This document shows positions 1 through 64,000 of a stretch of 64,000 nucleotides of DNA, in pieces. Position 1 is the stretch's first letter, and each line of letters opens with the position of its first letter. The notes under the pieces are model-generated. The model made no database searches. It saw only the letters and a list, made by a program, of their open reading frames with translations, and had not been told where the DNA came from. The translations under genes and the position numbers were made by a program. This DNA is from Microtetraspora niveoalba (GTDB lineage Bacteria; Actinomycetota; Actinomycetes; Streptosporangiales; Streptosporangiaceae). The DNA is taken from the NCBI RefSeq assembly GCF_001570405.1, contig NZ_BBYM01000013.1, positions 1 to 64,000 of the forward strand, written 5' to 3'.

Positions 1-154
1 TTTCACGTCTATCCGGTGGCTGGCTGAGCGGTTCGGCTGGAGTTTGAAATCGGGGCCGTGGTCAACCTGGCGGCCCGGCTATCGCGCCGGGTGAGCGGGG
101 TTCCACGGGCCCTCAAGGTGTCCTTCCCTGATCGTCGGGGTGGCTTTGTGCTGG

Positions 155-1531
155 TCAGGTCGGGGCCGGGAGTGCCTGGAGCCGGGTAATGGCTGCGACC
201 AGTTGGCTGGCCCAGGGCCAGGACGCGGCGATGCGCAGGCGCAGGCGCCGACCACCACGGACCAGCCGGGCGGCAACGGCGAACAGGCGCAGCCTCAGGC
301 GTTTGGGCTCATACCGGCGAGCGGAAGTGCCGTGTAGGGCGAGCATCTGCGTCCAGGCGAGGAGTTCACAGGCCAGCGCGACAATCTCCACCCAGATCTG
401 GTTTTGAGTGAAGTCACGCAAGGGCAGGTTGCGTAGGCCGGTGTCCTTGGCGGCGCGGATGCGGTCCTCGCAGCGGGCGCGGCGACGGTGGCGTAACTCC
501 AGGTCAGCGAGCTGACCGTGCCGGGTGTTGGTGATGAAACACGTGAAGCGGTGCCCGTCGATGTCGGTGAAGCGCAACTGCGCGCCCGGATGGGGCCGCT
601 CCTTGCGCACGACGACCCGCATCCCCTTCGGCCAGGAGGAAAGGTCGAGCAGGCCGGTCAGCTCGGCGACCCAGGCACCAGCCCGGACCTTGCCGTCTGC
701 GTCGTAGGCGGGTGTCCACGCATCGGGCGGCAAGGTGAGGATCGCCTGCTGGATGTCGTCGGTGAGGGTGAACCCGATGGAGTAGGCGAGCCGCCGTCCT
801 GGGCGAGTGAGCCAGGTGAGGAACTCGTGGGTGCCGCCGCCGGAGTCTGTGCGGATCAGCACCTGGCGGCGGCGCTGTTTGGGGAGCTGCGCGAGTGCCA
901 GCCGGGTGGCGTCGATGTGATCGAGTGCGGTGTTGGAACCGGCGTTGCCTGGCCGTAGCACGATGGCGAGGGGCTCACCGGCCCCGTCGGCGCCGTGGTC
1001 GGCGAAGACGGTCATCGGGTGGAAGCCGAAGGTCTTCTTCCAGGTCGGCGTGGCCTGGTCCTTGTCGGAGTGGGCGATGACGATGGTGGCGTCGATGTCG
1101 ATGGGGATCAGCTCGCCGTCTGTGCCGGGCGCGTGCTGTCCGGCGAGGGTCCAGGCTTGCCGGCGGGCGACGGCACGTGCGGCGCGGATGGCTTTCAGCG
1201 CCCGGGCGGGGTCGGCAGCGAGCCGGTCGATCAGGCGGGAGACGGTCGGGTCGGAGGCTACATGGCCGAACAGTTCCGGCTGAGAGCGCAGTATCGCGAT
1301 GTCGGCCAGGCAGTCCCCGCCGAGAGCCAGGCTGATGGCCAGGTCGGTGATGACCTTGCCGGGATCGTGGACGGCCCGTGGTGGCCGCCATCGCTCCAAC
1401 TGGGCTGATAGGGCCTTGTTCAGGCCGGTGACCCGCAGTGTCTCCAGCAGGAGAAGCCCACCGGCTTGGGAGACGAGTCCCGCTCCATCGGCGGAGACCA
1501 CGATCTTGCGTTGGGAACCGATAGTCTGCAC
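155..1531 (-). mobile_element. IS1380-type transposase
   Basis: A 458-aa DDE transposase resembling the IS1380 family. It catalyses cut-and-paste movement of its own insertion sequence. The family is recognised from the N-terminal region around GGLLLLE and from the acidic motifs IDIDATIVIAHSDKD and RTDSGGGTHEFL, expected to supply catalytic Asp residues. The length fits a full-length family member and there is no internal stop, so it may be active. The start is a GTG immediately downstream of an inverted repeat. It lies just beyond the putative defence operon, on the same strand. I could not define the outer terminal inverted repeats, because the left end falls at the window edge. Confidence 0.9.
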
Positions 1532-1532
1532 G

Positions 1533-1609
1533 TGAAAAGTGCCTTCTGAATTGGCGCGGACAGGACTCTCGACAAGCCCGATCCTCCCAGTTCAGAGGCG
1601 CTTTTCTCA
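1533..1609. repeat. Inverted repeat in front of the transposase
   Basis: An imperfect inverted repeat of about 22 bp. The left arm is 1533-1554 and the right arm 1586-1609, with about 31 bp between. Both arms carry the core GCC-TCTGAA-TGG preceded by an A-rich run. It sits directly upstream of the transposase GTG. It could form a hairpin that blocks read-through transcription into the element or sequesters the translation start, which is a known way insertion sequences limit expression. It may alternatively be a subterminal transposase-binding site. The function is inferred. Confidence 0.55.
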
Positions 1610-1634
1610 TGTAAACGATCAACCTCGGAGAAAT

Positions 1635-3476
1635 TCACCGCGAAAGCCCGAGGCTAATGATGGCATCGGCCGTGGTGGTCGCGTCAGGATCGGACAAAGC
1701 TTGACGGAGGCAGTCGGTGATGGTGAGCCGAGTGGCCTGGTTTTCCAGCTCGCTCCCGTTCTCTCCACACAGCAGCTTCCCGCCGGTGGCGGTGGACGCC
1801 AGCGCTATGAACGCGACCAATCCTGCGCGACGGGAACGATCTTCGGTCAGCCACGCAGAGACCGCGCTTCGTACTTTCAGCGGATGTGCCTGTGCGAGGG
1901 CGACGAGGGCACCGGTGAGTGCCTCGCTGCCGTATGCCGAGTTCTGGGATGCGAGGCAGAGCCGCACCAGGGCGCGTTCGGGCATCGCTTGTCCGAATGA
2001 GCCGCCGCAGACCTCTGCAACAAGGTTGATCACTTGCTGTCCAGGTGAGCCATACAGCCAGGTGTAGAGGCGGCTGCGCACATAGGAGCCGAAGCGTTCG
2101 TCAAGTGTGGCGGCCGAGAGCGCGCGGACGGCCAGGGAACGACGCCGCGGCGCAAGTATGTCGCGCAGTTGCTTGAGTATTTCACCGTCGCGATGATGGA
2201 CCGCCAGCTCGACGAGGGCATCGACGACACGGGTCGCATCGTCTTCTCGGAGTTCCGTGGCCTGTGTCACAGCCCACTCTGTGAGGAGCTTTCGCTGCGT
2301 GGGGAACTCGTCCCACAAGTGGTGAAGGGCCGCAGTGGGGAGCCCGTGGTTTTCCGGGGCGATCCGGACGCGCTCTCCATCCTCTTTCATCTTGGCATTG
2401 GCGAAACGTGTGGATGAGATCGTGCCGCTGAGGATCGCTTTGGGGGTCCGTGAATCCCCCAAATTGGTGAGAAGAGCGTCTGACATTCGCAGCACAGACT
2501 CACGTCGGCCTCCGTCGCACAAGGCACCCGCCCAGAAGACCGCCCTGTCGTAGAGATCATCCGGGAAGTCGTTCTCAAACCAGGACGTCCACCCGCTGTA
2601 CTCGTCGCAGATGCGCCGGGGATCAGCGTCATCGGAGGTGGCGATCATCTTGGCGAGTCGACGGGCATCCTCCGCTCTTGGCGCCGATTGCCAGATGGGC
2701 TGGAAGACCTCCTCGTCCAGAATGGCGTGGCGGTGCATTGCGCCATGTGCCCATAGCTCGCGCTCCACCAGCGTCTTGGCATCAGGAGAACCGAGTGTCA
2801 CCGTGACGCTGCGAGCTTCGTCGGCCCATGGACCGCTCCATGCGCTTTCCGTGGTGATCACTACTAGGTAGGAGTCGTGCTGCTTCCGGTTTGCCGACCA
2901 ATTGAGGAGAGCCCTACCGAAGTCCGCCTTTGGCTGCTTTTCTGCGGGTTCGGACATGTCCAACAAGCAGCCGCCTGCCGGGATGTTCTGCAGGTGCTTC
3001 GTGTGCGGTTGCGTCCAGGCGGTTTCCAGGTCGTACAGCTTGGAGGCCTGGCAAAGGTCGAGCAGGAGCCGCAGGGCGGCCGTACGACGTCCACTCCCAG
3101 CAGGGGCGAGGAGTACGACGATTCCGTGGTCCCCGAGTTTCTGTCGAGCTTTCTCCCATCCCTCACTCGGTGGCACGAAGCGCCCTTCCCTGCATGCCGC
3201 GAGGTCTTCGTCAGGGACAGGAAGAGGCTCAACGTGGTCGCCGTAGTAAGTGTGGAACTGTTGCCTTACGGCGGCGAACGTGGTGTTTCTTTCTCCGTTG
3301 ACCACAACGGAGACCTCCGGAGTGACTGCACCAGGCGGAGGTACCGCAACTCCCTCGCCTGCCGCCGTAGATGACATGGCTGAGGCCTCGCCGGAGTGAT
3401 CAGACTCTGCCACCACGGGCCACACACGGTCTTCGCGAGCCGAGCTGGGGAGATCAGTAGAGGGAAGGTTGTTCAT
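1635..3476 (-). CDS. P-loop NTPase, second gene of putative defence operon
   Basis: A 613-aa protein of no family I can name with certainty. A degenerate Walker A lies at about residues 124-133 (APAGSGRRTA, with Arg in place of the usual Lys). It is followed by a Walker B-like GGCLLDMSE at 168-175 and a sensor-like strand YLVVITTE near 203-210. The C-terminal half is helical and repeat-like, such as VDALVELAVHHRD. This layout fits a STAND-like or AAA-like ATPase with a sensing C-terminus. The ATG is preceded by a good AGAGGTGA ribosome site. It follows the nuclease gene by 50 bp on the same strand, so the two are probably co-transcribed. The Arg-containing P-loop suggests altered or lost hydrolysis. 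A defence role is inference. Confidence 0.6.
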   Translation of the reverse strand: MNNLPSTDLPSSAREDRVWPVVAESDHSGEASAMSSTAAGEGVAVPPPGAVTPEVSVVVNGERNTTFAAVRQQFHTYYGDHVEPLPVPDEDLAACREGRFVPPSEGWEKARQKLGDHGIVVLLAPAGSGRRTAALRLLLDLCQASKLYDLETAWTQPHTKHLQNIPAGGCLLDMSEPAEKQPKADFGRALLNWSANRKQHDSYLVVITTESAWSGPWADEARSVTVTLGSPDAKTLVERELWAHGAMHRHAILDEEVFQPIWQSAPRAEDARRLAKMIATSDDADPRRICDEYSGWTSWFENDFPDDLYDRAVFWAGALCDGGRRESVLRMSDALLTNLGDSRTPKAILSGTISSTRFANAKMKEDGERVRIAPENHGLPTAALHHLWDEFPTQRKLLTEWAVTQATELREDDATRVVDALVELAVHHRDGEILKQLRDILAPRRRSLAVRALSAATLDERFGSYVRSRLYTWLYGSPGQQVINLVAEVCGGSFGQAMPERALVRLCLASQNSAYGSEALTGALVALAQAHPLKVRSAVSAWLTEDRSRRAGLVAFIALASTATGGKLLCGENGSELENQATRLTITDCLRQALSDPDATTTADAIISLGLSR

Positions 3477-3526
3477 TGGGGGGTCACCTCTGATGTCGAT
3501 CGGATGTTGTTCGTTGTTCGGGATGC

Positions 3527-4456
3527 TCAGAGACTGCGGAAGTCGATGTTTTGGAAACTCTGACTCTCTGCGACCCAGGTAGGGCCCGATCCGTTGTTAG
3601 TGATCGAAATGCTTGAGGTCTTTTCGGCATTCCCTGATGCCGAGCCTGCGACGGGCTCATCATTCAGGTCGAACTGAATACCAAACCTACTCCGAAGCGC
3701 GCGTTGCAAAGAGTTCGCGTCTATTTGGCCAGCTCGAGGACCGTACTCCTGGGCCAGTTGGCACAAGTGCGCGAATACATCGGTGGCACGCAAGCCTTCC
3801 GGAATTGCCGCCGCAAGCTGGTCTATTTCCGCTCGCGAATCACGCCCATCGGGGCCTAGGTCGACTTGCCAAACGTGCAGCGCACTGAGCACTTGATGCG
3901 CGAGAGCCGCTGCCTCATCTAGATCATGAGTGGAAGCTGCAGCGGCGACGGCGGTGACGATGTGGCCATGGCGACCCCTGATTTTGCTGCTGGTGACGTT
4001 CTCTTCCAGCAAGGCGCGCAATGCCAGATGGTCTGGCGTTGCGCGAGCCATCTCGGCCACCTCCCTCAGCTCCTTCACCTCTCCGGCCGGCTCGCCCGCC
4101 ACCAGGCCCAGGCGTAGGGTGCCGTCCGCGATGCTGTTCTGGTGCCCCCGGATGGCACGAAGTGCTGCCGCCATGACCTTGACAAAATCTGGGTCCTTGC
4201 CGCGAATGTTGATCTTCTGCTTGACCTGCATTTGGATACGCGGCCCATTCGGGGCCGGGGAACTGTAGGCGACGATGTCATCCAGATCGTGGCCCGTAAC
4301 TTGCTGCTGCAGCCCGACCCGGTCGAGCGGAAGTTGAATACCAATAGGGACGTGAGCTCCCCGCAGAAGCCGACTGAACATGATTGCCGCGAGCTGGTAC
4401 TCGAAGATCGTCCCTGCTCCGCCGGTGGCTTTCGGGGAAGACGGCCGGTCGCTCAC
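3527..4456 (-). CDS. PD-(D/E)xK-like nuclease, first gene of putative defence operon
   Basis: A 309-aa protein. The N-terminal 80 residues carry the order seen in DUF4297/Cap4-type dsDNA endonuclease domains: a helix with Glu (GTIFEYQ, E19), then GHDLDDIVAY (D57, D60), then MQVKQK (Q77, K79). These are the likely metal-binding and catalytic residues. The middle is helical. The last 28 residues form a distinct tail (SISITNNGSGPTWVAES and onward to the end) resembling the short beta-type peptides attached to effector proteins of conflict systems. The GTG start has AGGAAGGTGA 6 bp upstream. The partner NTPase follows. Such nucleases usually fuse to or pair with STAND NTPases in anti-phage systems. 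The nuclease fold is moderately supported; the biological role is inferred. Confidence 0.6.
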   Translation of the reverse strand: MSDRPSSPKATGGAGTIFEYQLAAIMFSRLLRGAHVPIGIQLPLDRVGLQQQVTGHDLDDIVAYSSPAPNGPRIQMQVKQKINIRGKDPDFVKVMAAALRAIRGHQNSIADGTLRLGLVAGEPAGEVKELREVAEMARATPDHLALRALLEENVTSSKIRGRHGHIVTAVAAAASTHDLDEAAALAHQVLSALHVWQVDLGPDGRDSRAEIDQLAAAIPEGLRATDVFAHLCQLAQEYGPRAGQIDANSLQRALRSRFGIQFDLNDEPVAGSASGNAEKTSSISITNNGSGPTWVAESQSFQNIDFRSL

Positions 4457-4702
4457 AGTAGATCACCTTCCTATTCTGATGACACCATTTGACTGCCAGG
4501 CCAAGCGTACGATCCGCCACCGACAGAATTGCATCAAGCCTGCGGCTCACAACACAGCAGGCGACTTCTCCCCTATCCAGCTCAACCGGAACTTGTAATT
4601 TGCTCAGCCGTTATTCCAGGCTAGAAAATACGTTCGAGACAGTTGAGAGGGCAGACGGATATTTACGACACTCGGCGCGCGACGTCGATGGCCAAGGAAG
4701 CA

Positions 4703-4758
4703 TGATTGCTCGATGATTGCTCGCGCCATCGTTGGGATGGTTGCTCGGTGGTTGCTCG
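4703..4758. repeat. Two pairs of TGRTTGCTCG repeats, putative integrase arm sites
   Basis: There are four copies of TG(A/G)TTGCTCG at 4703-4712, 4714-4723, 4738-4747 and 4749-4758. Each pair has an exact 11-bp repeat distance, one helical turn, which suggests cooperative protein binding on one DNA face. They lie about 120 bp left of the tRNA fragment. This matches the arm-type sites bound by the N-terminal domain of tyrosine integrases. The remainder of 4457-4870 is relatively AT-rich, contains no recognisable gene, and must hold the promoter of the leftward nuclease operon. Confidence 0.65.
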
Positions 4759-4874
4759 TGTGTACGCGACACGGGGAGAGACGGTCCGTCACAGCACGGC
4801 ACATCAGCGGGGACAACTGCGGACGGACGGATAAAAATCGGCACGCCGAGGCACAGGTTGGCATTGATCAAGGC

Positions 4875-4918
4875 GACTCATAATCCGTGGGTCGTGGGTT
4901 CAAGTCCCACCCGCCCTA
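4875..4918 (+). other. 3' half of tRNA-Met(CAT), putative attachment-site core
   Basis: The segment starts in the anticodon stem and runs through the loop CTCATAA (anticodon CAT) and the variable region. The T arm is complete: stem GTGGG 4894-4898, loop TTCAAGT, stem CCCAC 4906-4910. The 3' acceptor strand with discriminator base follows. The 5' side of the anticodon stem does not pair beyond two base pairs and no D arm or 5' acceptor strand exists upstream. It is therefore a truncated copy, not a functional gene. Duplication of a tRNA 3' end is the signature of site-specific integration into a tRNA gene. The orientation implies the integrated DNA lies to the left. Confidence 0.7.
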
Positions 4919-5000
4919 CTCAGTTTGATCAGTGAATATGGCTTCTGACCTGCGCTTTCTCGATGCCGGGCGGATCTCGGCCCGAGAAGCAGGCCCCCGT

Positions 5001-5021
5001 TGGTTGCTCGTTGTTTGCTCG
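5001..5021. repeat. Third pair of arm-type repeats, right of the tRNA fragment
   Basis: TGGTTGCTCG at 5001-5010 and TGTTTGCTCG at 5012-5021 are again spaced exactly 11 bp and followed by GTGTACG, as is the pair at 4738-4758. Together with the left pairs they flank the tRNA-derived core on both sides, which is the layout of an attP site rather than a simple attL or attR. I see no gene in the rest of 4919-5234. Confidence 0.6.
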
Positions 5022-5234
5022 CGTGTACGGGTCCCCCCACCGCCAACCAGCGGACTTCAGCATGGTTCGGCCACCGGCCTGTGTACGACCCGCGCACGTG
5101 GTAGATCACTTGATCGCCGATAGGACAGACCACGGAGACGATCAAGAGAAGTCCACAACTGAACACCCCGTCGGAAATCAGGCGGAATGCGGTGCTCCAG
5201 CCGTCCTCCGTCGGGTCGGAGTAGGCGGGGGCGT

Positions 5235-5510
5235 CGGGATGCTCGGCGGCGACCTGGTGCGGTGATGGTCTCCGGCCGCGCCTCGGGGGTGGGGGCCATG
5301 ATGTCGTCGAACCGTTCGGTTACCGTCTCGATAGTCAGGCCGGGCTCGTGGATGCCCTGGGTGGTGACGATGGCGAGCCGGTTGAGGGTGCCGGTCCGCG
5401 GCGTTGAAGACCTCGCCGCTCACCTGGCAGGAGGGGTGGGTGAGGTAGGCGGCCACCGGGGCCACGTGCTCGGGCAGCGGGAGGCTTTCCGCATGGTGCT
5501 CGACGGTGTC
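5235..5510 (-). pseudogene. Short-chain dehydrogenase, C-terminal remnant
   Basis: The minus strand reads HVAPVAAYLTHPSCQVSGEVFNAA in one frame. Near 5395 it shifts to another frame reading TGTLNRLAIVTTQGIHEPG and then LTIETVTERFDDIMA. Joined, this matches the C-terminus of an SDR-family oxidoreductase, including the typical SGEVF substrate-loop segment. The nucleotide-binding N-terminus is absent. The frameshift and 5' truncation make it non-functional. It abuts the hydrolase remnant on the opposite strand, consistent with deletion in a decaying region. Confidence 0.6.
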
Positions 5511-5830
5511 CGCACGGTCGCCGCGATCCGCCACGCCATGGAGGCGATGCCGCTGCCCGCGGATCTGCCCGTCATGGCCATCACCCAGGACCATCTGATC
5601 GACGCGCCGTGGGGGGAGATCCCGCTGCGCGTCCACCGCCCGACCCGCGACGAGCACGCGTCGGTGCTGGTCTACTTCCACGGGGGCGGCATGTGCCTGG
5701 GTTCCAACCACTCCTTCGAGCCGCTGGCCAGGCACCTGGCCCACCACAGCGGCGCCACGGTGGTGTCGGTCGGATACCACCTCGCGCCGGAGTCGCCCCC
5801 CGGGCCAGCGACAAGGCCGTTGTTGGCCCG
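5493..5830 (+). pseudogene. Alpha/beta hydrolase (HSL-type) remnant
   Basis: The plus-strand reading frame contains VRTVAAIRHAMEAMPLPADL, then the oxyanion-hole motif YFHGGGMCLG, then VVSVGYHLAPES. These are hallmarks of hormone-sensitive-lipase-like esterases. After ESPP the similarity stops and the frame degenerates into arginine/proline-rich sequence. The catalytic GDSAGG region, the acid and the His are all missing. It is a truncated fragment of what would be a protein of about 300 residues. Confidence 0.65.
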
Positions 5831-5990
5831 GCACCGACCGCCATGGCATTGCCACCCAGGTCGGCGTCGAAAGCCCGCGCCCACCACAGCACCTGCCTCG
5901 GCCCGCTTCCGGCTGGCCAGGATCACGGCATTCGGTCACATAGCCCCACAAGCCTGGAAGGTGCCTTGATAGCGTGGAGATGGAGTCATA

Positions 5991-6500
5991 GCCGTTCTTC
6001 ACGCCAGGTTTCGCGGGTGAGCATGAACGATCTCGCTCGTGAGCTCGGGATGAGCAAGAAGAGGATCCACCGTCATTTTCCGGCGAGGCGCAGCCTGCCA
6101 GTGCTGGATCGGCAGTCCGCGGCGGTGAGCACACGCTGGTGTTGGCGGCCGAGGACGTAGAAGGGCAGCCGTTCGGTGTCTGGGCACAACGTTCCTGATC
6201 ACGGCAGGCAGCAAGCCCAGGCGGATCAGCGCGGCTCAGCCCGCGACGAAACAGGGCGATGCTGCGCCAGTACGTGGAGCAGCGTGTGGGCACAGTGGTC
6301 TACCGGCGACTCGACGAGCTGTTCCGGGACGGGCATCGGCGAGGGCTCTGGTGGCGCCCGGCTGAGCCGCTGATTGAGATCACCCGCGGCTCGTCGGAGC
6401 GGCTGCCCACCTCGCAGCTACCGCGCGAACTCGCCGGACCGCGGCCGATCCGCCACGGAGCGCCCGTCGACACCATTCTCTACGGGGCGACCCGCTCAAC
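5991..6500 (+). pseudogene. TetR-family regulator, frameshifted remnant
   Basis: An HTH segment (SMNDLARELGMSKKRIHRHF, about 6018-6080) matches the DNA-binding domain of TetR/AcrR proteins. Further downstream another frame reads QYVEQRVGTVVYRRLDELFR (about 6268-6327) and then DGHRRGLWW, typical of the ligand-binding C-terminal half. At least one frameshift separates the two. No continuous frame covers both, so a functional repressor is unlikely. It may once have controlled the downstream SDR operon. Confidence 0.6.
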
Positions 6501-6563
6501 ACACGATGAACAACTCCGGGCGGTCATTCGCCGACAGCCCGCGATGACGAACAGGAGGGGGCC

Positions 6564-7319
6564 GTGGCTGGGGCGACCGGCAGGGTGGCATTGGTGACAG
6601 GGGCCAGCCACGGAATCGGAGCGGCCACCGCACACCTTCTGGCCGCGAGAGGAATGCGGGTGGTGGTCAACTACCTCCACAGCGACACGGCAGCCGAGGA
6701 GGTCGTGAGCGGCATCGAGGCAACAGGCGGCCGGGCCATGGCCGTACGGGCCGACGTGCGCGAGGCAGCGGCGGTCGAGAGCATGATCGAGCAGGTCCAG
6801 GCGGCATGGGGCGGCATCAGTGTGCTCGTGCACAACGCGCTCATCCCATATGTGATCAAGCCGTTCCAGGACATGACGTGGGAAGAACTGGGCGGCAAGC
6901 TCGACGACGAGATGCGTGCGGCGGTCGCGGTCACCAAAGCCGTCCTGCCCGCCATGACCGAACAGGGCTGGGGACGCATCATCTATCTCGGCACGGGCCT
7001 CAGCCGCCGGCCCCGGGAGGGCATGATCGCACTGGGCACGGCCAAAGCCGCACTGGCGCAGTTCGCCCGGTACCTCGCCCAGGAACTGGGCCCGCGGGGC
7101 ATCACCGTCAACGTTGTCGAGCCCGGCCCGGTGGAGGACACCCGCATGGCGGATGTGCTCGACGAGGAGCACAAGCAGCGGCAGGTGGCCGCTACTCCCC
7201 TGGGCCGCCTGGCACACCCGGGCGACGTCGCCCAAGCGGTCGCGTTCTACGCCAGCGAGGAAAGCGCCTTCATGACCGGTACCACGGCCGCGGTCAACGG
7301 CGGGATGTTCATGTACTGA
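6564..7319 (+). CDS. Short-chain dehydrogenase lacking the catalytic tyrosine
   Basis: A 251-aa SDR-fold protein. The N-terminus has the cofactor motif TGASHGIG (residues about 12-19). The FabG-like order continues through VRADVRE, LVHNA and VNVVEPGPVEDTRM to a C-terminal GGMF. The usual YxxxK active site reads LGTAK, so Tyr is replaced by Leu while Lys is kept. The Ser position lies in GTGLSRRP. Classical reductase chemistry is therefore doubtful; it may bind nucleotide without standard catalysis or use another acid. The GTG start follows AGGAGGGG. It is 52 bp upstream of the NMT1-like gene and probably forms an operon with it. Confidence 0.85.
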   Translation: MAGATGRVALVTGASHGIGAATAHLLAARGMRVVVNYLHSDTAAEEVVSGIEATGGRAMAVRADVREAAAVESMIEQVQAAWGGISVLVHNALIPYVIKPFQDMTWEELGGKLDDEMRAAVAVTKAVLPAMTEQGWGRIIYLGTGLSRRPREGMIALGTAKAALAQFARYLAQELGPRGITVNVVEPGPVEDTRMADVLDEEHKQRQVAATPLGRLAHPGDVAQAVAFYASEESAFMTGTTAAVNGGMFMY

Positions 7320-7371
7320 CGCCCCGGTCCTCCACGCCCGGGGCCCGTGACAGGATCAAGGAAAAACGTTC

Positions 7372-8295
7372 ATGTATCTGATCGATCTCGCCTACGTCGG
7401 GCGGGGCCTGCACGAGGAACTGGTCACCTACATCGCCGACCAGCAGGGCTACTACGCCGACGAAGGCGTCCACGTCGCGCTGCGCGACGGCTGCTCCCGG
7501 AGTGAGCAGTGGCTGCGCCACGGAGCCACCATCGGGCTCGGCCGGGCACTGTTGTCCCGACTGGTCGACGGCATCCCCTGGGTCGCACTCAATGTCAACA
7601 CCCACCGCCCGCTGTTCTGGTTCCTCGCCTGCCCCGGCTTGACCTCCCTGGCCGACCTGGCCGGCCGACGGCTGGCGGTACACGCCCCCCACACCGCACC
7701 TGGGTGCTTCGCCCGGATCGTGCTGCGCCAGGTCGGCCTCAATCCGGACCATGACGTCCACACCATCGTCCGTTCGCCCGGCGACTACGGCATGGACCTG
7801 CGCTGGCTGCGCGACGGCAGGATCGACGCCGCCCTGGTCGGCAGCACCATGGCGCCGGAAGCGATAGCCGCCGAGCACGGCTGGCAGGTGCTGGCCTGGG
7901 TGGGCGACCACTTCCAGATCCCCACCGTGGGCGTGGCCGTCGACCCCACCTACATTCACCCGGATGGCCCCGCGGTCCAGGCCGTCGTACGAGCCCACCG
8001 GCGCGCCCTGCAGGTGATCCACAACGAACCCGACACCACAGTGCGGCACATCCGGACGTTCCTCGGCCGACACACCGCAGACGAAGCCCGAGCCCACTAC
8101 GAGACGTTCATCGCACCGTATTTCACCACCGACGGCCAAGCCGACCTCGCCGTCGGCGCCACCGCGATCACTGCGGTCGCCGCCGAACTCGGCGTCCCCG
8201 CCACCGTCACCGCAGCCGAGTTCTACCGCACCGCGACCACCCACCCCAGGAGCCCGGCGACGCCGGTGCTGCCGGAGCACACACGGTACCTCTAG
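7372..8295 (+). CDS. NMT1/THI5-like protein without signal peptide
   Basis: A 307-aa protein of the periplasmic-binding-protein type II fold resembling NMT1/THI5 and SsuA-like proteins. Features include an early DLAYVGRGLHEEL and YYADEGVHVAL, the segment LTSLADLAGRRLAVH at about 95-110, and LRDGRIDAALVGS. It lacks a signal peptide, a lipobox and any neighbouring permease or ATPase, so it is probably cytosolic and not a transporter component. Some family members are enzymes or act within biosynthetic pathways. AAGGA precedes the ATG. It follows the atypical SDR, so the two may form a short pathway. The substrate is unknown. Confidence 0.75.
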   Translation: MYLIDLAYVGRGLHEELVTYIADQQGYYADEGVHVALRDGCSRSEQWLRHGATIGLGRALLSRLVDGIPWVALNVNTHRPLFWFLACPGLTSLADLAGRRLAVHAPHTAPGCFARIVLRQVGLNPDHDVHTIVRSPGDYGMDLRWLRDGRIDAALVGSTMAPEAIAAEHGWQVLAWVGDHFQIPTVGVAVDPTYIHPDGPAVQAVVRAHRRALQVIHNEPDTTVRHIRTFLGRHTADEARAHYETFIAPYFTTDGQADLAVGATAITAVAAELGVPATVTAAEFYRTATTHPRSPATPVLPEHTRYL

Positions 8296-8634
8296 AGCAG
8301 CTGGGTTGGCCGCCTGCTCCACGCTCTCGCGCAGCGATCAGCCGAGTGATCTCCGGTGCCACGGGCAACATTGAGAAGGGCATGCAGTCACGAGCGCCGG
8401 TCACGTCCCGTTGAGTGGTGTAACTCCAGCCGATCATGTGAGGCCGGCGAGTTGTGTCGAGACGTTGTGACTATGACGCGGCCAGAGCGGTCGGCGCCAG
8501 CGATTCGGTCAGATCTCCGTGCAGACCGCCGGTCGTGGTGGCGAGTTGGGCCATCGACCCCTCCGAGAGGTAGCGGCGATCGCTGACCTTCAGTGCCCCT
8601 CGGGCGCCGCGTCGAACCCGCAGGCAGGAGGAAC
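8296..8634. other. Gene-free interval between convergent genes
   Basis: I see no convincing gene in this stretch. A segment around 8400-8440 (CGTCCCGTTGAGTGGTGTAA and the following ACTCC) resembles the outer sequence of some actinobacterial IS256-type elements. No transposase is present, so any such element would be a remnant. The element identification rests on memory of the motif and is weak. Confidence 0.3.
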
Positions 8635-9648
8635 TCACTCACCAAGCCTGCGGACCATCAAGAGCATGGCCGCGTCGTCAAGCAGGGGGCCTCCGGTGTG
8701 CTGGACCAGGTTCGCGCGCAGCGCGTCCAGCGCACTTTGGGGATCATCGGCCAGGAGGAGCGGAGCGCGCTCAAGGAGAGGATAGAAGGTCCCGGCGCGG
8801 TCTCGGGCCTCGACGACCCCGTCGGTGAAGAACAGGATCCGATCTCCTTCACCGAACGCGACCCGATACGGCTTGGGCCGGTCGGAGTCAAGGGACGACA
8901 ACCCGAGCGGGAGCCCATCCTCTGGAGGCTCCGCGACACTGACCCGGCCATCCGCGCCGATCAGTAACGGTGCAGGGTGGCCACAGTTGAGCAATGAGAT
9001 CTCGTTGTCGTGAACTTCGGCCACGATCGCCGTGACGAACTTCTCCCCACCCAGATGCCTGGCCAAGCTCGCCTCCAGCCGATCCCCCACCTCCGCGAGT
9101 TCGGGCTCGTCGTACGCCGCTTCGCGAAAAGCGCCGAGCACCCAGGCGGCCGTCTCCACGGACTCCAGGCCCTTGCCCTGCACATCCCCGATGAGCATGC
9201 GTACACCGTGAGGTGTGGTCACCACCTCGTACAGATCACCCCCGATCTGGGCTTCGGCGGCGGCCGACGTGTACGAAAGGGCGATACGAAGATCGGCGGC
9301 CCTGCGCGGCACCGGCCGCAACAGCACGCGCTGGGCGGCTTCGGCAACCAGTTTGACGTTGGCCAGCTCACGCTCTCGCTTCAGCCGTAGTCGACTGGCG
9401 AGCGCACTGGCCGCGGTCACGCTGAAGATGATCGCGATGGTCACGTTGTTTTGCCATCGAAAGAGCAAGCCGTTGTAGTACGCCAGGGGGAGGCAGATCA
9501 CAAGCGCGACCGCACCCACGGCGGCGGTACGCCGAACGCTGCCGGAGACCGACGCGAAGGTGGGGCCCAGTGTGAGAAGCGGCAGGAACCCGAGAGAAGG
9601 ACCGGCCAACAGATCGACCAACGCCACTGTCCCACTACGCCAGTACAA
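8635..9648 (-). CDS. Membrane-anchored PP2C/SpoIIE-type serine phosphatase
   Basis: A 337-aa protein. The first 90 residues are hydrophobic with about three membrane segments. A short linker (RLRLKRERELANVKLVAEAAQ) leads to a SpoIIE-like PP2C domain. Metal-binding motifs are present: IGGDLYEV, LIGDVQGKGLES, and FFTDGVVEARD with LDDAAMLL near the end. Such phosphatases dephosphorylate anti-anti-sigma factors and feed stress or developmental sigma-factor switches. No anti-sigma or antagonist gene lies next to it here. A related second copy is at 56100-57218. The ORF is complete and ends in RRLGE. Confidence 0.9.
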   Translation of the reverse strand: MYWRSGTVALVDLLAGPSLGFLPLLTLGPTFASVSGSVRRTAAVGAVALVICLPLAYYNGLLFRWQNNVTIAIIFSVTAASALASRLRLKRERELANVKLVAEAAQRVLLRPVPRRAADLRIALSYTSAAAEAQIGGDLYEVVTTPHGVRMLIGDVQGKGLESVETAAWVLGAFREAAYDEPELAEVGDRLEASLARHLGGEKFVTAIVAEVHDNEISLLNCGHPAPLLIGADGRVSVAEPPEDGLPLGLSSLDSDRPKPYRVAFGEGDRILFFTDGVVEARDRAGTFYPLLERAPLLLADDPQSALDALRANLVQHTGGPLLDDAAMLLMVRRLGE

Positions 9649-10034
9649 GAGTTATGCCCCATGTCAGGAGCAGCCGAGCGTGCCAGTCGCCGTCATCATC
9701 GCGTACAACGATGAAGAGACCCGGCCTTGGCCTGCGGCCCCTTGCCTCAGACAGGCCGCGGAAGCACGGCGGAAGTGACATGACGGCGTTGGACTCCGCC
9801 ACGCGTCGGGCAGGGAGGAGGCGCGTCAAGGAGCGGCTCGCGGCATGAAGCGCACGAACGGAATCTGAAGCCCGACCTCGTGATAATCCTCCGCACTTCC
9901 GTCTACGGCGAAGCCCATGATCGCGCAGAGCCTGCGGGCAGCGGCCGGGTGTCGCGGCGCGTATCCGAGGCTGCCGTCAAGGCCGGGCGAGGACGGTGAT
10001 CCGTGCAATCTTGATGATCACTAGGATACGCCGA
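9649..10034. other. Intergenic region with a possible acetyltransferase tail remnant
   Basis: No intact gene is seen. On the minus strand about 9830-9960 reads HPAAARRLCAIMGFAVDGS and then VGLQIPFVRFMP. This resembles the C-terminal end of a GNAT acetyltransferase, in which a residue pair RRLY is followed by a GF strand. Only about 45 residues remain, so if real it is a gene relic. The right part must contain the promoter of the VWA gene. Confidence 0.3.
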
Positions 10035-11279
10035 ATGATCATCAGACGACGCCCGGCCGCTGCCTTGCTCGGCATGCTGGCCGCCCTCTCCATATTCGGT
10101 TCGCCCCCCGCTCACGCCGACGAGACCACCCCGAAGGAACCGCCCAAGGTCGAGCTGGTCCTCGACATCAGCGGCTCGATGCGGGCGCGCGACATCGAGG
10201 GCCGCAGCCGGATCTCGGTGCTCCAGCAGGCCTTCAACGAGGTGCTGGACGCGCTGCCCGCCGAGGCCCAGGTCGGCATCCGCGTCCTCGGCGCCACCTA
10301 CCCCGGCAAGGTCAAGGCCGTGGGCTGCAGGGACACCCAGCAGCTGGTGCCGATCGGCCCGATCGACAAGCTGGAGGCCAAGACCGCCGTCGCCACCCTG
10401 CGCCCCACCGGCTTCACCCCGGTGGGCCTGGCGCTGCGCGCCGCCGCTCGGGACCTCGGAACCGGCGAGACCACCCGCAGAATCGTCCTGATCACCGATG
10501 GCGAGGACACCTGCGCCCCGCCGGACCCGTGCGAGGTCGCCCGGGAGCTCGCCGCGCAGGGCACCCACCTGGTAGTGGACACCCTCGGCCTGACCCTCAA
10601 CGACAAGGTGCGCAGGCAGCTCACCTGCATCGCCTCCGCCACCGGCGGCACCTATACCGCCGTCACCAGCAAGACCCAGCTGAGGAACCGGATCACCCAG
10701 CTGGTGGACCGCGCCGCGACCACCTACACCCAGACCGCGGCTCAGGTGGACGGCACCGACAACTGCACCCGCGCCCCGCTCCTCGGCCCCGGCGCCTACA
10801 CCGACCGGGAGAAGTTCCAGGAGCACCGCTGGTACCGGGTCCAGGTACGCGACGGGCAGGAGCTGCGGGCCTCCGTCAGCGTCTCCCTGGACCGCGCGCT
10901 CAACCGCGACTACGGCGTGCTGCTGCGGGCCGTCTCCCAGGACGGCCGGGAGCTGGTCCGCGGCACCGACGCGGGCAGCGGCCGCACCGATGTGCTCTCC
11001 ACCGGCCTGCGCTGGTCCGCCGAGCAGGACGCTCCCGAGCAGACCGTCTGCCTGGTGGTCAGCAACTCCTTCTCCTCGCCCACCGCCACCACCGCCGCAA
11101 CGCCCGGTATGCCGCTGGAGCTGACCGTCGGCCTGGTCGACTCCTCCCCCGCCCCCGACGGCCCGGACCTGGGCCGCGGCTGGGGGCTGCTCGGCCTGCT
11201 GGCCCTCGCCGGTCTGGTGGGTGGCCTGGTCTTCGGCTGGCTGGCGCGCTGGCGGGTCGCGATCTGGATGGAGAACTGA
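10035..11279 (+). CDS. Secreted, membrane-anchored VWA-domain protein
   Basis: A protein of about 414 aa. It starts with positively charged MIIRRR, a hydrophobic signal segment and cleavage near AHA-DE. A von Willebrand A domain follows, with the MIDAS motif DISGS (about 44-48), a Thr in the loop FTPVGLAL, and VLITDGEDTC. The remainder is beta-rich, and a C-terminal membrane helix (LLGLLALAGLVGGLVFGWLA) ends in a short basic tail. It is likely surface-displayed, binding a metal-dependent ligand. The partner gene follows 2 bp after the stop and shares the same topology, suggesting a membrane complex. Longer starts exist upstream at 9996 and 10014. I prefer 10035 because it gives a normal signal peptide. 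Confidence 0.8.
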   Translation: MIIRRRPAAALLGMLAALSIFGSPPAHADETTPKEPPKVELVLDISGSMRARDIEGRSRISVLQQAFNEVLDALPAEAQVGIRVLGATYPGKVKAVGCRDTQQLVPIGPIDKLEAKTAVATLRPTGFTPVGLALRAAARDLGTGETTRRIVLITDGEDTCAPPDPCEVARELAAQGTHLVVDTLGLTLNDKVRRQLTCIASATGGTYTAVTSKTQLRNRITQLVDRAATTYTQTAAQVDGTDNCTRAPLLGPGAYTDREKFQEHRWYRVQVRDGQELRASVSVSLDRALNRDYGVLLRAVSQDGRELVRGTDAGSGRTDVLSTGLRWSAEQDAPEQTVCLVVSNSFSSPTATTAATPGMPLELTVGLVDSSPAPDGPDLGRGWGLLGLLALAGLVGGLVFGWLARWRVAIWMEN

Positions 11280-11281
11280 CG

Positions 11282-12157
11282 ATGCGTACAACTTTCGTCC
11301 ACCGCTGTGCTGGGGCGCTGTCCGTCGCCGCGGCCGCACTGCTGCTCTCTGCCGGTCCGGCCGCCGCCGACACCGCCTCGCCGGCGCCGTCCCCGTCGGA
11401 GAGCCTGGCACCGGTGACCAGTGCCGGATCCTCCTTCCTCACCGCGACCGCCGTCCAGCCCGGACAGCCGGTGCAGTTGGCCGGCTCCATCGGCGACTAC
11501 CTCTACTGGTCGTTCACCTCCGTAGCCGGGCGGACCGACAAGGTCGCGATCACCGTCACCCTGCCGCCCAGAGCCTCCCGGCACGGCGCGTCGAGCTGGG
11601 CGGTGGACGTCTTCGACGGGCTCCGCCGCCGCCAGGCCTGTACGGCGGGCGCCCAGACGCCGACCGCCAAGGCCGACGCCGCGTCGGTCACCCTGGGCTG
11701 CACTCTGCGGCAGGTCCGCGCCTGGGCCGAGCCGTGGTCCGGTGACCCGCTGCCCGGCACCTACTACGTCCGGCTGGCCGTCACCGAACTGCCCGAGCAG
11801 GATCTGGGCCTGCCGATGCAGGTGGCGATGCGGATCACCGCCCATGACAGCGACGACACCCAGCCGGAGGGCGGCGAGCTCAAGACCCCGCTGACCCAGC
11901 CGGTCGCCGCCGGAACGGTGCAGACCTCGGCGCCGCCGGTCGCGGCCGAGGAGAAGAAGGGCATCGGCTGGAGCTGGGACTGGCTCCCCGACCTGTCGAC
12001 CCGCTGGGCCTGGACCGCCGCCGGCGGTGCCATCGCGGCCGTCACCGGCGTCGGCGGCTACAGCCTCACCCGGCATCCGCGTCGGCGTCGGCGCAGCCCG
12101 GAGCCCGACAGCTTCAACCGTCTCTCGGGAGCCACCTCGCGCTTCACCGACGACTGA
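11282..12157 (+). CDS. Secreted partner of the VWA protein, C-terminal anchor
   Basis: A 291-aa protein of unrecognised family. It has an N-terminal signal peptide (LSVAAAALLLSAGPAAADTA), a proline/serine linker, then a beta-rich domain starting at GSSFLTATAVQPGQPVQLAG. GDYLYWSF in this domain recalls a pre-peptidase-like sandwich. An acidic linker precedes a C-terminal membrane helix (WTAAGGAIAAVTGVGGYSL) and a strongly basic tail RHPRRRRR. Four cysteines in the ectodomain could form disulfides. The ATG is 2 bp after the stop of the VWA gene, so translation is probably coupled. A joint envelope function is inferred. Confidence 0.8.
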   Translation: MRTTFVHRCAGALSVAAAALLLSAGPAAADTASPAPSPSESLAPVTSAGSSFLTATAVQPGQPVQLAGSIGDYLYWSFTSVAGRTDKVAITVTLPPRASRHGASSWAVDVFDGLRRRQACTAGAQTPTAKADAASVTLGCTLRQVRAWAEPWSGDPLPGTYYVRLAVTELPEQDLGLPMQVAMRITAHDSDDTQPEGGELKTPLTQPVAAGTVQTSAPPVAAEEKKGIGWSWDWLPDLSTRWAWTAAGGAIAAVTGVGGYSLTRHPRRRRRSPEPDSFNRLSGATSRFTDD

Positions 12158-12221
12158 TCAAGGTTGACGGCGCCGACCCGGCACCACCCGGGCGCGGCGG
12201 CACCGACCCACCATCGTGAAG

Positions 12222-12289
12222 AAGTTTTTCGCTAACTGTCGCCAATATGAAGAAACTTATTGACATCGCGATCTCCGCTTCGCAGTCTG
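12222..12289 (+). promoter_or_regulatory. Putative promoter/operator of the peptidoglycan hydrolase gene
   Basis: An AT-rich island in otherwise GC-rich DNA. AAGTTT at 12222-12227 and AAACTT at 12253-12258 form inverted arms extendable with one bulge. TTGACA at 12260-12265 is a consensus -35. The -10 at 12283-12288 (CAGTCT, spacing 17) is poor. The GTG of the hydrolase lies 32 bp further on. The inverted repeat could be an operator overlapping the promoter. Confidence 0.4.
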
Positions 12290-12320
12290 TCTGCACCGGA
12301 TCCCCAGCCGAGGAGCGTTC

Positions 12321-14252
12321 GTGCGACGATCGTCCCCCCTCCGCCTGGCGGCCGCGGCCATCGTGGCCGTCGGCGGCCTTTCCCTCCCCCAATCCGCCTC
12401 GGCGGCACAGGCCGCTCCCGACGAGCGGCAGGCCGCCTTCGCCGAGGCCGCCAAGGCCTACAAGGTGCCCGAGAGCGTCCTGCTCGGCGTGTCCTACCTG
12501 GAGTCACGCTGGGACGCCAACGCGGGCCTGCCGAGCAACTCCGCGGGCTACGGTCCGATGCACCTCACCGACGCCGCCGCGCTGACGACCGAGAACCACC
12601 ACGTCGACGGTGCCGAGGACCCCCGCGGCGACGACAGCCGCCCCCTCTCGGCCCCCGAGGAGACCCCGGCGCCCGCCGAGATCCCCATCTCGCTCAGGAC
12701 GCTGGAGAAGGCGGCCGAGCTCACCGGCGCGAGCCGCGATGAGTTGCGCGCCGACCCGGCCGCGAACATCCGCGGCGGCGCGGCCCTGCTGGCCGACTAC
12801 CAGAAGCAGCTCGGCGCGCCGCTCAGCGACGACCCGGGCCAGTGGTACGGCGCGGTGGCCCGCTACTCGGGCGCCACCGAGGCCGACGCCGCGAGGTTCT
12901 TCGCCGACGAGGTCTACGCCACGATCGAGACTGGCGCCGAGCGGGTCACCGACGACGGCCAGAAGGTCGCGCTGAAGGCGGCACCTGGTCTGCGGAAGAT
13001 GGACAGCTGGCTGGACAAGCTCGGCCTGCGCCGGCCCGTCCGCGACGGCGTCGAGTGCCCGCCCACGATCTCGTGCGAGTGGATCCCCGCCCCCTACCAG
13101 GCCCTGCCGAACGGGAGCTACGGCAACCACGACCTGTCGAACCGGCCGGTCAACCAGCAGATCGAGTACATCGTCATCCACGACATGGAGGGCTACTTCG
13201 GCCCCTCCGTGAACCTGGTGCAGAACCCCGCGCGACCCGCGAGCTGGCACTACTCGCTGCGCTCCGTCGACGGGCACATCGCCCAGCACGTCAAGACCAA
13301 GGACGTCGCCTGGCAGGCGGGCAACTGGTACGTCAACGCCAAGTCGATCGGCCTGGAGCACGAGGGCTTCCTGCGCACGGGCGGCGCCTGGTACACCGAG
13401 GCGATGTACCGTACCTCGGCGAAGCTGGTGCGCTACCTGGCCAAGCGCTACGGCGTCCCGCTCGACCGGGCGCACATCATCGGTCACGACAACGTGCCCG
13501 GCACGATCGCGTCCACCGTGCAGGGCATGCACGAGGACCCGGGCCCCTTCTGGGACTGGGCGCACTACTTCCAGCTTCTCGGCCACCCGCTGCACGGCAC
13601 CGGCGGCCCGACCACCGAGTCGGTGATGATCCTTCCCGACTACGACAAGAACCAGCCGTACTACTACGGCTGCGACAAGGAGAACCCCGAGGCCGCCTGC
13701 CTGCCGCACGGCTCGGCGTCGATCTGGCTGCGCACGGAGCCGCGTGAGGACGCCCCTCTGGTCAAGGACATCGGGAAGCACCCGACCGGCGACTCGCTCT
13801 ACAGCGTCTACGACCACAGCGCCCGCGCCGCCACCGGCCAGCGCTACGCCGTGGCCGACCGCCAGGGCGACTGGACGGCGATCTGGTACCTCGGCCAGAA
13901 GGCGTGGTTCCACAACCCCGCCTCCCAGCCCACCGCGGTGCCCTCCAAGGGCCTGATCGTGACGCCCAAGCCGGGCCTGGCGAGCGTCCCGATGTACGGC
14001 AGGGCGTATCCGGAGGCGGAGGCCTACCCCGCGGACGTGCCCTACCAGGCGATCTCCCCGCTGCAGTACACCTTCCCCGCGGGTCAGCGCTACACCGTCG
14101 GCCTGACAGCGGTGGGTGAGTACTACCGGGCGGTGACGCTGGACCCGTCCCGGCACACGGTGGTCCGCGGGAACCTGAAGTACTACCAGATCCAGTTCGG
14201 CCACCGCGTGATGTTCGTCAAGGCCGACGACGTCGTGGTGTCCGCCACCTGA
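12321..14252 (+). CDS. Secreted N-acetylmuramoyl-L-alanine amidase with lysozyme-like N-domain
   Basis: A 643-aa exported protein with signal peptide cleaved near ASA-AQAA. Residues about 35-205 resemble a lytic-transglycosylase/lysozyme fold, with VPESVLLGVSYLESRW (possible catalytic Glu), NSAGYGPMHLTDA and YSGATEADAARFF. Residues about 270-410 are an Amidase_2 domain: YIVIHDMEG, the substrate groove WHYSLRSVDG, IGLEHEGF, and HIIGHDNVPG with a final His, giving zinc ligands. The C-terminal third contains two SH3-like repeats (SIWLRTEP, PMYGRAYPE). It cleaves cell-wall peptidoglycan. The GTG start has GAGGAG upstream. It is followed by a strong terminator and stands alone in its transcript. 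Confidence 0.88.
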   Translation: MRRSSPLRLAAAAIVAVGGLSLPQSASAAQAAPDERQAAFAEAAKAYKVPESVLLGVSYLESRWDANAGLPSNSAGYGPMHLTDAAALTTENHHVDGAEDPRGDDSRPLSAPEETPAPAEIPISLRTLEKAAELTGASRDELRADPAANIRGGAALLADYQKQLGAPLSDDPGQWYGAVARYSGATEADAARFFADEVYATIETGAERVTDDGQKVALKAAPGLRKMDSWLDKLGLRRPVRDGVECPPTISCEWIPAPYQALPNGSYGNHDLSNRPVNQQIEYIVIHDMEGYFGPSVNLVQNPARPASWHYSLRSVDGHIAQHVKTKDVAWQAGNWYVNAKSIGLEHEGFLRTGGAWYTEAMYRTSAKLVRYLAKRYGVPLDRAHIIGHDNVPGTIASTVQGMHEDPGPFWDWAHYFQLLGHPLHGTGGPTTESVMILPDYDKNQPYYYGCDKENPEAACLPHGSASIWLRTEPREDAPLVKDIGKHPTGDSLYSVYDHSARAATGQRYAVADRQGDWTAIWYLGQKAWFHNPASQPTAVPSKGLIVTPKPGLASVPMYGRAYPEAEAYPADVPYQAISPLQYTFPAGQRYTVGLTAVGEYYRAVTLDPSRHTVVRGNLKYYQIQFGHRVMFVKADDVVVSAT

Positions 14253-14310
14253 CAGCCACCCGCCGGATCCGCGGTCTCCGCCACCTGACGGAGCGCCCGA
14301 GAACCATCCA

Positions 14311-14338
14311 GGGAGCCGGGGCAGCCGCCCCGGCTCCC
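14311..14338 (+). terminator. Strong hairpin terminator after the amidase
   Basis: A perfect 12-bp stem, GGGAGCCGGGGC at 14311-14322 and GCCCCGGCTCCC at 14327-14338, with a 4-nt AGCC loop. It lies 59 bp after the amidase stop. The U tract is weak, as is usual in high-GC actinobacteria. Confidence 0.8.
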
Positions 14339-14561
14339 CCTTGTCCGATGTCCCGTCTCATGACCGGAGTCGCCGCTGCCGGCGAACCCGCCATGGGTCC
14401 AGTACGGTTCCTCGTCTGATCATGGTTGACGTGACAGGCAGCGGAACGCGGCCGGAAGCAGCCGCATGCCACCACTCGCGGAACATACGCGGAATGCTCT
14501 TGGCCCCGTTCTCCCAGGTGAGCCCGGCCGTTTCGGCGTCCTTGCGGAACGATCCCGCGCC

Positions 14562-14696
14562 CGCACGCTGAAGGACCACCCCCTGGCCGTGCTCCAGGAC
14601 GGCCGCACGATCGCCACCGGAACCCACGACGAGCTGCCGGCCGACGACGCCGGCTACCGTCGCCCGCCGGCAAGTCGGGTGGGGGACGTGGACTGA
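14562..14696 (+). pseudogene. ABC exporter ATPase, C-terminal remnant
   Basis: The frame reads ARTLKDHPLAVLQDGRTIA and then TGTHDELPADDAGYRR before a stop. This matches the end of the ATPase domain of multidrug-type ABC exporters (D-loop/H-loop distal part, with a variant of the GxHxELL signature). Nothing of the membrane domain or Walker motifs remains upstream. The last 40 bp overlap the 3' end of the CGNR gene on the other strand. Confidence 0.55.
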
Positions 14697-15202
14697 CGGG
14701 CGCGGTGGCGGCGTACCGCGTCCCGGTTGGCGCACGGATGGGAGCAGTAACGCTGCCGTGCGGTGCGTGAGGTGTCCGCGAAGATCGTCTCGCAACCGGC
14801 GGCAGCACACCGTCCGAGCCGGTCCATGCCCCGGCTGACGAGGTGCATCGCCGTGCCCACGGAGATCAGCGCGAACAGCACCGCGCCGAGCGGCTGCAGG
14901 TCGTCGCGATAGTGCAGGTGCCAACCATGGGCGTGGTCGGTCAGCCGGGGGTAGGCGGCCGACCGTGCCAGCATCTCGTTGACCAACTCGGCCTTCGCAT
15001 GCTCGTCCGTGGCGTCGACGACCTTCGTCCAGGCGTCGATGACGGCGAGGGTCTGGTCGAGATCCGACGGTTCGACGGGGCGTTCCAGCACCAGACCGGC
15101 CGTGCGGCAGCGGTCGGCGAGTTCGTCGGCGCTCACCGGCGGGCGGTTCGCCAGTTCCGCGGCGAAGTTCACCACGTCCGCGCCGTAAGGGTTGAGGTGC
15201 AC
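14654..15202 (-). CDS. CGNR zinc-finger transcription factor
   Basis: A 182-aa protein of the ABATE/CGNR family. The N-terminal about 120 residues form the helical ligand-binding-like domain (DVVNFAAELANRPP). The C-terminal zinc finger has CAAAGC, TARQRYCSHPCANRDAVRRHR, i.e. four cysteines with CANR in place of CGNR. It probably acts as a DNA-binding regulator. The start is GTG. It diverges from the GNAT/MFS pair with only 26 bp between, so it may control that transcript. Confidence 0.85.
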   Translation of the reverse strand: MHLNPYGADVVNFAAELANRPPVSADELADRCRTAGLVLERPVEPSDLDQTLAVIDAWTKVVDATDEHAKAELVNEMLARSAAYPRLTDHAHGWHLHYRDDLQPLGAVLFALISVGTAMHLVSRGMDRLGRCAAAGCETIFADTSRTARQRYCSHPCANRDAVRRHRARQSTSPTRLAGGRR

Positions 15203-15228
15203 AAGCTCATTACATCAGCCTGTACGTC

Positions 15229-15693
15229 ATGCCCCGAACAGCAACAGAAACCGACATTCCGGAACTCGTCCGCCTCCGGGCACTGCTCTTCGACGACCTC
15301 GGCGGCGACTTCTTCAACCCCGCGAACGCCGGTGACGACTGGCACGACACGCTCGTACGGATTTTCAAGCAGAAGCTGACCGAACCCGACTGCCAGATCC
15401 TGGTCGTGGACGGCGACACCGGCCTGGCCGCCTGCGGCATCGGCACGATCGAACAGTGGTTCCCCGGCCCCCACTCCCGCAACGGGAGGATCGGCCACGT
15501 CATCGGCATGGTCACCGACCCGTCGTACCGGCGGCGCGGGCACGGCCGGGCGATCATGCTCGGTCTGCTCGACTGGTTCCGCGACCGCGACGCCGTACGG
15601 GTCGACCTCACCGCCTCCCGCGAGGCGGAACCGCTCTACCGGCAGCTCGGCTTCTCCGACCACCCCGATCCCCTGCTGTGCTGGAAGCCGTGA
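15229..15693 (+). CDS. GNAT-family N-acetyltransferase
   Basis: A 154-aa acetyltransferase. The acetyl-CoA-binding motif A reads VIGMVTDPSYRRRGHGRAIM (about 88-107), followed by ASREAEPLYRQLGF, the usual C-terminal strand/helix. It transfers acetyl groups from acetyl-CoA to an unknown amine. The ATG is at 15229 and the stop overlaps the GTG of the MFS gene (GTGA), indicating co-translation. It diverges from the CGNR regulator. Confidence 0.88.
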   Translation: MPRTATETDIPELVRLRALLFDDLGGDFFNPANAGDDWHDTLVRIFKQKLTEPDCQILVVDGDTGLAACGIGTIEQWFPGPHSRNGRIGHVIGMVTDPSYRRRGHGRAIMLGLLDWFRDRDAVRVDLTASREAEPLYRQLGFSDHPDPLLCWKP

Positions 15694-16852
15694 AGACATC
15701 GCAATACCGCTGGGTCATTCTGGGGGTTGCGACTTTCACTCAGGCCGCGGCCGCGTTCTTCGTGCAGGGCATCGGCGCGATGGGTGTCCATCTGCAACGA
15801 GACCTGGAGCTGAACACGACCCAACTGGGCTTGCTGCTGTCGGCGGCTCAGCTACTTCCTCTAGCCGGGCTACTCGTGGCGGGACGAGTGCTGGACCGCC
15901 ACGACGAACGCTGGGTCGTCGGGATCTGTGCTCTCGTGGTCGCCGTCGCGCTGGCCGCTGGAAGCGCGGCCCCGGGGTATGTCTCCTTGCTCGTCGTCCT
16001 GCTGATCGTCGGTGCGGGGTACAGCACCATTCAGCCGGGCGGCAGTAAATCGGTGGCGTCCTGGTTCGACACCGGCAGCGTGGCTTGGCCATGGGTATCC
16101 GCCAGGCGGGGCTCCCGCTCGGGGGCGTCCTCGCCGCCTTCGCACTTCCCTCACTGGCGACGGCCTTCGGCTGGCGGTCGACGCTCGTGGCCGGCGCGCT
16201 CGTCGCTTTGTCAGGCGCCGTCGCCTTCATGGCCTTCTACCACCGCCCACCGGACCGACGCCCAATGCCGACCACGTCCCGCGTGCGGCTGGAACTGCTC
16301 CGCGGACCGTACATGAAGAAGATCATCTTTTCCGGTACGAGCATGGTGTCGGTGCACAGCGGCGTGGGCGTCCTCACCGTGCTGTACCTGCACGAGGTGA
16401 CGTCCATGGCCTCCGCCTCGGCGGCTTTGGTCTACGTCGCGGTCCAGTGCGCGGGCGCGCTGGGCCGTATCTGCCTGGCGGCCTGGAGCGACCGCCACAG
16501 ATCCGGCCGCTACGCCTGCGTCCTTACATGCCTGGCCGCCGTGATCATCGGTACGACCCTGTTGACGACCCCCATCGGCCGCTCCCCCGTCGCGGCCTGC
16601 CTGGTCTTCATCTGGCTCGGCTTCTTCGGAATCGGCTGGTACGGCCCCTGGGTCGCCTACGCCGCCGAATCGGCGCCGCCGGACCATACCGGTTTCGCCC
16701 TCGGCCTGGCCATGGCCGTCAACCAGGTGGCGGTCATCCTGGCGCCACCCGTGCTCGGCCTGCTCACGGACCTGACCGGCAGTTTCGCGCCCGCCTGGGC
16801 CCTGCTCGCCGCGCTGACCGCTCTCACCCTGACGATGACAGCCCGGCTGTGA
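15690..16852 (+). pseudogene. MFS transporter disrupted by a one-base deletion
   Basis: It begins with GTG overlapping the GNAT stop. The first frame encodes helices 1-5 of a major-facilitator protein (VKTSQYRWVILGVATFT, GRVLDRHDERWVVGI) up to SWFDTGS near 16078. Reading then continues in a different frame, RGLAMGIRQAGLPLGG, which carries the remaining helices to the stop at 16852. Restoring one C (GGCCAGCGT instead of GGCAGCGT at about 16074-16081) gives a continuous, normal-length transporter of about 387 residues. It is either a recent frameshift or a sequencing error. All other positions look intact. Confidence 0.8.
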
Positions 16853-16880
16853 CCAGTTCGGACGGCAGCCGCCGCAGCCC

Positions 16881-17030
16881 TCAGGTGACGGCCGGCGTCT
16901 CCGCGAACGCTGCCGCCACCACGGGATCGCTGTGCAGAAGACGCGCCAGATGCCGCAGTGCGTGCGCCACCACGTTTACCGGCCCTGGAGGGACCACTCC
17001 GGCTGGATCATTCCGGACGGTCAGGTGCAT
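16881..17030 (-). CDS. Possible 49-aa ORF overlapping the TetR 3' end
   Basis: An ATG inside the last codons of the TetR gene opens a 49-residue frame (MHLTVRNDPAGVVPPG, then VNVVAHALRHLARLLHSDP). It has no recognised domain and no clear ribosome site. It could be a decayed remnant or chance. I list it because it fills an otherwise empty interval and its composition looks protein-like. Confidence 0.2.
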   Translation of the reverse strand: MHLTVRNDPAGVVPPGPVNVVAHALRHLARLLHSDPVVAAAFAETPAVT

Positions 17031-17691
17031 TCGCTTCCGGCGTCGGGCCGTCGCCGGCGGCGTTCTTGTGTGCGCACCCCGGCCGCGGGCGTCCCGCGAT
17101 GCCGGCGAGCACCAGGCCGAGCTGGGTCAGCGAGTCTTCCAGGGCGGTGTGCTGGTCCTGGGCACGGGCGATGTCCAGGGCGCTTTCGCAGATTCCCCCG
17201 TACAGCAGCGAGGTGACCGGAGCCAGCGGGCGGGCGGGGATGCATCCCGCCTCGACGGCGATGCCGAGCCCGCGCCGCATCTGCTCCTTGCATCCGGCCT
17301 GGATGCCGCGCATGACCGACCAGCCGAGCGCGGCCGGCGCCTCGACCAGGGTGATCTGGCGTACGGCGGGTTCCAGGGACGCCTCCAGCAGGGCCCTGCA
17401 GCCGGCGGCCATCCCGTCCCACGGATCCTTTTCGGCCTGGAACGCCCGCCGGACGATCATGCCGAGCTCCTTCTGATCGGCGGCGTAGACCTCCCGGAAG
17501 ATGTGTTCCTTGTTGCTGAAGTGGTGATAGAAGGCTCCTCGCGTCACGCCGGCGCGGGCGCAGATCGCGTCCAGTGAGGTGGAGGAGAACCCGTCGCTGA
17601 CGAAGAGCTCACGGGCAACGGCCAGCAGGGTGCCCGTGGTCGCCCTGGTGCGCTCCTGCTGACTGCGTCGCACGCTCGTGGTCCCCGCCAC
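17008..17691 (-). CDS. TetR-family repressor, likely regulator of the adjacent redox operon
   Basis: A protein of about 227 aa. The HTH at about residues 30-70 reads SLDAICARAGVTRGAFYHHF, followed by NKEHIFREV, the classic TetR DNA-binding domain. The helical ligand-binding C-half contains LVEAPAALGW. I choose the GTG at 17691 (AAGGG about 8 bp upstream); a longer ATG-initiated form from 17733 is possible. It is the last gene of the leftward run quinone reductase, SnoaL, hydrolase, decayed monooxygenase. It probably binds the 29-bp palindrome at 20119-20147 and responds to a small-molecule substrate of these enzymes. Confidence 0.85.
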   Translation of the reverse strand: MAGTTSVRRSQQERTRATTGTLLAVARELFVSDGFSSTSLDAICARAGVTRGAFYHHFSNKEHIFREVYAADQKELGMIVRRAFQAEKDPWDGMAAGCRALLEASLEPAVRQITLVEAPAALGWSVMRGIQAGCKEQMRRGLGIAVEAGCIPARPLAPVTSLLYGGICESALDIARAQDQHTALEDSLTQLGLVLAGIAGRPRPGCAHKNAAGDGPTPEANAPDRPE

Positions 17692-17766
17692 CTCGCCATC
17701 CCTTCTCTCGCCCTGCTCAGAGCATCTGCTCAAAGCATGCTCAGAGAATAGGAGAACGCCAGTCTC

Positions 17767-17975
17767 TCACCGACGGAGCAGTGGCAGGACGTACCCGGCG
17801 AACCGGGCCAATGCCGCGCGGGGGTCGTCGGCGACCAGCCGGACGACGATGTGGCGTGCTCGAGCCCGAGATCCTCGGACTGCCGTGCGAGGCCGACCAG
17901 CCGACCGAGGTCGTCATTGCCGCGTACGGCCTCGTCACGCGTGGGCAGCAGGTAGCCGATCTTCACATCGGCCAC
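17767..17975 (-). pseudogene. Luciferase-like monooxygenase with a large internal deletion
   Basis: The GTG start encodes the N-terminus of an LLM-class F420/flavin oxidoreductase (VKIGYLLPTRDEAVRG, LGRLVGLARQSEDLGLEH). Immediately afterwards another frame gives the family's C-terminus (VVRLVADDPRAALARFAGYV, then LPLLRR stop). About 250 internal residues are missing, including the catalytic barrel core. A single deletion plus frameshift explains it. It sits 1 bp after the hydrolase gene stop, in the operon whose other members remain intact. Confidence 0.7.
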
Positions 17976-17976
17976 C

Positions 17977-18660
17977 TCAGGCGTCCCCCAGCAGGATGTC
18001 CGCCAGTTCGCGCGGGGCGGTGACCATGGCGTCGTGGCCGACGTCCAGGATGGTGGCCGGCCAGCCGTGCTCGCCTGCCAGCCGCGCGAACGGCATCGGG
18101 CCCTTGGGTGAGCAGAGCACCGTGCGGCACCGGATCGCGTCGACGGCCCCGGTCAGCCGGGTCGGCTCGGAGAACGTCAGCCGTGGCTGGGGAGTCAGCT
18201 TCGCCTCCAGCCACTCAACCTGCTCCGGTTTGGTCACGCCGACCATGGCAGGCGGAGGCGTCGCGAGAAGTCCGTCCACCGTGACGGATTCGACCCATTC
18301 GCGGAAGAACTCGGGGGCCAGATCGTCCAGCGACTCTCCGTCGCGGCCCGCCCACGCGTCGACCAGGACGATCTGGGAGACGCGTCCGGGCATGCGGTCG
18401 GCGGCCTCGCGGACGACCAGGCCGGCGTAGCTGTGCCCGACGAGGACGACCTCCCGCAGGTCCTCGCACGTCAGCAGGCCGGTGATGTCGTCCACATGGG
18501 TCCGCAGGCCGATGTCCGGGCTCGCGAGGTGGGCCCGCTCGCCCAGCCCGGTCAGAGTCGGGGTGTACACCTCGTGCCCGGCCTCCCGCAGTCGCGCGGC
18601 CACCTGCCGCCAGCACCAGCCGCCGTGCCAGGCGCCGTGAACGAGGACGTACGTCGTCAT
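17977..18660 (-). CDS. Alpha/beta hydrolase
   Basis: A 227-aa hydrolase of the salicylate-esterase/AB-hydrolase_6 type. It has the N-terminal VLVHGAWHGGWCW (oxyanion loop), nucleophile elbow VGHSYAG with Ser78, and a C-terminal His in DVGHDAMV. Its probable role is hydrolysis of an ester or C-C bond in a small molecule. The ATG at 18660 shares one base with the stop of the upstream SnoaL gene, indicating coupled translation. No signal peptide, so it is cytosolic. Confidence 0.85.
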   Translation of the reverse strand: MTTYVLVHGAWHGGWCWRQVAARLREAGHEVYTPTLTGLGERAHLASPDIGLRTHVDDITGLLTCEDLREVVLVGHSYAGLVVREAADRMPGRVSQIVLVDAWAGRDGESLDDLAPEFFREWVESVTVDGLLATPPPAMVGVTKPEQVEWLEAKLTPQPRLTFSEPTRLTGAVDAIRCRTVLCSPKGPMPFARLAGEHGWPATILDVGHDAMVTAPRELADILLGDA

Positions 18661-19109
18661 CACGCGGCCTTCCGCCAGGCCGCGAACCGGTCGGCGGCGG
18701 CATCGGTGGACAGTCCGAGTTGCTCGCACATCTGATGGAAGTCGAAGAAGAACCTCTCATGGGCGATCAGGCCGTCCCGCACGGTCCAGTGGCAGGCGAA
18801 CGGCAGCGCGTAGGTGCCGCCCGTGGGCTCGATGCCGGCCAGGCTCATCTTCATGGTGGCCCGGATCGTCCCGGAGCCGATGACCAGCTCACCGGCCTCC
18901 ACGAGGTAGTCCAGGTCGACGTGATAGTCGGGGAACGCGCGCAGGAACCCGGTGAACTGCCGGGCGGCCTCCTCGATGCCGTTCGCCACGGCCTGGAAGG
19001 CGATCGTCTCGAAGACGGCTCCGGGGTGGCAGTAGGACAGGGCCGCCGGCACGTCGGCGCGGCTCTTCGCCTCCGCGTACGCCCGTACGACGTCGATGTT
19101 CTCGGACAT
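18660..19109 (-). CDS. SnoaL-like polyketide cyclase/NTF2-fold protein
   Basis: A 149-aa NTF2-like cone-fold protein (IDVVRAYAEAKSRADVPAAL, FPDYHVDLDYLVEAGELV, HWTVRDGLIAHERFFFD). Members isomerise, hydrate or cyclise small molecules; many are ester cyclases. Good ribosome site AAGGAGAA before the ATG. It sits between a zinc-independent oxidoreductase and a hydrolase, suggesting one catabolic or detoxification pathway. Substrate unknown. Confidence 0.85.
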   Translation of the reverse strand: MSENIDVVRAYAEAKSRADVPAALSYCHPGAVFETIAFQAVANGIEEAARQFTGFLRAFPDYHVDLDYLVEAGELVIGSGTIRATMKMSLAGIEPTGGTYALPFACHWTVRDGLIAHERFFFDFHQMCEQLGLSTDAAADRFAAWRKAA

Positions 19110-19139
19110 TCTTCTCCTTGCTCTCGTTCGTACGCTCGT

Positions 19140-20078
19140 TCAGGCGACGGCGAGCACGACCTTGCCGGTGGTGCGGCCCGTGGCGACCAGGTCGTGCGCC
19201 TTGTCCGCCTGCTCCAGGGGGTAGACCGCGTTGACGTGCACCTTGAGCCGTCGCTCGCCCACAAGGGTGGCCAGCGCTTCCAGCCCCGCGCCGTCGGGAT
19301 CGACCAGGTAGGTCACGGCGTGTACGCCGAGCTCCCGGGCGCGTTCGTGCAGCCCGGGGGTCCAGGCTCCCTGCCCGCAGGCGAGGACGCCGCCCGGCCG
19401 GAGGCACTCCAGCGCCCTGAGAGCGGCCTCGCCGCCGAACATCTGGATGACGATGTCCACGTCGCGCAGTGTGGCGGGCACGTCCACCCTGGTGTAGTCG
19501 ATCACCTCGTCGGCGCCCAGCTCGCGTACGAAGGGGTGCTTGGCCGCGCTGGCGGTGCCGATCACGTAAGCCCCGTACGCCTTGGCGATCTGGACCGCCA
19601 GGTGCCCCACGCCTCCGGCGGCGCCCGACACGAGAACCCGCTGCGCCGGGCCCACGCCCGCGACTTCGGTGAGCATCTGCCACGCCGTCAGCCCGGCCAG
19701 CGGCAGCGCCGCCGCTTCGGTGAAGCCCAGGCCCTCGGGCATGTGGGCGAAGTGGCGGGCGGGGGCGGTGACGTACTCGGCATAGGCGCCCGCCGCCCGG
19801 GGAAACCACGGCATTCCGAAGACCGTGTCGCCGACCTGGAACCGCGTGGTGCCGTAGCCGATCTCCTCCACCACGCCCGCCACGTCCCAGCCGTTGACGA
19901 ACGGCAGTTCGAGCGCCGTGTTGTAAGCCTGACCCCGCCGCGTGTACACGTCGACCGGGTTGACCCCGGCCGCGCGCACCCTGACCAGCACCTCGCCGAA
20001 CGCCGGCCGAGGCGCCTCCACCTCCACCAGTTCCAAGGGCTCCGACTCGCCCCACGCCGCCTGCCGCATCGCCCGCAT
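19140..20078 (-). CDS. NADPH:quinone reductase-like MDR oxidoreductase
   Basis: A 312-aa medium-chain reductase of the zeta-crystallin type. It has an N-terminal GroES-like fold (GEVLVRVRAAGVNPVDVY) and the NADPH-binding motif VSGAAGGVGHLAVQIAK. It contains no structural zinc cysteine cluster. The chosen ATG at 20078 has GAAGGGG upstream; a longer reading of nine codons exists. It is the first gene of the leftward operon and the palindrome at 20119-20147 lies just upstream. Reduces quinones or enones with NADPH. Confidence 0.88.
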   Translation of the reverse strand: MRAMRQAAWGESEPLELVEVEAPRPAFGEVLVRVRAAGVNPVDVYTRRGQAYNTALELPFVNGWDVAGVVEEIGYGTTRFQVGDTVFGMPWFPRAAGAYAEYVTAPARHFAHMPEGLGFTEAAALPLAGLTAWQMLTEVAGVGPAQRVLVSGAAGGVGHLAVQIAKAYGAYVIGTASAAKHPFVRELGADEVIDYTRVDVPATLRDVDIVIQMFGGEAALRALECLRPGGVLACGQGAWTPGLHERARELGVHAVTYLVDPDGAGLEALATLVGERRLKVHVNAVYPLEQADKAHDLVATGRTTGKVVLAVA

Positions 20079-20118
20079 GACCGCCCCTTCGCTCTTCCGG
20101 CTCAAGAATCAGCGCCAA

Positions 20119-20147
20119 ATTTACATACATGCATTATGTATGTAAAT
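20119..20147. promoter_or_regulatory. 29-bp palindromic operator before the redox operon
   Basis: ATTTACATACAT (20119-20130) and its exact reverse complement ATGTATGTAAAT (20136-20147) flank a 5-bp centre. This is the size and AT-rich shape of a TetR-family operator. It lies 41 bp upstream of the first gene of an operon whose last gene is a TetR regulator, so autorepression is the simplest reading. Confidence 0.8.
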
Positions 20148-20159
20148 AGCCCGCGCACG

Positions 20160-20235
20160 CATCCCGCTCTGCCGGCTCGCCCTGCTGCTCATCCGCATCA
20201 TCGAGACCCGCACCGGCGCTACCTGGCCCCCCGCC
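20160..20235 (+). pseudogene. Transposase fragment (IS1634-like)
   Basis: A short frame reads LCRLALLLIRIIETRTGATWP, matching the conserved region of IS1634-type DDE transposases just before the C-terminus. Only about 25 residues remain. It is immediately followed by a terminator hairpin. Confidence 0.4.
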
Positions 20236-20269
20236 GTGCCCCGTGGAACGATTCCGCGCCCGTACGCCG

Positions 20270-20299
20270 AAGGACCCCGAGAGATCTCCCGGGGTCCTT
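20270..20299. terminator. Terminator-like hairpin
   Basis: Arms AAGGACCCCG (20270-20279) and CGGGGTCCTT (20290-20299) pair perfectly over 10 bp with a 10-nt loop that can itself pair GAGA/TCTC. No intact gene ends here, so it may be left over from the transposase remnant or insulate the operator region from rightward transcription. Confidence 0.6.
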
Positions 20300-20311
20300 C
20301 GTTGTGATGGC

Positions 20312-20538
20312 CGCTTGACCAGATCATGCGGTGGTATCGCCTGCGGGTCACGACGGATCAGTCCACGCCTGCGGCGCCGATACACTCCTTCAAGCCGGGC
20401 GGCGCGCATCAGCCGGGCCACCCGCTTGCGCCCGATGCGCACCCCGAACTCCCCCAGCTCGGCGTGGAGGCGCGGGGATCCATAGGTTCCCCGGGATCCG
20501 GCGTGGATAGTGGCGATCGTCTCGGTCATTGACGGCAT
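20312..20538 (-). pseudogene. IS3-family transposase fragment
   Basis: The frame TIATIHAGSRGTYGSPRLHA, then FGVRIGRKRVARLMRAARLEGV, matches the HTH_21 segment of IS3-family orfB transposases, in which a YGSPRI-type motif precedes KRVARLM. The DDE catalytic domain is missing. It overlaps nothing essential and marks this interval as an insertion hotspot. Confidence 0.7.
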
Positions 20539-20564
20539 GAACGATCGCGATTGATCGGATATGC

Positions 20565-21050
20565 GTGAACCTCTGGGATCCCGGCGCCGCTTTGGCCCGA
20601 ATATTAGCCGGGCCTCTCTCACTGATCGCGTCAGCAAGTGACCCTAGCGAGTCCAGACAGACGGTTATCAAGGAACTGGATCCGAAAGAATGGTCCCGAC
20701 ACGAAGCTTATTGGGCGCATGCATGGCGGGCCCTTGCGTGGCTATTTGTCCTCGGCGTCGGCGGACCGGCAGCCTTCCTGATATATGTCGCAGGCGATCA
20801 ATTTGGCTCTGACATCGTCAGAGGCATAGCTGCGCCACTGGGCGCATTTGCGTATATCGCGTTTCCAACGTGCCTTGTTCACAGCCTCCGAGGAGGAGTG
20901 GCGTGGATGATTTCGCCAACAGGAGGGAGCGGGAATCGAGAGGAAAGAGAGAGGCCCTCACCCTGGACACGTCCCAGCCCACTTGACGCGTATGCAGGAA
21001 TCCTTATCGCCATCGGAGTCGCCATCGAGTTCTACAATTCGATCGCATGA
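20565..21050 (+). CDS. Small membrane protein of unknown function
   Basis: An ORF of 161 aa, unrecognised. It has three hydrophobic segments (LAWLFVLGVGGPAAFLIYVA, IVRGIAAPLGAFAYIAFPTC, YAGILIAIGVAIEF) with a charged loop GNREERERPSP between the last two. The base composition is noticeably lower in GC than neighbouring genes, hinting at foreign origin. The precise start is uncertain; translation may begin after the first 30 codons, whose sequence overlaps the transposase debris. It is bounded on both sides by insertion-sequence remnants. Confidence 0.5.
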   Translation: MNLWDPGAALARILAGPLSLIASASDPSESRQTVIKELDPKEWSRHEAYWAHAWRALAWLFVLGVGGPAAFLIYVAGDQFGSDIVRGIAAPLGAFAYIAFPTCLVHSLRGGVAWMISPTGGSGNREERERPSPWTRPSPLDAYAGILIAIGVAIEFYNSIA

Positions 21051-21136
21051 TTCTGGCGATAAAGTGTGATCGCCATTCTTGGCGCTCCTACGCGAGGGTC
21101 AGCCGATCGGGTAGGCATCTTCCGGCTCGTGGCGGT

Positions 21137-21360
21137 CAGTGAAGCAGCACGTTCACGTGCTCGCGCAAGACTTTCATGATCTCTTCGAGAGGCGAGTAGC
21201 GCACGACTTCACCCTCGTCCGGATCCACATATTCGACCTCCGGGCCGAGATGAGTACGCGCGACCTCGAAGTCATGCCAGATCAGCTCGCCAGGGGAAGA
21301 GGTCTCAGGGTTGGTCAGGTAGGCGTGGCCGGGGCGCGGCTGTTCGGCCAGGGCGAGCGC
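21137..21360 (-). pseudogene. C-terminal gene fragment of unknown function
   Basis: A minus-strand frame ending at 21137 reads LALAEQPRPGHAYLTNPE, LIWHDFEVARTHLGPEVEYV, DPDEGEVVRYSPLEEIMKVL, then REHVNVLLH. It looks like genuine coding sequence but has no start codon within the open frame and runs directly into the IS5-type fragment at 21366. The 5' part was probably lost on insertion or deletion. I do not recognise the family. Confidence 0.45.
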
Positions 21361-21365
21361 GGGAC

Positions 21366-21535
21366 GGTTCGACGCCGGTGTCCCTCCACCGCCGGAAGCG
21401 GTTGTGGACGGTCGACCAGGCGTCGAACTCCTTCGGCATCTCCCGCCACTGCGCGCCCGTCTTGAACCGCCAGATCATGCCCTCGAACTGCTGTCGCAGC
21501 CGCTCGGGGTACGGGCCGAACCCACCGATTAGGCA
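21366..21535 (-). pseudogene. IS5-family transposase N-terminal fragment
   Basis: The frame reads GFGPYPERLRQQFEGMIWRF, KTGAQWREMPKEFDAWSTVH, NRFRRWRDTGV. This is the DUF4096-type N-terminal segment of IS5-family transposases that precedes the DDE core. The rest of the element is absent. Confidence 0.75.
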
Positions 21536-21553
21536 GGTAACTGCATCACACCA

Positions 21554-22069
21554 TCAAGCCCGAAAATCCGGTGCGCGCCGGAGAAGGTGCTGCTGCCAGA
21601 CCTGGTTTTCGTCGAAGTGGTTGTCGTAGAGGTCCTGGGCTTCGAGGATGCTCTCCAGGGCGGCCTCGCCCTTGGCGACGCGCTGCAGTTGGCGGAAGTA
21701 CTCGAAGCGCTCTATTCCGGGCGTGACGACGATCAGCAGATCGGCCTCGGTTCCGGGGGCGGCGGCGAAGGCGTGGACGGCGCGGGGCGGGACCACGACC
21801 AGGTCTCCCTGCTCCACCGTGAGGACGCGTTCTCCGGTGAGGATCTCGGCCGCCCCCTGCAGGACGTAGAAGAGCTCGCTGGCCCTGGTGTGATGGTGCG
21901 GCGACGCTCCGGAGGCTCCCTGCCCCAGGGTGATCCGCTGAGCGCTGAGAGCTCCTCCGACCTGACTGCTGTCGGCATACAGTCGCCCGGTCACCTGGGC
22001 GGTCGCGAGGATCTCGGTCTCCGCCTCGCGTACCACCACGACGTCATGGGATGAAACAGGTAGCGACAT
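21554..22069 (-). CDS. Cupin-domain protein (translationally coupled to SARP)
   Basis: A 171-aa single-domain cupin. The metal-site motif SPHHHTRASELFYVLQG supplies His/Glu ligands, and the second cupin motif is PPRAVHAFAAAPG. A helical tail (YFRQLQRVAKGEAALES) follows. Such proteins bind metal and act as dioxygenases, isomerases or sugar epimerase-like enzymes; the tail resembles quercetinase-like cupins. The ATG has GAAAGGGG upstream. It overlaps the upstream SARP gene by 26 bp, so the two are co-translated. Confidence 0.8.
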   Translation of the reverse strand: MSLPVSSHDVVVVREAETEILATAQVTGRLYADSSQVGGALSAQRITLGQGASGASPHHHTRASELFYVLQGAAEILTGERVLTVEQGDLVVVPPRAVHAFAAAPGTEADLLIVVTPGIERFEYFRQLQRVAKGEAALESILEAQDLYDNHFDENQVWQQHLLRRAPDFRA

Positions 22070-22973
22070 ATGACAGCGCCCCTTTCGTCGTCGGCAGAGT
22101 GCCCCTCTGCGGCGACGTTGCCAACACCTTCGGAGTGAGCCTGGTGGTCGCCTGACGCCGCCCCCTCGCACAGCTGCCGCCGTGCAGTCGCACTACGTGC
22201 CGCGGGGTGAGCGAGGGATCGTGGTGCAGGATCCGATCCTCCATCACGCGGATGCGGGGATCGGGGTCGAGACCGAAGGCCTCGGCCATCTGCCTGCGTC
22301 CTTCGGCGATGAGGGACAGCGCGTCCGCCTGCCGGCCCGCCTGGTAGAGCGCGTGCGCGGTGAGCACACGCAGCCGCTCCCGATACGGGAAGGCCGCCAG
22401 CAGCCGTCCCAGTTCGGGGACCAGCACAGGGCCGAGCCCCTGAGCCAGATCCGCCTCCGCCGCGTCCTCGATGAGGCTCCTGTGCAACTCGGCCAGATAG
22501 TGCGCCTCGTCACGGATCCATGGCCCGTCGGGAAAATCCTTCAGCGGCGCCCCGCGCCACTCGGCGAGCGCCTTGCGCAGATAGGCCGACGCCTGCGCGC
22601 TGTGGCCCGCGGCGAAGAGCTTGCGGCCCTCCTGTGCCAGGATGCGCACCCGTCCGATGTCCAGGGACTCCTGCCGGACGGTCAGGCGGTAGCCCCTGGA
22701 GCGCCTGGCGATGATCTCGTAGTCGCCACGCCGCTCCGTACCCGGCTCGAGGATCCGGCGCAGCCTGCACACATACACATGCAGGCTGCTCACGGCGACG
22801 CGACTGTTCGTGGCCTCCGGCCAGATCACGTCGACGAGCTGCTCGATGTCGATGGTCTCATCTGCCCTGAGCATCAGCGCGCCGAGCACCATGCGCTGCT
22901 TTCGGGGGCCGAGATCAAGTGACGTGCCGTCACCCGCCAGCACCGCCGTCTCACCGAGTAGCCGGAAGTCCAT
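22044..22973 (-). CDS. SARP-family transcriptional activator
   Basis: A protein of about 309 aa. The N-terminal OmpR-like winged helix (LGPRKQRMVLGALMLRADE, VSSLHVYVCRLRRILEPG) is followed by the BTAD helical domain (HSAQASAYLRKALAEWRG through AFGLDPDPRIRVME). This is the short architecture of pathway-specific antibiotic activators such as ActII-ORF4. The ATG at 22973 has GGAGGAG 5 bp upstream, better than the in-frame ATG at 22985, which contains that ribosome site. The last 40 residues are low-complexity basic sequence. It is coupled to the cupin gene; no biosynthetic cluster is visible nearby, so its targets are unclear. Confidence 0.88.
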   Translation of the reverse strand: MDFRLLGETAVLAGDGTSLDLGPRKQRMVLGALMLRADETIDIEQLVDVIWPEATNSRVAVSSLHVYVCRLRRILEPGTERRGDYEIIARRSRGYRLTVRQESLDIGRVRILAQEGRKLFAAGHSAQASAYLRKALAEWRGAPLKDFPDGPWIRDEAHYLAELHRSLIEDAAEADLAQGLGPVLVPELGRLLAAFPYRERLRVLTAHALYQAGRQADALSLIAEGRRQMAEAFGLDPDPRIRVMEDRILHHDPSLTPRHVVRLHGGSCARGRRQATTRLTPKVLATSPQRGTLPTTKGALSYVATCFIP

Positions 22974-23039
22974 GATCTCCTCCATGAATGACGGAAGGCC
23001 CCTGACCGGGGCCTCCCTCGGCCGGCCTGAACGAGAGGG

Positions 23040-23501
23040 TTACTGCGCGGGACGGCCGATGAAGGTGGTCCGGTTCCGCTCAGCGATCTCGGTGATGAGC
23101 GGAGCCAGTTCCTCCATCGCGCGCCCGGTGGGAACGTTCGCGTCGAGGTCGGCGAAGAGCTTTCCGGTGCCGTCGGTCAGGCTGAAAGCCAGGAACTTCG
23201 CGGCCTTGCTGCGCACCTCGATGGTGTGCACGGCACCAGTGGGGACCGTGATCGACTCGCCGGGGCCCATCTCGTACCGCTTGGAGCCCACCTGAACCGA
23301 CATCCTGCCGTGCAGCATGTAGTACGACTCGGGCCAGGGGTGCCGGTGCGGCGGGACGAAGCTACCTCGCTCGCCGTCGATCTCGAACAACTCGTACTCA
23401 CCATTGGTGTGCTCCGCGCCGACCTTCACCGTCGCGGTGCTGTCGACCGTGAACAGCTCCCTGCCCTCGCCGGCAAGGCTGTGGTGGATCTGCTGGGACA
23501 T
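23040..23501 (-). CDS. Second cupin-domain protein
   Basis: A 153-aa cupin. The first motif is VPPHRHPWPESYYMLHGRMSV with three potential His and one Glu ligand; the second is VPTGAVHTIEV. AAGGAGA precedes the ATG. It lies 66 bp upstream of the SARP start on the same strand and may head the cupin-SARP-cupin transcript. It is divergent from the LuxR-type regulator at 23675, which could control it. Enzymatic activity unknown. Confidence 0.82.
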   Translation of the reverse strand: MSQQIHHSLAGEGRELFTVDSTATVKVGAEHTNGEYELFEIDGERGSFVPPHRHPWPESYYMLHGRMSVQVGSKRYEMGPGESITVPTGAVHTIEVRSKAAKFLAFSLTDGTGKLFADLDANVPTGRAMEELAPLITEIAERNRTTFIGRPAQ

Positions 23502-23674
23502 CGAATCTCCTTCTGTGGCACCGGGGTTGCGGTCCCCGGTGCTCCTGGATTGCGCTCTCACGGTAAGAACCGGGCGCGGTTGCGCTCCATCCCAGGCGAA
23601 GGGTGATCTCGCCTGGCCGGCATCCCCAGGAAACTGGGATGGTGGCCGGCGGGGGACTCTTCGATACTGGGGCC

Positions 23675-24724
23675 ATGGTGAACCAGGCACGGGCCCGCGA
23701 GGCCAGGCGCGCCTTATCCGCCCTCGCGTCGGCCGGCCTGAGCGCGGCCGACGTCCAGCAGGAGGCGATCGACGTGGTCGGCCAGGTCGTGCCGTACGAC
23801 GCCACCTGCTGGGCGGCTGTGGACCCGCAGAGCATGCTGCCCACCGGTTCGGTGACGGTCGACCTCAACCCCTCGAAACAGCAGGAGGCGCTGTTCGCCG
23901 AGATCGAGTACGGCCCTTCTGAGGGCAACAGCTTCGCCGACCTGGCGCGGAGCCAGGTCCCCATCTCCCGGCTCTCCGACCTGCCGTTCGGCGAGGTCGT
24001 GCGCAGTCGGCGCTTCAACGAGCTCTACAAGTCCATCGGGGTGGCCTTCGACCTGCGCGCGTCCTTCGTCAGCGACGGTGCCTGCTGGGGGATCGCCGGC
24101 CTGATGCGCGGCCCTGGCGGACCCGACTTCTCCACAGCCGAAGCAGACTTCCTGGCCTCGGTCGCTCCGCTGATCGGCATAGCGCTGCGGACGGCGAACA
24201 GGAGCAGGATGCCCGGCACCAGTGCGGGCTCCGGCGGTCCGGTCGTGATCGTGCTCGGTGCCGGTGGCGAGTTCAAGGGCGCCACGCCCGCCGCCATCGA
24301 ATGGCTGGAGGCCTGGCAGGCGACACGCCCCGGCTGGCTCGACGTCGCACTGCACGCGGTGGCCGCCACGCTGTCCGGTTCCCCTACAGGCACGGCGTAC
24401 GCCCGCATGCGTGACATCTCGGGGACCTGGGTCGTGCTCCGCGCCGCGTGGTTGGTGGACCTGGACTCGTCGGGCGAGCGGGTGCTCATCACCGTCGAAC
24501 CGGTGCCCGCCGACGAGGTGATCGGCATCATGCTGGCCTCCTACGCCCTGACCGCGCGGGAGCGAGAGGTGTGCGAGGAGGTCCTCACGGGCCGTTCCAC
24601 CGCCGAGATCGCCGACCGGTTGCATCTGTCGGCGTACACCATTCAGGACTACCTCAAATCGATCTTCGCGAAGGTCGGCGTGCGCAGTCGCAACCAGCTT
24701 GTCGGTCGTCTCCGCGGTTCCTAG
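23675..24724 (+). CDS. LuxR-family regulator with GAF-like sensor
   Basis: A 349-aa regulator. The first about 190 residues resemble a GAF sensory domain (YDATCWAAVDPQSMLPTGSV, FDLRASFVSDGACWGIAGLM). The C-terminal LuxR HTH reads ALTAREREVCEEVLTGRSTAEIADRL, then AYTIQDYLKSIFAKVGVRSR. The ligand is unknown. The start ATG at 23675 is the only one preserving the domain with a weak GGGG upstream. It is divergent from the cupin operon across a 173-bp region. Confidence 0.85.
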   Translation: MVNQARAREARRALSALASAGLSAADVQQEAIDVVGQVVPYDATCWAAVDPQSMLPTGSVTVDLNPSKQQEALFAEIEYGPSEGNSFADLARSQVPISRLSDLPFGEVVRSRRFNELYKSIGVAFDLRASFVSDGACWGIAGLMRGPGGPDFSTAEADFLASVAPLIGIALRTANRSRMPGTSAGSGGPVVIVLGAGGEFKGATPAAIEWLEAWQATRPGWLDVALHAVAATLSGSPTGTAYARMRDISGTWVVLRAAWLVDLDSSGERVLITVEPVPADEVIGIMLASYALTAREREVCEEVLTGRSTAEIADRLHLSAYTIQDYLKSIFAKVGVRSRNQLVGRLRGS

Positions 24725-24819
24725 TCCAGGGACAGCAGCCAGGGTCACGGTTCTGGTTCGTTCCGGGCCCGAAAGAGGCGTCCGGCGATCACGCGAACGT
24801 GACCGCCGGACTCCGGGGA

Positions 24820-25278
24820 CTAACAGCAGGTGGACGTGGCCATGGGCACGGCGTCGTCTGCGGACTCGCCGGTGGCGCAGCAGACCGACTCCTCCTGCTT
24901 GGTCAAAGCGCCGGCGTCGGCCTTGACCACGTAGACCTCCCAAGGCTCGTTGCCGGGGCCGTGGACCCAGACCTTGTCCTGGAGCGCGTAGCAGCAGGTG
25001 GTGTCGTTCTCCTCGAAGGTCGCCAGCCCGGCCTCCTTCAGACGCTCGGTGGCGGCGTTGACCTGGGCGGTGTCCTCGGCTTCGACGCCGAGGTGGTCCA
25101 TCCGGGTCGGCTCGCCCGCCTCGCCTTCGAGGAGGACCAGCTTGAGCGGGGGCTCCGCGATGGCGAAGTTGGCGTAGCCGGGCCGCCGCTTGGCGGGCTC
25201 GACACCGAACAGCTTGGAGTAGAAGGCGACGGAGCCTTCCAGGTCGGCGACCCGGAGAGCGAGCTGGACACGGGACAT
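24820..25278 (-). CDS. arsI: ArsI/CadI-family VOC metalloenzyme
   Basis: A 152-aa vicinal-oxygen-chelate protein (VQLALRVADLEGSVAFYSKL, DHLGVEAED). It carries the tandem cysteine TTCCYALQDKVWVHGPG and WEVYVVKAD that characterise ArsI C-As lyases and the CadI cadmium-induced proteins. The C-terminus ends in further cysteines (VCCATGES, TSTCC). ArsI cleaves methylarsenite to inorganic arsenite using Fe(II) and O2. It sits divergent to an ArsR and beside an ArsN-like acetyltransferase, favouring ArsI over CadI. The small 58-aa protein gene lies just upstream in the same transcript. Confidence 0.8.
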   Translation of the reverse strand: MSRVQLALRVADLEGSVAFYSKLFGVEPAKRRPGYANFAIAEPPLKLVLLEGEAGEPTRMDHLGVEAEDTAQVNAATERLKEAGLATFEENDTTCCYALQDKVWVHGPGNEPWEVYVVKADAGALTKQEESVCCATGESADDAVPMATSTCC

Positions 25279-25322
25279 GGCGTTCCTCCTGATGGCGAGA
25301 CGGGCCTGGCGGGTGGGCTGGA

Positions 25323-25499
25323 TCAAAGGCGGCCGAGGCCGGCCGCGAGAGCAGAAGTACGGGCCCGATCGAGGTGGGCGTCGCTACGGCAGGCGGAGTC
25401 GCAGACCTCACCGGTGACATCGTTGAACGTCACGACACCGCGTGGCGGGCGAGTCCGGCGGGTGTTCCCGCGGATCAGGGCAGAAAGCCGACGGCCCAT
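25323..25499 (-). CDS. 58-aa protein of the ars locus
   Basis: A short ORF starting ATG with AGGAGG 5 bp upstream and reading MGRRLSALIRGNTRRTRPPR, then VTFNDVTGEVCDSACRSDAH, then LDRARTSALAAG. Two cysteines in CDSAC could bind a metalloid. It is the first gene after the divergent ars operator and is followed 44 bp later by the ArsI gene. The strong ribosome site and protein-like composition support it being real; function unknown. Confidence 0.65.
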   Translation of the reverse strand: MGRRLSALIRGNTRRTRPPRGVVTFNDVTGEVCDSACRSDAHLDRARTSALAAGLGRL

Positions 25500-25512
25500 C
25501 GCATCCTCCTGA

Positions 25513-25528
25513 TTAGACGCCTGTCTAA
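25513..25528. promoter_or_regulatory. Palindromic operator in the divergent ars promoter
   Basis: TTAGAC (25513-25518) and GTCTAA (25523-25528) are exact inverted arms around 4 bp. A second, imperfect dyad (CATATAGATCT / AGAGCTATG) lies at about 25556-25585 over the ArsR start. Both are in the 83-bp gap between the small ORF/ArsI transcript and arsR. ArsR repressors bind such dyads and release them on arsenite binding. Confidence 0.65.
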
Positions 25529-25582
25529 GTAGCAGATGAGCTCAGCTTGCCTCCACATATAGATCTCTGTCAAATTAGAGCT

Positions 25583-25963
25583 ATGTCGAAGCAACAGCTA
25601 CCGATCATCGATGCAGGTGTGAACGTGGCAGACGCGGCGTGCTGCGCGCCGTTGCTGTGCGAGCCGCTCTCGGAGAGCGAGGCCGCCGAGCTGGCGCCGC
25701 TGTTCAAGGCGATCGCCGACCCGGTACGGCTGCGCCTGCTGTCGCTGATCGCCTGCCACGAGGACGGCGAGGCGTGCGTGTGCGACTTGACGGTGGCGTT
25801 CGACCTGACCCCGCCGACGATCAGCCACCACCTCAAGGTGCTCAAGCAGGCGGGTCTCATCGACTCCGAGCGCCGGGGCACCTGGGTCTACTACTGGATC
25901 AACCCGGGCATGCTGGAGCGCCTTTCGGTGGTCCTGGGGCCCCGCGTGGCGGAGACGGCATGA
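25583..25963 (+). CDS. arsR: ArsR-family metalloregulator
   Basis: A 126-aa winged-helix repressor (PLFKAIADPVRLRLLSLIAC, TPPTISHHLKVLKQAGLIDS). Metal-binding cysteines occur as DAACCAPLLC near the N-terminus and EACVCDL in helix 3, as in actinobacterial arsenic sensors. ATG chosen at 25583; a 12-codon upstream extension overlaps the operator and is less likely. It represses the divergent ArsI transcript and its own operon; arsenite releases it. Confidence 0.9.
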   Translation: MSKQQLPIIDAGVNVADAACCAPLLCEPLSESEAAELAPLFKAIADPVRLRLLSLIACHEDGEACVCDLTVAFDLTPPTISHHLKVLKQAGLIDSERRGTWVYYWINPGMLERLSVVLGPRVAETA

Positions 25964-26270
25964 CCGGCGCACGTCCCGCTGCGGGCCTGGATCTTCCTGC
26001 CGGACTTGCCCGCCTACCGCACAGGCCTGATCATTGTCGGCTCGGCCCGATGCATCGCCATGGTCGTGATCTGGAAAGACCCGGCCTGCGGTGATCGGGA
26101 GGCCGCCGCCGTCCTGGTCGCACTCAACAGCGTGTTCCAGGTCCTCGCCTTCGCCGGTCTCGGCTGGTTTCACCTCACCGTGGCCACCCGGCCGGCTCGG
26201 CCTACCCCAGACCGAGTTGGATGCCTCCACCTGGAATGTCGCCCGATTCCTCGCCCTGCTGACCGGAGGA
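25961..26270 (+). pseudogene. ACR3-type arsenite efflux pump, truncated and frameshifted
   Basis: An ATG overlapping the arsR stop opens a frame that soon shifts. The matching segments are AWIFLPDLPAYRTGLIIVGS, ARCIAMVVIWKDPACGDREA, AAVLVALNSVFQVLAFAGLG, and then in another frame LGLPQTELDASTWNVARFLA. These correspond to about 95 residues from the middle of ACR3 permeases, including the essential Cys of the ACGDREA motif. The N-terminal third and the C-terminal half are deleted. Efflux is therefore lost from this operon. Confidence 0.75.
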
Positions 26271-26273
26271 GCC

Positions 26274-26804
26274 ATGTCCCACCATGCCGAGCCCGAGGCC
26301 CTGGCCGGCGTCACCATCCGCCCCATGCACGAGACCGACGCCGCGCAGGTTCTCGACATCTACCAAACCGGTCTTGACGCCGGAAACGCCAGCTTCGAGA
26401 CGACCGCCCCGACCTGGCACACGTTCGACACCGCGAAGCTGCGCCTCCACCGGCATGTCGCCGTCGACACCTCCACCGGGCAGGTAATCGGCTGGGTGGC
26501 CGCGAGCGCCGTCTCCGATCGATGCGTCTACGCCGGAGTGGTCGAGCACTCCGTCTACGTCCATCCGGACCACCACGGCCGCGGAGTCGGGATCGCGCTG
26601 TTGAACGCCCTGATCCAGTCCACCGAGACCGAGGGCGTCTGGACCATCCAGTCCGGGATCTTCCCCGAGAACACCGCCAGCCTTCGGCTCCACGAAAAGG
26701 CCGGCTTCCGCGTCGTCGGCACCCGCCGTCACCTCGGCCGCCACTACGACCGCTGGCGCGACGTCGTCCTCATCGAACGCCGCAGCACGATCACCGGGGT
26801 CTGA
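26274..26804 (+). CDS. arsN: ArsN-like/phosphinothricin-type N-acetyltransferase
   Basis: A 176-aa GNAT of the PAT/ArsN1 type: TIRPMHETDAAQVLDIYQTG, NASFETTAPTW, VIGWVAASAVSDRCVYAGVV, then the acetyl-CoA loop YVHPDHHGRGVGIALL and GFRVVGTRRHLGRHYDRW. ArsN1 acetylates the amine of the organoarsenical antibiotic arsinothricin; relatives acetylate phosphinothricin. The arsenic gene context favours ArsN. GGAGGA precedes the ATG. It lies right after the pump remnant. Confidence 0.75.
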   Translation: MSHHAEPEALAGVTIRPMHETDAAQVLDIYQTGLDAGNASFETTAPTWHTFDTAKLRLHRHVAVDTSTGQVIGWVAASAVSDRCVYAGVVEHSVYVHPDHHGRGVGIALLNALIQSTETEGVWTIQSGIFPENTASLRLHEKAGFRVVGTRRHLGRHYDRWRDVVLIERRSTITGV

Positions 26805-26873
26805 CCTGGCACCGATTGCCTTGCCGAACTGTGCTCGCAGGGCCGCGAGGCGGCGCTACGCCCGTTCCCCGCG

Positions 26874-27392
26874 TCATCTCATGAGATCGACAGGAACGGG
26901 CATCCCGCGCATGGCCTCCAGCACCGCACGCTCGCCCAGGGGACGGCCGAGCCGTACGATCGCCCGCCTGCGGTATCCCACATCCAGGCAATCCCAGCTA
27001 CTTCCCCTCTCGTGTGGATGCTCCTCCACCACGATCAGGGCCGCATGCGTAGACTCGACGGCTCGCGCGGTGTAGTCCGCGCCGCAAGGCCCGGTGGTCT
27101 TCCCCCCGGTGAACTCGGCGGTGAGCGTCCGTCCGTCCCGGTGAACCGTCACTTTGCTGACGGACGGAGCGCCGAGAAGGGGGCCGTACCCATCCCGCCG
27201 CAGAGGTAGAGATGTCGGAGTGGCCCCCGCGCCGTCTCTCGCGAACGCCTGCTCATAACCTTCAAGACCCTGCCGTATGTGCCTGTCGAGCTGCCGGTCG
27301 CCCTCAGTCGTGATCCACCACAGCAGCCCCGCCAAGACCAGAACGGCGACAGCCGTGATGAGCAGGACCCAGCGCGCACGCGTCATGATCAT
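26874..27392 (-). CDS. Membrane-anchored protein of unknown function
   Basis: A protein of about 172 aa. One N-terminal membrane helix (WVLLITAVAVLVLAGLLWWI) is followed by an extracytoplasmic domain with EGYEQAFARDGAGATPTSLP, KVTVHRDGRTLTAEFTGGKT and a Cys pair (GPCGADY, WDCLDVG) that may form a disulfide. No family recognised. I choose ATG at 27392 after GGGAAG. It is divergent from the MarR gene, with a CCCATATGGG palindrome at 27402-27411 between them. Confidence 0.6.
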   Translation of the reverse strand: MIMTRARWVLLITAVAVLVLAGLLWWITTEGDRQLDRHIRQGLEGYEQAFARDGAGATPTSLPLRRDGYGPLLGAPSVSKVTVHRDGRTLTAEFTGGKTTGPCGADYTARAVESTHAALIVVEEHPHERGSSWDCLDVGYRRRAIVRLGRPLGERAVLEAMRGMPVPVDLMR

Positions 27393-27513
27393 AAGACGCT
27401 TCCCATATGGGCAATGGTTCACGCGCGCCGCCTCGGCCCCGCCCGCTTGCCCTCCGTCCGGTACGCGTCCGGCGGCGGCCTCGCGGTCAGGCTCCGTGGG
27501 CGGTCAGGACGTA

Positions 27514-27975
27514 ATGGAGAACAGGATGCCCGTGGAGCCACCGCACCCGGCCGAGGACGTGCTCGACCACGTGGGATACCGGCTCAAACGCGCGCACGCC
27601 GCCCTGCGCGGCGCCATGGACAAAGCACTGCGGGAGCACGGCCTGACCGTGCCGCAGTACGCGTGCCTCGAAGTGCTTGCCGCACGGCCCGGCATGTCCA
27701 ACGCCGACCTCGCCCGCGCCACTTTCGTCACCCGCCAGTCGATGAACGTCGTCATGCGCGGCCTGGAGGATGCCGGACTCATCGACCGTCCCGGCACCGT
27801 CGAAACCGGCCGCGCCCGCCCCACCGTCCTCACGGCCGAAGGCCGGCGCCTGCTCCGGGCCGCGCAGGAATCCGTCTATGCCATCGAGGCCCGCATCACC
27901 CGCGCCCTCCCCGGCCATCGTCTGGCCGCCCTCCTGGAAGACTTCGACCGCATAGCGCAAGCCCTCGACGGCTGA
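27514..27975 (+). CDS. MarR-family regulator
   Basis: A 153-aa winged-helix protein: HVGYRLKRAHAALRGAMDKA, LTVPQYACLEVLAARPGMSN, DLARATFVTRQSMNVVMRGL, then ETGRARPTVLTAEGRRLL for the wing. MarR proteins repress transporters or oxidoreductases and sense phenolics or oxidants. The start is ATG at 27514 or 27526. No obvious target gene follows; the divergent membrane protein is the nearest candidate. Confidence 0.85.
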   Translation: MENRMPVEPPHPAEDVLDHVGYRLKRAHAALRGAMDKALREHGLTVPQYACLEVLAARPGMSNADLARATFVTRQSMNVVMRGLEDAGLIDRPGTVETGRARPTVLTAEGRRLLRAAQESVYAIEARITRALPGHRLAALLEDFDRIAQALDG

Positions 27976-28036
27976 CACGCCGGTGCTCAGGCAGCGCCGT
28001 CCTCGTCATCGTCGAGCGCTCGAGTAGGACCGCGTT

Positions 28037-29395
28037 TCACAATCTCCGGTCGGTGGGTTCACCGAAGACCATGGTGTGCCCGAGTGTCCAGCCGGGATCG
28101 CCGGTGCGGGCGAAGCGCACCCAGGCGGCGTGCATCGCGTCGGCCACGGCCTGCGGCGCGCCCGGCCCCGCGGTGCGTTCGACGCCGGGCGCGTCGAGCA
28201 CGTCGAAGACGAAGGGCAGGTCGAGGTTGTGCACCGCGCCCACGCGTCCGCCGCCGACCGGGCTCTCGACGGGCGACTCCCACCGGAACTCGTAGGCGTA
28301 GGCGGGCCTGGCCTCGCGGATCCAGCGCGTCTCGCGGGTGAACAGGTGCTGGGTGAAGGCGCGTCCGACACGCTCGGCGGGTGTGAGGCCGGGTTCGTCG
28401 ACCTGGACGCCGAGGTGGTCGAGCACGGCCTGCGCGGCGGGCTCGTCGAGGTCGGCGACCAGGCGGCGGACGAACACGTCGGCCTCCTGTGAGGTGCAGC
28501 CGACCAGCAGTGGAAGGTGCCCGCTCGCACCTGCGCGCAGGGCGGCCAGCGGGACGGCCGGGATCAGGTCGCCGTCGACGACCGGCTTGACCGGCACCGA
28601 CTCGTTCAGCCCGCCGGAGTCGCCGGTCAGCGGCGGCGGCTGTTCGGCGACGAGCGCCTCCGGGGACAGCCCGGCGAAGGAGGACCTGGTCGGGTCGATC
28701 CCCAGCCGGCCGGCGAGCGTCTTGGCGTAGTCGCCCGCCTCCTGCTCGGTGGCGACCAGGTTGGCCGAACCGCTCATCACGATCGCGCGCCGGAACAGCC
28801 CTTCGGCGCGCGGCATCGTCAGCAGGGTGGCGACGGCGGCGCCGCCCGCCGACTGCCCGGCGATCGTCACGTTGCCGGGGTCGCCGCCGAAGGCCGCGAT
28901 GTTGTCGCGTACCCATTCCAGCGCGGCCAGCCAGTCGAGGACGCCCCGGTTGAGCGGGGCGTCCTCCAGGGCCAGGAAGCCCTCGAAGCCGAGCCGGTAG
29001 TTGACGGCCACGCAGACCACGCCGTCGCGGGCGAAGCGGGTGCCCTGGTGCCAGGCCGCCCCGTTGCCGCCGATGGAGAACGCGCCGCCGTGGATCCAGA
29101 CCAGGACGGGCAGCCCGGCCGGGCCGGTCTCAGGGGTGCGCACGTCGAGGTTGAGGCAGTCCTCGCCGACCTCGAAGACGTCGGGCGCGTACAGGCCGAT
29201 GTCCTCACCGGCCGCCTGCGGGGCGGCAGGGCCGCGCGTGACGGCGGGCCGTACGCCGTCCCACGCGGGTGGCGGGACGGGCGCGCCGAAGCGGTGCTCG
29301 CCGAAGGGCGGGGCGGCGTACGGCACGCCGAGGAAGGCGAGCACGCCCTCCTCGGCCCTGCCCTCGACCAGCCCGGCGGTGGTTCGCACGATCAT
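28037..29395 (-). CDS. Type-B carboxylesterase, last gene of ABC/esterase operon
   Basis: A 452-aa carboxylesterase. Oxyanion motif HGGAFSIGG at about 102-110, nucleophile Ser182 in AGQSAGGAA, and conserved EDCLNLDV near 78. The catalytic His region is VGAVHNLDLPFVFD. No signal peptide, so it acts in the cytosol on an imported ester. ATGA overlap with the M28 gene upstream. It closes the operon esterase-SBP-permease-permease-M28-carboxylesterase, which implies sequential hydrolysis of an imported compound. Confidence 0.9.
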   Translation of the reverse strand: MIVRTTAGLVEGRAEEGVLAFLGVPYAAPPFGEHRFGAPVPPPAWDGVRPAVTRGPAAPQAAGEDIGLYAPDVFEVGEDCLNLDVRTPETGPAGLPVLVWIHGGAFSIGGNGAAWHQGTRFARDGVVCVAVNYRLGFEGFLALEDAPLNRGVLDWLAALEWVRDNIAAFGGDPGNVTIAGQSAGGAAVATLLTMPRAEGLFRRAIVMSGSANLVATEQEAGDYAKTLAGRLGIDPTRSSFAGLSPEALVAEQPPPLTGDSGGLNESVPVKPVVDGDLIPAVPLAALRAGASGHLPLLVGCTSQEADVFVRRLVADLDEPAAQAVLDHLGVQVDEPGLTPAERVGRAFTQHLFTRETRWIREARPAYAYEFRWESPVESPVGGGRVGAVHNLDLPFVFDVLDAPGVERTAGPGAPQAVADAMHAAWVRFARTGDPGWTLGHTMVFGEPTDRRL

Positions 29396-30714
29396 GCCCG
29401 GCGCCATCCGGCCGTCCCTTCGACGATTCTGATCGCCGCCCGGGTGAGCGGCTCGAGGCCGGCCTCGTACACCTTGTCGACGGTGTCGGCCGAGTCGAAC
29501 AGGTACATGGGAGCCGACAGGAAGTGCACGAGCGGCACCCCTTCGGGGTGGAAGAAGGCCCCGTCGGTGGGCGGCATCGGGGAGAACACGTCCGGCGGCA
29601 GCACGAACGAGCGTCTCAGGTCCTCCGCGACGAGGGCCGCCGCCACCAGGCTCTCCAGCTCCGGCTTCCTGGTGGTGAACCACCAGCCGGGTTCGGGGTC
29701 GCCGGTGGGCACCAGCTCGCCGTCCACGACCACGCACCGCTGGGCGGCGTGCTCCAGGTGGAGCTGGAGCACGACGTCGCCCAGCAGACCGCGGTTCTCC
29801 TCGATGAAGGCCCGGGTGCCGGCGGCGTGCGCCATGTGACCCGCGGTCAGCAGGAAGATCAGGTTGTGCGGCCGGTCCCGCTCGGGCACGCCCGCCCAGT
29901 ACCGGGCGGCGGCCAGCACCAGCGCGATCCCCGAGGCGTCCTCGACGGCCGAGGCCCAGGGCGCGTCGTGGTGCGAGCCGATGATCACCCACTGGTCGGA
30001 GCGACCGGGGAGCGTGCCGATCACGTTGTGCGAGACGGCCGGGCCCGTCTCCGACTCGACGGTGAGCGTGCCCGTGCAGGGGCCCTCGTCGACCAGGTCG
30101 AGCACCCGCCGCGAGTCGCCGCCCGACAGCCAGACGGCCGGGAGGTCGCGGTGCACGGCGTCGTAGGGCACGTAGTAGTCGCGCGTCTCCCACGGCACCC
30201 CGGTCAGCGCCCCCGCGAAGGCGGCGGCGCCGCCGTCCATGACGCCCTGGATGACGTCGAGGTAGTCGAGCTGGAACGGCAGCGTCTGGACCAGCTCGTC
30301 GAAGACGCCCTCGGGGTCGTGCACGGCCGTCGCCAGGTCCCTGAGGTAGGACTGCGGCAGCTCGGTGAAGGTGTACTCGGGCACGACGATCGCGCCCGGC
30401 ACGACCTCGCGGCCGACCGACCCGCTCACGGTCGCCTTCGGCGTGGTGTACGGCAGGGCGGACGCCGCCACCCGTACGACTCTCGACGGGTCGGCGTCCA
30501 GGCGCACCACCAGGGCCGCCGTCACCGGCCGCCAGACGGGCAGCTCGACCGGCGCCAGCCGTACGTCGTGGAGCCCGAACTCGGTGAAGCGCTCGGCGGC
30601 CCACGCGGCGGTCCAGTCGTCGGCCGGGTAGCCGGGACGCCTGATTCCCCGCGAGGTGACCGTCTCGATCCACTCCATCATCCGCGCGGCGTCGGGGATC
30701 ATGTCCGGGATCAC
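29392..30714 (-). CDS. Cytosolic M28-family metallopeptidase
   Basis: A protein of about 440 aa of the M28 (aminopeptidase Y/glutamate carboxypeptidase) type. The zinc-site region IIGSHHDAPWASAVEDASGI contains His and Asp ligands, but the order is less canonical than HxD...DDxSG. A PA-like domain (VPEYTFTELPQSYLRDLATA) precedes it. There is no signal peptide. A GTG at 30714 overlaps the permease stop (GTGA) and is taken as start; ATG at 30702 is an alternative. Its presence in a sugar-importer operon suggests the imported substrate carries an amide or peptide bond. Confidence 0.8.
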   Translation of the reverse strand: MIPDMIPDAARMMEWIETVTSRGIRRPGYPADDWTAAWAAERFTEFGLHDVRLAPVELPVWRPVTAALVVRLDADPSRVVRVAASALPYTTPKATVSGSVGREVVPGAIVVPEYTFTELPQSYLRDLATAVHDPEGVFDELVQTLPFQLDYLDVIQGVMDGGAAAFAGALTGVPWETRDYYVPYDAVHRDLPAVWLSGGDSRRVLDLVDEGPCTGTLTVESETGPAVSHNVIGTLPGRSDQWVIIGSHHDAPWASAVEDASGIALVLAAARYWAGVPERDRPHNLIFLLTAGHMAHAAGTRAFIEENRGLLGDVVLQLHLEHAAQRCVVVDGELVPTGDPEPGWWFTTRKPELESLVAAALVAEDLRRSFVLPPDVFSPMPPTDGAFFHPEGVPLVHFLSAPMYLFDSADTVDKVYEAGLEPLTRAAIRIVEGTAGWRRA

Positions 30715-31520
30715 CGTTTCAGCCCTCCGAAGGTGAGCCCCGCCACGTAGTAGCGCTGCAGCGCCACCATCAGGATGAACGGCGGCACGGCGGTGACCAG
30801 TGCCGCGGTGGTGGTCAGGTGATAGGTGAAGCCGACCTCGCTCTGGAAGTTGGCCAGCCCCACCGGCAACGGCCACAGCTCCTGCTCGTTGGCCACGATC
30901 AGCGGCCACAGCAGGTTGTCCCACTGTCCCAGGAAATGCACGAGGAACAGGGTGATGAGCGCGGGCTTGAGCAGCGGCACGGCGATGCGCGCGAAGATGC
31001 GGAACTCCCCCGCGCCGTCGGCCCGCGCGGCCAGCAGCAGCTCCTTCGGGATGCCGAGGGCGAACTGCCGCACCAGGAAGACGCCGAACGCGCTGATCAT
31101 GCCGGGCACCATCATGCCCTGGAAGGTGTTGACCCAGCCGAGTTCCTTCACGATGAGGAAGACGGGGATGACCAGGACCATCGGGGTGAGCGCGAGCGTG
31201 CCGATCACCAGCGCGAACAGGACGCGGCGGCCCGGGAAGGACAACTGGGCCATCGCGTATCCGGCGGCGGCCGAGAAGAGCACGTCCAGGGCGCCGGTGC
31301 CGACGCACAGGATGAGGCTGTTGCGCAGGTAGGTGGGCAGGTTGCCCTCGCCGAACAGCACCCTGATGTTCTCGGGCAGGTGGAAGCCGTTGAAGACCAG
31401 CCCGCGCAGGTCGGTGTCGTCGGGTGCCGAGGCGACGACGAGCATGGCGTAGACCGGCAGCAGCATGAACCCGACCGCGACGATCAGCCAGACGGTGCGC
31501 AGGATCGTTCCCGCTCTCAT
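30711..31520 (-). CDS. ABC transporter permease (MalG type)
   Basis: A 269-aa inner-membrane permease with six helices. The coupling EAA loop reads ELLLAARADGAGEFRIFARI. It matches the second permease of CUT1 carbohydrate importers. The start ATG overlaps the stop of the upstream permease by four bases. It forms the transport channel with the 31517-32440 product; no ATPase is encoded here, as usual in actinobacteria where a shared MsiK-like ATPase serves several systems. Confidence 0.92.
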   Translation of the reverse strand: MRAGTILRTVWLIVAVGFMLLPVYAMLVVASAPDDTDLRGLVFNGFHLPENIRVLFGEGNLPTYLRNSLILCVGTGALDVLFSAAAGYAMAQLSFPGRRVLFALVIGTLALTPMVLVIPVFLIVKELGWVNTFQGMMVPGMISAFGVFLVRQFALGIPKELLLAARADGAGEFRIFARIAVPLLKPALITLFLVHFLGQWDNLLWPLIVANEQELWPLPVGLANFQSEVGFTYHLTTTAALVTAVPPFILMVALQRYYVAGLTFGGLKR

Positions 31521-32440
31521 TCGTCGCCTCCCTTCAGGAACCCGAACTGCAGCGCCGAGACGATCACCATGGCGGCGAGCAGCACCATGCCCATCGCGGC
31601 TGCGTAGCCCATGTGCTCGTAAGGGAAGGCGTTGGCCCAGATGTAGTACGGCAGCACCTGGGTGGCGTCGGCGGGCCCGCCGCCGGTGAGCAGGAAGGCG
31701 GGTACGAACGCCTGCATCGATCCGGCCACCGAGATGACCAGGACGAACAGCAGGGTCCGGCGCAGCAGCGGGAGCGTGGGCCGGGTGAACGTGGTCACCG
31801 CCCCTGAACCGTCGATGGCGGCGGCCTCGTACACCTCGCCGGGCAGCGCCTGCAGCCCGGCGGTCAGGATGATCACGAACAGGCCCATGCTCTTCCAGAC
31901 GACCATCACGACCAGGGCCCAGATGGCCAGGTCGGAGCTGGTCAGCCAGGACTGCGGATCGATCCCGACCAGGCCGAGGAGGGTGTTGGCCAGGCCGCGG
32001 TCGGAGTAGATGATCACCCAGACCATGGACGTCGCGGCGAGCGGCATCACGGCCGGAATCATGACGAGCGCTCTGAGCCCGCGGTTGAGCCGTCCCGGCC
32101 TGCTCAGCGGCACGGCCACCAGCAGGGCCAGCACGATCGTCGGGACGACCGTGCAGACCGTGTAGACGACGGTGATCCACGCCGAGTTGAGGAAGCCGGG
32201 GTCGGCGAACATGCGCTCGTAGTTGGCGAGGCCGATCCAGTTGGGCGTCCCTGCCATCTCGTAGTCGGTGAAGCTGAGATAGATGGCGGCCAGGAAGGGG
32301 ACGAGCCAGAACACGACGAAGAAGACGGCCACCGGGAGGGTCAGCGCCACACCCGCCGTGGCCTCGGGCCGGGCTCTGCCCCTGCCGAGCACGCCCGCCG
32401 TGGCCTGGGGCCGGGCTCTGACCCTGCCGAGCACGCTCAC
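31517..32440 (-). CDS. ABC transporter permease (MalF type) with duplicated N-terminal leader
   Basis: A protein of about 307 aa with six membrane helices and the EAA loop EVYEAAAIDGSGAVTTFTRP. The GTG start overlaps the binding-protein stop (GTGA). The first 30 residues are two near-identical copies of a 14-residue basic segment (VLGR-R-R-ATAG) from a 42-bp tandem duplication, an unusual cytosolic extension. It partners with the MalG-type permease and the lipoprotein upstream. Confidence 0.9.
   Translation of the reverse strand: MSVLGRVRARPQATAGVLGRGRARPEATAGVALTLPVAVFFVVFWLVPFLAAIYLSFTDYEMAGTPNWIGLANYERMFADPGFLNSAWITVVYTVCTVVPTIVLALLVAVPLSRPGRLNRGLRALVMIPAVMPLAATSMVWVIIYSDRGLANTLLGLVGIDPQSWLTSSDLAIWALVVMVVWKSMGLFVIILTAGLQALPGEVYEAAAIDGSGAVTTFTRPTLPLLRRTLLFVLVISVAGSMQAFVPAFLLTGGGPADATQVLPYYIWANAFPYEHMGYAAAMGMVLLAAMVIVSALQFGFLKGGDE
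32352..32435. repeat. 42-bp tandem duplication inside the permease gene
   Basis: Units 32352-32393 and 32394-32435 differ at only two positions. Each encodes 14 residues in frame, so the duplication extends the permease N-terminus without disrupting it. Confidence 0.9.
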
Positions 32441-33690
32441 AGGACCAGTCGCACGGTGGAGTCGAAGGTCGCCGCGGCCTCGGCGGGGGTCGCCTTGCCG
32501 TGGGCGACGGAGTCGACGGCGCCGGCCGCGGCCTTCGCCAGTTCGAGGGTGCCGGGGATGATCGGGCCGAAGTCGACATGCGGAAGGCTGTCGGCGACGA
32601 TCTTCATGATCTCGGACTTGCCGCGCGGCCCGGCGTCGCGCCAGCCCCTGGTCGGGATGATGATGCCGTTGTCGAGGTTGGCGGCCACCGACGGGGCGCC
32701 CTGCAGGTAGTTGACGAGGTGCCAGGCGGTGAACTGGTTGGGCGAGTCCTCGGCCACGCCCCAGCCCCAGGTGTAGGCGGGGACGACGGGCGGGCCGCCG
32801 GCCCAGGTGGGCATGGGCGCGACGCCGTACTGCTCGCCGAAGGTGAGCGTGTCCTTGCCCAGCTTCTCCAGCGCGGGGCCGAGGAAGGCGCCGCTGACGA
32901 CCATGGCGGCCTCGCCGGAGTAGAACAGGCCGAGCGCGCCCAGCGGGTTGGAGAGCTTGGGGTTGCCGATCCCCGACATGTACGTCAGGGCGCCCCGGCC
33001 CTGCTCGGTGGCCAGCGACGCCTTCGTGCCGCCCGCCGTGACGAGCTCGCCGCCCTTGCCCTGGACGAGGGCGGTCAGCATCATGAGGGCCCACTGCGGG
33101 TCGCCGTAGAGCCACTGCAGGCCGACCCGCCTGCCGTCCTTGGAGGTGAGCTTGGCGCTGTACTCGGCGACCTCCTCCCAGGTCGCCGGGGGCTTGTCGG
33201 GGTCGAGCCCGGCCTCCTCGAACCGGTCCTTGCGGTAGTAGAGCATGCAGGGGTTGAAGTCGATGGGCACGCCGTAGGGCACGTCCTGGTAGGTGAGCGG
33301 GGTGGTCGTGCCCGGCTCGTAGTTCTGCAGCGGGAGCGCCTTGGTGTCGACGGGCGCGAGCCGCTTCTTCTTGGCGTGCGCGGGGAAGCTCCAGTGGCCG
33401 ATCTTGAAGACGTCGGGCGGGGCGCCGCCGCTGAAGGCGGTCAGCAGTTTGGCGTCGAGCTGGCCCACGGGCAGGTAGAGCAGCTTCACGTCGACCTTGA
33501 ACTCGGCGATGTAGCGGTGCACGAGCTCCTGGAACTGCTGGCCGGTGTCCTGCGAGCCGTGCAGCCAGACGGTGACCTCGCCGTGCGGCCTGCCGTCCGC
33601 GGCCTGCTGCCGGGGCTGGTCCCTGCCGCATCCGGCGAGCAGGGTGAGCGCGCCGGCGGCGAGTAGCCCACGCCGCGTCAGATCCGCCAT
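32437..33690 (-). CDS. ABC sugar-type substrate-binding lipoprotein
   Basis: A 417-aa extracytoplasmic binding protein. The N-terminus has twin Arg (TRRGLL) and the lipobox LLAGC with Cys21, so it is a lipoprotein, possibly Tat-exported. The family-1 solute-binding features are VTVWLHGSQDTG, FSGGAPPDVFKIGHWSFP and TYTWGWGVAED-like hinge segments. It captures the substrate for the two following permeases. It lies 10 bp downstream of the secreted esterase gene. Confidence 0.92.
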   Translation of the reverse strand: MADLTRRGLLAAGALTLLAGCGRDQPRQQAADGRPHGEVTVWLHGSQDTGQQFQELVHRYIAEFKVDVKLLYLPVGQLDAKLLTAFSGGAPPDVFKIGHWSFPAHAKKKRLAPVDTKALPLQNYEPGTTTPLTYQDVPYGVPIDFNPCMLYYRKDRFEEAGLDPDKPPATWEEVAEYSAKLTSKDGRRVGLQWLYGDPQWALMMLTALVQGKGGELVTAGGTKASLATEQGRGALTYMSGIGNPKLSNPLGALGLFYSGEAAMVVSGAFLGPALEKLGKDTLTFGEQYGVAPMPTWAGGPPVVPAYTWGWGVAEDSPNQFTAWHLVNYLQGAPSVAANLDNGIIIPTRGWRDAGPRGKSEIMKIVADSLPHVDFGPIIPGTLELAKAAAGAVDSVAHGKATPAEAAATFDSTVRLVL

Positions 33691-33700
33691 GGTGGTTCTC

Positions 33701-34558
33701 CTAGGTGAGGTTCTTGAGGGCCTGGTTCTGCCAGGCGGTGTTGGTGGGGAGTTCGGGGGTGCCGCCGGCGAACGCCCCGCGGGCCTGGGTGTCGGCCTGG
33801 AGGCGGTACCTCAGCCAGGCGGTCACGTAGCCGAGGAAGGCCCCGCCGGTGTTCTGGATGTCGTTGTGCCCCGCGCCCTTGAGCAGCGCCCTGCCCGCTC
33901 CGGCGGTGGCCTGGTCGTAGTAGCCCTGCACGGTCGCGGCCGAGGAGATCAGCCAGTCGTTCGCGCCGCTGAGGAAGAGCACCGGGCAGGTCAGGTCGGC
34001 GACGGAGAACTCGTCCCCTGGGCCGGCCATCCACTGCGCGGGCACGGCGATCGGCACGACGGTCTTGATCAGCCCGGCGGAGTGGTTGGCCGCGTTGATG
34101 GATCCGCCCGCGCCCTGGGAGTGGCCGACGGCGGCGACCTGGGCGGTGTTCAGCTTGCCGTGGAAGACGCTGGCGGGGTCGGTGTCGAGGTCGACGAGGT
34201 GCTGGGCGGCGGCGAGGATCTCGGCGCCGGTGCCCGTGGTCGTGTCGGTGGAGGCCACCACCGCGAAGCCCCACGAGGCGAGGTGGTTGAGCAGTCCCGG
34301 ATAGTTGTCGGGGGTGGCCCACGAGCCGTTTCCCCAGGTGACGATCGGGTGGGTGACGCCGCCCGAGCCCAGGGTCTGCGGGTAGTAGAGCCGGTGGCCG
34401 CCCGAGGTGCCGGTGGCGACCGGCCACGGACCCGCCGCCTTGTAGATCGTCTCGATGGTGGAGGCGGCGTCGGCCTCGGTGGTCCACGACAGGAATCCGG
34501 CCGACATGAGGCCGAGCGCCCCTGCCCGCAACGCCTGCCGGCGGGTGAAGTTCTCCAT
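33701..34558 (-). CDS. Tat-exported alpha/beta hydrolase (cutinase/chlorophyllase-like esterase)
   Basis: A 285-aa secreted hydrolase. The Tat signal FTRRQALRAGALG is followed by a hydrophobic segment and an ADAAS cleavage site. The nucleophile elbow is GHSQGAGG with Ser147, and the His lies in AGHNDIQNT; the Asp is probably in SGANDWLIS. It resembles PET-hydrolase/dienelactone-type esterases. The ATG at 34558 has GAGGTGA upstream. First gene of the operon, so the substrate would be de-esterified outside before uptake. Control by the divergent TetR is likely. Confidence 0.85.
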   Translation of the reverse strand: MENFTRRQALRAGALGLMSAGFLSWTTEADAASTIETIYKAAGPWPVATGTSGGHRLYYPQTLGSGGVTHPIVTWGNGSWATPDNYPGLLNHLASWGFAVVASTDTTTGTGAEILAAAQHLVDLDTDPASVFHGKLNTAQVAAVGHSQGAGGSINAANHSAGLIKTVVPIAVPAQWMAGPGDEFSVADLTCPVLFLSGANDWLISSAATVQGYYDQATAGAGRALLKGAGHNDIQNTGGAFLGYVTAWLRYRLQADTQARGAFAGGTPELPTNTAWQNQALKNLT

Positions 34559-34577
34559 GGTCACCTCGTGGGGGGAT

Positions 34578-34603
34578 ATTTGGAGACGTGAACGTCTCCA
34601 AAT
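34578..34603. promoter_or_regulatory. Perfect 26-bp palindromic operator between esterase operon and TetR gene
   Basis: ATTTGGAGACGT (34578-34589) and ACGTCTCCAAAT (34592-34603) are exact inverse complements around 2 bp. It lies in the 69-bp gap between the divergent genes and probably overlaps both promoters, so the TetR product can repress both itself and the operon. Confidence 0.85.
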
Positions 34604-34627
34604 AGAGGGAAGTACGATCGGTGAGCG

Positions 34628-35314
34628 ATGTCAAGACATGAACAGAAGGAAGTTCCGGCGGCCCGGCCACTCCCCAGGGGGCGGCACGGACTCTCCCCCG
34701 ACACGGTGCGCGACTCCCAGCGAGGCCGCCTCGTGGAGGCCATGCTGAGGCTCGTCGCGCGGCGTGGATACGCCGCCACGAGCGTGCCGGACGTGATCGC
34801 CGCCGCGCGGGTCTCGCGCAACGCCTTCTACGCCCAGTTCGCCGACAAGGAGGCGTGCTTCCTCGCCGGATGCGAGCGCGACCTGCCCGAGATGATCGAC
34901 TCGATCCACACGGCCGCGTCGGGGGCGGGCGACCGCTGGCGCGAGGCGCTCCGGCTGGGGATGGCCGCCTACCTGGGGTGGTGGCAGGAGCGCCCGGAGT
35001 ACGCGCAGGCGTACTTCGTGGAGTTGCCGAGGGCGGGTGAGCGGGCCGTCGAGCAGCGTGACGCCGCCTACCGGCCCTTCCTCGACATGTTGGGGGCGCT
35101 GGCCGCGCGGGCCAGGCTGGACGATCCCTCGCTGCCGCCGCTGCGTGCCGCGGTGCCCCGCCTGATCGTCTACGGGATCACCGAGTTCATCGCCTCGGAG
35201 GTGCGTGAGGGCCGCGTCGCCACTCTGACGTCGTCGGCCGGCGACCTCTACCACTACACGGTCGCCCTGCTCGCCGGCCCCGATCACGGCAACGCGACCA
35301 CCCCTTCCGCCTGA
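34628..35314 (+). CDS. TetR-family repressor of the esterase/ABC operon
   Basis: A 228-aa regulator. The HTH SVPDVIAAARVSRNAFYAQF and DKEACFLAG are at about 52-80. The C-terminal half is the helical ligand pocket (LGMAAYLGWWQERPEYAQAY). The ATG at 34628 follows AGTACGATCGGTGAGCG; its 3' end overlaps the convergent glycosidase gene by 31 bp. It probably binds the palindrome 24 bp upstream of its start and is released by the substrate or a hydrolysis product. Confidence 0.88.
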   Translation: MSRHEQKEVPAARPLPRGRHGLSPDTVRDSQRGRLVEAMLRLVARRGYAATSVPDVIAAARVSRNAFYAQFADKEACFLAGCERDLPEMIDSIHTAASGAGDRWREALRLGMAAYLGWWQERPEYAQAYFVELPRAGERAVEQRDAAYRPFLDMLGALAARARLDDPSLPPLRAAVPRLIVYGITEFIASEVREGRVATLTSSAGDLYHYTVALLAGPDHGNATTPSA

Positions 35315-37170
35315 ACCAGCCAGCCTTCGGGGAAGCACTCCTCCGCCGCCATGTGGGCCACGGCGGCCAGCAGGCCGCCGTTGCCCGGCAGGTAGAGGGG
35401 CAGCAGGCCGGGCCACTGGTGGTTGTGGCCGCTGGCCAGGTAGGTGTTCTTCGGGGCGTCCATCAGCAGCGCGTCCACGGCGGTGTCGGGCTCGCCGAGC
35501 CTGGCCGCGCACATGGCGAGCATCGGATAGTCCCAGCCCCAGGTGCTCTCCAGGTCCCAGTCGGCGAGCACGTCGTGCAGGGTGGCCCGCATGGTCTCGG
35601 GGTCGATCAGCGGGGTGGGCGGCACGAACCCGAGCGCGCCGGTCATCGAGGGATGGTCGGTCCTGATCGTGTACGGCTCGACGCCGACGGCCGCGTAGAC
35701 GCCGTCGCGCACCAGCGGCCGGGCCAGGCCGTGCAGGACCCGCGCCCACTCCGGGTCGGGGCCCCGGCCGAGCAGGCCCCGCCACCGCTGGGCCGTCTCC
35801 AGCCCCCACCACCAGTAGGCCAGCTCGAACGTGGGATCGCGCACCGACCGCCTGGACTCGTAGTAGGACTCCTGCGCCGGGACCAGCGGCGGCCCCAGAT
35901 GCCCGCCGCCCGCGAAGGAGGCCATGAACTCGGCCGTCTCGAACACCAGGTCCCGGTAGTCCTCCAGCGCCCCCGGGCGGACCCGGCGGAGCAGCTCGGC
36001 GAAGTAGATCAGGTGCGGCTGCTGCCAGACGATGAAGGCGCCGATCTCACTCGGGCTCTCCCTGCCCTCCGGCCCCACCTGCTTGGGCCAGCGGGCGCCG
36101 CGGAAACCCTGCCGGGCGGCCGTGGCCCTGGCCCGCGGCAGGATCGAGCGGTACCACGGCAGGCTCCGCTCCAGCAGCTCGGGCCTGCCCCACAGGGCGA
36201 AGTGGGCGGCGTGCCACCAGTGCATCTCCAGGTGGAACTTGCCGCTCCAGGAGTTGACGGCCAGCCCGGTCTCCTGGGGCGGGGTGGAGCCCGCGCAGTT
36301 GACCGCGGTGAGGTACTGCGAGAGCACGACCCGGCGTTCGAGCTCGGGCGCTCGCGGGTCGGTGCTGCCGTCGAAGCTCACCGCTCCCCCGCTCGTCCAG
36401 AACCTCTCCCAGTGGGCGGCGGCAGCCGTACGGACCTGGGAGAAGGACGGGAGGGCGGCGCCGACGGGGTGGCGTGCGAACTCGACGACGAGCTCCAGCT
36501 CGTCGCCCTGGATCAGGTACACGTGACCGCCGGGCGACGTGAGCCGGGCCGGCCCCGCCCACTCGGCGGCCACGTGGTATCGGTCCGCGTCCAGGACGCG
36601 GGTGAAGTCGCAGCGCGAGCCGTACGGCGTGCGCGTGAGCGTGTGCGTGGTGGTGTGCCTGTCGGGTTTGTCCCAGTCGGCGGTGGTGTGCCAGCCGTCG
36701 CTGGCGTAGGGGAAGGCGATCCTGATCCCCGCGCCGCCCACGACGCGGATGGCCAGCAGGTCCCGCTCGGGGTGACAGACCGTCTCCACCTCGTACGGCA
36801 GGCCGCCCAGCTCGAAGGAGCTGGACAGCGTGCCGGTCCACAGGTCGAGGGTCTGCGCCGACCGGCCGAGCGGGGCGGCCTCGTCGACGTCGAGGCCGAT
36901 CCGACCGAGATGCAGGCGGTGCGGGTTCACGTGCAGCCAGCCGCCGGCCTCGGTGGCCGGATACAGGTCCGGATAGCCGACGCCGTCGTAGTCGGTGAGC
37001 GCGTCCTCCAGCACGTGGCCCTTGGGGTTGGGCATCGTGTGCCAGCCCCACTGCGCCTGCGTGCCCAGCGGCGCGAAGGTCTGCAGCCCGGTGGCGTCGG
37101 CGGTGAAGGCGAACTCCCCGTTGCCGACGGTGAGCGGGCACCCGGCGTCGGCGATGGTGTGCCGACGCAC
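35284..37170 (-). CDS. Six-hairpin glycosidase-like enzyme
   Basis: A protein of about 628 aa with the (alpha/alpha)6 fold seen in GH65, GH95 and related families. The N-terminal beta-sandwich (GNGEFAFTADATGLQTFAPL) is followed by the barrel segments WSGKFHLEMHWWHAAHFALW (a probable catalytic Glu) and STWGWDYPMLAMCAARLGEP. No signal peptide. The GTG at 37170 has a perfect AGGAGG 6 bp upstream; a longer form from the GTGA overlap at 37194 is possible. It follows the secreted peptidase-like gene in one operon. Probable intracellular hydrolase of an imported glycoside. Confidence 0.75.
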   Translation of the reverse strand: MRRHTIADAGCPLTVGNGEFAFTADATGLQTFAPLGTQAQWGWHTMPNPKGHVLEDALTDYDGVGYPDLYPATEAGGWLHVNPHRLHLGRIGLDVDEAAPLGRSAQTLDLWTGTLSSSFELGGLPYEVETVCHPERDLLAIRVVGGAGIRIAFPYASDGWHTTADWDKPDRHTTTHTLTRTPYGSRCDFTRVLDADRYHVAAEWAGPARLTSPGGHVYLIQGDELELVVEFARHPVGAALPSFSQVRTAAAAHWERFWTSGGAVSFDGSTDPRAPELERRVVLSQYLTAVNCAGSTPPQETGLAVNSWSGKFHLEMHWWHAAHFALWGRPELLERSLPWYRSILPRARATAARQGFRGARWPKQVGPEGRESPSEIGAFIVWQQPHLIYFAELLRRVRPGALEDYRDLVFETAEFMASFAGGGHLGPPLVPAQESYYESRRSVRDPTFELAYWWWGLETAQRWRGLLGRGPDPEWARVLHGLARPLVRDGVYAAVGVEPYTIRTDHPSMTGALGFVPPTPLIDPETMRATLHDVLADWDLESTWGWDYPMLAMCAARLGEPDTAVDALLMDAPKNTYLASGHNHQWPGLLPLYLPGNGGLLAAVAHMAAEECFPEGWLVQAEGVVALP

Positions 37171-37190
37171 GAGCGCCCTCCTGTCGATGC

Positions 37191-38774
37191 TCACGCACAC
37201 CCCGGCGTGCCGGAGGCGCGCTGCTGGCGCATGGTGGTCACGTCGCCCGCGACGTCCGACTGGGCCATCGGGCCGAGGTCGAGCACGACGTCGGTGAAGG
37301 CGAGCGACGCCTTGCGCATCGCCGGCAGGTCGATCGCCTCGGTGCCGAACCGCGGCGAGAACAGCGTCTTGGGCGCGGCGATGGGCGCGATGACGGGCAG
37401 CAGGTGCTGGTTGTACGGCGTGCCCTCGCCGCCGAAGCCGCAATGGTGCGGCACCGTGGCGAGGTCGGCCGCCGACAGGCCCTTGAGGATCGCGGTGCGC
37501 CTCACGTCCCAGTACTGGATGTGGCCCTTGACCAGTTCGCGCAGTGGCGTGCTCTCGCTGACGGGGACCATCAGCAGTTCGGTGAGGGTGGCGTTGGCGA
37601 CGAGTTGCTTGCCCGGCAGGCCGTTCGGCCGGGCGACCGCGTCATAGCGCTTGGCGCCGAGGTGCTCGAGCACGACGACGGAGGAGACCCCGCCCTGGTC
37701 GTACTCGGCGTCGAGCTGGGCGGCGAGCTGACCCGCGCCGCCCTCGCGGACGTCGGGGCCGGTCAGGTGCTGGTAGAGGTGGCCGGTCACGAACGCGAAC
37801 TGCACGGTGCGCGGACGGCACTCCACCGGCAGCGACGACAGGTAGCGGGCCATCTCGATCATGGTGAGCGGGCCGTTGTCCCACACCGGGCTCATGCCGT
37901 CGGTGTGGCTCTCCACGACGATCTTCTGGGCGCTCCCGCCGGGAAGCGTCGCGAGCAGGGTGCGGGTCGTCGTCGGCGTCCAGGCGGCGTTCACGGTCAG
38001 CGCGGCCTGGACCGGCTGCCCGGCGGCCAGCGCGTCCTTGATCTGCTTGCCCTGGTCGGCGCCGACGTACGCGCCCGGCACGCCGTACGGCAGGCCCTCG
38101 TACGGCGCGTACATGCCCTGGATCTGCGCGTGCGGGAGCCGGCTGACCTCGATCACGCCCACCGCGCCCGCGGCGGCGGCCGCCTTGAGGTCGGCGTCGG
38201 CCGCGGCCGGGGCCTCCATCGACTCCGAGCCGAGCAGATTGATCGTGAGGCCCGGGTCGTACATGGAGTAGCCGAGGCCACCGAGCGGATAGAACAGCAG
38301 GTTGGGCACACTGGTCCACGGCAGGTCCCTGACGACGATCTTCCCGGCGGCGTTGGCCGCGGTGATGTTCGTGCCCGCGGCCAGGTGGACGAGCGGCGCC
38401 GAGACGCCGCCCGCGCCGGTGGAGGAGGAGAACGGCACGGGGGCCGCGACCTGCACGGCCGTACCGCCGACGGTCAGGCCGGTGCCGAGGTCGTCCCAGC
38501 GGTCGATGGCGTAGGGCAGGGAGGAGAGCTGGAGGCCGGGGACGGCCGCCATCTCGTCCTCCAGCCAGTCGACGTAGTCGGCGTGCGCGGTGGAGCCGGT
38601 GGGCCTGGGGCCGAACGCCTGCTGCCGCTCGGCCAGGGTGCTCAGGCGGGCCTCGGAGGCGAACGCGGCGGGGTCGACCCTGACCGGGCAGGCCGGAGCG
38701 GCCGCCTGGGCGAAGGCCGGTTGCGCGGGCGCGACCAGCGGGAGGAGAAGGGCGAGGAGAGCGAGTCGTCTCAC
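37191..38774 (-). CDS. Secreted M28-like peptidase with PA domain
   Basis: A 527-aa exported protein. The signal peptide is MRRLALLALLLPLVAPAQPA. A protease-associated domain insert lies at about 190-290 (IEVSRLPHAQIQGMYAPYEG), and the metal-site region VESHTDGMSPVWDNGPLTMI resembles M28. It would trim peptides or amides outside the cell. A LacI-type operator-like sequence is 16 bp upstream. Its overlap with the downstream glycosidase gene shows co-transcription. Confidence 0.75.
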   Translation of the reverse strand: MRRLALLALLLPLVAPAQPAFAQAAAPACPVRVDPAAFASEARLSTLAERQQAFGPRPTGSTAHADYVDWLEDEMAAVPGLQLSSLPYAIDRWDDLGTGLTVGGTAVQVAAPVPFSSSTGAGGVSAPLVHLAAGTNITAANAAGKIVVRDLPWTSVPNLLFYPLGGLGYSMYDPGLTINLLGSESMEAPAAADADLKAAAAAGAVGVIEVSRLPHAQIQGMYAPYEGLPYGVPGAYVGADQGKQIKDALAAGQPVQAALTVNAAWTPTTTRTLLATLPGGSAQKIVVESHTDGMSPVWDNGPLTMIEMARYLSSLPVECRPRTVQFAFVTGHLYQHLTGPDVREGGAGQLAAQLDAEYDQGGVSSVVVLEHLGAKRYDAVARPNGLPGKQLVANATLTELLMVPVSESTPLRELVKGHIQYWDVRRTAILKGLSAADLATVPHHCGFGGEGTPYNQHLLPVIAPIAAPKTLFSPRFGTEAIDLPAMRKASLAFTDVVLDLGPMAQSDVAGDVTTMRQQRASGTPGCA

Positions 38775-38789
38775 GCGGGGGTCCTTCCA

Positions 38790-38803
38790 TCGAATCGTTT
38801 CAA
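38790..38803. promoter_or_regulatory. LacI-type operator upstream of the peptidase-glycosidase operon
   Basis: TCGAATCGTTTCAA on the plus strand (TTGAAACGATTCGA on the minus strand) matches the centre-of-symmetry pattern of actinobacterial LacI/CcpA-like sites. It lies upstream of the 38774 start and 40 bp from the LacI gene stop. Confidence 0.5.
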
Positions 38804-38842
38804 TGCGTGGTCCGCGACAGTCCCCCGATGTGCGGCCGGTAC

Positions 38843-39853
38843 TCAGAGGCGAGGCGGTCCTGTGGTTCCGCGGACGATCAGCGTGGGCGACACCGACGAC
38901 GTCACCGATCGCGAGCGTCCCTCGATGCGTTCGACGAGCAGGCGCGCGGCGGTCGCCCCGATCACGTGCCCGTCCTGGTCGACGCTGGTGAGGGAGATGC
39001 GCTTGAGCGAGGCGATGCCGATGTTGTCGTATCCGGCGACGGAGAGGTCCTCCGGCACCGACAGGCCCGCCTCGTCGGCGGCGCGCAGCACGCCGAGCGC
39101 CGCGATGTCGGCCCCGGCGAAGATCGCTGTGGGCCGGTCGTCGCGCGCGAGCAGTTCCCGCGCGCCCTCGAAGCCGCCCTCCTCGGTGAAGGAGGTGGCC
39201 AGCACGTCGTCGGCGAGTCCGTGGGCGCGCATCGCCTGGCGGTAGCCTTCGGCGCGCACCGTGTGCGGCAGTCCCTGGGCGCGGGCCCGCTCCAGGTGGG
39301 TGATGTGCGCGATCCGGGTGTGCCCGAGCCCGACCAGGTGGTCGACCACGAGCTTCGCCCCCATCATGTCGTCGTCGACGACCGCGTCGTAGGCCGCGGC
39401 GCCGCCGTGCCTGCCCACCACGACGACCGGGGTGGCCGTCGCGATGGCGGCGAGTTCGGCGTCCGTCATGACCGGCGAGATCAGGATGAGCCCGTCCATG
39501 CTCCGGTCGATCATGGCGTCGGTCATCCTGGCCTGCGTCTTGGGCTCGATCCCGCCGGGTCCGAGCAGCACCTGGTACTCGGTGTCGCCCAGCCGGCCGG
39601 TCACGCCCTCGATGATGTCGGGGAAGAACGGGTTGCGGGTGTCCGAGAGCATGACGCCGAGGGTGTAGGTGCGTCCGCGCAGGGCACGGGCCGCGGCGTG
39701 CGGGCGGTAGCCCAGCTCGTCGATGGCCTGTGTCACCTTGGTCTGCATCTCCGCGCTCACGCCGTAGGCCCCGCGCACCACCTTGGACACGGCGGCCGTG
39801 GAAACCCCGGCCCGCCTGGCCACATCGGCGATCGTCACCCGTCCGCTCGTCAC
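38843..39853 (-). CDS. LacI-family sugar-responsive repressor
   Basis: A 336-aa regulator. HTH RVTIADVARRAGVSTAAVSK at about 5-24, hinge helix RPHAAARALRGRTY, then a periplasmic-binding-like effector domain (LGVMLSDTRNPFFPDIIEGV). It is divergent from the second ABC operon, and the palindrome at 39975-39984 is 120 bp upstream of its start. Likely represses the importer/rhamnosidase operon and possibly the peptidase-glycosidase operon; a sugar from the substrate would be the inducer. Confidence 0.92.
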   Translation of the reverse strand: MTSGRVTIADVARRAGVSTAAVSKVVRGAYGVSAEMQTKVTQAIDELGYRPHAAARALRGRTYTLGVMLSDTRNPFFPDIIEGVTGRLGDTEYQVLLGPGGIEPKTQARMTDAMIDRSMDGLILISPVMTDAELAAIATATPVVVVGRHGGAAAYDAVVDDDMMGAKLVVDHLVGLGHTRIAHITHLERARAQGLPHTVRAEGYRQAMRAHGLADDVLATSFTEEGGFEGARELLARDDRPTAIFAGADIAALGVLRAADEAGLSVPEDLSVAGYDNIGIASLKRISLTSVDQDGHVIGATAARLLVERIEGRSRSVTSSVSPTLIVRGTTGPPRL

Positions 39854-39941
39854 ACGCAGTCCTTCACAGAGTTTTCGTAGAACGAACTACACGCTTTTCT
39901 GAAAGGTGAGGCTAGCCCGTCGCCGCTCGCCGGTCTACCTC

Positions 39942-39984
39942 TTGACGGGCGATTCTCTCGTGCCCTAACAATGGAGAACGTTCT
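39942..39984 (+). promoter_or_regulatory. Promoter and LacI operator of the second ABC/rhamnosidase operon
   Basis: TTGACG (39942-39947) and TAACAA (39966-39971) form a sigma-70-like promoter with 18-bp spacing. The perfect palindrome AGAACGTTCT follows at 39975-39984, where repressor would block the start site. A related GTAGAACG half-site with an inverted CTAC occurs at about 39868-39882, near the lacI-like gene start. Confidence 0.75.
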
Positions 39985-40017
39985 ACACAATCCCCCTACA
40001 TGAACAGGAGCACGGGC

Positions 40018-41307
40018 GTGAGAGCACCATCTCGTCTGCTCGGCTCGGCGATCGGCGCCGTCCTCGCCCTGTCCCTCTCCGGCTGCGGGTCGTCCGCCCC
40101 GGAGGGGACCGGTCAGGTGAAGCTGACCCTCTGGCACAACAGCGCGGACCCGGCGGCGCTGCTGGAGATGTACAAGAAGTTCGAGAAGCAGTCCGGCCAC
40201 AAGATCGAGCTCGTGTCGATCCCGTCCGACGGCTTCGAGGACACCACCCAGACCAAGTGGGCCACCGGCGACCGCCCGGACATCCTGGAGTACCACGCGA
40301 CGGTGAGCGGCCTGCTCGCCCTCAATCCGGCCGAGAACCTGCGCGACCTGACAGGCGAGGCGTACATCGCCAGGTCCGGCGACCTCTACCAGGCCGCCGG
40401 GTCCGTCGACGGCAAGGTCTACGCCGCCATCACCGGCTTCCCCCAGGTCTTCGGCCTCTACTACAACAAGAAGGTCTTCACCGCGGCCGGGCTGACCCCG
40501 CCCACGAACTTCGCCGAGCTCGCCGGCGCCTGCCCCAAGCTCAAGGCCGCCGGGGTCACGCCGGTCTTCGAGTCGGGCGGGTCGATCTGGCCGGTGCAGA
40601 TCCTGCCCATCCTCTACCTGGCGGGCGCCAACCAGGCCAACGCGTACGGCAAGGCCATCGCGGGCCACAGCAGCACGCTGGCCGACGCCGGCTCGCCCTT
40701 CGTCGCCGGCCTGACGGCCTACGCCAAGCTGAAGGCCGACGGCTGCTTCAACAAGGACATCGTCACCGCCAAGTTCGAGGACTCCATGAAGGCCCTCGTG
40801 ACCGGCGAGGCCGCCATGGTCGCCCAGCACTCCGACATGCTCCCGGCCCTCCTCGCGGCCGCGGGCGGCGACCAGAAGACCGTCGACGAGTCCGTCGGCT
40901 TCGTCGGCCTGTCGAGCGACAAGCCGCTCGTGACCTACGCGCCCGGCCCGATCGGCACGTTCTACCTGCCCAAGACCGGTGACGCGGCGCGGGAGAAGGC
41001 GTCACTCGACTTCGTGCGCTTCATGACCGGCCCGGCCTACGCCGAGTACATCACCGCGTCCAAGACCTTCCCCGTGTTCAAGGACGTGCCCGACCCGCAG
41101 GGCGTCCCGTCCGTGCTGCAGGACGTCAAGAAGGCGTACGACACCGGCGCGGTCATCGCCTTCAACTCCGACATCCCCGGCATGGGCGGGCTGGCCCAGC
41201 TCATGTCCGAGCTGATCGCCGGGCAGAAGGATCCGCAGAAGGCGGCGACCCAGCTACAGGGCCAGGTCGAGCAGGCGGCCAAGGCCGCGGGGCTGCCCGG
41301 ATGGTGA
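40018..41307 (+). CDS. ABC sugar-binding lipoprotein, second system
   Basis: A 429-aa family-1 solute-binding protein. The lipobox LSLSGC gives an N-terminal lipid-anchored Cys at position 23. Binding features are VKLTLWHNSADP, TGDRPDILEYHATVS, FPQVFGLYYNKKVFTAAG. The GTG at 40018 has AGGAG 9 bp upstream; the ATG at 40000 lacks a ribosome site. First gene of the plus-strand operon, immediately after the LacI-controlled promoter. Confidence 0.92.
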   Translation: MRAPSRLLGSAIGAVLALSLSGCGSSAPEGTGQVKLTLWHNSADPAALLEMYKKFEKQSGHKIELVSIPSDGFEDTTQTKWATGDRPDILEYHATVSGLLALNPAENLRDLTGEAYIARSGDLYQAAGSVDGKVYAAITGFPQVFGLYYNKKVFTAAGLTPPTNFAELAGACPKLKAAGVTPVFESGGSIWPVQILPILYLAGANQANAYGKAIAGHSSTLADAGSPFVAGLTAYAKLKADGCFNKDIVTAKFEDSMKALVTGEAAMVAQHSDMLPALLAAAGGDQKTVDESVGFVGLSSDKPLVTYAPGPIGTFYLPKTGDAAREKASLDFVRFMTGPAYAEYITASKTFPVFKDVPDPQGVPSVLQDVKKAYDTGAVIAFNSDIPGMGGLAQLMSELIAGQKDPQKAATQLQGQVEQAAKAAGLPGW

Positions 41308-42155
41308 TGCGGAACAGGGCGGCCTGGCTGCCGTGGGCACTGCCCGCGATCGTGCTGGTCACGGTCTTCTTCGTCGCCCCGTTCCTGCTCAACGTCCGGT
41401 TCGCGTTCTCCTCCTGGACGAGCTTCCGGTCCGAGATCACCTGGAACGGTCTGGAGAACGTCCGCACGCTGATCGACCAGGACCTGCTGGCCAACGCGGT
41501 CACCGTGACCGTGCTGTACGCGATCCTGTGCATGGCGATCCAGAACACGGTCAGCCTCTCGCTGGCCCTGGCCCTCCAGCGGACCAGCGGGATCAACACC
41601 GTCTTCCGCTCGGCGTTCTTCCTGCCGACACTCATCTCGCCGCTGGCCGCCGGATACATCTGGCGCGGCCTGCTCGCCCCCGACGGGGCGGTCAACTCCT
41701 TCCTCGGCATCGAGTGGGCGTGGCTGGGCGAACCGTCCACCGCGCTGGTGGTGGTCGCGTTCATCGACGCGTGGAAGTGGAGCGGGCTGATCACCCTCGT
41801 CTACATCGCGGGCCTCAACTCCATCCCGAAGTCGCTGCTGGAGTCGGCGACCGTCGACGGGGCCGGGCCGTGGACCCGGTTCCGGCGGGTGCTGTTCCCG
41901 ATGCTCGCCCCGGCGCTGACCTTCAACGTGGCGGTCACGCTGGTGGGCGCGCTCAGCGCGTACGACGTGATCGCCGCCACCACCGGCGGCGGGCCCGGCG
42001 ACCACACGCGGGCCCTGAACGTGGTGATGCGCCAGCAGTGGGGGCAGGGCTTCTTCGGCTCCGCCAGCGCGCTGGGGTTCACCGTGACGCTGCTGGTGAT
42101 CGCCACCGCCGTGCCCCTCGTGTGGTGGCTGCGGCGCAGGGAGGTGACGGGATGA
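41301..42155 (+). CDS. ABC transporter permease (MalF type), second system
   Basis: A 284-aa six-helix permease with the coupling loop SLLESATVDGAGPWTRFRRV. Its ATG overlaps the binding-protein gene stop (7 bp). Forms the channel with the next gene. No ATPase gene is present in the operon. Confidence 0.92.
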   Translation: MVMRNRAAWLPWALPAIVLVTVFFVAPFLLNVRFAFSSWTSFRSEITWNGLENVRTLIDQDLLANAVTVTVLYAILCMAIQNTVSLSLALALQRTSGINTVFRSAFFLPTLISPLAAGYIWRGLLAPDGAVNSFLGIEWAWLGEPSTALVVVAFIDAWKWSGLITLVYIAGLNSIPKSLLESATVDGAGPWTRFRRVLFPMLAPALTFNVAVTLVGALSAYDVIAATTGGGPGDHTRALNVVMRQQWGQGFFGSASALGFTVTLLVIATAVPLVWWLRRREVTG

Positions 42156-42970
42156 GAGCGGTCCTCAAGTACACGGCGCTGACGCTCTTCGCGATCCCGT
42201 GGGTGCTCGTGCCCGTCTGGCTCGTGGTCGTCAACTCGTTCAAACCCGCGGGCGAGGCCGCCGAGCTGGGCCTCGGCCTGCCCAGGACGTGGGCGATCGC
42301 CGAGAACTACGGCATCGTGCTCGACCGGGGCGGCTACCTGACGGGGCTGCTCAACAGCCTCAAGGTGACCGTGCCGATCGTGGTGGCCGTGGTGTTCCTC
42401 GGCGCGGCGGCGGCGTGGGCGTTCGGGCGCAGCCGGTCGCGGTGGCTGCAGGCGGCCTACTTCGTGATGGGGCTGTCGATCCTGCTGCCGCCGTCGATCA
42501 TCCCGACCGTCTACCTGCTGCGCGCCCTGTCGCTGGACGGCGGCTCGCTCGGCTACGTGCTGACGATGACCGGCTGCCGCCTGGGCATCGTGATCTTCCT
42601 CGCGACCGGATTCGTCCGGGCGTTCCCCCGCGACCTGGAGGACGCCGCCGCCATCGACGGCGCCTCCCGCCCGCAGGTCTTCGTCCGCATCCTGCTGCCC
42701 CTGCTGCGGCCGGTGCTGTTCGTCGGCGGCGTGATCCTGATCATCAACGTCTGGAACGACTTCTTCTTCGCCCTCTTCCTGCTCCAGGGCAGCGCGAACG
42801 CCACGCTGCCGCTGAGCCTGTTCCAGTTCGCCTCCGGCACCTTGCAGAGCCTCAACTGGAACCTCGTCTTCGCCCACGTCCTGCTCACCACGCTGCCCCT
42901 CGTGGCGGTGTACGTCATCGCGCAGAAGCGCGTCCTGGCCGGCCTTACGGAAGGTGCACTGAAGGGATGA
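42152..42970 (+). CDS. ABC transporter permease (MalG type), second system
   Basis: A 272-aa permease with EAA loop DLEDAAAIDGASRPQVFVRI and six membrane helices. ATGA overlap with the upstream permease and with the downstream serine hydrolase gene. Completes the membrane part of the importer. Confidence 0.92.
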   Translation: MRAVLKYTALTLFAIPWVLVPVWLVVVNSFKPAGEAAELGLGLPRTWAIAENYGIVLDRGGYLTGLLNSLKVTVPIVVAVVFLGAAAAWAFGRSRSRWLQAAYFVMGLSILLPPSIIPTVYLLRALSLDGGSLGYVLTMTGCRLGIVIFLATGFVRAFPRDLEDAAAIDGASRPQVFVRILLPLLRPVLFVGGVILIINVWNDFFFALFLLQGSANATLPLSLFQFASGTLQSLNWNLVFAHVLLTTLPLVAVYVIAQKRVLAGLTEGALKG

Positions 42971-43956
42971 CCACTCACGACATCGCGCTCGACTGGGTCA
43001 GGCGCGAGATCAAGGAGGGGCGGCTGCCGTGCGCGGTGTTCGGCGCCGCCACCTCCGACGGGATCCAGGTGCTGGAGGCGTTCGGCGAGCACGACGGCCG
43101 GGAGACCAGGACCGGGGACCACTTCGCGCTGTTCTCGGTGACCAAGCCGCTGGTGGGGCTGGCCGCCCTGCGCCAGGTCGAGCGCGGGCTGCTGTCGCTG
43201 CGCCGCCCGCTGCGGGACGTACTGCCGAACTTCGCGCGGCCCGACGTGACGCTCTGGCACCTGCTCACCCACACCAGCGGCATCGCCGAGCAGACGCTCA
43301 CGCCCGACGACCTGCTGGAGCACCTCGTCACCGCGCCGTCGATGTTCGAGGCGGGCACGCTCAGCCATTACTCCAACCTGGCCTTCGCCGGGATCGCGGA
43401 GATGGTCCGCGACGTCACGGGCCGCGACGTGGCCGACGTGATCGACTCCGACCTGAACACGCTGGTGCCGGGCGGCGGGCGGATCACGTTCGACCCGGCG
43501 TGCGACGCGGCCGAGGTCCACGGCATGGAACTGCTCGGGCCCGGCTTCGACTTCGACACGTTCGTACGGCTCCGCCACCCGGCGGGGGCGCTGTTCTCCC
43601 GGGCCGAGGACCTCCTGGCGCTGGGCGGGGCGCTGCTGCGCGGCGACCGCGGACTGATCCACCCGACCACCCTGGCCGCCATGACGACCCCGCAGACGAC
43701 GGGCCTGGTCAAGCTGCAGCCCGACCCGGTCAACGCCGGGCAGGACTGGGGTCTCACCTGGAACCTGCGCCACTCGGCTCCCGGGCTGCTCGAGCGGCGG
43801 CTGTACGGGCACGGCGGTGCCTCGGGGTGCCAGTGGTGGATGTACCCGGAGCAGGACGCGTGCTTCGTGCTGCTGATCAACGTGATGGCGCCGAGCCTGT
43901 ACGGCGTCGACGTCGACGGTCTGCACAACGCCTTCACCACCGGGCTCGATGCGTGA
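42967..43956 (+). CDS. Serine hydrolase of the beta-lactamase/class C type
   Basis: A 329-aa hydrolase. SxxK motif SVTK (Ser57, Lys60), tyrosine motif HYSN (Tyr135-Ser-Asn), and third-box equivalent YGHGGASG. No signal peptide, so it is cytosolic and unlikely to be a resistance enzyme; such members are esterases or amidases (EstB-like). Located between importer and rhamnosidase, it probably removes an acyl group from the imported glycoside. Confidence 0.88.
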   Translation: MTTHDIALDWVRREIKEGRLPCAVFGAATSDGIQVLEAFGEHDGRETRTGDHFALFSVTKPLVGLAALRQVERGLLSLRRPLRDVLPNFARPDVTLWHLLTHTSGIAEQTLTPDDLLEHLVTAPSMFEAGTLSHYSNLAFAGIAEMVRDVTGRDVADVIDSDLNTLVPGGGRITFDPACDAAEVHGMELLGPGFDFDTFVRLRHPAGALFSRAEDLLALGGALLRGDRGLIHPTTLAAMTTPQTTGLVKLQPDPVNAGQDWGLTWNLRHSAPGLLERRLYGHGGASGCQWWMYPEQDACFVLLINVMAPSLYGVDVDGLHNAFTTGLDA

Positions 43957-46574
43957 ACCGGGATTCGGGGGTGCTCGGAGTGCAGGTCTCAGGCGCGCAG
44001 GCGCCGTTCGTCCGTTCGGCCCCGCCCGGTTCACGGGCGGGCCTGACGTGCGGTCTGGCGGATCCGCTGGGCGTGGACGATCCGTCTCCCCGGCTGTCGT
44101 GGGACGCCCGGCTGCTCGGGGAGGCCACCGTGGTGGTGTCCTCGGACGGGCGCGAGGTGTGGCGGTCGTCCGTGCCGGCCGGATCGCACGGCGTGGACGT
44201 GCCGGATGAGTGGCTGGCGCCGCTGACGCCGTACACGTGGAGAGTGGAAGGGCACGCGACCGGCGCGTTCACCACGGGCCTGCGGGCGCGCGGCGGGTGG
44301 GACGCCCCCTGGCTGGCGGGCGACCCCCGGGCGGCGGTGAGCCTGCGCGGGTCGTTCACGTGGCGTCCCGCTCCCGGGCGCGCCTGGCTGGCCGCCACCG
44401 CGCTGGGCGTCTACCGGGCGCTGCTCAACGGGGTACGGCTGGGCGAGGAGGAGCTGGCCCCCGGCTGGACCGACTACGGCCACCGGACGCGCTATCGGCT
44501 GCTGGAGCTCACGGAGCTGCTCGCACCCGGTGAGAACGAGCTGGAGCTGTGGCTCGCTCCCGGCTGGTACGCGGGTCACGTCGCCGGCGGAGGCCCGCGC
44601 CGCTACGGCGACCGTCCCGCCGCCAGCGCCCAGGTGCTCGTGCGGGACGACGACGGGATCCGCCGCGTGTTCGCCACGGACGCGGCCTGGACCCGGCGGG
44701 ATCTCGGCCGCCCGCGCGCCGACCTGGTGATGGGCGAGACCGTCCGGGCTCCTTCCCGGCAGGTCGCGCCCGCCGAGACGACGGCCGCCCCGGAGATCCT
44801 GGTGGAGGCCGACCCCGCTCCCCCGGTGCGGGTGATCGGCACGGTGCCCGCCGTGTCCGTGACCGAACCCGCGCCGGGCGTCCAGGTGGCCGACTTCGGG
44901 CGGAACGTCGTCGGGCGCGTACGGCTGCGCGTCGACACGCCGGGCCCCGTACGGATCGTGGTGCGGCACGGGGAGGAGCTGACCGCGACCGGGCGGCTCT
45001 ACACCGACAACCTGCGCACCGCGGACCAGCGTGACGAGTTCGTCCTCGGCCCCGGCTCGCACGTCGTGGAGCCCGCGTTCACCCTGCACGGGTTCCGCTA
45101 TGCGGAGGTCACCGGCTGGCCGGGCGCGCTGACGCCGGACGACCTGGAGGCGGTGCTGCTGTCCTCCGCGCTCGCCGTCACCGGCTCGCTGACCGTGAGC
45201 GATCCCGCCGTTCGGCAACTCGTCGCCAACATCGCCGCGTCGGCGGACGGCAACCTGGTGAGCGTGCCGACCGACTGCCCGCAGCGCGACGAGCGGACCG
45301 GCTGGACGGCCGACATCTCGGTGTTCGGGTCGACGCTCAGTTTCCTGCGGCACACGCAGGCGTTCCTGTCCGGCTGGGTGACGACGCTGATCGACGGGCA
45401 GCGGGCCGACGGCGCGGTCCCGCATGTCGCGCCGGTCCTGCCCGAGTACGGATACGACTCCCCCGTGTGGTCCGACGCGCTGGTCGAGGTGCCGTGGCTG
45501 CTGTGGCGGCGCTACGGCGACGACCGCACGCTGCGCCGCGCGTACGAGCCGATGCGGCGGTGGGCCGACTACTGCCTGGCCCAGGCCGAGGACGGCATCA
45601 GACCGGGCAGGGCCCTGGGCGACTGGCTGGCCCCCGGCACGGTCGAGACGCCCAAGAGCCTCATCGCCACCGCCGCCCTCGCCCGCAGCCTCCGCCTGGT
45701 CGCACACGTGGCCGACGTGCTCGGCGAGCCGCACGCGCCGGAGTACAACGAGGCGTTCACCCGCGTGTCGGGCGCCTTCCAGCGGGCCTTCCTCAACGGG
45801 CCGAGGCTGCACACCGAGACGCAGACCGGCTACGCCGTCGCCCTCGCCTGGGACCTGGTCCCGCCCGAGGACCGGGCCGCGTCGGCGCAGGCGCTGGCCG
45901 ACCTGGTCCGCGCCGACGGGCACCGGCTCATGACGGGCTTCGTCGGCACCCCCCTGCTGCTGCCCGTGTTGTCGGAGACCGGCCACCACGACCTGGCGTG
46001 CCGGATCTTCAACCAGGAGGGCTATCCGTCCTGGCGCTACCAGCTCCGCGCCGGGGCGACGACCATGTGGGAGCGCTGGGACGCCTGGCACCACCGGCAC
46101 GGCCTGCAGACGCCGGCCATGAACTCCTTCAACCACTACGCCTACGGCTGCGTGGGCGACTGGCTGTTCCGGCACGTGGCGGGCCTGGGCGACGACCCGC
46201 GCGGGACGGGTGGCGGCTTCGGCGAGCTGCTGCTGCGTCCCGGCCCCGTCCCGCTGCTGCGCCAGGCGCACGCCCGCTACGGGAGCGCGTCGGGGACCGT
46301 CGAGTCGGGCTGGCGGGCCGGGCCCGACGGGGTCCAGTTCACGTTCGCCGTCCCGGAGGGGGTGACCGCCCGCGCGGTGCTGCCCGTGCGCGGCGCGTGG
46401 GACGGGATGACCGTCAACGGCACCTTCCTCATGGGCCTCGGCGAGCAGTTGCCGACCACCAGGCTGGCCGACGGGGGCTGCGCCCTGAACTTGCCGCCGG
46501 GCCGCTGGTCGTTCACGGCCCCCGCGGCGGCCACGGCCCACCTACTCCAGGAGTGGGACGACCTGGGCCGGTGA
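43953..46574 (+). CDS. GH78-type alpha-L-rhamnosidase
   Basis: An 873-aa protein. N-terminal Bac_rhamnosid_N-type beta domain (PRLSWDARLLGEATVVVSSD, YTWRVEG), a second sandwich (ALGVYRALLNGVRLGEEELA), then the (alpha/alpha)6 catalytic domain with the signature VPTDCPQRDERTGWTAD containing the catalytic acids, and MWERWDAWHH downstream. No signal peptide, so it hydrolyses rhamnosides inside the cell. GTGA overlap with the serine hydrolase gene. Last gene of the operon, followed by a terminator hairpin. Confidence 0.9.
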   Translation: MNRDSGVLGVQVSGAQAPFVRSAPPGSRAGLTCGLADPLGVDDPSPRLSWDARLLGEATVVVSSDGREVWRSSVPAGSHGVDVPDEWLAPLTPYTWRVEGHATGAFTTGLRARGGWDAPWLAGDPRAAVSLRGSFTWRPAPGRAWLAATALGVYRALLNGVRLGEEELAPGWTDYGHRTRYRLLELTELLAPGENELELWLAPGWYAGHVAGGGPRRYGDRPAASAQVLVRDDDGIRRVFATDAAWTRRDLGRPRADLVMGETVRAPSRQVAPAETTAAPEILVEADPAPPVRVIGTVPAVSVTEPAPGVQVADFGRNVVGRVRLRVDTPGPVRIVVRHGEELTATGRLYTDNLRTADQRDEFVLGPGSHVVEPAFTLHGFRYAEVTGWPGALTPDDLEAVLLSSALAVTGSLTVSDPAVRQLVANIAASADGNLVSVPTDCPQRDERTGWTADISVFGSTLSFLRHTQAFLSGWVTTLIDGQRADGAVPHVAPVLPEYGYDSPVWSDALVEVPWLLWRRYGDDRTLRRAYEPMRRWADYCLAQAEDGIRPGRALGDWLAPGTVETPKSLIATAALARSLRLVAHVADVLGEPHAPEYNEAFTRVSGAFQRAFLNGPRLHTETQTGYAVALAWDLVPPEDRAASAQALADLVRADGHRLMTGFVGTPLLLPVLSETGHHDLACRIFNQEGYPSWRYQLRAGATTMWERWDAWHHRHGLQTPAMNSFNHYAYGCVGDWLFRHVAGLGDDPRGTGGGFGELLLRPGPVPLLRQAHARYGSASGTVESGWRAGPDGVQFTFAVPEGVTARAVLPVRGAWDGMTVNGTFLMGLGEQLPTTRLADGGCALNLPPGRWSFTAPAAATAHLLQEWDDLGR

Positions 46575-46593
46575 GCTGGTTGTGAGGCTCGCG

Positions 46594-46631
46594 GTCACCA
46601 CTCGTGTCGTTTCCCGTCACCGAGTGGTGAC
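46594..46631. terminator. Bidirectional terminator between convergent genes
   Basis: GTCACCACTCG (46594-46604) and CGAGTGGTGAC (46621-46631) form a perfect 11-bp stem with a 16-nt loop. It lies between the rhamnosidase stop and the convergent SGNH hydrolase stop. Confidence 0.75.
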
Positions 46632-46706
46632 TTCGGGTGTGGCAGGTGTGTGCCGGCCTCCAGCCGCCGGCCCTCACCGCTCTCGGAGTCGGGGCCGTAG
46701 GTGCGT

Positions 46707-47612
46707 CTACTGGGAGGAGGAGGAGGGGCGCACCTCGGTGGACGCGGTCTTCATCTCGGTCGCCGGCACCTCTGCCCCCGCCGCCGGCACCTCTGCCCCC
46801 GCCGCCGGCACCTCTGAGCCCGCCGCAGGCACGCTCGCGGCCGGCTGGGCCCACGGCGTGAGCTCCGGGCGCTTGGCCGTGCGGCCGTCGCCCGACGAGC
46901 GGCCGCGGATGCGGCGGCCGATCCACGGGCCCGCGAAGGTGGCGAACCAGCGCAGCTCGGCCGCCGCCACCCGCCACGCCGCCGCCGGGGGCAAGGGCGG
47001 GAAGGGCAGCATCCACGTGTCGTCGCTGCCGGGCAGGCCGAGGGAGTGGGCCATGGCGGCGGCGATGCGGGCGTGGCCGACCGGGCTCGCGTGCAGCCGG
47101 TCCGTGCTCCACATGCGCGCGTCGGTGACGAACTCCATCGCGAACGTGTCCACCACCGTGACCCCGTGGCGGGCCGCGGCGGCGCGGATGCGGGCGTTGA
47201 GGTCGAGCACCTTGGGCCGGAGCGGCCGGGCTATCGGAGCGATCTTCCCGATATCCGGAAAAGTCACGGTAACCACGTGTGCGCCCGACTCGGTGAGGGC
47301 GGCGTACATCTCCTCCAGTACCTCCGCCACAGCGGCCGGCTCGCAGCCGGGGCGGATGAGGTCGTTCATGCCCGCCATGACCGTGGCCAGGTCGGGGCGC
47401 AGCGCCAGCGCGGCGGCCAGTTGCTCGGAGCGGATCTGGCCCGCGAGCCGGCCGCGGACCGCGAGGTTGGCGTACAGGAGATCGGGGTTGGCGCCGGCCA
47501 GGTGCTCGGCGAGGCGGTCGGCCCAGCCGCGGTGGCCGGTGACGTCGTCGCCGTCGCCGAGGCCCTCGGTCTGGCTGTCGCCGAGCGCGACGTAACGCGT
47601 GTAGACGGTCAT
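46707..47612 (-). CDS. SGNH/GDSL-type hydrolase with a repeat tail
   Basis: A 301-aa lipase/esterase. Block I GDSQTEG supplies the catalytic Ser, block III is VMAGMNDLIRPG, and the Asp/His dyad is in STDRLHASPVGH. The last 60 residues are low complexity with three 7-residue repeats (AGAEVPA). No signal peptide. The ATG overlaps the PadR stop (ATGA), so it is likely controlled by PadR. Confidence 0.85.
   Translation of the reverse strand: MTVYTRYVALGDSQTEGLGDGDDVTGHRGWADRLAEHLAGANPDLLYANLAVRGRLAGQIRSEQLAAALALRPDLATVMAGMNDLIRPGCEPAAVAEVLEEMYAALTESGAHVVTVTFPDIGKIAPIARPLRPKVLDLNARIRAAAARHGVTVVDTFAMEFVTDARMWSTDRLHASPVGHARIAAAMAHSLGLPGSDDTWMLPFPPLPPAAAWRVAAAELRWFATFAGPWIGRRIRGRSSGDGRTAKRPELTPWAQPAASVPAAGSEVPAAGAEVPAAGAEVPATEMKTASTEVRPSSSSQ
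46763..46825. repeat. Three 21-bp tandem repeats in the hydrolase tail
   Basis: The unit CCGGCACCTCTGCCCCCGCC plus one base is repeated from 46763, 46784 and 46805. Each unit encodes seven residues, so the number of copies can vary without frameshift. Confidence 0.85.
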
Positions 47613-48184
47613 GAGGTCTCCCTTCCGGCGCGGGCCATGCGCTCGCCGAGCGTCCGCGCCGTCTCCAGGCACCAGGCGCGGGTCTCGCGCTCCAGCCTGC
47701 ATCCCGCCAGGCAGGACAGGTAGGGGCCGACGTTCTCGCCCTGGCGCAGGAACGTCTCCTCGTCCAGCTCGCCGCGCAGGCGCAGCAGGAGCTGCTCGAA
47801 GACCTCCAGCTTGGCGGCGGCCTGCCGGGCCCGGTCGTGCAACTGCTCGATCACCGGCGCGGGGTCGAGCAGGTCGACGGCGTGCACCTTGACGGCCAGG
47901 TCGTCGCGGATGAGCAGGGGCTTGGCGGGGGTGGCGGCGAAGGCCGCCAGCTCGCTGAGCCCGGCCCCGGTCACCTTGAACACGCGCTTGTTGGGGCGGC
48001 CCCGCTGGACCACCTCACGGCCCGTGACCAGGCCGTCGGCCTCCAGCTTGGTCAGCTCGGCGTAGAGCTGCTGCGGGGCGGCGTACCAGAAGTTGGAGAC
48101 GCCGATGTCGAAGATCTTGGTGAGCTGGTATCCGCTGTATTCGCCGTCGAGCAGCGCCGCCAGCACCGCGTGCCGGAGGGCCAT
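47609..48184 (-). CDS. PadR-family regulator
   Basis: A 191-aa protein. The N-terminal winged helix reads LRHAVLAALLDGEYSGYQLT, YAAPQQLYAELTKLEADGLV, RGRPNKRVFKVT, typical of PadR. The long C-terminal helix pair (EQLHDRARQAAAKLEVFEQL) mediates dimerisation. Two inverted repeats lie directly upstream at 48195-48227. It is co-translated with the SGNH hydrolase. Confidence 0.9.
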   Translation of the reverse strand: MALRHAVLAALLDGEYSGYQLTKIFDIGVSNFWYAAPQQLYAELTKLEADGLVTGREVVQRGRPNKRVFKVTGAGLSELAAFAATPAKPLLIRDDLAVKVHAVDLLDPAPVIEQLHDRARQAAAKLEVFEQLLLRLRGELDEETFLRQGENVGPYLSCLAGCRLERETRAWCLETARTLGERMARAGRETS

Positions 48185-48194
48185 CGGCTAGCAG

Positions 48195-48227
48195 TACTCA
48201 TGAAGGTGAGTAGTCATGGAGATGACT
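48195..48227. promoter_or_regulatory. Two adjacent dyads upstream of the PadR gene
   Basis: TACTCA/TGAGTA (48195-48200, 48207-48212) and AGTCAT/ATGACT (48212-48217, 48222-48227) are exact inverted repeats overlapping by one base. They lie 11 bp from the PadR start and are the probable autoregulatory site. Confidence 0.7.
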
Positions 48228-48464
48228 ATAAGCCGACGGGCGCCCAGGCGCCAGAGGGTCGCCACGGAGCGCAGGACCGGAGAACAAGGAGTCCCTGGTG
48301 GGCGTGAAGGTGAACCCGCCTGAGTTCGAGGCGGAAGCGGTCGCAGTGATCACGCCCGCACGATCCGGGCGTGCGGGGGGCTCTGATGTAAAAAACTCTA
48401 TACACGAGGTCAAAGATTCGCTACCTTTGCGATGTCAAAGATTCTGTACATCGAGGGGCTGGTC

Positions 48465-48893
48465 ATGACACACGAGGAGAAGCGTGCGTGGATCCGGCTG
48501 GTCGTCGCCGTGCTCGCGTACGCCGCGTACGTGGGCGTCATCCTGAATCGCGCGGAGGGAGGACCGATGCCCGCCGTGCCGTACGCCGGCGCTCTGCTGT
48601 GGTCGATCGGCGGATCGATCACCGCGTCGATCGTGGCCGAGATCGGGATGGCGATCGTGAACCCGGGAGCGTCCCGCGCCAAGGACGTGCGGGACAGGGA
48701 GATCGGGCGGCTCGGCGAGTACATCGGTCAGTCGTTCGTCGTCGTCGGCGCGGTGGCGGCGATGCTCATGGCGGTGGCCGGGTGGGACCGGTTCTGGATC
48801 GCCAACGTGGTCTACCTCTGCTTCGTGCTGTCGGCGGTCCTCGGCTCGATCGCCAAGATCGTCCTCTATCGCAGGAGCTTTCCGCAGTGGTGA
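48465..48893 (+). CDS. DUF2178-type membrane protein
   Basis: A protein of about 142 aa with four hydrophobic segments (LVVAVLAYAAYVGVIL, YAGALLWSIGGSITASIVAE, SFVVVGAVAAMLMAVAGW, IANVVYLCFVLSAVLGSI). The pairing with a small HTH regulator is typical of DUF2178 proteins. ATG at 48465 has GAGGGG upstream. A GTCAAAGATTC direct repeat (48415 and 48434 region) precedes it and may be the regulator's site. The next gene overlaps by GTGA. Confidence 0.75.
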   Translation: MTHEEKRAWIRLVVAVLAYAAYVGVILNRAEGGPMPAVPYAGALLWSIGGSITASIVAEIGMAIVNPGASRAKDVRDREIGRLGEYIGQSFVVVGAVAAMLMAVAGWDRFWIANVVYLCFVLSAVLGSIAKIVLYRRSFPQW

Positions 48894-49120
48894 AGCCGAC
48901 CCGCGTCACGAACCGCATCCGCGCGCTGCGGTTCGCGCACGACGAGATGACCCAGGCCGAACTGGCGGAGCGCATCGGCGTGACGCGGCAGACCGTCATC
49001 GCCATCGAACAGGGCCGATACTCCCCGTCGCTGGAGATGGCCTTCCGAATCGCCCGGGTGTTCGGCGTTCCGCTCGACGACGTGTTCCAGTACCCCGACC
49101 TTCCCGAGGAGACGACATGA
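48890..49120 (+). CDS. Small XRE-type HTH regulator
   Basis: A 76-aa Cro/CI-type protein: RIRALRFAHDEMTQAELAER, IGVTRQTVIAIEQGRYSPSL, EMAFRIARVFGVPLDDVFQY. It consists of a single HTH plus C-terminal helix, the YozG-like class. GTGA overlap with the membrane-protein gene and ATGA overlap with the oxidoreductase gene show one transcript. Confidence 0.88.
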   Translation: MKPTRVTNRIRALRFAHDEMTQAELAERIGVTRQTVIAIEQGRYSPSLEMAFRIARVFGVPLDDVFQYPDLPEETT

Positions 49121-50094
49121 AGGCCATCGTTCAGGACGCGTACGGCCCGGCCGACGTGCTCGAACTGCGGGACGTCGACCGGCCGTCCATCGGCGACGAC
49201 GAGGTGCTCGTCGAGGTCCGCGCCGCCGGTGTGGATCCGGGCGTGTGGATCCTCATGACCGGCCGGCCGTACCTCGTGCGCCTCATGGGGTACGGGCTGC
49301 GCCGGCCCAAGGTCCCGGTGCGCGGCCGTGACGTCGCCGGGGTGGTGGCCGCCGTCGGCGCACGGGTGACCCGGTTCCGGCCCGGGCAGGAGGTGTACGG
49401 CACCTGCGAGAGCGGCTCGTTCGCCGAGTACGCGAGCGCGCCGCAGGGACGGCTCGCGCCGAAGCCGGCCGGCCTGTCGTTCGAGCAGGCCGCCGCGGTG
49501 CCGGTCTCGGGGATGACGGCGCTGCAGAGCGTCCGCGACTGCGGCCGCGTACGGCCGGGCCAGCGGGTGATGGTGATCGGGGCGTCGGGAGGCGTGGGGT
49601 CGTTCGCCGTGCAGATCGCCACGGCGTCCGGCGCGAGGGTGACCGGAGTGTGCGGTGCGGCCAAGGCCGACCTGGTGCGATCCCTGGGCGCCGAGGACGT
49701 CATCGACTACGCCCGTGACGAGATCGACCATGACGGTGCACGCTACGACGTCGTCATCGACACCGCCGGGAACCGTCCGTTGTCCCTGCTGCGGCGTGCC
49801 CTGACCCCGCGCGGGACGCTGGTGATCGTCGGAGGTGGGCACGACAGGTATCCGCTCTCCGGCGGCTTCGAGCGTCAACTGCGGGCGCCGCTGGTCTCGA
49901 TGTTCGTCGGTCAGCGGCTGCGCGGCCTGACCACCAGGGAACGCGCCGAGGACCTCGAGGAACTGGGACGGCTCATCGAGTCCGGCGCCGTCACCCCGGT
50001 CATCGACCGCGTCTATCCCCTCGCGGAAGCATCCGACGCGATCCACCACTTCTCCGAGGGCCATCCCGCGGGCAAGGTGGTCGTCACCTTGTGA
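49117..50094 (+). CDS. Zeta-crystallin-like MDR NAD(P)H oxidoreductase
   Basis: A 325-aa medium-chain reductase. GroES-like N-domain (DEVLVEVRAAGVDPGVWILM), nucleotide motif VIGASGGVGSFAVQIATASG, and C-terminal AEASDAIHHFSEGHPAGKVV. No zinc-binding cysteine set. Terminal gene of the DUF2178-HTH operon. Reduces quinones or enals with NAD(P)H. Confidence 0.88.
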   Translation: MKAIVQDAYGPADVLELRDVDRPSIGDDEVLVEVRAAGVDPGVWILMTGRPYLVRLMGYGLRRPKVPVRGRDVAGVVAAVGARVTRFRPGQEVYGTCESGSFAEYASAPQGRLAPKPAGLSFEQAAAVPVSGMTALQSVRDCGRVRPGQRVMVIGASGGVGSFAVQIATASGARVTGVCGAAKADLVRSLGAEDVIDYARDEIDHDGARYDVVIDTAGNRPLSLLRRALTPRGTLVIVGGGHDRYPLSGGFERQLRAPLVSMFVGQRLRGLTTRERAEDLEELGRLIESGAVTPVIDRVYPLAEASDAIHHFSEGHPAGKVVVTL

Positions 50095-50304
50095 GGACTC
50101 GTAGTCGACCGGCGAAGGCGTGCGGGCGGCCTTGAGCTCCCAGGCCGTCTCGGGGCGGGTGCGCCCGCGGCCCGTTTCCGCCGTCCCCCCTCCGCACGGG
50201 CGGAGGAAGTCCTGAGGACCTCGCGGGCGCCGGTGCCGGCATGCTCCTACCAGCTTGATCTACACGCACCGTCGCGGACAGGGCAGCCGACAGCTTTAGT
50301 CGTC

Positions 50305-50330
50305 TTGACAACAAATATTGTCGGTGACAT
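50305..50330 (+). promoter_or_regulatory. Putative promoter with dyad upstream of the RibD-C gene
   Basis: TTGACA (50305-50310) is a consensus -35. It overlaps the dyad GACAA/TTGTC (50307-50311, 50318-50322). The -10 is not clear. The region 50095-50447 otherwise has no gene; the dyad suggests a TetR or MarR-type operator whose regulator is not adjacent. Confidence 0.5.
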
Positions 50331-50447
50331 CTTGGTCGCGGCGCAGGAAGCCTCGCTTGAACGCTTCCTGCCGCCTGCGATGAGTTCCGGGACAACGGCC
50401 AGATCAGATGACAGGACATCTGGCCTCGGTGATCAAGGAGTGGTTCG

Positions 50448-51068
50448 ATGCGGAAAATCACTGCCGGTCTGTTCATCTCGCTCGACGGCGTCATCGACAA
50501 TCCGCAGGATTGGCACTTCCCCTACTTCAACGACGAGATGGGCGCGGCCGTCTTCGCGCAACTGGCCACCGCGGACACGGTGTTGCTCGGCCGCAAAACC
50601 TACGACAGCTTCGCCGGCGCATGGCCGGACCGCGAGGCCGCCGGTGGCCCGGACGCCTCCATGGGCAAGGCGCTCGGCGACGCCCGCAAGATCGTGGTCT
50701 CGAACCAGAGTCTCCAGTTCACCTGGCGCAACTCCGAACAGCTGGAAGGCGACCTCGTCAAGGCCGTCACCGCGCTGAAGAACGAGCCCGGCGCGACGGA
50801 CATCGCGATGAGCGGATCCGTCTCCATCGTCCGCCAACTGCTGGCCGCCGGCCTCCTCGACGAGCTCCACCTGCTGGTCCACCCGATCGCCGTACGCAAG
50901 GGCGCGCGCCTGTTCGAGGAGGGCGAGCCCCCGATTCCGCTGCGGCTCGTCTCTTCCACGACCTTCGCCACCGGCGTCCTGCACCTCATCTACACTCCGG
51001 ACGAATCGGCCCCCACAGGCGCGTACGAGGACGCCAGGGAACACCTGCCTCAAGCCGAGAACAGCTGA
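50448..51068 (+). CDS. RibD C-terminal/dihydrofolate-reductase-fold protein
   Basis: A 206-aa protein of the RibD_C family (ITAGLFISLDGVIDNPQDWH, TVLLGRKTYDSFAGAWPDRE, DIAMSGSVSIVRQLLAAGLL, ELHLLVHPIAVRKG). The fold binds NADPH; stand-alone members reduce unknown substrates and are not true riboflavin enzymes. ATG with AAGGAG upstream. Single-gene unit after the dyad promoter. Confidence 0.9.
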   Translation: MRKITAGLFISLDGVIDNPQDWHFPYFNDEMGAAVFAQLATADTVLLGRKTYDSFAGAWPDREAAGGPDASMGKALGDARKIVVSNQSLQFTWRNSEQLEGDLVKAVTALKNEPGATDIAMSGSVSIVRQLLAAGLLDELHLLVHPIAVRKGARLFEEGEPPIPLRLVSSTTFATGVLHLIYTPDESAPTGAYEDAREHLPQAENS

Positions 51069-51159
51069 TATCCGCGCCGGCCGACCGCCGCATGGATCAC
51101 CGTCTTCCCCACGATGGCGAGAAAGGCCGCGCCAGCCGCTCTCACCCTCGTTCGGATCA

Positions 51160-51211
51160 AGAACTCGGTTGCGGTGACGGTGGCGGGGACGCCGAGTTCG
51201 GCGGCGACCGC
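51160..51211 (-). repeat. 52-bp segment duplicated from the NMT1-like gene
   Basis: On the minus strand this segment matches 8173-8224 with one difference in 52 bases and encodes the same AVAAELGVPATVTA-EF stretch. The surrounding frame (stop to stop about 51070-51235) shows no further similarity. It is probably the relic of a second NMT1-like gene, or of a recombination between copies. Confidence 0.75.
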
Positions 51212-51235
51212 TGTCGCGCCGTACAGCGGACCGGA

Positions 51236-51805
51236 TCAGGCGGCGTCGTAGACGAGGAGCCCGTTGTCGAGAAGGCGTGCGCCCGCGGTGGGCAGGTGTT
51301 CGGTGAGTCGCCCGTCATGGGCCAGGTGCAGTACGGAGACCTGGTGGACCAGCACGGCGTAGTCGGCGATGATCCTCCGATGGCAGCGCCACCAGACCGC
51401 CTCGCTGCACATGATCGCGGTACGGGTGGCCGCCGCCTGGTCCAGGAGCTCCTTCAGGGCGGCGTGGAACTCCGGTGCGCGGCTGTAGCCGGCGTACCCC
51501 CGGAAGGAGTCGTTCCGCCAAAACGTGTCGGGCGAGTCCGGAGCCGGCGTGCGGAAACCGCCGAGCCGCCGCTCCCACCGGTAGCCGATCCCCTCCTCCG
51601 GCAGCCAGGCGGAGAGCTCGTGCCTGCCCACATGGGGGACGCGCCGGCTCCCGGGCGCGGTACGGACGTCCACGACGGCCTCCGCGTCCACGCCGTGAAG
51701 GAGGGTTGCGATCAGGGTCCGGGAGGCGGTGCCGTGACCGAAGGTGAGCAGCGGAGGCGTCCGGACGCGGCCGGCGAACGACGGACGCGGGTCGGCGGTA
51801 GCCAC
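51236..51805 (-). CDS. DUF488-family protein
   Basis: A protein of about 189 aa. Family features: LLTFGHGTASRTLIATLLHG, VVDVRTAPGSRRVPHVGRHE, YRWERRLGGFR, and MCSEAVWWRCHRRIIADYAV with the conserved Cys-Glu. DUF488 proteins are of uncertain function, possibly nucleic-acid or phosphate-related. The start is uncertain; I use the GTG at 51805, and an upstream in-frame extension to 51922 exists. Confidence 0.8.
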   Translation of the reverse strand: MATADPRPSFAGRVRTPPLLTFGHGTASRTLIATLLHGVDAEAVVDVRTAPGSRRVPHVGRHELSAWLPEEGIGYRWERRLGGFRTPAPDSPDTFWRNDSFRGYAGYSRAPEFHAALKELLDQAAATRTAIMCSEAVWWRCHRRIIADYAVLVHQVSVLHLAHDGRLTEHLPTAGARLLDNGLLVYDAA

Positions 51806-51988
51806 CAGCGGCGCATACCCGGGTGCCCGGGCGCCAATCGCCTGGTCACGACGCCGCCGGAAGTCACCCGGAGGTACGGCGGCCTCGGTGAGCTGCTGAT
51901 CGGCTCGGGCCCGCACGGCCACCAGCAGCGCGAGCCGATGACGAACCGGGCCGCGCCGACCAGAGCACGTGCGTTCGGACGAGCCGTC

Positions 51989-52816
51989 TCAACCGGCCGT
52001 GGGACGGTAGCCGCGGACGTAGTCGATCGTGAACTCCCTCGGATACGGCCGCTCGCGCGCCGGCTCCGGGCCCGTGCGGGGGAACTCGTAGATGCCGAGC
52101 ATGAGCTGCATCGGATAGCGGGGCGACTGGTGCACGGTCCTGACCCGCTCACCGTCGATGAGGAAGGTCACCCGGTCAGGCGTCCACTCGGCCGCGTACA
52201 CGTGGAAGTCGCGGGCGTCAATGGGCACGGATTCCATGGTGAAATCATCGGTGATGTCCGGATCGCCGAAGGGATGCAGGCCCATGCCGATCCGCGCGCC
52301 GTCCGGCCGGACATCCCGGCCGAAGATCTCGCAGACGCAGATCTCGGCCGAGCGTTCGGGCTCGTCCTCGTAGCCGATCATCCACAGCGCGACCATGGCG
52401 CGGGGGTCGTCGGTCGCCTTGGCCCGCATCTCGATCAGGCCGTACCGGGGGGTGTAGAGCCTGACGTCGGCCTGCGCCTCGCGGACGACCATGCCGGGCC
52501 GGCGCCCGTGCTGCCCGATGCCGCTGCCCACGGGTCCGGCGAAGACGCCGGTCTGCAGGGATGAGACGCGCAGTTCCCCCTCCACCTCGGGACACCACGG
52601 CGGCTGGTCCTCCTCGATCAGGAGCCGCAGCAGGCCGCCGCCGACCCGATGGCGGGCGAGGGATGCCGCGCCGGTGGTCCACTGGGGCAGATAGCGGGGC
52701 ACCCATCGGTTCTCGTCGAGGCGATCGCCGTCGAAGACGTCCTCGAACTCCAGCTCGTAGCCGTCCTTGGTGACCGGGTCGGGCGTGCCGTGCCCGCCGT
52801 CCATGTGACGCGTCAC
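51989..52816 (-). CDS. GH16-like protein with a cysteine-altered active-site motif
   Basis: A 275-aa beta-jelly-roll protein of the laminarinase/GH16 type: ELEFEDVFDGDRLDENRWVP, RYGLIEMRAKATDDPRAMVA, DFHVYAAEWTPDRVTFLIDG. The canonical catalytic ExDxxE reads E-I-C-V-C-E, so the central Asp is Cys, although both Glu residues remain. It may still hydrolyse beta-glucans or have become a binder. No signal peptide. The GTG at 52816 has GAGAGGAG upstream. Divergent from the CGNR gene. Confidence 0.82.
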   Translation of the reverse strand: MTRHMDGGHGTPDPVTKDGYELEFEDVFDGDRLDENRWVPRYLPQWTTGAASLARHRVGGGLLRLLIEEDQPPWCPEVEGELRVSSLQTGVFAGPVGSGIGQHGRRPGMVVREAQADVRLYTPRYGLIEMRAKATDDPRAMVALWMIGYEDEPERSAEICVCEIFGRDVRPDGARIGMGLHPFGDPDITDDFTMESVPIDARDFHVYAAEWTPDRVTFLIDGERVRTVHQSPRYPMQLMLGIYEFPRTGPEPARERPYPREFTIDYVRGYRPTAG

Positions 52817-52904
52817 GATCGTTTCTCCTCTCGACGGAACGGGCCGCCGCCGGGCCGGCATGGCCGCACGCGGACAGGGTTCAGCGGAAACCCGCACAAG
52901 GCGT

Positions 52905-52917
52905 CATTACCGTAATG
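52905..52917. promoter_or_regulatory. 13-bp palindrome between divergent GH16 and CGNR genes
   Basis: CATTAC (52905-52910) and GTAATG (52912-52917) are exact inverted arms around one base. It lies 88 bp from the GH16 start and 69 bp from the CGNR start. The CGNR protein may bind it. Confidence 0.55.
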
Positions 52918-52986
52918 GTTTTGCTCATGACATTCCAGTGCCGTCGGCACGGCGGCGCCCCGCCGGCGAGACCGTAGGCTGCCCCC

Positions 52987-53562
52987 ATGTCAACCGCGAC
53001 GACGAGCGGCAGCCCGCTGACGCCCTCCCCGGCCGCCGAGCTGGTGCTGGCCTTCGTCAACACCCGGGCGCTGCGGGGTGAGCGGGAGCGCCTGGCGGAC
53101 ACCGGGTCCTTCCGCGCCTGGCTGGTCGCCGCCGGGCTGGCGGACTCCGGCGTCCGCGTCACCGCGGCCGACCTCGCAGCGGCACACGAGCTGCGCGAGG
53201 CTCTGATCGGCGTCCTGCTCTCGCACGCCGGCGCCCCGGCCCGCGACGAGGACATCGACCGCCTGCGGCACTTCGGAGAGCTGCACCCGGTCCGTCCCGT
53301 CGTCGGCGTCGTCGACGCCGCATTGCACCCGGCCGCCGGAGGCACGGCGGGCGCCTTCGCCCGGGTGCTCGCGGCCGCCGCGGAGCTGGCCCTGCGCGGG
53401 ACCTGGAGCCGGGTGAAGGCGTGCCGCAACCCGCCCTGCGGGCTCGGCTACTACGACCGGTCGCGCAACCAGGCCGCGGTGTACTGCGACGCCCGCACGT
53501 GCGGCGCCCAGATGGCGACGCGGGCATACCGGGCCAGGGCCAAAGCGGACCTCAATCCGTAG
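52987..53562 (+). CDS. CGNR zinc-finger regulator (CGAQ variant)
   Basis: A 191-aa ABATE/CGNR protein. The helical N-domain (AAELVLAFVNTRALRGERER) is followed by the zinc finger CRNPPCGLGYYDRSRNQAAV and CDARTCGAQMATRAYRAR. The family-name motif CGNR reads CGAQ here, while all four cysteines are conserved. ATG start. Probable DNA-binding regulator, perhaps of the divergent GH16 gene. Confidence 0.85.
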   Translation: MSTATTSGSPLTPSPAAELVLAFVNTRALRGERERLADTGSFRAWLVAAGLADSGVRVTAADLAAAHELREALIGVLLSHAGAPARDEDIDRLRHFGELHPVRPVVGVVDAALHPAAGGTAGAFARVLAAAAELALRGTWSRVKACRNPPCGLGYYDRSRNQAAVYCDARTCGAQMATRAYRARAKADLNP

Positions 53563-53642
53563 GCTCAGGGCTCGGATCCGTGGCACCCCACCGTTCCACA
53601 CCCCATACGACCTGGGATTCCTCGATCGGAGACCGCCGCCAC

Positions 53643-53736
53643 GCTTAGGCTTGTCCGCGACATCCTCGCCACCGCGCCCGTCACCGTCCGGCGCGAAGCG
53701 CGAGAGCACGCCGAAGCCCTGGGAGTCAGCGCGTGA
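53643..53736 (+). pseudogene. C-terminal fragment of a regulator-like gene
   Basis: An open frame reads LRLVRDILATAPVTVRREAR, EHAEALGVSA and stops at TGA overlapping the flavoprotein GTG. The GTGA overlap implies it was the end of an upstream co-translated gene. No start codon or domain is visible upstream, so the rest has been lost. Confidence 0.35.
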
Positions 53737-54272
53737 CCGAACCCGGCAAGGCCCTCTACATCATCGCGTGCGCCGCGGGACCGGCCGGCGACGTCGGCCG
53801 CCTCGTGACCATGGCGCAGGAACAAGGGTGGACAACCCAGATCATCGCCACCCCGTCCGCGCTCGACTTCATCGACGTGCCCGAGCTGGAGAAGCTGACC
53901 GGCCGCCCCGTCCGCAGCCGGTACCGCAAGCCGAGCGAACCCAAGCCCCCGAGAGCAGACGCCATCATCGTCGCCCCGGCCACGTACAACACCATCAACA
54001 AGTTCGCCCACGGCATCTGCGACACCTACGCACTGGGCCTCCTCGCCGAAGCGCCCGGCCTGGGCATCCCCGTCGTCGTCCTGCCCTTCGTGAACAGCGC
54101 CCTTGCCTCACGCGAGCCATTCCGCCGCAGCGTCGAGACGCTTCGCGCCGAAGGTGTTCACGTCCTTCTCGGCCCCGGCCGGTTCGAGCCCCACGCTCCC
54201 AGCAGCGGAGCCGAGGTCGTCGAGACCTACCCCTGGCATCTCACCCTTCCGGAGCTCGGAGAATTCGATTGA
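53733..54272 (+). CDS. Flavoprotein (phosphopantothenoylcysteine decarboxylase-like)
   Basis: A 179-aa HFCD-type flavoprotein: ALYIIACAAGPAGDVGRLVT, WTTQIIATPSALDFIDVPEL, RADAIIVAPATYNTINKFAH, YALGLLAEAPGLGIPVVVLP. These match FMN-binding decarboxylases that act on peptide or pantothenate cysteines; the catalytic His and the exact substrate are not clear. In actinomycetes such genes often pair with an HTH regulator, fitting the fragment upstream. Cytosolic. Confidence 0.85.
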   Translation: MTEPGKALYIIACAAGPAGDVGRLVTMAQEQGWTTQIIATPSALDFIDVPELEKLTGRPVRSRYRKPSEPKPPRADAIIVAPATYNTINKFAHGICDTYALGLLAEAPGLGIPVVVLPFVNSALASREPFRRSVETLRAEGVHVLLGPGRFEPHAPSSGAEVVETYPWHLTLPELGEFD

Positions 54273-54459
54273 TCGAGCTATTCGACACCGAACGCCAGGA
54301 GGCGGCCCGGGGGCGGTCCCGGCCGTCGGCAGCTCGGGCCGCCTGCGGCGAAGCCATCAGCCGCACAGGCGACCTCGCCACACGGGCGGCACAACCGCCC
54401 GGCCACGACTCGCATCGCCGTTCTGGAGACCGGCCGGGGTGTTTCGCGTGAGGGTACAC

Positions 54460-55833
54460 CTATGGCTCTTCAGGCCACCGTCCTGCTCCCCGGACGTGCC
54501 CACTCCTCCCATGGAGGGGCTCGGGCTTCGCGAATCCGGGCCAGGCGCCGTCATCGGGCGAGCGGTCCGGCCAGACGTCCGGGTCGGGCGAGCCGCGCCG
54601 TCCGTGGCGTGCGAGAGGCGGTGGCTGCTCCTCGTGTGAGGTCTGCCGCGTGGCGGTGAGGGCGGCGAGAGCGGTGGTGATGGGCACGGCCGCGATGAGC
54701 CCGAGCGTGCCCACCACGCTGCGTACGATCTCCTGGGCGACGACCGGATTGCGCAGCACGTCTCCCAGCGGCTGCTCCCCCACGCTGAAGAGCAGGAGCA
54801 GCGGGAGCGCCGCGCCGGCGTAGGCGAGGACGATCGTGTTGATCACTGAGGCGATGTGCGCACGCCCCACACGTGCCGCCGCCCGGTAGAGCCGACCGAA
54901 GGAGTAGCCGGGGTTGGCGACAGCGAGTTCGCCCACCGTGACGGCCTGGGTGACCGTGACGTCGTCGAGGACGCCCAGGGCGCCGATGATGATGCTGGCG
55001 AGGAGCAGGCCTTGTGCGTTGATGCGGTAGCCGGTGTCCAGCATGAACGAGCTGTCGTCGGTGATCCCGGTGAGGTGGGCGACGTCGATGGCCACCGCCG
55101 AGAGAAGGCCGGTGATGGTGAGGCTGGCCAGCGTGCCCACTACGGCCATCGAGGTCGAGATCGTGAAGCCGTGGGTGAGGTAGAGGACCGCGAGCATGAT
55201 CGCCGCGGAGCCGACGATGGCGACCAGGGTCGGCGACTCCCCGGCCAGGATCGCCGGGATGACGAAGGCCAGCAGCAGGACGAAGGTGACCGCCAGACCG
55301 ACCAGCGCGGTCAGTCCGCGCCAGCGCCCGAAGGCGACCACGGCCAGGGCGAAGGCGGCGACGAACATCCACAGCGGTGCGGATCGGTCGTGGTCGGACA
55401 GCAGGTACTGCGGCGCATCGTGCGTGTTCTGTGGCATGTGGACCAGCACGACGTCGTCGCCCGTCGCGAACCGCTGCGAGCCGGGGCCGCTCGGCAGCTC
55501 GGTCATGATGGTCCGATTGGCTTCGGGACCGCTGGTGAGCCGGACCCGAACGTCGGCGCAGGAGTCGGGAGTCGCCGACACGGTCTCGGAGGTCGCCGGT
55601 TCCTCCGGCGAAGCGGGGCACGGCTTGGGATGGACCCCGATGATCGCCCCCGTTACCTGCTGCAATCCGGGCGATGACGGGCGTGCGGGCTGCTGGCCGC
55701 TCGGCCACAACCAGATCAGGGCGGCCAGGGTCATCAGGGTGATGGGCACGAGCACCGCCACCGTCGCCCACACTGCCCGGCGGGTGGCGGGCGACCGCGA
55801 ATCGGACGTGCCGTGGCTGTGGTTGGCGCCCAT
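54460..55833 (-). CDS. YibE/F-family multispanning membrane protein
   Basis: A 457-aa protein. An N-terminal membrane helix (VWATVAVLVPITLMTLAALI) is followed by an extracellular domain (SGPEANRTIMTELPSGPGSQ, GDDVVLVHMPQNTHDAPQYL) and six or more helices carrying VLYLTHGFTISTSMAVVGTL, ITDDSSFMLDTGYRINAQGL and GALGVLDDVTVTQAVTVGEL, conserved in YibE/F. The C-terminal 70 residues are hydrophilic and basic. Function of the family is unknown. The start ATG at 55833 has GAGGAG about 12 bp upstream. The 266 bp to the next gene hold its promoter only. Confidence 0.85.
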   Translation of the reverse strand: MGANHSHGTSDSRSPATRRAVWATVAVLVPITLMTLAALIWLWPSGQQPARPSSPGLQQVTGAIIGVHPKPCPASPEEPATSETVSATPDSCADVRVRLTSGPEANRTIMTELPSGPGSQRFATGDDVVLVHMPQNTHDAPQYLLSDHDRSAPLWMFVAAFALAVVAFGRWRGLTALVGLAVTFVLLLAFVIPAILAGESPTLVAIVGSAAIMLAVLYLTHGFTISTSMAVVGTLASLTITGLLSAVAIDVAHLTGITDDSSFMLDTGYRINAQGLLLASIIIGALGVLDDVTVTQAVTVGELAVANPGYSFGRLYRAAARVGRAHIASVINTIVLAYAGAALPLLLLFSVGEQPLGDVLRNPVVAQEIVRSVVGTLGLIAAVPITTALAALTATRQTSHEEQPPPLARHGRRGSPDPDVWPDRSPDDGAWPGFAKPEPLHGRSGHVRGAGRWPEEP

Positions 55834-56099
55834 GATGGACGTTCGTCTCCTCGGGTGCGGTTCCTCGATGCAGGAAGTTGTCACGATCCGTCCCACCGCG
55901 CTTCCCTCGCCGTGCCGCGTAGGCCGACGTGAGCGCCGCTGGAGGTCGGATATCGCGGAGCGGCAGTGGTCGTGCAGAGCCGCGACATGCCCGCGATCAT
56001 ATTGCGATCGTCGCGAGGCGTATGACCGGGCCGCTCGCCGAAGGATGCGATCGTCTCGGCGACGTACGCGTCCGTACTCGTGGGTGAGTGCGGGGCCGG

Positions 56100-57218
56100 T
56101 CAGTCGCCAGGGGTGCGCTGGATGGCGATCACGGCGGCGTCGTCGGCCAGTTGTCCGCCGACGTGGGCGAGCAGGTCCTCGCGCAGGTGGTGGACGAGCG
56201 CCAGGGGGGTCTCGTCCTCGCCCCAGAAGGCGGCACGCTCGGCGAGCGGGTAGAAGACGCCCTCGGGACTCCGCGCTTCCACGACACCGTCGGTGTACAG
56301 CAGGAGCAGGTCGCCGGGTTCGAGCGTGAACGTGTCCGCGCGGTAGTCCGATTCGGACAGTTCGCCCAGGCCCAGCGGCGGCGCGGGACGCGTGGGGTGA
56401 AGCGTGATGACCTGTCGGCCGCGCAGCAGCAGCGGAGGCGGGTGTCCGCAGGTCACCATGCGCAGCAGCGACGACGCGTCCGGGATGTCGAGGACCACGG
56501 CGGTGATGAAGCACTCCCCTGCCTTCTCCGGTTCCGAGGATTCGGCCAGGTTCCAGCAGACGCTGTGTTCCAGATAGGTGACGAGATCGGGCAGGGTGGC
56601 CTGGCGGTGGGCGGCCTCACGGAAGGCGAAGAGCAGTAGGGCGGCGTCGCTGATGGCGGTCAGGCCCTTGCCCATCACGTCGCCGACGATCAGCCTGGTG
56701 GCGTCGGCCGTTCGCGCTGCCGCGTACAGATCGCCGCCGATCTGCGCCTGTTCCTGCGCCGCCAGATACACCGACGCCACCCGCAGCGGCCCGAGACGCT
56801 GCGGTAACGGCCGGAGCACCACCCGCTGCGCGGCCTCCGACACCGTACGCACCTGCGCCAGTTCACGAGCGCGCCGGTCCCGGAGATACCGGAACGCCGT
56901 CACGACCACCGAGACCACCACCAACGAGATGATCTGCGACTGGAAGTACATCGTGCCGAACAGGTTCTGGTCCAGGATCACCCCGACGGCCACCAGGCCC
57001 GCGACGGCGATCGCGGCGACCGTCGCGGTGGCGAAGGCGCCGGCGAACGACGCGGTGATCGCGGGTGCCACGACCAGCAGCGGTCCCAGCGGGATCCCGA
57101 TGGGGGTCACCAGGTCGACCGCCACGATGACCGCGATCAGGCCGAGCGGGAACGCCAGCAGGGCGTCACTGGCCTGCAACGAGCGATGCCGGCGCGACAA
57201 CAGCCGCCGCGAGCGCAT
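56100..57218 (-). CDS. Second membrane-anchored PP2C/SpoIIE-type phosphatase
   Basis: A 372-aa protein with N-terminal membrane segments (ALLAFPLGLIAVIVAVDLVT, LLVVAPAITASFAGAFATAT) and a PP2C domain: QIGGDLYAAARTADATRLIV, GDVMGKGLTAISDAALLLFA, LLYTDGVVEARSPEGVFYPL, LADDAAVIAIQRTPGD. It resembles the 8635-9648 protein in layout and spacing. It follows the epoxide hydrolase gene by 68 bp on the same strand, but a functional link is not evident. Probably acts in sigma-factor partner switching. Confidence 0.9.
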   Translation of the reverse strand: MRSRRLLSRRHRSLQASDALLAFPLGLIAVIVAVDLVTPIGIPLGPLLVVAPAITASFAGAFATATVAAIAVAGLVAVGVILDQNLFGTMYFQSQIISLVVVSVVVTAFRYLRDRRARELAQVRTVSEAAQRVVLRPLPQRLGPLRVASVYLAAQEQAQIGGDLYAAARTADATRLIVGDVMGKGLTAISDAALLLFAFREAAHRQATLPDLVTYLEHSVCWNLAESSEPEKAGECFITAVVLDIPDASSLLRMVTCGHPPPLLLRGRQVITLHPTRPAPPLGLGELSESDYRADTFTLEPGDLLLLYTDGVVEARSPEGVFYPLAERAAFWGEDETPLALVHHLREDLLAHVGGQLADDAAVIAIQRTPGD

Positions 57219-57286
57219 ACTTCCTGCTTACCACCGGCCCCGCGGCGTGGTCCCGGCAGGTGGCCGGCTCAAGGCGTACTCTCCGT

Positions 57287-58429
57287 TCAGCGGCGCGTGC
57301 GCGCCGCCGGCGGCGTCTCCTGGTGGGGGGCGACCCGGTGGTCGTACTCGATGTGGGCGAGGAAGAAGTCCCGGACGTCCTCGGCGAGCAGCTCCGGCAC
57401 CTCCATCGCGGCGAAGTGGCCGCCGCGCTCGAACTCCGACCAGTGCCTGATGTCGTACAGCCGCTCGGCCAGCGGTCGCACCGACTGCGTGATGTCGTGC
57501 GCGAACACCGCCACGCCGACCGGTACCGGGCACGGCGCGGGCCGCCCCCGCGGAGCATCGTGGTGCAGCCGTGCCGAGGACGCCGCGGTGGCGGTCAGCC
57601 AGTACAGCGAGATGTCGGTGAGCATCCGGTCGTCGCTGATCTGCGAGCGCGGGTCGGTCCACTGCGCGAAACGCTCGGCGATCCAGACCAGTTGGCCGAC
57701 GGGAGAGTCCGTCAGCGCGTAGCCGATGGTCTGCGGGGTCGTGGCCTGCAGAGCCTGGTACGGCGGACGATTCGCCATCAGCTCCCTGACCTTGTCCAGC
57801 CGGGCCTCGTCGGTTTCGGACAGCTCGATGCCGGCGTCCGGGTCCGGCCGGGTCGGCAGGTAGTTGACGTGCACGCCGGCGACCTCCTCGGGCGCCACCG
57901 CGCCGAGCGCCATCGAGATGCCCGCGCCGAAGTCGCCGCCCTGCGCGCCATAGCGCTCGTACCCGAGCCGGCGCATCAGCTCGGCCCAGGCCCGCGCGAT
58001 CCGCACCGCGTCCCAGCCGCGCTCGTGGGTCGGCCCGGAGAAGCCGTAACCCGGGATGGACGGAATCACCAGGTGGAAGTCGCGCGACAGCGGCTCGATC
58101 ACGTCGAGGAACTCCAGGAACGAACCGGGCCAGCCGTGGGTGAGGATCAGCGCGAGCGCGTCCGGTTTCGAAGACCGGACGTGGACGAAGTGGATGTTCT
58201 GGCCGTCGATCTCGGTGGTGAAGTGCGGAAGCTCGTTGAGCTCGGCCTCGTGCTCGCGCCAGTCGTAGCCGGTGCGCCAGTATTCGGCCAGTTCCTTGAG
58301 CCGCGCCAGCGGGAAGCCGTAGTCCCACCCGGCGTCGGCGACCTCGTTGGGCCAACGGGTGCGGGAGAGCCGGTCGGTCAGGTCGTCGAGGTCGGCCTGG
58401 GGGATGTCGATGCGGAACGGCTTGATCAT
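57287..58429 (-). CDS. Epoxide hydrolase
   Basis: A 380-aa alpha/beta hydrolase of the EPHX1/EchA type. N-terminal EHN domain ([20 protein letters not shown]), oxyanion motif HGWPG (98-102), nucleophile Asp166 in GGDFGAG, and C-terminal His in [20 protein letters not shown]. It opens epoxides to diols. ATG at 58429. A cluster of GTTGG/CCAAC repeats in the upstream 120 bp is a likely regulatory region. Confidence 0.9.
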
Positions 58430-58473
58430 GGTCGACTCCAGGGGGTTCGTTCGGCGCTCAAATGTTCTGACGG

Positions 58474-58556
58474 CCAACGGTTGACGATCCGGCTTTCGTT
58501 GGGATGTCCAACGTTGGCATCGCCCACTATACATAGATTCATTGGTTGAGCCAACG
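58474..58556. promoter_or_regulatory. CCAACG/CGTTGG repeat cluster upstream of the epoxide hydrolase
   Basis: CCAACG at 58474-58479, 58508-58513 and 58551-58556, with CGTTGG at 58497-58502 and 58512-58517. CGTTGG-5 bp-CCAACG forms one dyad and CCAACGTTGG another. TATACA lies at 58529-58534. The clustering near a promoter-like AT-rich stretch suggests a multi-site operator. No gene is convincing in the rest of 58430-58804. Confidence 0.6.
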
Positions 58557-58804
58557 ATTTATGGCGGCTGCCATGGAAGGGACAGCCGCACGCCTGACCG
58601 TGAAGCCGAGCCGCCGCTCCCCCGGCCGGCAGTGCGCGCCCACCGGCTGGTGTCGGACGGCTCCGGCGAGGTGGGTGCCGCGCGGATCCCGCCACCGCAT
58701 CCCGACCGCGCCGGAAACCCACTCCCGCGGACGTTCATCGCTCAACCGCAGAAACACGATCACACGTGGACGTGACCCGTCACGGAGTCGGCAAGGCGAC
58801 CGAT

Positions 58805-59566
58805 CTATTTCACGGCCAGCGCGGAAGGAGCGAATCCGAACGCGCGCGAGAAGGCCGCGGTGAACGACGCCGGCGAGGAGTAGCCCAGGCGGCTCGCGAC
58901 CTGAGTGATCGTGGACGTGCGCAGCAGTGGCACCGAGGCGACGAGCCGAGCGCGCGTGCGCCAGGCGGCCGGACTGATGCCCGTCTCACGACGGAAGCGG
59001 CGGGTGAAGGCGCGCTCGCTCATGACCAGGCGGCGCGCCCAGTCCTCATTGGTGACCTGGACGTCAGGGTCGGCGAGGTACTCGCGGCAGAGATCCGCAA
59101 GGTCCGGCGACGAGGGCAGCCCGACGTGGAGCGGCACCGGGCTCAGGCGGGTGATCTCGTGCAGCAACAGTGCCGCGATCGCCCCCTCGCGGCCGGCGAG
59201 GTCGTACTCGGCCTCGAATTCGACGGCGGCGAGCAACAGCTCACGGAGAAGAGGGGTGACGTCGACGACGGTGCACGCGTGGGGCCACCAGGGCACCGCG
59301 TCCGGCTCGATGTAGAGGCTGCGGGTGCTGACGTCCAGCATCCTGACGCGGTGGCGGGTGTCCGCCGGGATGAGGACGGCGCGGTCGGTCGGCACCGTCC
59401 ACGTCCCGTCGTCGGTCTCGACGATCATCACGCCCGTGGCGCCGTACAGGAACTGCGCGCGCCGATGCCGGTGCCAGTCGAGAACCTGTCCGGGGGCGTA
59501 GTCCGTCCCGATGGGCAGCACGGCTCTCGCGACCCGATCGACGTCGGCGAGCTGAACGTTCCGCAC
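58805..59566 (-). CDS. AraC-family regulator with cupin sensor
   Basis: A 253-aa protein. Cupin-like N-domain (DYAPGQVLDWHRHRRAQFLY, VLIPADTRHRVRMLDVSTRS) followed by the AraC double HTH (LVMSERAFTRRFRRETGISP, ITQVASRLGYSSPASFTAAF). Divergent from the TSUP transporter, the likely target. Confidence 0.9.
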   Translation of the reverse strand: MRNVQLADVDRVARAVLPIGTDYAPGQVLDWHRHRRAQFLYGATGVMIVETDDGTWTVPTDRAVLIPADTRHRVRMLDVSTRSLYIEPDAVPWWPHACTVVDVTPLLRELLLAAVEFEAEYDLAGREGAIAALLLHEITRLSPVPLHVGLPSSPDLADLCREYLADPDVQVTNEDWARRLVMSERAFTRRFRRETGISPAAWRTRARLVASVPLLRTSTITQVASRLGYSSPASFTAAFSRAFGFAPSALAVK

Positions 59567-59634
59567 CCGCCCAGCGTAGTGGCCGATTCTCGAAATATTT
59601 GGGCCGTACTTCGATTGTCCGCCAGGAGCAGGCC

Positions 59635-60477
59635 TTGCTTGACTCGTGGTTCGTGAGTGTCCTCGTGCTGGCCGGGATCGGCCTCCTCACCGGCCTGACC
59701 ACCGTGCTGTTCGGGTTCGGCGGCGGGTTCGTCACCGTGCCGGTCATCGTGTGGGCCGACGCGCGTCTCGGCGCCGACGCGGCCCATGTCGCGGTCGCGA
59801 CATCCGCCGTGGTCATGATCTTCAACGCGTGCGTCGCGACCGTCGCGGCCGACCGCGCCGTCCTGAGCCTGCTGCGCCGGAGCACGCCCCTGCTGGCCCT
59901 CCTCGCCGTCGGTGGCGCGCTCGGCGCCCTCGCGACCCGGTGGACCCCGGCGTCCGTGACGCAGTGGGCCTTCATCGCCTACCTCGTCGCCACGATCGTC
60001 GACGTACTCGTGCGGCCCGGATTCCTCCACCGCCGAGCGGAATGCGCGGTCACGGGCTCCGGCCGCGGAGGGGAGACCGGTCGTATCCGTGCCGCGCTCG
60101 GCATCCCCATCGGCGCGACGGCGTCGTTCCTCGGTGTCGGCGGCAGTGTCATGACCGTTCCCCTGCTTCGCAGGCTGGGCCATGACATGCGCACGGCCAC
60201 CACGCTGGCCAACCCGCTGACGCTCGCCGTCGCCACGCCGGCGCTCGTCCTCTTCGGCGCGGAGAACGCGGGGATCCCCGCGTCCGCGGGCGTTTTCCTC
60301 TATGGTCCGGTCGACCTCGGCGCCGCCGCGGCGCTCCTCGCCGGCGCCCTGCCGGTGATCGTCGTCATGCGCCGCCGTCCGCCGCGCATCCCCGACAGGC
60401 TCCACGCATGGAGCTACCTGGCGCTTCTCGTCCTCGTCACCGCCACGATGGCCGCCCTCTCCCTCGACGACGCCTGA
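59635..60477 (+). CDS. TSUP/TauE-SafE-family membrane transporter
   Basis: A 280-aa permease with about eight helices (VLVLAGIGLLTGLTTVLFGF, GGALGALATRWTPASVTQWA) and the paired signature GFGGGFVTVPVIV and GVGGSVMTVPLLRRLG. It exports or imports sulfite- or sulfonate-like anions in known members; substrate unknown here. I choose the TTG at 59635 with AGGAGCAGG upstream over a more distant TTG at 59599. Divergent from the AraC gene. Confidence 0.85.
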   Translation: MLDSWFVSVLVLAGIGLLTGLTTVLFGFGGGFVTVPVIVWADARLGADAAHVAVATSAVVMIFNACVATVAADRAVLSLLRRSTPLLALLAVGGALGALATRWTPASVTQWAFIAYLVATIVDVLVRPGFLHRRAECAVTGSGRGGETGRIRAALGIPIGATASFLGVGGSVMTVPLLRRLGHDMRTATTLANPLTLAVATPALVLFGAENAGIPASAGVFLYGPVDLGAAAALLAGALPVIVVMRRRPPRIPDRLHAWSYLALLVLVTATMAALSLDDA

Positions 60478-60629
60478 CGGAGGCACCGTCCCCGGTCACC
60501 GTCGGCCGAACCTCCGGAGGGCGCTGCCCGAACGGCGGATGCGATACGGCAGCCGCGGACCTGACATCTCCGGTGGCTGTGTCGTCGTACCAGTAGAAGC
60601 CGAGATTTCACACCGATCGGAAGGGATGG

Positions 60630-61076
60630 GTGGCGATGTCCACGCAGCGCGAGGAAGACGAAGCCAAGATCGGGCAGCAGGTCGACAAGATCGTCGAAGG
60701 AATCCGGGCCAAGGATCTCGAAGTCCTGAAGCAGCTCTACACGGCGGACGTCGTGTCCTTCGACGTCGAGCCGCCGCTGCAGCATGTAGGGGTTGCGGCG
60801 AAGTTGAAGAACTGGGCGAAGGTGTTCATGTTCTTCCAGGATGTGACTTATGAGGTACGCGATCTGGCTCTCACCGTGGGCGATGATGTGGCGTTCGGGC
60901 ACGGTTTCGGGCGGCTCAGCGGCACGCTGAAGAACGGGACGGCGACGAGCGGGATGTGGGTCCGGGCCACTTTCTGCTTCCGGAAGATCGACGGCGAGTG
61001 GTTGATCGCGCACGACCAGGTGTCTGTGCCGTTCGACATCGCGAGCGGCAAGGGAGTGGCCGACCTCGAACCCTGA
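60630..61076 (+). CDS. SnoaL/NTF2-like protein
   Basis: A 148-aa cone-fold protein: IVEGIRAKDLEVLKQLYTAD, VAAKLKNWAKVFMFFQDVTY, FGRLSGTLKNGTATSGMWVR, FRKIDGEWLIAHDQVSVPFD. Similar to SgcJ/EcaC-type NTF2 proteins. GTG at 60630 after AAGGGA; ATG at 60636 is an alternative. No operon partners in view. Function unknown. Confidence 0.82.
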   Translation: MAMSTQREEDEAKIGQQVDKIVEGIRAKDLEVLKQLYTADVVSFDVEPPLQHVGVAAKLKNWAKVFMFFQDVTYEVRDLALTVGDDVAFGHGFGRLSGTLKNGTATSGMWVRATFCFRKIDGEWLIAHDQVSVPFDIASGKGVADLEP

Positions 61077-61383
61077 CGAGTCGCAGAGGTTCGGGGCGTC
61101 GCGGGCGGTGCTGCCCCGCCGCGCCAACCCGACCGCGTGACCGGCCGGTCGTCGTGCAGGGCGCGCACTTCACGTACCCATGGGTGTCCGGCGTGCCTAC
61201 AGGCCGTCGGGGCGGCGGCCGGTGGCGTCCTGCAGCGACCGGTTTCGGGCCAAGGCCGCGCAGACGCCAGGTCAGGTGCTCGGCGAGGATCACATGTCGC
61301 GGAGGTCGGCGGCCGACGCCGGTGGGACCGGGAGCAACATGCCGAGAAATAGTCGATACCTGTGGATCAGGTCGTTCAGTTCG
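61077..61383. other. Gap between convergent genes
   Basis: No convincing gene, RNA or repeat. Minus-strand frames here are arginine/proline-rich without domain signals. No clear terminator hairpin was found. Confidence 0.4.
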
Positions 61384-61839
61384 TCAATCGGTCCGGGTGC
61401 GGAGGCTCCGCGCCAGAGCGGGGATCATCACCGCCGCAGCGACGAGGTGCAGCCCGAGGAGGGCGGTGGCGGTGGCGGGGTTCGCCCCGGAGAGGAAGGG
61501 CGGGACCAACGAGACCGCGGTCAGCGACACCGCCGTCCACACGAATCGCTCGGCGGGGCGAGCGCTCCAACGAAGAAGAGCGGCGGCGATGACGATGCCC
61601 ACGACCGAGAAGAAGCCGGTCACGACGGCGAACCCGGGCAACGGGATCGTCTCGCCACCGTCGGGGACCTCGAAGTCGACGCCGACGGCCTGGGCGAGCG
61701 CGGCGGCGAGGGTGGTGGCCACCATCGCCGCGAGCGTGGCGATGGAGCCGGTGACGGCGAGCCCGCGGAGTCGGTGGGTGCGGCTGGTCCGGCCCGATGC
61801 CGGGCCTGCGACGACCCCGGTGTCATTCATGCTGTTCAT
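61384..61839 (-). CDS. DUF6069-like four-helix membrane protein
   Basis: A 151-aa protein with four hydrophobic helices (LAVTGSIATLAAMVATTLAA, VVTGFFSVVGIVIAAALLRW, FVWTAVSLTAVSLVPPFLSG, ALLGLHLVAAAVMIPALARS). Its length and loop DFEVPDGGETIPLPGF fit DUF6069. The ATG overlaps the upstream cupin-like gene (ATGA). Third gene of the sigma-factor operon. Confidence 0.8.
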   Translation of the reverse strand: MNSMNDTGVVAGPASGRTSRTHRLRGLAVTGSIATLAAMVATTLAAALAQAVGVDFEVPDGGETIPLPGFAVVTGFFSVVGIVIAAALLRWSARPAERFVWTAVSLTAVSLVPPFLSGANPATATALLGLHLVAAAVMIPALARSLRTRTD

Positions 61840-62132
61840 GTCGTTCCTCCATCATTCGATGACTGGCGTACGGGATGTGCCGACTGGCATGTGACGGTCC
61901 CGGCCCTGGGCGTGACGATGCGCACCCTCGCCGTGCGACGGCCGGGGTTCCGCAGGGCGCGGACGCCGGTGCCGCGCAGCCAGAACCCGGCGTCGCGTCC
62001 GAGGACCGGCCCGGGTTCGCCGTCGCGCAGCTCCAGTTGCACCCGGCCGCGGGTGACGACGCCGAACGCGTCGCACCACTCGGCCGCGACCACCGGGACA
62101 CGCGCGCCACCGCGCAGCACGAGCGTCCGCAC
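61836..62132 (-). CDS. Small cupin-like protein of the sigma operon
   Basis: A 98-aa all-beta protein (RTLVLRGGARVPVVAAEWCD, VQLELRDGEPGPVLGRDAGF, ALRNPGRRTARVRIVTPRAG) with the pattern of a short cupin, though metal-binding His residues are not evident. GTG start 5 bp after the sigma-factor stop. May sense a ligand for the sigma factor or be an enzyme; function unknown. Confidence 0.6.
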   Translation of the reverse strand: MRTLVLRGGARVPVVAAEWCDAFGVVTRGRVQLELRDGEPGPVLGRDAGFWLRGTGVRALRNPGRRTARVRIVTPRAGTVTCQSAHPVRQSSNDGGTT

Positions 62133-62137
62133 CGGGA

Positions 62138-63136
62138 CTACTCCGTGCCGTCCGCCGGCAGGCGCTCCGGCAGCCCGAGCCGCGGAAACTGGTCGTCGTG
62201 GAACGTGACGATCTCGGTGATCGCCCCGCCGGTGATGCGCAGGACGTCGATCGTCAGCGGCAGGTACGCGTCCTCCGGCTTCCGCCAGAGGTAGAAGGCG
62301 ACGGCGGGCTGCCGGTTCACGGAGGTGAGGACGGCGCGCAGGTGCTCCATGCTCTCGAAGCCGCTCTCGACCCAGTCGTTCACCACCGCGTCGCGGCCGA
62401 CCTGCAGGCCCGGCGTGGGCGGCATCGAGCAGCGGACGTCGTCCCGCAGCAGTGCGGCGAGCCCGTCGACGTCCGTGGCCACGCTGGCGTCGGTATAGCG
62501 GCGCACCAGCTCGCGCGTCCCGGCGTCCTCCTCGCCGCCGGTCCAGTCCTGCCGCTCGGCGGGCAGGTGCTCCCGCATGCCGGCGCGGGCCCGCTGCAGC
62601 GCGCTGTTCACGGAGTTGACGGAGTCCCCGAGGAGCTCCGCGACGTCCTTCGCCGGCCAGCCGAGCACGTCCCGCAGGATCAGCACGGCCCGCGGGCGCG
62701 GCGCGAGGTGCTGGACTGCGACCAGGTACGCCAGCTCGATCGTCTCCCGCGCGAGGGCGACGGTCTCCGGCTCGTCCGCGTCACCCGCGGGCAGCTCGTC
62801 GAGCAGCCGGTCCGGGTAGGGCTGCAGCCACAGCACCTCACCGCCGGTCGCGGGCTCCGGGCGGCACCTGGCGAGCAGATCCAGGCAGGCGTTGGTGGCG
62901 ATCCGGTACAGCCAGGCCCGGAACGTCGACCGCCCCTCGAAGGTCTCCCGCCGCCGCCAGGCACGGAGGAACGTCTCCTGCACGGTGTCCTCGGCGTCCT
63001 CGAACGACCCGAGCATCCGGTAGCAGTGCACGTGCAGCTCCCGCCGGTGCCGCTCCGCCAGCCCCGAGAACGCCGGCTCGTCGACCTCGCCCAGACCGCT
63101 CACGCCCAGCTCCTCCAGCCGCGTGTCCGCACTCAT
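62138..63136 (-). CDS. ECF sigma factor with C-terminal SnoaL-like domain
   Basis: A 332-aa RNA polymerase sigma factor. Region 2 (HRRELHVHCYRMLGSFEDAE, DTVQETFLRAWRRRETFEGR) at about 28-90, region 4 (RAVLILRDVLGWPAKDVAEL, LGDSVNSVNSALQRARAGMR) at about 145-190, then an NTF2/SnoaL-like domain (YTDASVATDVDGLAALLRDD, GLQVGRDAVVNDWVESG). This matches the SigG/SigJ-type ECF groups whose C-terminal domain controls activity in place of an anti-sigma factor. ATG at 63136 after AAGGATGA. It heads the three-gene operon. Confidence 0.9.
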   Translation of the reverse strand: MSADTRLEELGVSGLGEVDEPAFSGLAERHRRELHVHCYRMLGSFEDAEDTVQETFLRAWRRRETFEGRSTFRAWLYRIATNACLDLLARCRPEPATGGEVLWLQPYPDRLLDELPAGDADEPETVALARETIELAYLVAVQHLAPRPRAVLILRDVLGWPAKDVAELLGDSVNSVNSALQRARAGMREHLPAERQDWTGGEEDAGTRELVRRYTDASVATDVDGLAALLRDDVRCSMPPTPGLQVGRDAVVNDWVESGFESMEHLRAVLTSVNRQPAVAFYLWRKPEDAYLPLTIDVLRITGGAITEIVTFHDDQFPRLGLPERLPADGTE

Positions 63137-63410
63137 CACGTCATCCTTCCGCTTCGTCGTGTCCCGTCGTAGGTGTGACGGGTGCGGGCGCGACAACTCA
63201 TCACCAGGGTCGGTCGGCATGGCTGATCCCGTGACGGATCCGGTGGCGGAGCACGACGCGCGGTCCGGTCGGTTCGCAGGCCGCGCATCGGTCTCAGCCG
63301 CGCTTGAGATGACAGTGATCAGGTTGGAAAAGGGTCATCGCTCAACATGCCTGACAAGCAGGCGTGCGGCAGAGCAGGCATGATCAACCCGGAGGAGTGC
63401 CGGGGCGTCG

Positions 63411-64000
63411 CTATCTGGTGGTCGCCGGCAGCGCGATCGGCCGGGGGAAGCGCGCGACGAACCGTGCTCCGCAGGGGCTGTCTTCGAGGATGAGGGTGCC
63501 GCCATGGGCTTCGGCGATCTCCCGGGCGATGGGCAGTCCCAGGCCGCTGCCGCCGGCGTCCTTGGCGCGGGCGTCCGGCAGGCGGACGAAACGCTGGAAG
63601 ACGGCTTCCCGCTGCTCGGGCGGCACCCCGCTCCCGTCGTCGTGGACCTCCAGCACCGCCGCGTCGCCCCGATGCTCGACGGTGACCGTGACGCTGGAGC
63701 GGGCGTGGCGTTCGGCGTTGTCCAGGAGGTTGTGCAGCAGCCGTTCCAGGCCGATCCGGTCGCCGTGGACCATCACGCCGCTGCTGAACCTCTTGACCAC
63801 CCTGATCTTGCTTTGCCGGTGGTCGCGCTGCCGGTGGTCGAGCTCGCCGGCCACCAGAACGGCGAGGTTGAGCAGGTCGTGCTGACCGACGACGCCCGCG
63901 TCGAGCCGGGAGATCTCCAGCAGGTTGGTCACCAGGTCCTGCAGCCGCTCGACGGACTCCAGCAGCCTGTTTCCGGTTGCCACCCAGTCGGTCTCCTCCG
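63411..64000 (-). CDS. Sensor histidine kinase, C-terminal part (runs off the window)
   Basis: The kinase core: dimerisation helix end (SVERLQDLVTNLLEISRLDA), N box LLHNLLDNAERHA, G1 box VHDDGSGVP, F-like VFQRFVRLPD and G2 box GGSGLGLPIAREIAEAHGGT. The phosphoacceptor His, HAMP and membrane parts lie beyond position 64000. It would phosphorylate a response regulator, probably encoded further right. The stop is at 63411; the preceding 274 bp hold no gene. Confidence 0.9.
   Translation of the reverse strand, partial: EETDWVATGNRLLESVERLQDLVTNLLEISRLDAGVVGQHDLLNLAVLVAGELDHRQRDHRQSKIRVVKRFSSGVMVHGDRIGLERLLHNLLDNAERHARSSVTVTVEHRGDAAVLEVHDDGSGVPPEQREAVFQRFVRLPDARAKDAGGSGLGLPIAREIAEAHGGTLILEDSPCGARFVARFPRPIALPATTR

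Follow-up and report, generated by a model that had tools for sequence, protein, structure and literature searches.

What compound would a CUT1-type sugar importer carry when ester hydrolases are encoded among its own genes? This question is raised by a six-gene operon of the soil-type actinomycete Microtetraspora niveoalba, found on the minus strand at 34564-28037 of the window (the whole 64,000-nucleotide stretch analysed here). In order, it encodes a PETase/cutinase-like esterase (33701-34564; PF12740, 1e-13), a substrate-binding protein (SBP1, 32437-33690; PF01547 (SBP_bac_1), 6.6e-34), CUT1 permeases F (31517-32440; PF00528, 3e-14, scored on 31517-32416) and G (30711-31520; PF00528, 2.3e-15), an M28-fold protein with a non-canonical active site (M28a, 29392-30714; PF04389, 9e-8) and a type-B carboxylesterase as the last gene (COesterase, 28037-29407; PF00135, 1.3e-91), so that profile searches support each gene, as they do the neighboring TetR gene. 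The successive junctions measure +10, -4, -4, -4 and -16 bp, and such spacings across six genes make a single transcript very likely on sequence grounds. Permease F starts with a GTG at 32440, which gives a 4-nt overlap with the SBP stop. The original prediction that esterases and an M28-like gene share one operon with the importer is thus borne out, as these genes overlap or abut the importer genes; its end at 28037 stands, while its start moves from 34558 to 34564. A family-1 binding protein with two BPD_transp_1 permeases in one operon identifies a CUT1 importer, and SBP1, which carries an RR motif and the lipobox LAGC, has 5ci5 as its nearest PDB entry, followed by the acarbose/maltose-binding GacH.

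The TetR-family regulator (34628-35314, plus strand; PF00440 (TetR_N), 3.3e-12) is divergent from the operon. Between it and the PETase gene lies a predicted operator (34577-34604), a perfect 28-bp palindrome of 12-4-12 form, TATTTGGAGACG-TGAA-CGTCTCCAAATA. Its core is kept in all 14 sequences compared; a search of the 8.47-Mb draft genome for the 24-bp centre, allowing up to three mismatches, gave this single site. This conserved divergent palindrome makes the anticipated TetR control of the importer-hydrolase operon very likely.

Ester chemistry, also foreseen, does prove central to the locus. The PETase-like esterase has a twin-arginine-type N-terminus (TRRQAL) and a GHSQG motif with S149 and H233 as predicted catalytic residues, and its nearest PDB entry is 2fx5, a 'lipase' (5.5e-40). 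The Pfam match, the GxSxG nucleophile and the His place it among PETase-like hydrolases; it shares the family match and the GHSQG motif with 2fx5 and PF12740 proteins and differs from them in its placement within a glycoside catabolic operon, polyesterase activity being only putative. The COesterase contains GQSAGG, Glu and His motifs, with no signal peptide seen when the N-terminus was inspected by eye. A further serine hydrolase of beta-lactamase fold (42967-43956, plus strand; PF00144, 3.7e-39), with the SxxK motif SVTK, is presumably an esterase as well.

M28a had been taken for an M28 peptidase, and here the fold and the Pfam match hold but the catalytic Glu and two metal ligands are missing. 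The protein scores 32.5 bits against PF04389 (cut-off 21.3), and 43 of 44 aligned family members match that profile at E 0.001. Its AF2 model (pLDDT 96.3) appears closest to BSAP, 2ek8 and 3iib, with predicted full-length matches at VIA Z 31.6-34.7 for 6hc7, 6hc6, 2ek8 and 3iib; a viral fold search added only distant M28 matches. No signal peptide was seen by eye. According to an excerpt of PMC7522609, the five metal-site residues of M28 are His, Asp, Glu, Asp and His. These positions were mapped in a MAFFT alignment that included L243 and L244, canonical M28 proteins from the same genome, and a second HMMER alignment agrees; six of the genome's eleven M28 matches were drawn, and L241, L242, L245 and L246 fall outside the usable alignment. 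In all 44 aligned sequences the catalytic Glu is replaced by His293, the site-3 metal Glu by Met294 and the site-5 metal His by Gly/Ala385. Metal sites 1 and 2 are retained (His248 and Asp259), and site 4 has the acidic Glu321 for Asp in one HMMER alignment only, the MAFFT alignment with own-genome M28 proteins not placing it cleanly. A first HMMER mapping set Gly292-His293 on the M28 Glu pair and was overruled by the second HMMER and MAFFT alignments in favor of His293-Met294; under either mapping the catalytic position (Gly292 or His293) has no Glu.

M28a thus shares its full-length fold and metal sites 1 and 2 with M28 metallopeptidases (BSAP 6hc6/6hc7, 2ek8, 3iib and the Aeromonas aminopeptidase 1amp), and differs from them in His293, Met294 and Gly/Ala385. 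With neither the catalytic Glu nor the full five-residue metal set in the 44 aligned sequences, an ordinary peptidase appears ruled out: these substitutions speak against the name M28 peptidase, and an amide or peptide substrate is not implied. The automatic name 'M28 family peptidase' may therefore cover a separate active-site type, which bears on annotation and could mean new chemistry. By its title, PDB 2anp is an M28 enzyme that is functional as a Glu151-to-His mutant. A homologue, M28b (37191-38774, minus strand), is 27% identical to M28a across 149 residues and has a Sec-type N-terminus and the same GH/LEH motifs; at E 0.1 it has no match to Pfam M28. Records of the M28a family carry labels from Actinomycetes to Chloroflexi and Gammaproteobacteria, and in Streptomyces the genes adjoin modular polyketide synthase and AMP-ligase genes (named by eye).

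The six-gene operon belongs to a block of 15 genes that also includes LacI, GH65-like, M28b and GH78 genes and a second CUT1 operon, and this composition calls for a wider interpretation than the one first given. The GH65-like gene, the LacI gene and the GH78 operon all lie within ~12 kb, so the statement that no glycosidase is present applies to the six genes and fails for the block. The GH78 alpha-L-rhamnosidase (44073-46574, plus strand) matches PF17389 (9.9e-105), PF08531, PF05592 and PF17390, all over cut-off, and no signal peptide was seen by eye. The GH65-like protein (35284-37200, minus strand), a putative intracellular glycosidase/phosphorylase, is a weak assignment from sequence (16.4 bits against Pfam GH65, below the cut-off of 27; E 0.0016 to the GH65 entry 4ktr; a poor AF2 model of pLDDT 48.5); CUT1 permease homologues occur in eight of ten stretches around its relatives. 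The second importer comprises SBP2 (40000-41307; PF01547, 2.2e-22) and permeases F (41301-42155; PF00528, 8.3e-12) and G (42152-42970; PF00528, 1.9e-13), all on the plus strand. The original proposal, that the importer takes up polyester or lipopeptide-like oligomers rather than a sugar, would fit the sharing of one operon by a PETase-like esterase, a carboxylesterase and an M28-fold protein. This reading is now very improbable and is set aside as the main one, given the LacI, GH78 and GH65-like genes of the conserved block, the rhamnose and ligase genes of relatives, the importer orthologues accompanied by GH94 and a ROK kinase, and the loss of M28 catalytic residues in M28a. The importer and ester-cutting enzymes, taken with the acid-activating and rhamnose genes of relatives, point instead to an ester-decorated rhamnose compound, and we read the operon as one arm of a two-regulon locus for uptake and breakdown of an acylated L-rhamnoside, with a probability of about 0.56.

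The second arm would be governed by the LacI-family regulator (38843-39853, minus strand; PF00356/PF13377), whose predicted operator TGGAGAACGTTCTACA (39972-39987) lies between LacI and SBP2 and is present in 13 of 13 extracted sequences. A LacI-type site is found in none of 14 TetR/PETase gaps, so the two arms may answer to different compounds. These separate regulators, each with its own predicted operator, raise the alternative that a LacI-controlled rhamnoside system merely adjoins a TetR-controlled system for a different ester, which we regard as unlikely. The block is found in 18 distinct genomes, with gene order recurring among relatives and GH78 present in all 12 whose sequence extends that far. 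Three of them show no TetR arm within the stretch examined and keep GH78-serine hydrolase-permeases-SBP2-LacI-M28b-PETase followed by an acyl-CoA ligase; in G140, TetR-PETase-M28a stands without SBP1 and its permeases, next to a different binding-protein gene, and has no LacI match within the 32 kb examined. Both cases would suit independent systems. Against this, the TetR arm and the full block are held together in 15 of the 18 genomes, M28a and M28b are homologous, and the PETase gene, first in the TetR operon of the 15 full loci, comes after M28b in the three reduced ones. The counts are not independent, since all 18 genomes come from a single family and the block seems to have spread in part horizontally. 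The argument for such spread fails for G292 and G313, where cluster identities (88-97% and 81-96%) do not all exceed those of the ATPase (88% and 87%), and a LacI+M28b+PETase tree, mostly weakly supported (22-97), is compatible with either a single or a repeated origin of the three reduced clusters. Of 80 named M28a loci, 25 have a PETase gene in their flanks and 55, some with short flanks, have none there.

The flanks of the block bear on the nature of the substrate. In 10 of the 18 genomes the block is immediately followed by an acyl-CoA ligase gene, and in the six named loci a gap of 1 bp separates it from the carboxylesterase gene; the ligase's score of 793.7 bits against NCBIfam NF009233 (fatty-acid CoA ligase) is below the cut-off of 832, which leaves the acid class uncertain. 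RhaI and RhaD homologues flank the block in four of 18 genomes, in G264 within the same run as the ligase, and in L052 RhaI (TIGR02635, 640.9) and RhaD (TIGR02632, 1033) exceed their NCBIfam cut-offs whereas RhaB falls below its own. No rha genes were found in the flanks of the other 14 (mostly ~8.6 kb past the carboxylesterase; 0.8 kb in L061). In our window neither an acyl-CoA ligase nor rha genes were found; RhaI is encoded elsewhere in the M. niveoalba genome. Another candidate substrate is a pectin (rhamnogalacturonan) oligosaccharide from which the esterases would remove acetyl, methyl or feruloyl groups. In G140, genes for a melibiase, a fucosidase-like protein and two members of GH28 are found in the neighborhood of M28a-PETase-TetR, with a partial GH78-like match ~16 kb off; galactarate/altronate dehydratase, mannitol-dehydrogenase-family and GFO/IDH/MocA genes lie downstream of the block in L059; and MR/MLE, DHDPS or GFO/IDH genes accompany relatives of the GH65-like gene in two of the stretches. 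Pectin is nonetheless a doubtful substrate, as the 15 block genes include no GH28 or polysaccharide lyase by Pfam, sugar-acid genes were recognised only in L059 among the L052-L064 flanks (by eye and with a few Pfam checks), and the ligase in 10 of 18 genomes suggests an acid larger than acetate.

For an acylated rhamnoside, the gene families, operon overlaps, conserved palindrome and conserved co-location are computed, and we infer the substrate, enzyme specificities, inducers and step order. The Tat-exported PETase-like esterase and Sec-exported M28b would trim the substrate outside the cell, and the two CUT1 importers would carry rhamnoside fragments inward, powered by an MsiK/MalK-type ATPase encoded elsewhere. 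Once within the cell, the fragments may lose their remaining acyl groups to the carboxylesterase, M28a and the beta-lactamase-fold hydrolase, and GH78 and the GH65-like protein may split the sugars. The freed acid could then be activated by the acyl-CoA ligase that adjoins the block in relatives, and rhamnose could enter the RhaI-RhaB-RhaD route. TetR would sense one product and control the esterase/importer/M28a arm, and LacI would act as the sugar sensor of the rhamnosidase and M28b arm. If true, this provides a concrete gene set with which rare actinomycetes would break down acylated rhamnosides, whether glycolipid surfactants or acylated rhamnosides made by plants or microbes, and it supplies two regulators whose probable DNA sites can be tested directly. 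Rhamnolipid-like compounds are conceivable as substrates. We consider improbable the bolder combination in which the locus, spread in part by horizontal transfer, serves specifically to scavenge rhamnolipid-like glycolipids (rhamnose with ester-linked hydroxy fatty acids) and M28a and M28b form a multi-phylum family of M28-fold ester/amide hydrolases that use one metal, on the His-Asp-Glu side, and have His for the catalytic Glu. In the literature searched, which included parts of PMC7522609 and PMC3585901 and lay mostly outside subscription journals, we recognised no paper that names this gene cluster, one for the catabolism of rhamnolipids or the M28 variant.

The importer resembles actinomycete CUT1/MsiK sugar-uptake operons in its SBP lipoprotein, two permeases, an operon free of ATPase genes, an MsiK-like ATPase encoded elsewhere and nearby glycosidases. 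Those operons are typically under LacI control, whereas the six-gene operon has TetR in place of LacI and encloses two esterases and an M28-fold protein. The likely energy source is an MsiK-like ATPase elsewhere in the genome (G000:C14), with ABC_tran and OB_MalK domains and 88% identity to the query, a relative's protein taken for MsiK by eye. Outside the family, the acyl-CoA ligases in the vicinity of M28a (L095, L107, L125), like the COesterases close to distant M28a genes (L076, L078, L101, L109, L119, L125), are too sparse to support an argument. Orthologues of the importer (SBP 51-55%, permeases 63-71%) precede GH94-ROK-SIS-SDR-FAD-PTE in 10 of 12 stretches elsewhere, an arrangement seen in Nonomuraea for which we know of no published name. 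There, a GH94-type enzyme and oxidoreductases take the place of the GH65-like, GH78 and COesterase genes, and a GntR-type gene lies upstream (Pfam-checked in G122 only), yet PETase and M28a adjoin the orthologous importer in nine named loci (L066-L073 and L075).

The six genes running from 34564 to 28037 on the minus strand encode, in order, a PETase/cutinase-like esterase (33701-34564), a CUT1 binding protein (SBP1), permeases F and G, an M28-fold protein (M28a) and a carboxylesterase, with junctions of +10, -4, -4, -4 and -16 bp. All six are contiguous and backed by Pfam, so the operon described in the original prediction for this 8.47 Mb draft genome is real. Both serine hydrolases have their catalytic motifs. 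The N-terminus of SBP1, MADLTRRGLLAAGALTLLAGC, carries a lipobox and an RR motif, and that of the PETase-like esterase reads TRRQAL followed by a hydrophobic stretch, both putative signals by eye; inspected in the same way, the N-termini of M28a and the carboxylesterase show no such signal type.

A tetR gene (34628-35314, plus strand) diverges from the operon, and between them lies a predicted operator (34577-34604), perfectly palindromic, with a 12-bp arm on either side of 4 bp. Its core, GACGTTCACGTC, is conserved in 14/14 sequences (the window and all thirteen named relatives with the wider gene block), a degenerate copy is seen in genome G140, and its 24-bp centre occurs at a single place in the draft genome with up to three mismatches allowed. 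TetR control, also part of the original prediction, thus stands as a good prediction.

The operon belongs to a block of 15 genes (28037-46574). Past TetR lie a GH65-like protein, a second M28-fold protein (M28b) and LacI on the minus strand, followed on the plus strand by a second binding protein (SBP2), two permeases, a beta-lactamase-fold hydrolase and a GH78 alpha-L-rhamnosidase. Among the best 80 of 112 loci for relatives of M28a, all 80 of them named, thirteen (L052-L064) carry the block from SBP2 (in L064, from LacI) to the carboxylesterase, within the reach of their flanks. GH78 is found in all twelve genomes whose stretch was read that far (the window, G038, G188, G096 and eight others). 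Three of those eight (G264, G168 and G062) have a reduced block, ordered GH78-hydrolase-permeases-SBP2-LacI-M28b-PETase, and in the stretch read lack the GH65-like protein, TetR, SBP1, permeases F and G, M28a and the carboxylesterase. Counting each genome once, 18 carry the block, 15 full and three reduced (L052-L064, G263, G264, G168, G062 and the window); six of these (L052, L053, L057, L058, L059 and L061) were read short of GH78.

A predicted LacI-type site, AGAACGTTCT, lies in the LacI/SBP2 gap in 13/13 sequences extracted (excluding L064; the slices for L052 and L055 were over-long, with the site at the expected place). An AACG[A/T]TT site precedes M28b in 11 of 12 (excluding L052 and L055; absent in L064). 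Since no LacI-type site occurs in the TetR/PETase gap (0/14), the block probably comprises two regulons. At its edge, a GDSL-like lipase gene (46707-48184, minus strand), convergent with the GH78 gene and adjoining a PadR regulator, is a further esterase candidate. We further note that Glu325 and Glu444 are invariant in the GH65-like family (window 35284-37200, L228-L237), which recurs in actinomycete CUT1 sugar operons, and that the window protein matches no Pfam model above cut-off. CUT1 permease homologues accompany its relatives in 8/10 stretches and are absent from L232 and L233; in L233 inspection by eye shows just one gene resembling a binding protein. MR/MLE, DHDPS or GFO/IDH genes are present in two of the stretches where checked.

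An acyl-CoA ligase is the directly next gene in 10 of the 18 genomes, lying 1 bp 3' of the carboxylesterase in L056, L057, L058, L061 (interrupted by the contig end), L062 and L063, likewise next to the carboxylesterase in G263, and directly after PETase in the three reduced loci. Among NCBIfam models it scores highest against 'fatty acid CoA ligase family' (793.7 bits, below the cut-off of 832). L-rhamnose genes flank the block in 4/18, adjoining the carboxylesterase in L052 and L053, about 4.5 kb further on in L055, and in G264 in the order PETase, ligase, LacI, RhaI, RhaD, RhaB; in L052, RhaI and RhaD score above their NCBIfam cut-offs and RhaB below. The window has neither kind of gene; RhaI is encoded elsewhere in its genome. 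In 10 of 12 stretches taken from 27 matches, importer orthologues (SBP 51-55%) are the first genes of an SBP-permF-permG-GH94-ROK-SIS-SDR-FAD-PTE operon, with GntR upstream in G122 (family checked); the other two (about 40%) have an ABC ATPase-like gene nearby and enzymes named by eye. PETase and M28a adjoin this GH94-type operon in L066-L073 and L075; it is conserved in Nonomuraea (L071:796-9100 and relatives), often next to PETase/M28a.

These ligase, L-rhamnose and GH94-type neighbourhoods of the block or its importer orthologues point to a glycoside with ester groups. The non-sugar ester/amide compound originally proposed should give way to an ester-decorated L-rhamnoside as the probable substrate; a rhamnolipid-like glycolipid is the boldest version compatible with the data. 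Pectin is an unlikely source that stays a rival owing to G140, where two GH28 proteins, a melibiase and a fucosidase-like protein lie near M28a-PETase-TetR, and L059, where galactarate/altronate dehydratase-type and mannitol-dehydrogenase-type genes lie 3' of the block. This Nonomuraea spiralis stretch (L059:13100-19882) also holds GFO/IDH, amidohydrolase and glucosamine-6-phosphate-isomerase-type genes, together a possible sugar-acid or amino-sugar route.

Cluster proteins are 93-99% (G188, G263) or 93-98% (G269) identical to the window across genera, against 89%, 89% and 88% for one yardstick gene, a putative importer ATPase (MsiK-like) encoded elsewhere. This suggests recent spread, and the block was likely transferred horizontally within the family. 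G292 (88-97% against 88%) and G313 (81-96% against 87%) show no clear cluster excess, and support in the LacI+M28b+PETase tree is too low to show in what order gains and losses occurred.

We infer the function of M28a and M28b from sequence. The AF2 model of M28a (pLDDT 96.3) resembles M28 folds along its length. An alignment of the window with 43 of 75 called relatives, hand-picked for diversity (5/80 loci uncalled), leaves His248, Asp259, His293, Met294, His319, Glu321, His322 and Asp384 invariant, and position 385 is Gly in 37 and Ala in seven; conservation of His248-Trp253 is partly selected, as one of two search patterns included SHHD[AG]PW, whereas the remaining positions are free of this selection. 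When M28a is aligned by MAFFT to two canonical M28 proteins from its own genome, His293-Met294 falls at the Glu-Glu pair and Gly385 at the last His; one HMMER alignment agrees on the pair and another is shifted by one. Judged by the site table of PMC7522609, metal sites 1 and 2 are kept, 3 and 5 are lost, and site 4 is Glu321 in the shifted HMMER alignment only. The complete conservation argues for a working site different from canonical M28. The Glu pair is, however, also missing from nicalin, an M28 relative by profile search, as aligned here, and M28a may therefore have a non-catalytic role. M28b is 27% identical to M28a over 149 residues and shares its GH and LEH motifs. More M28b-like proteins (L044, L045, L046 and L148-L151) form a wider group with EH and GH motifs, the latter being AH in L045. 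The first metal His is missing in L045, and neither its protein nor window M28b, the two checked, has a Pfam M28 match. Many M28a homologues in Streptomyces (L079-L091, L100) have as neighbours modular polyketide synthase genes and an AMP-dependent ligase, both identified by eye.
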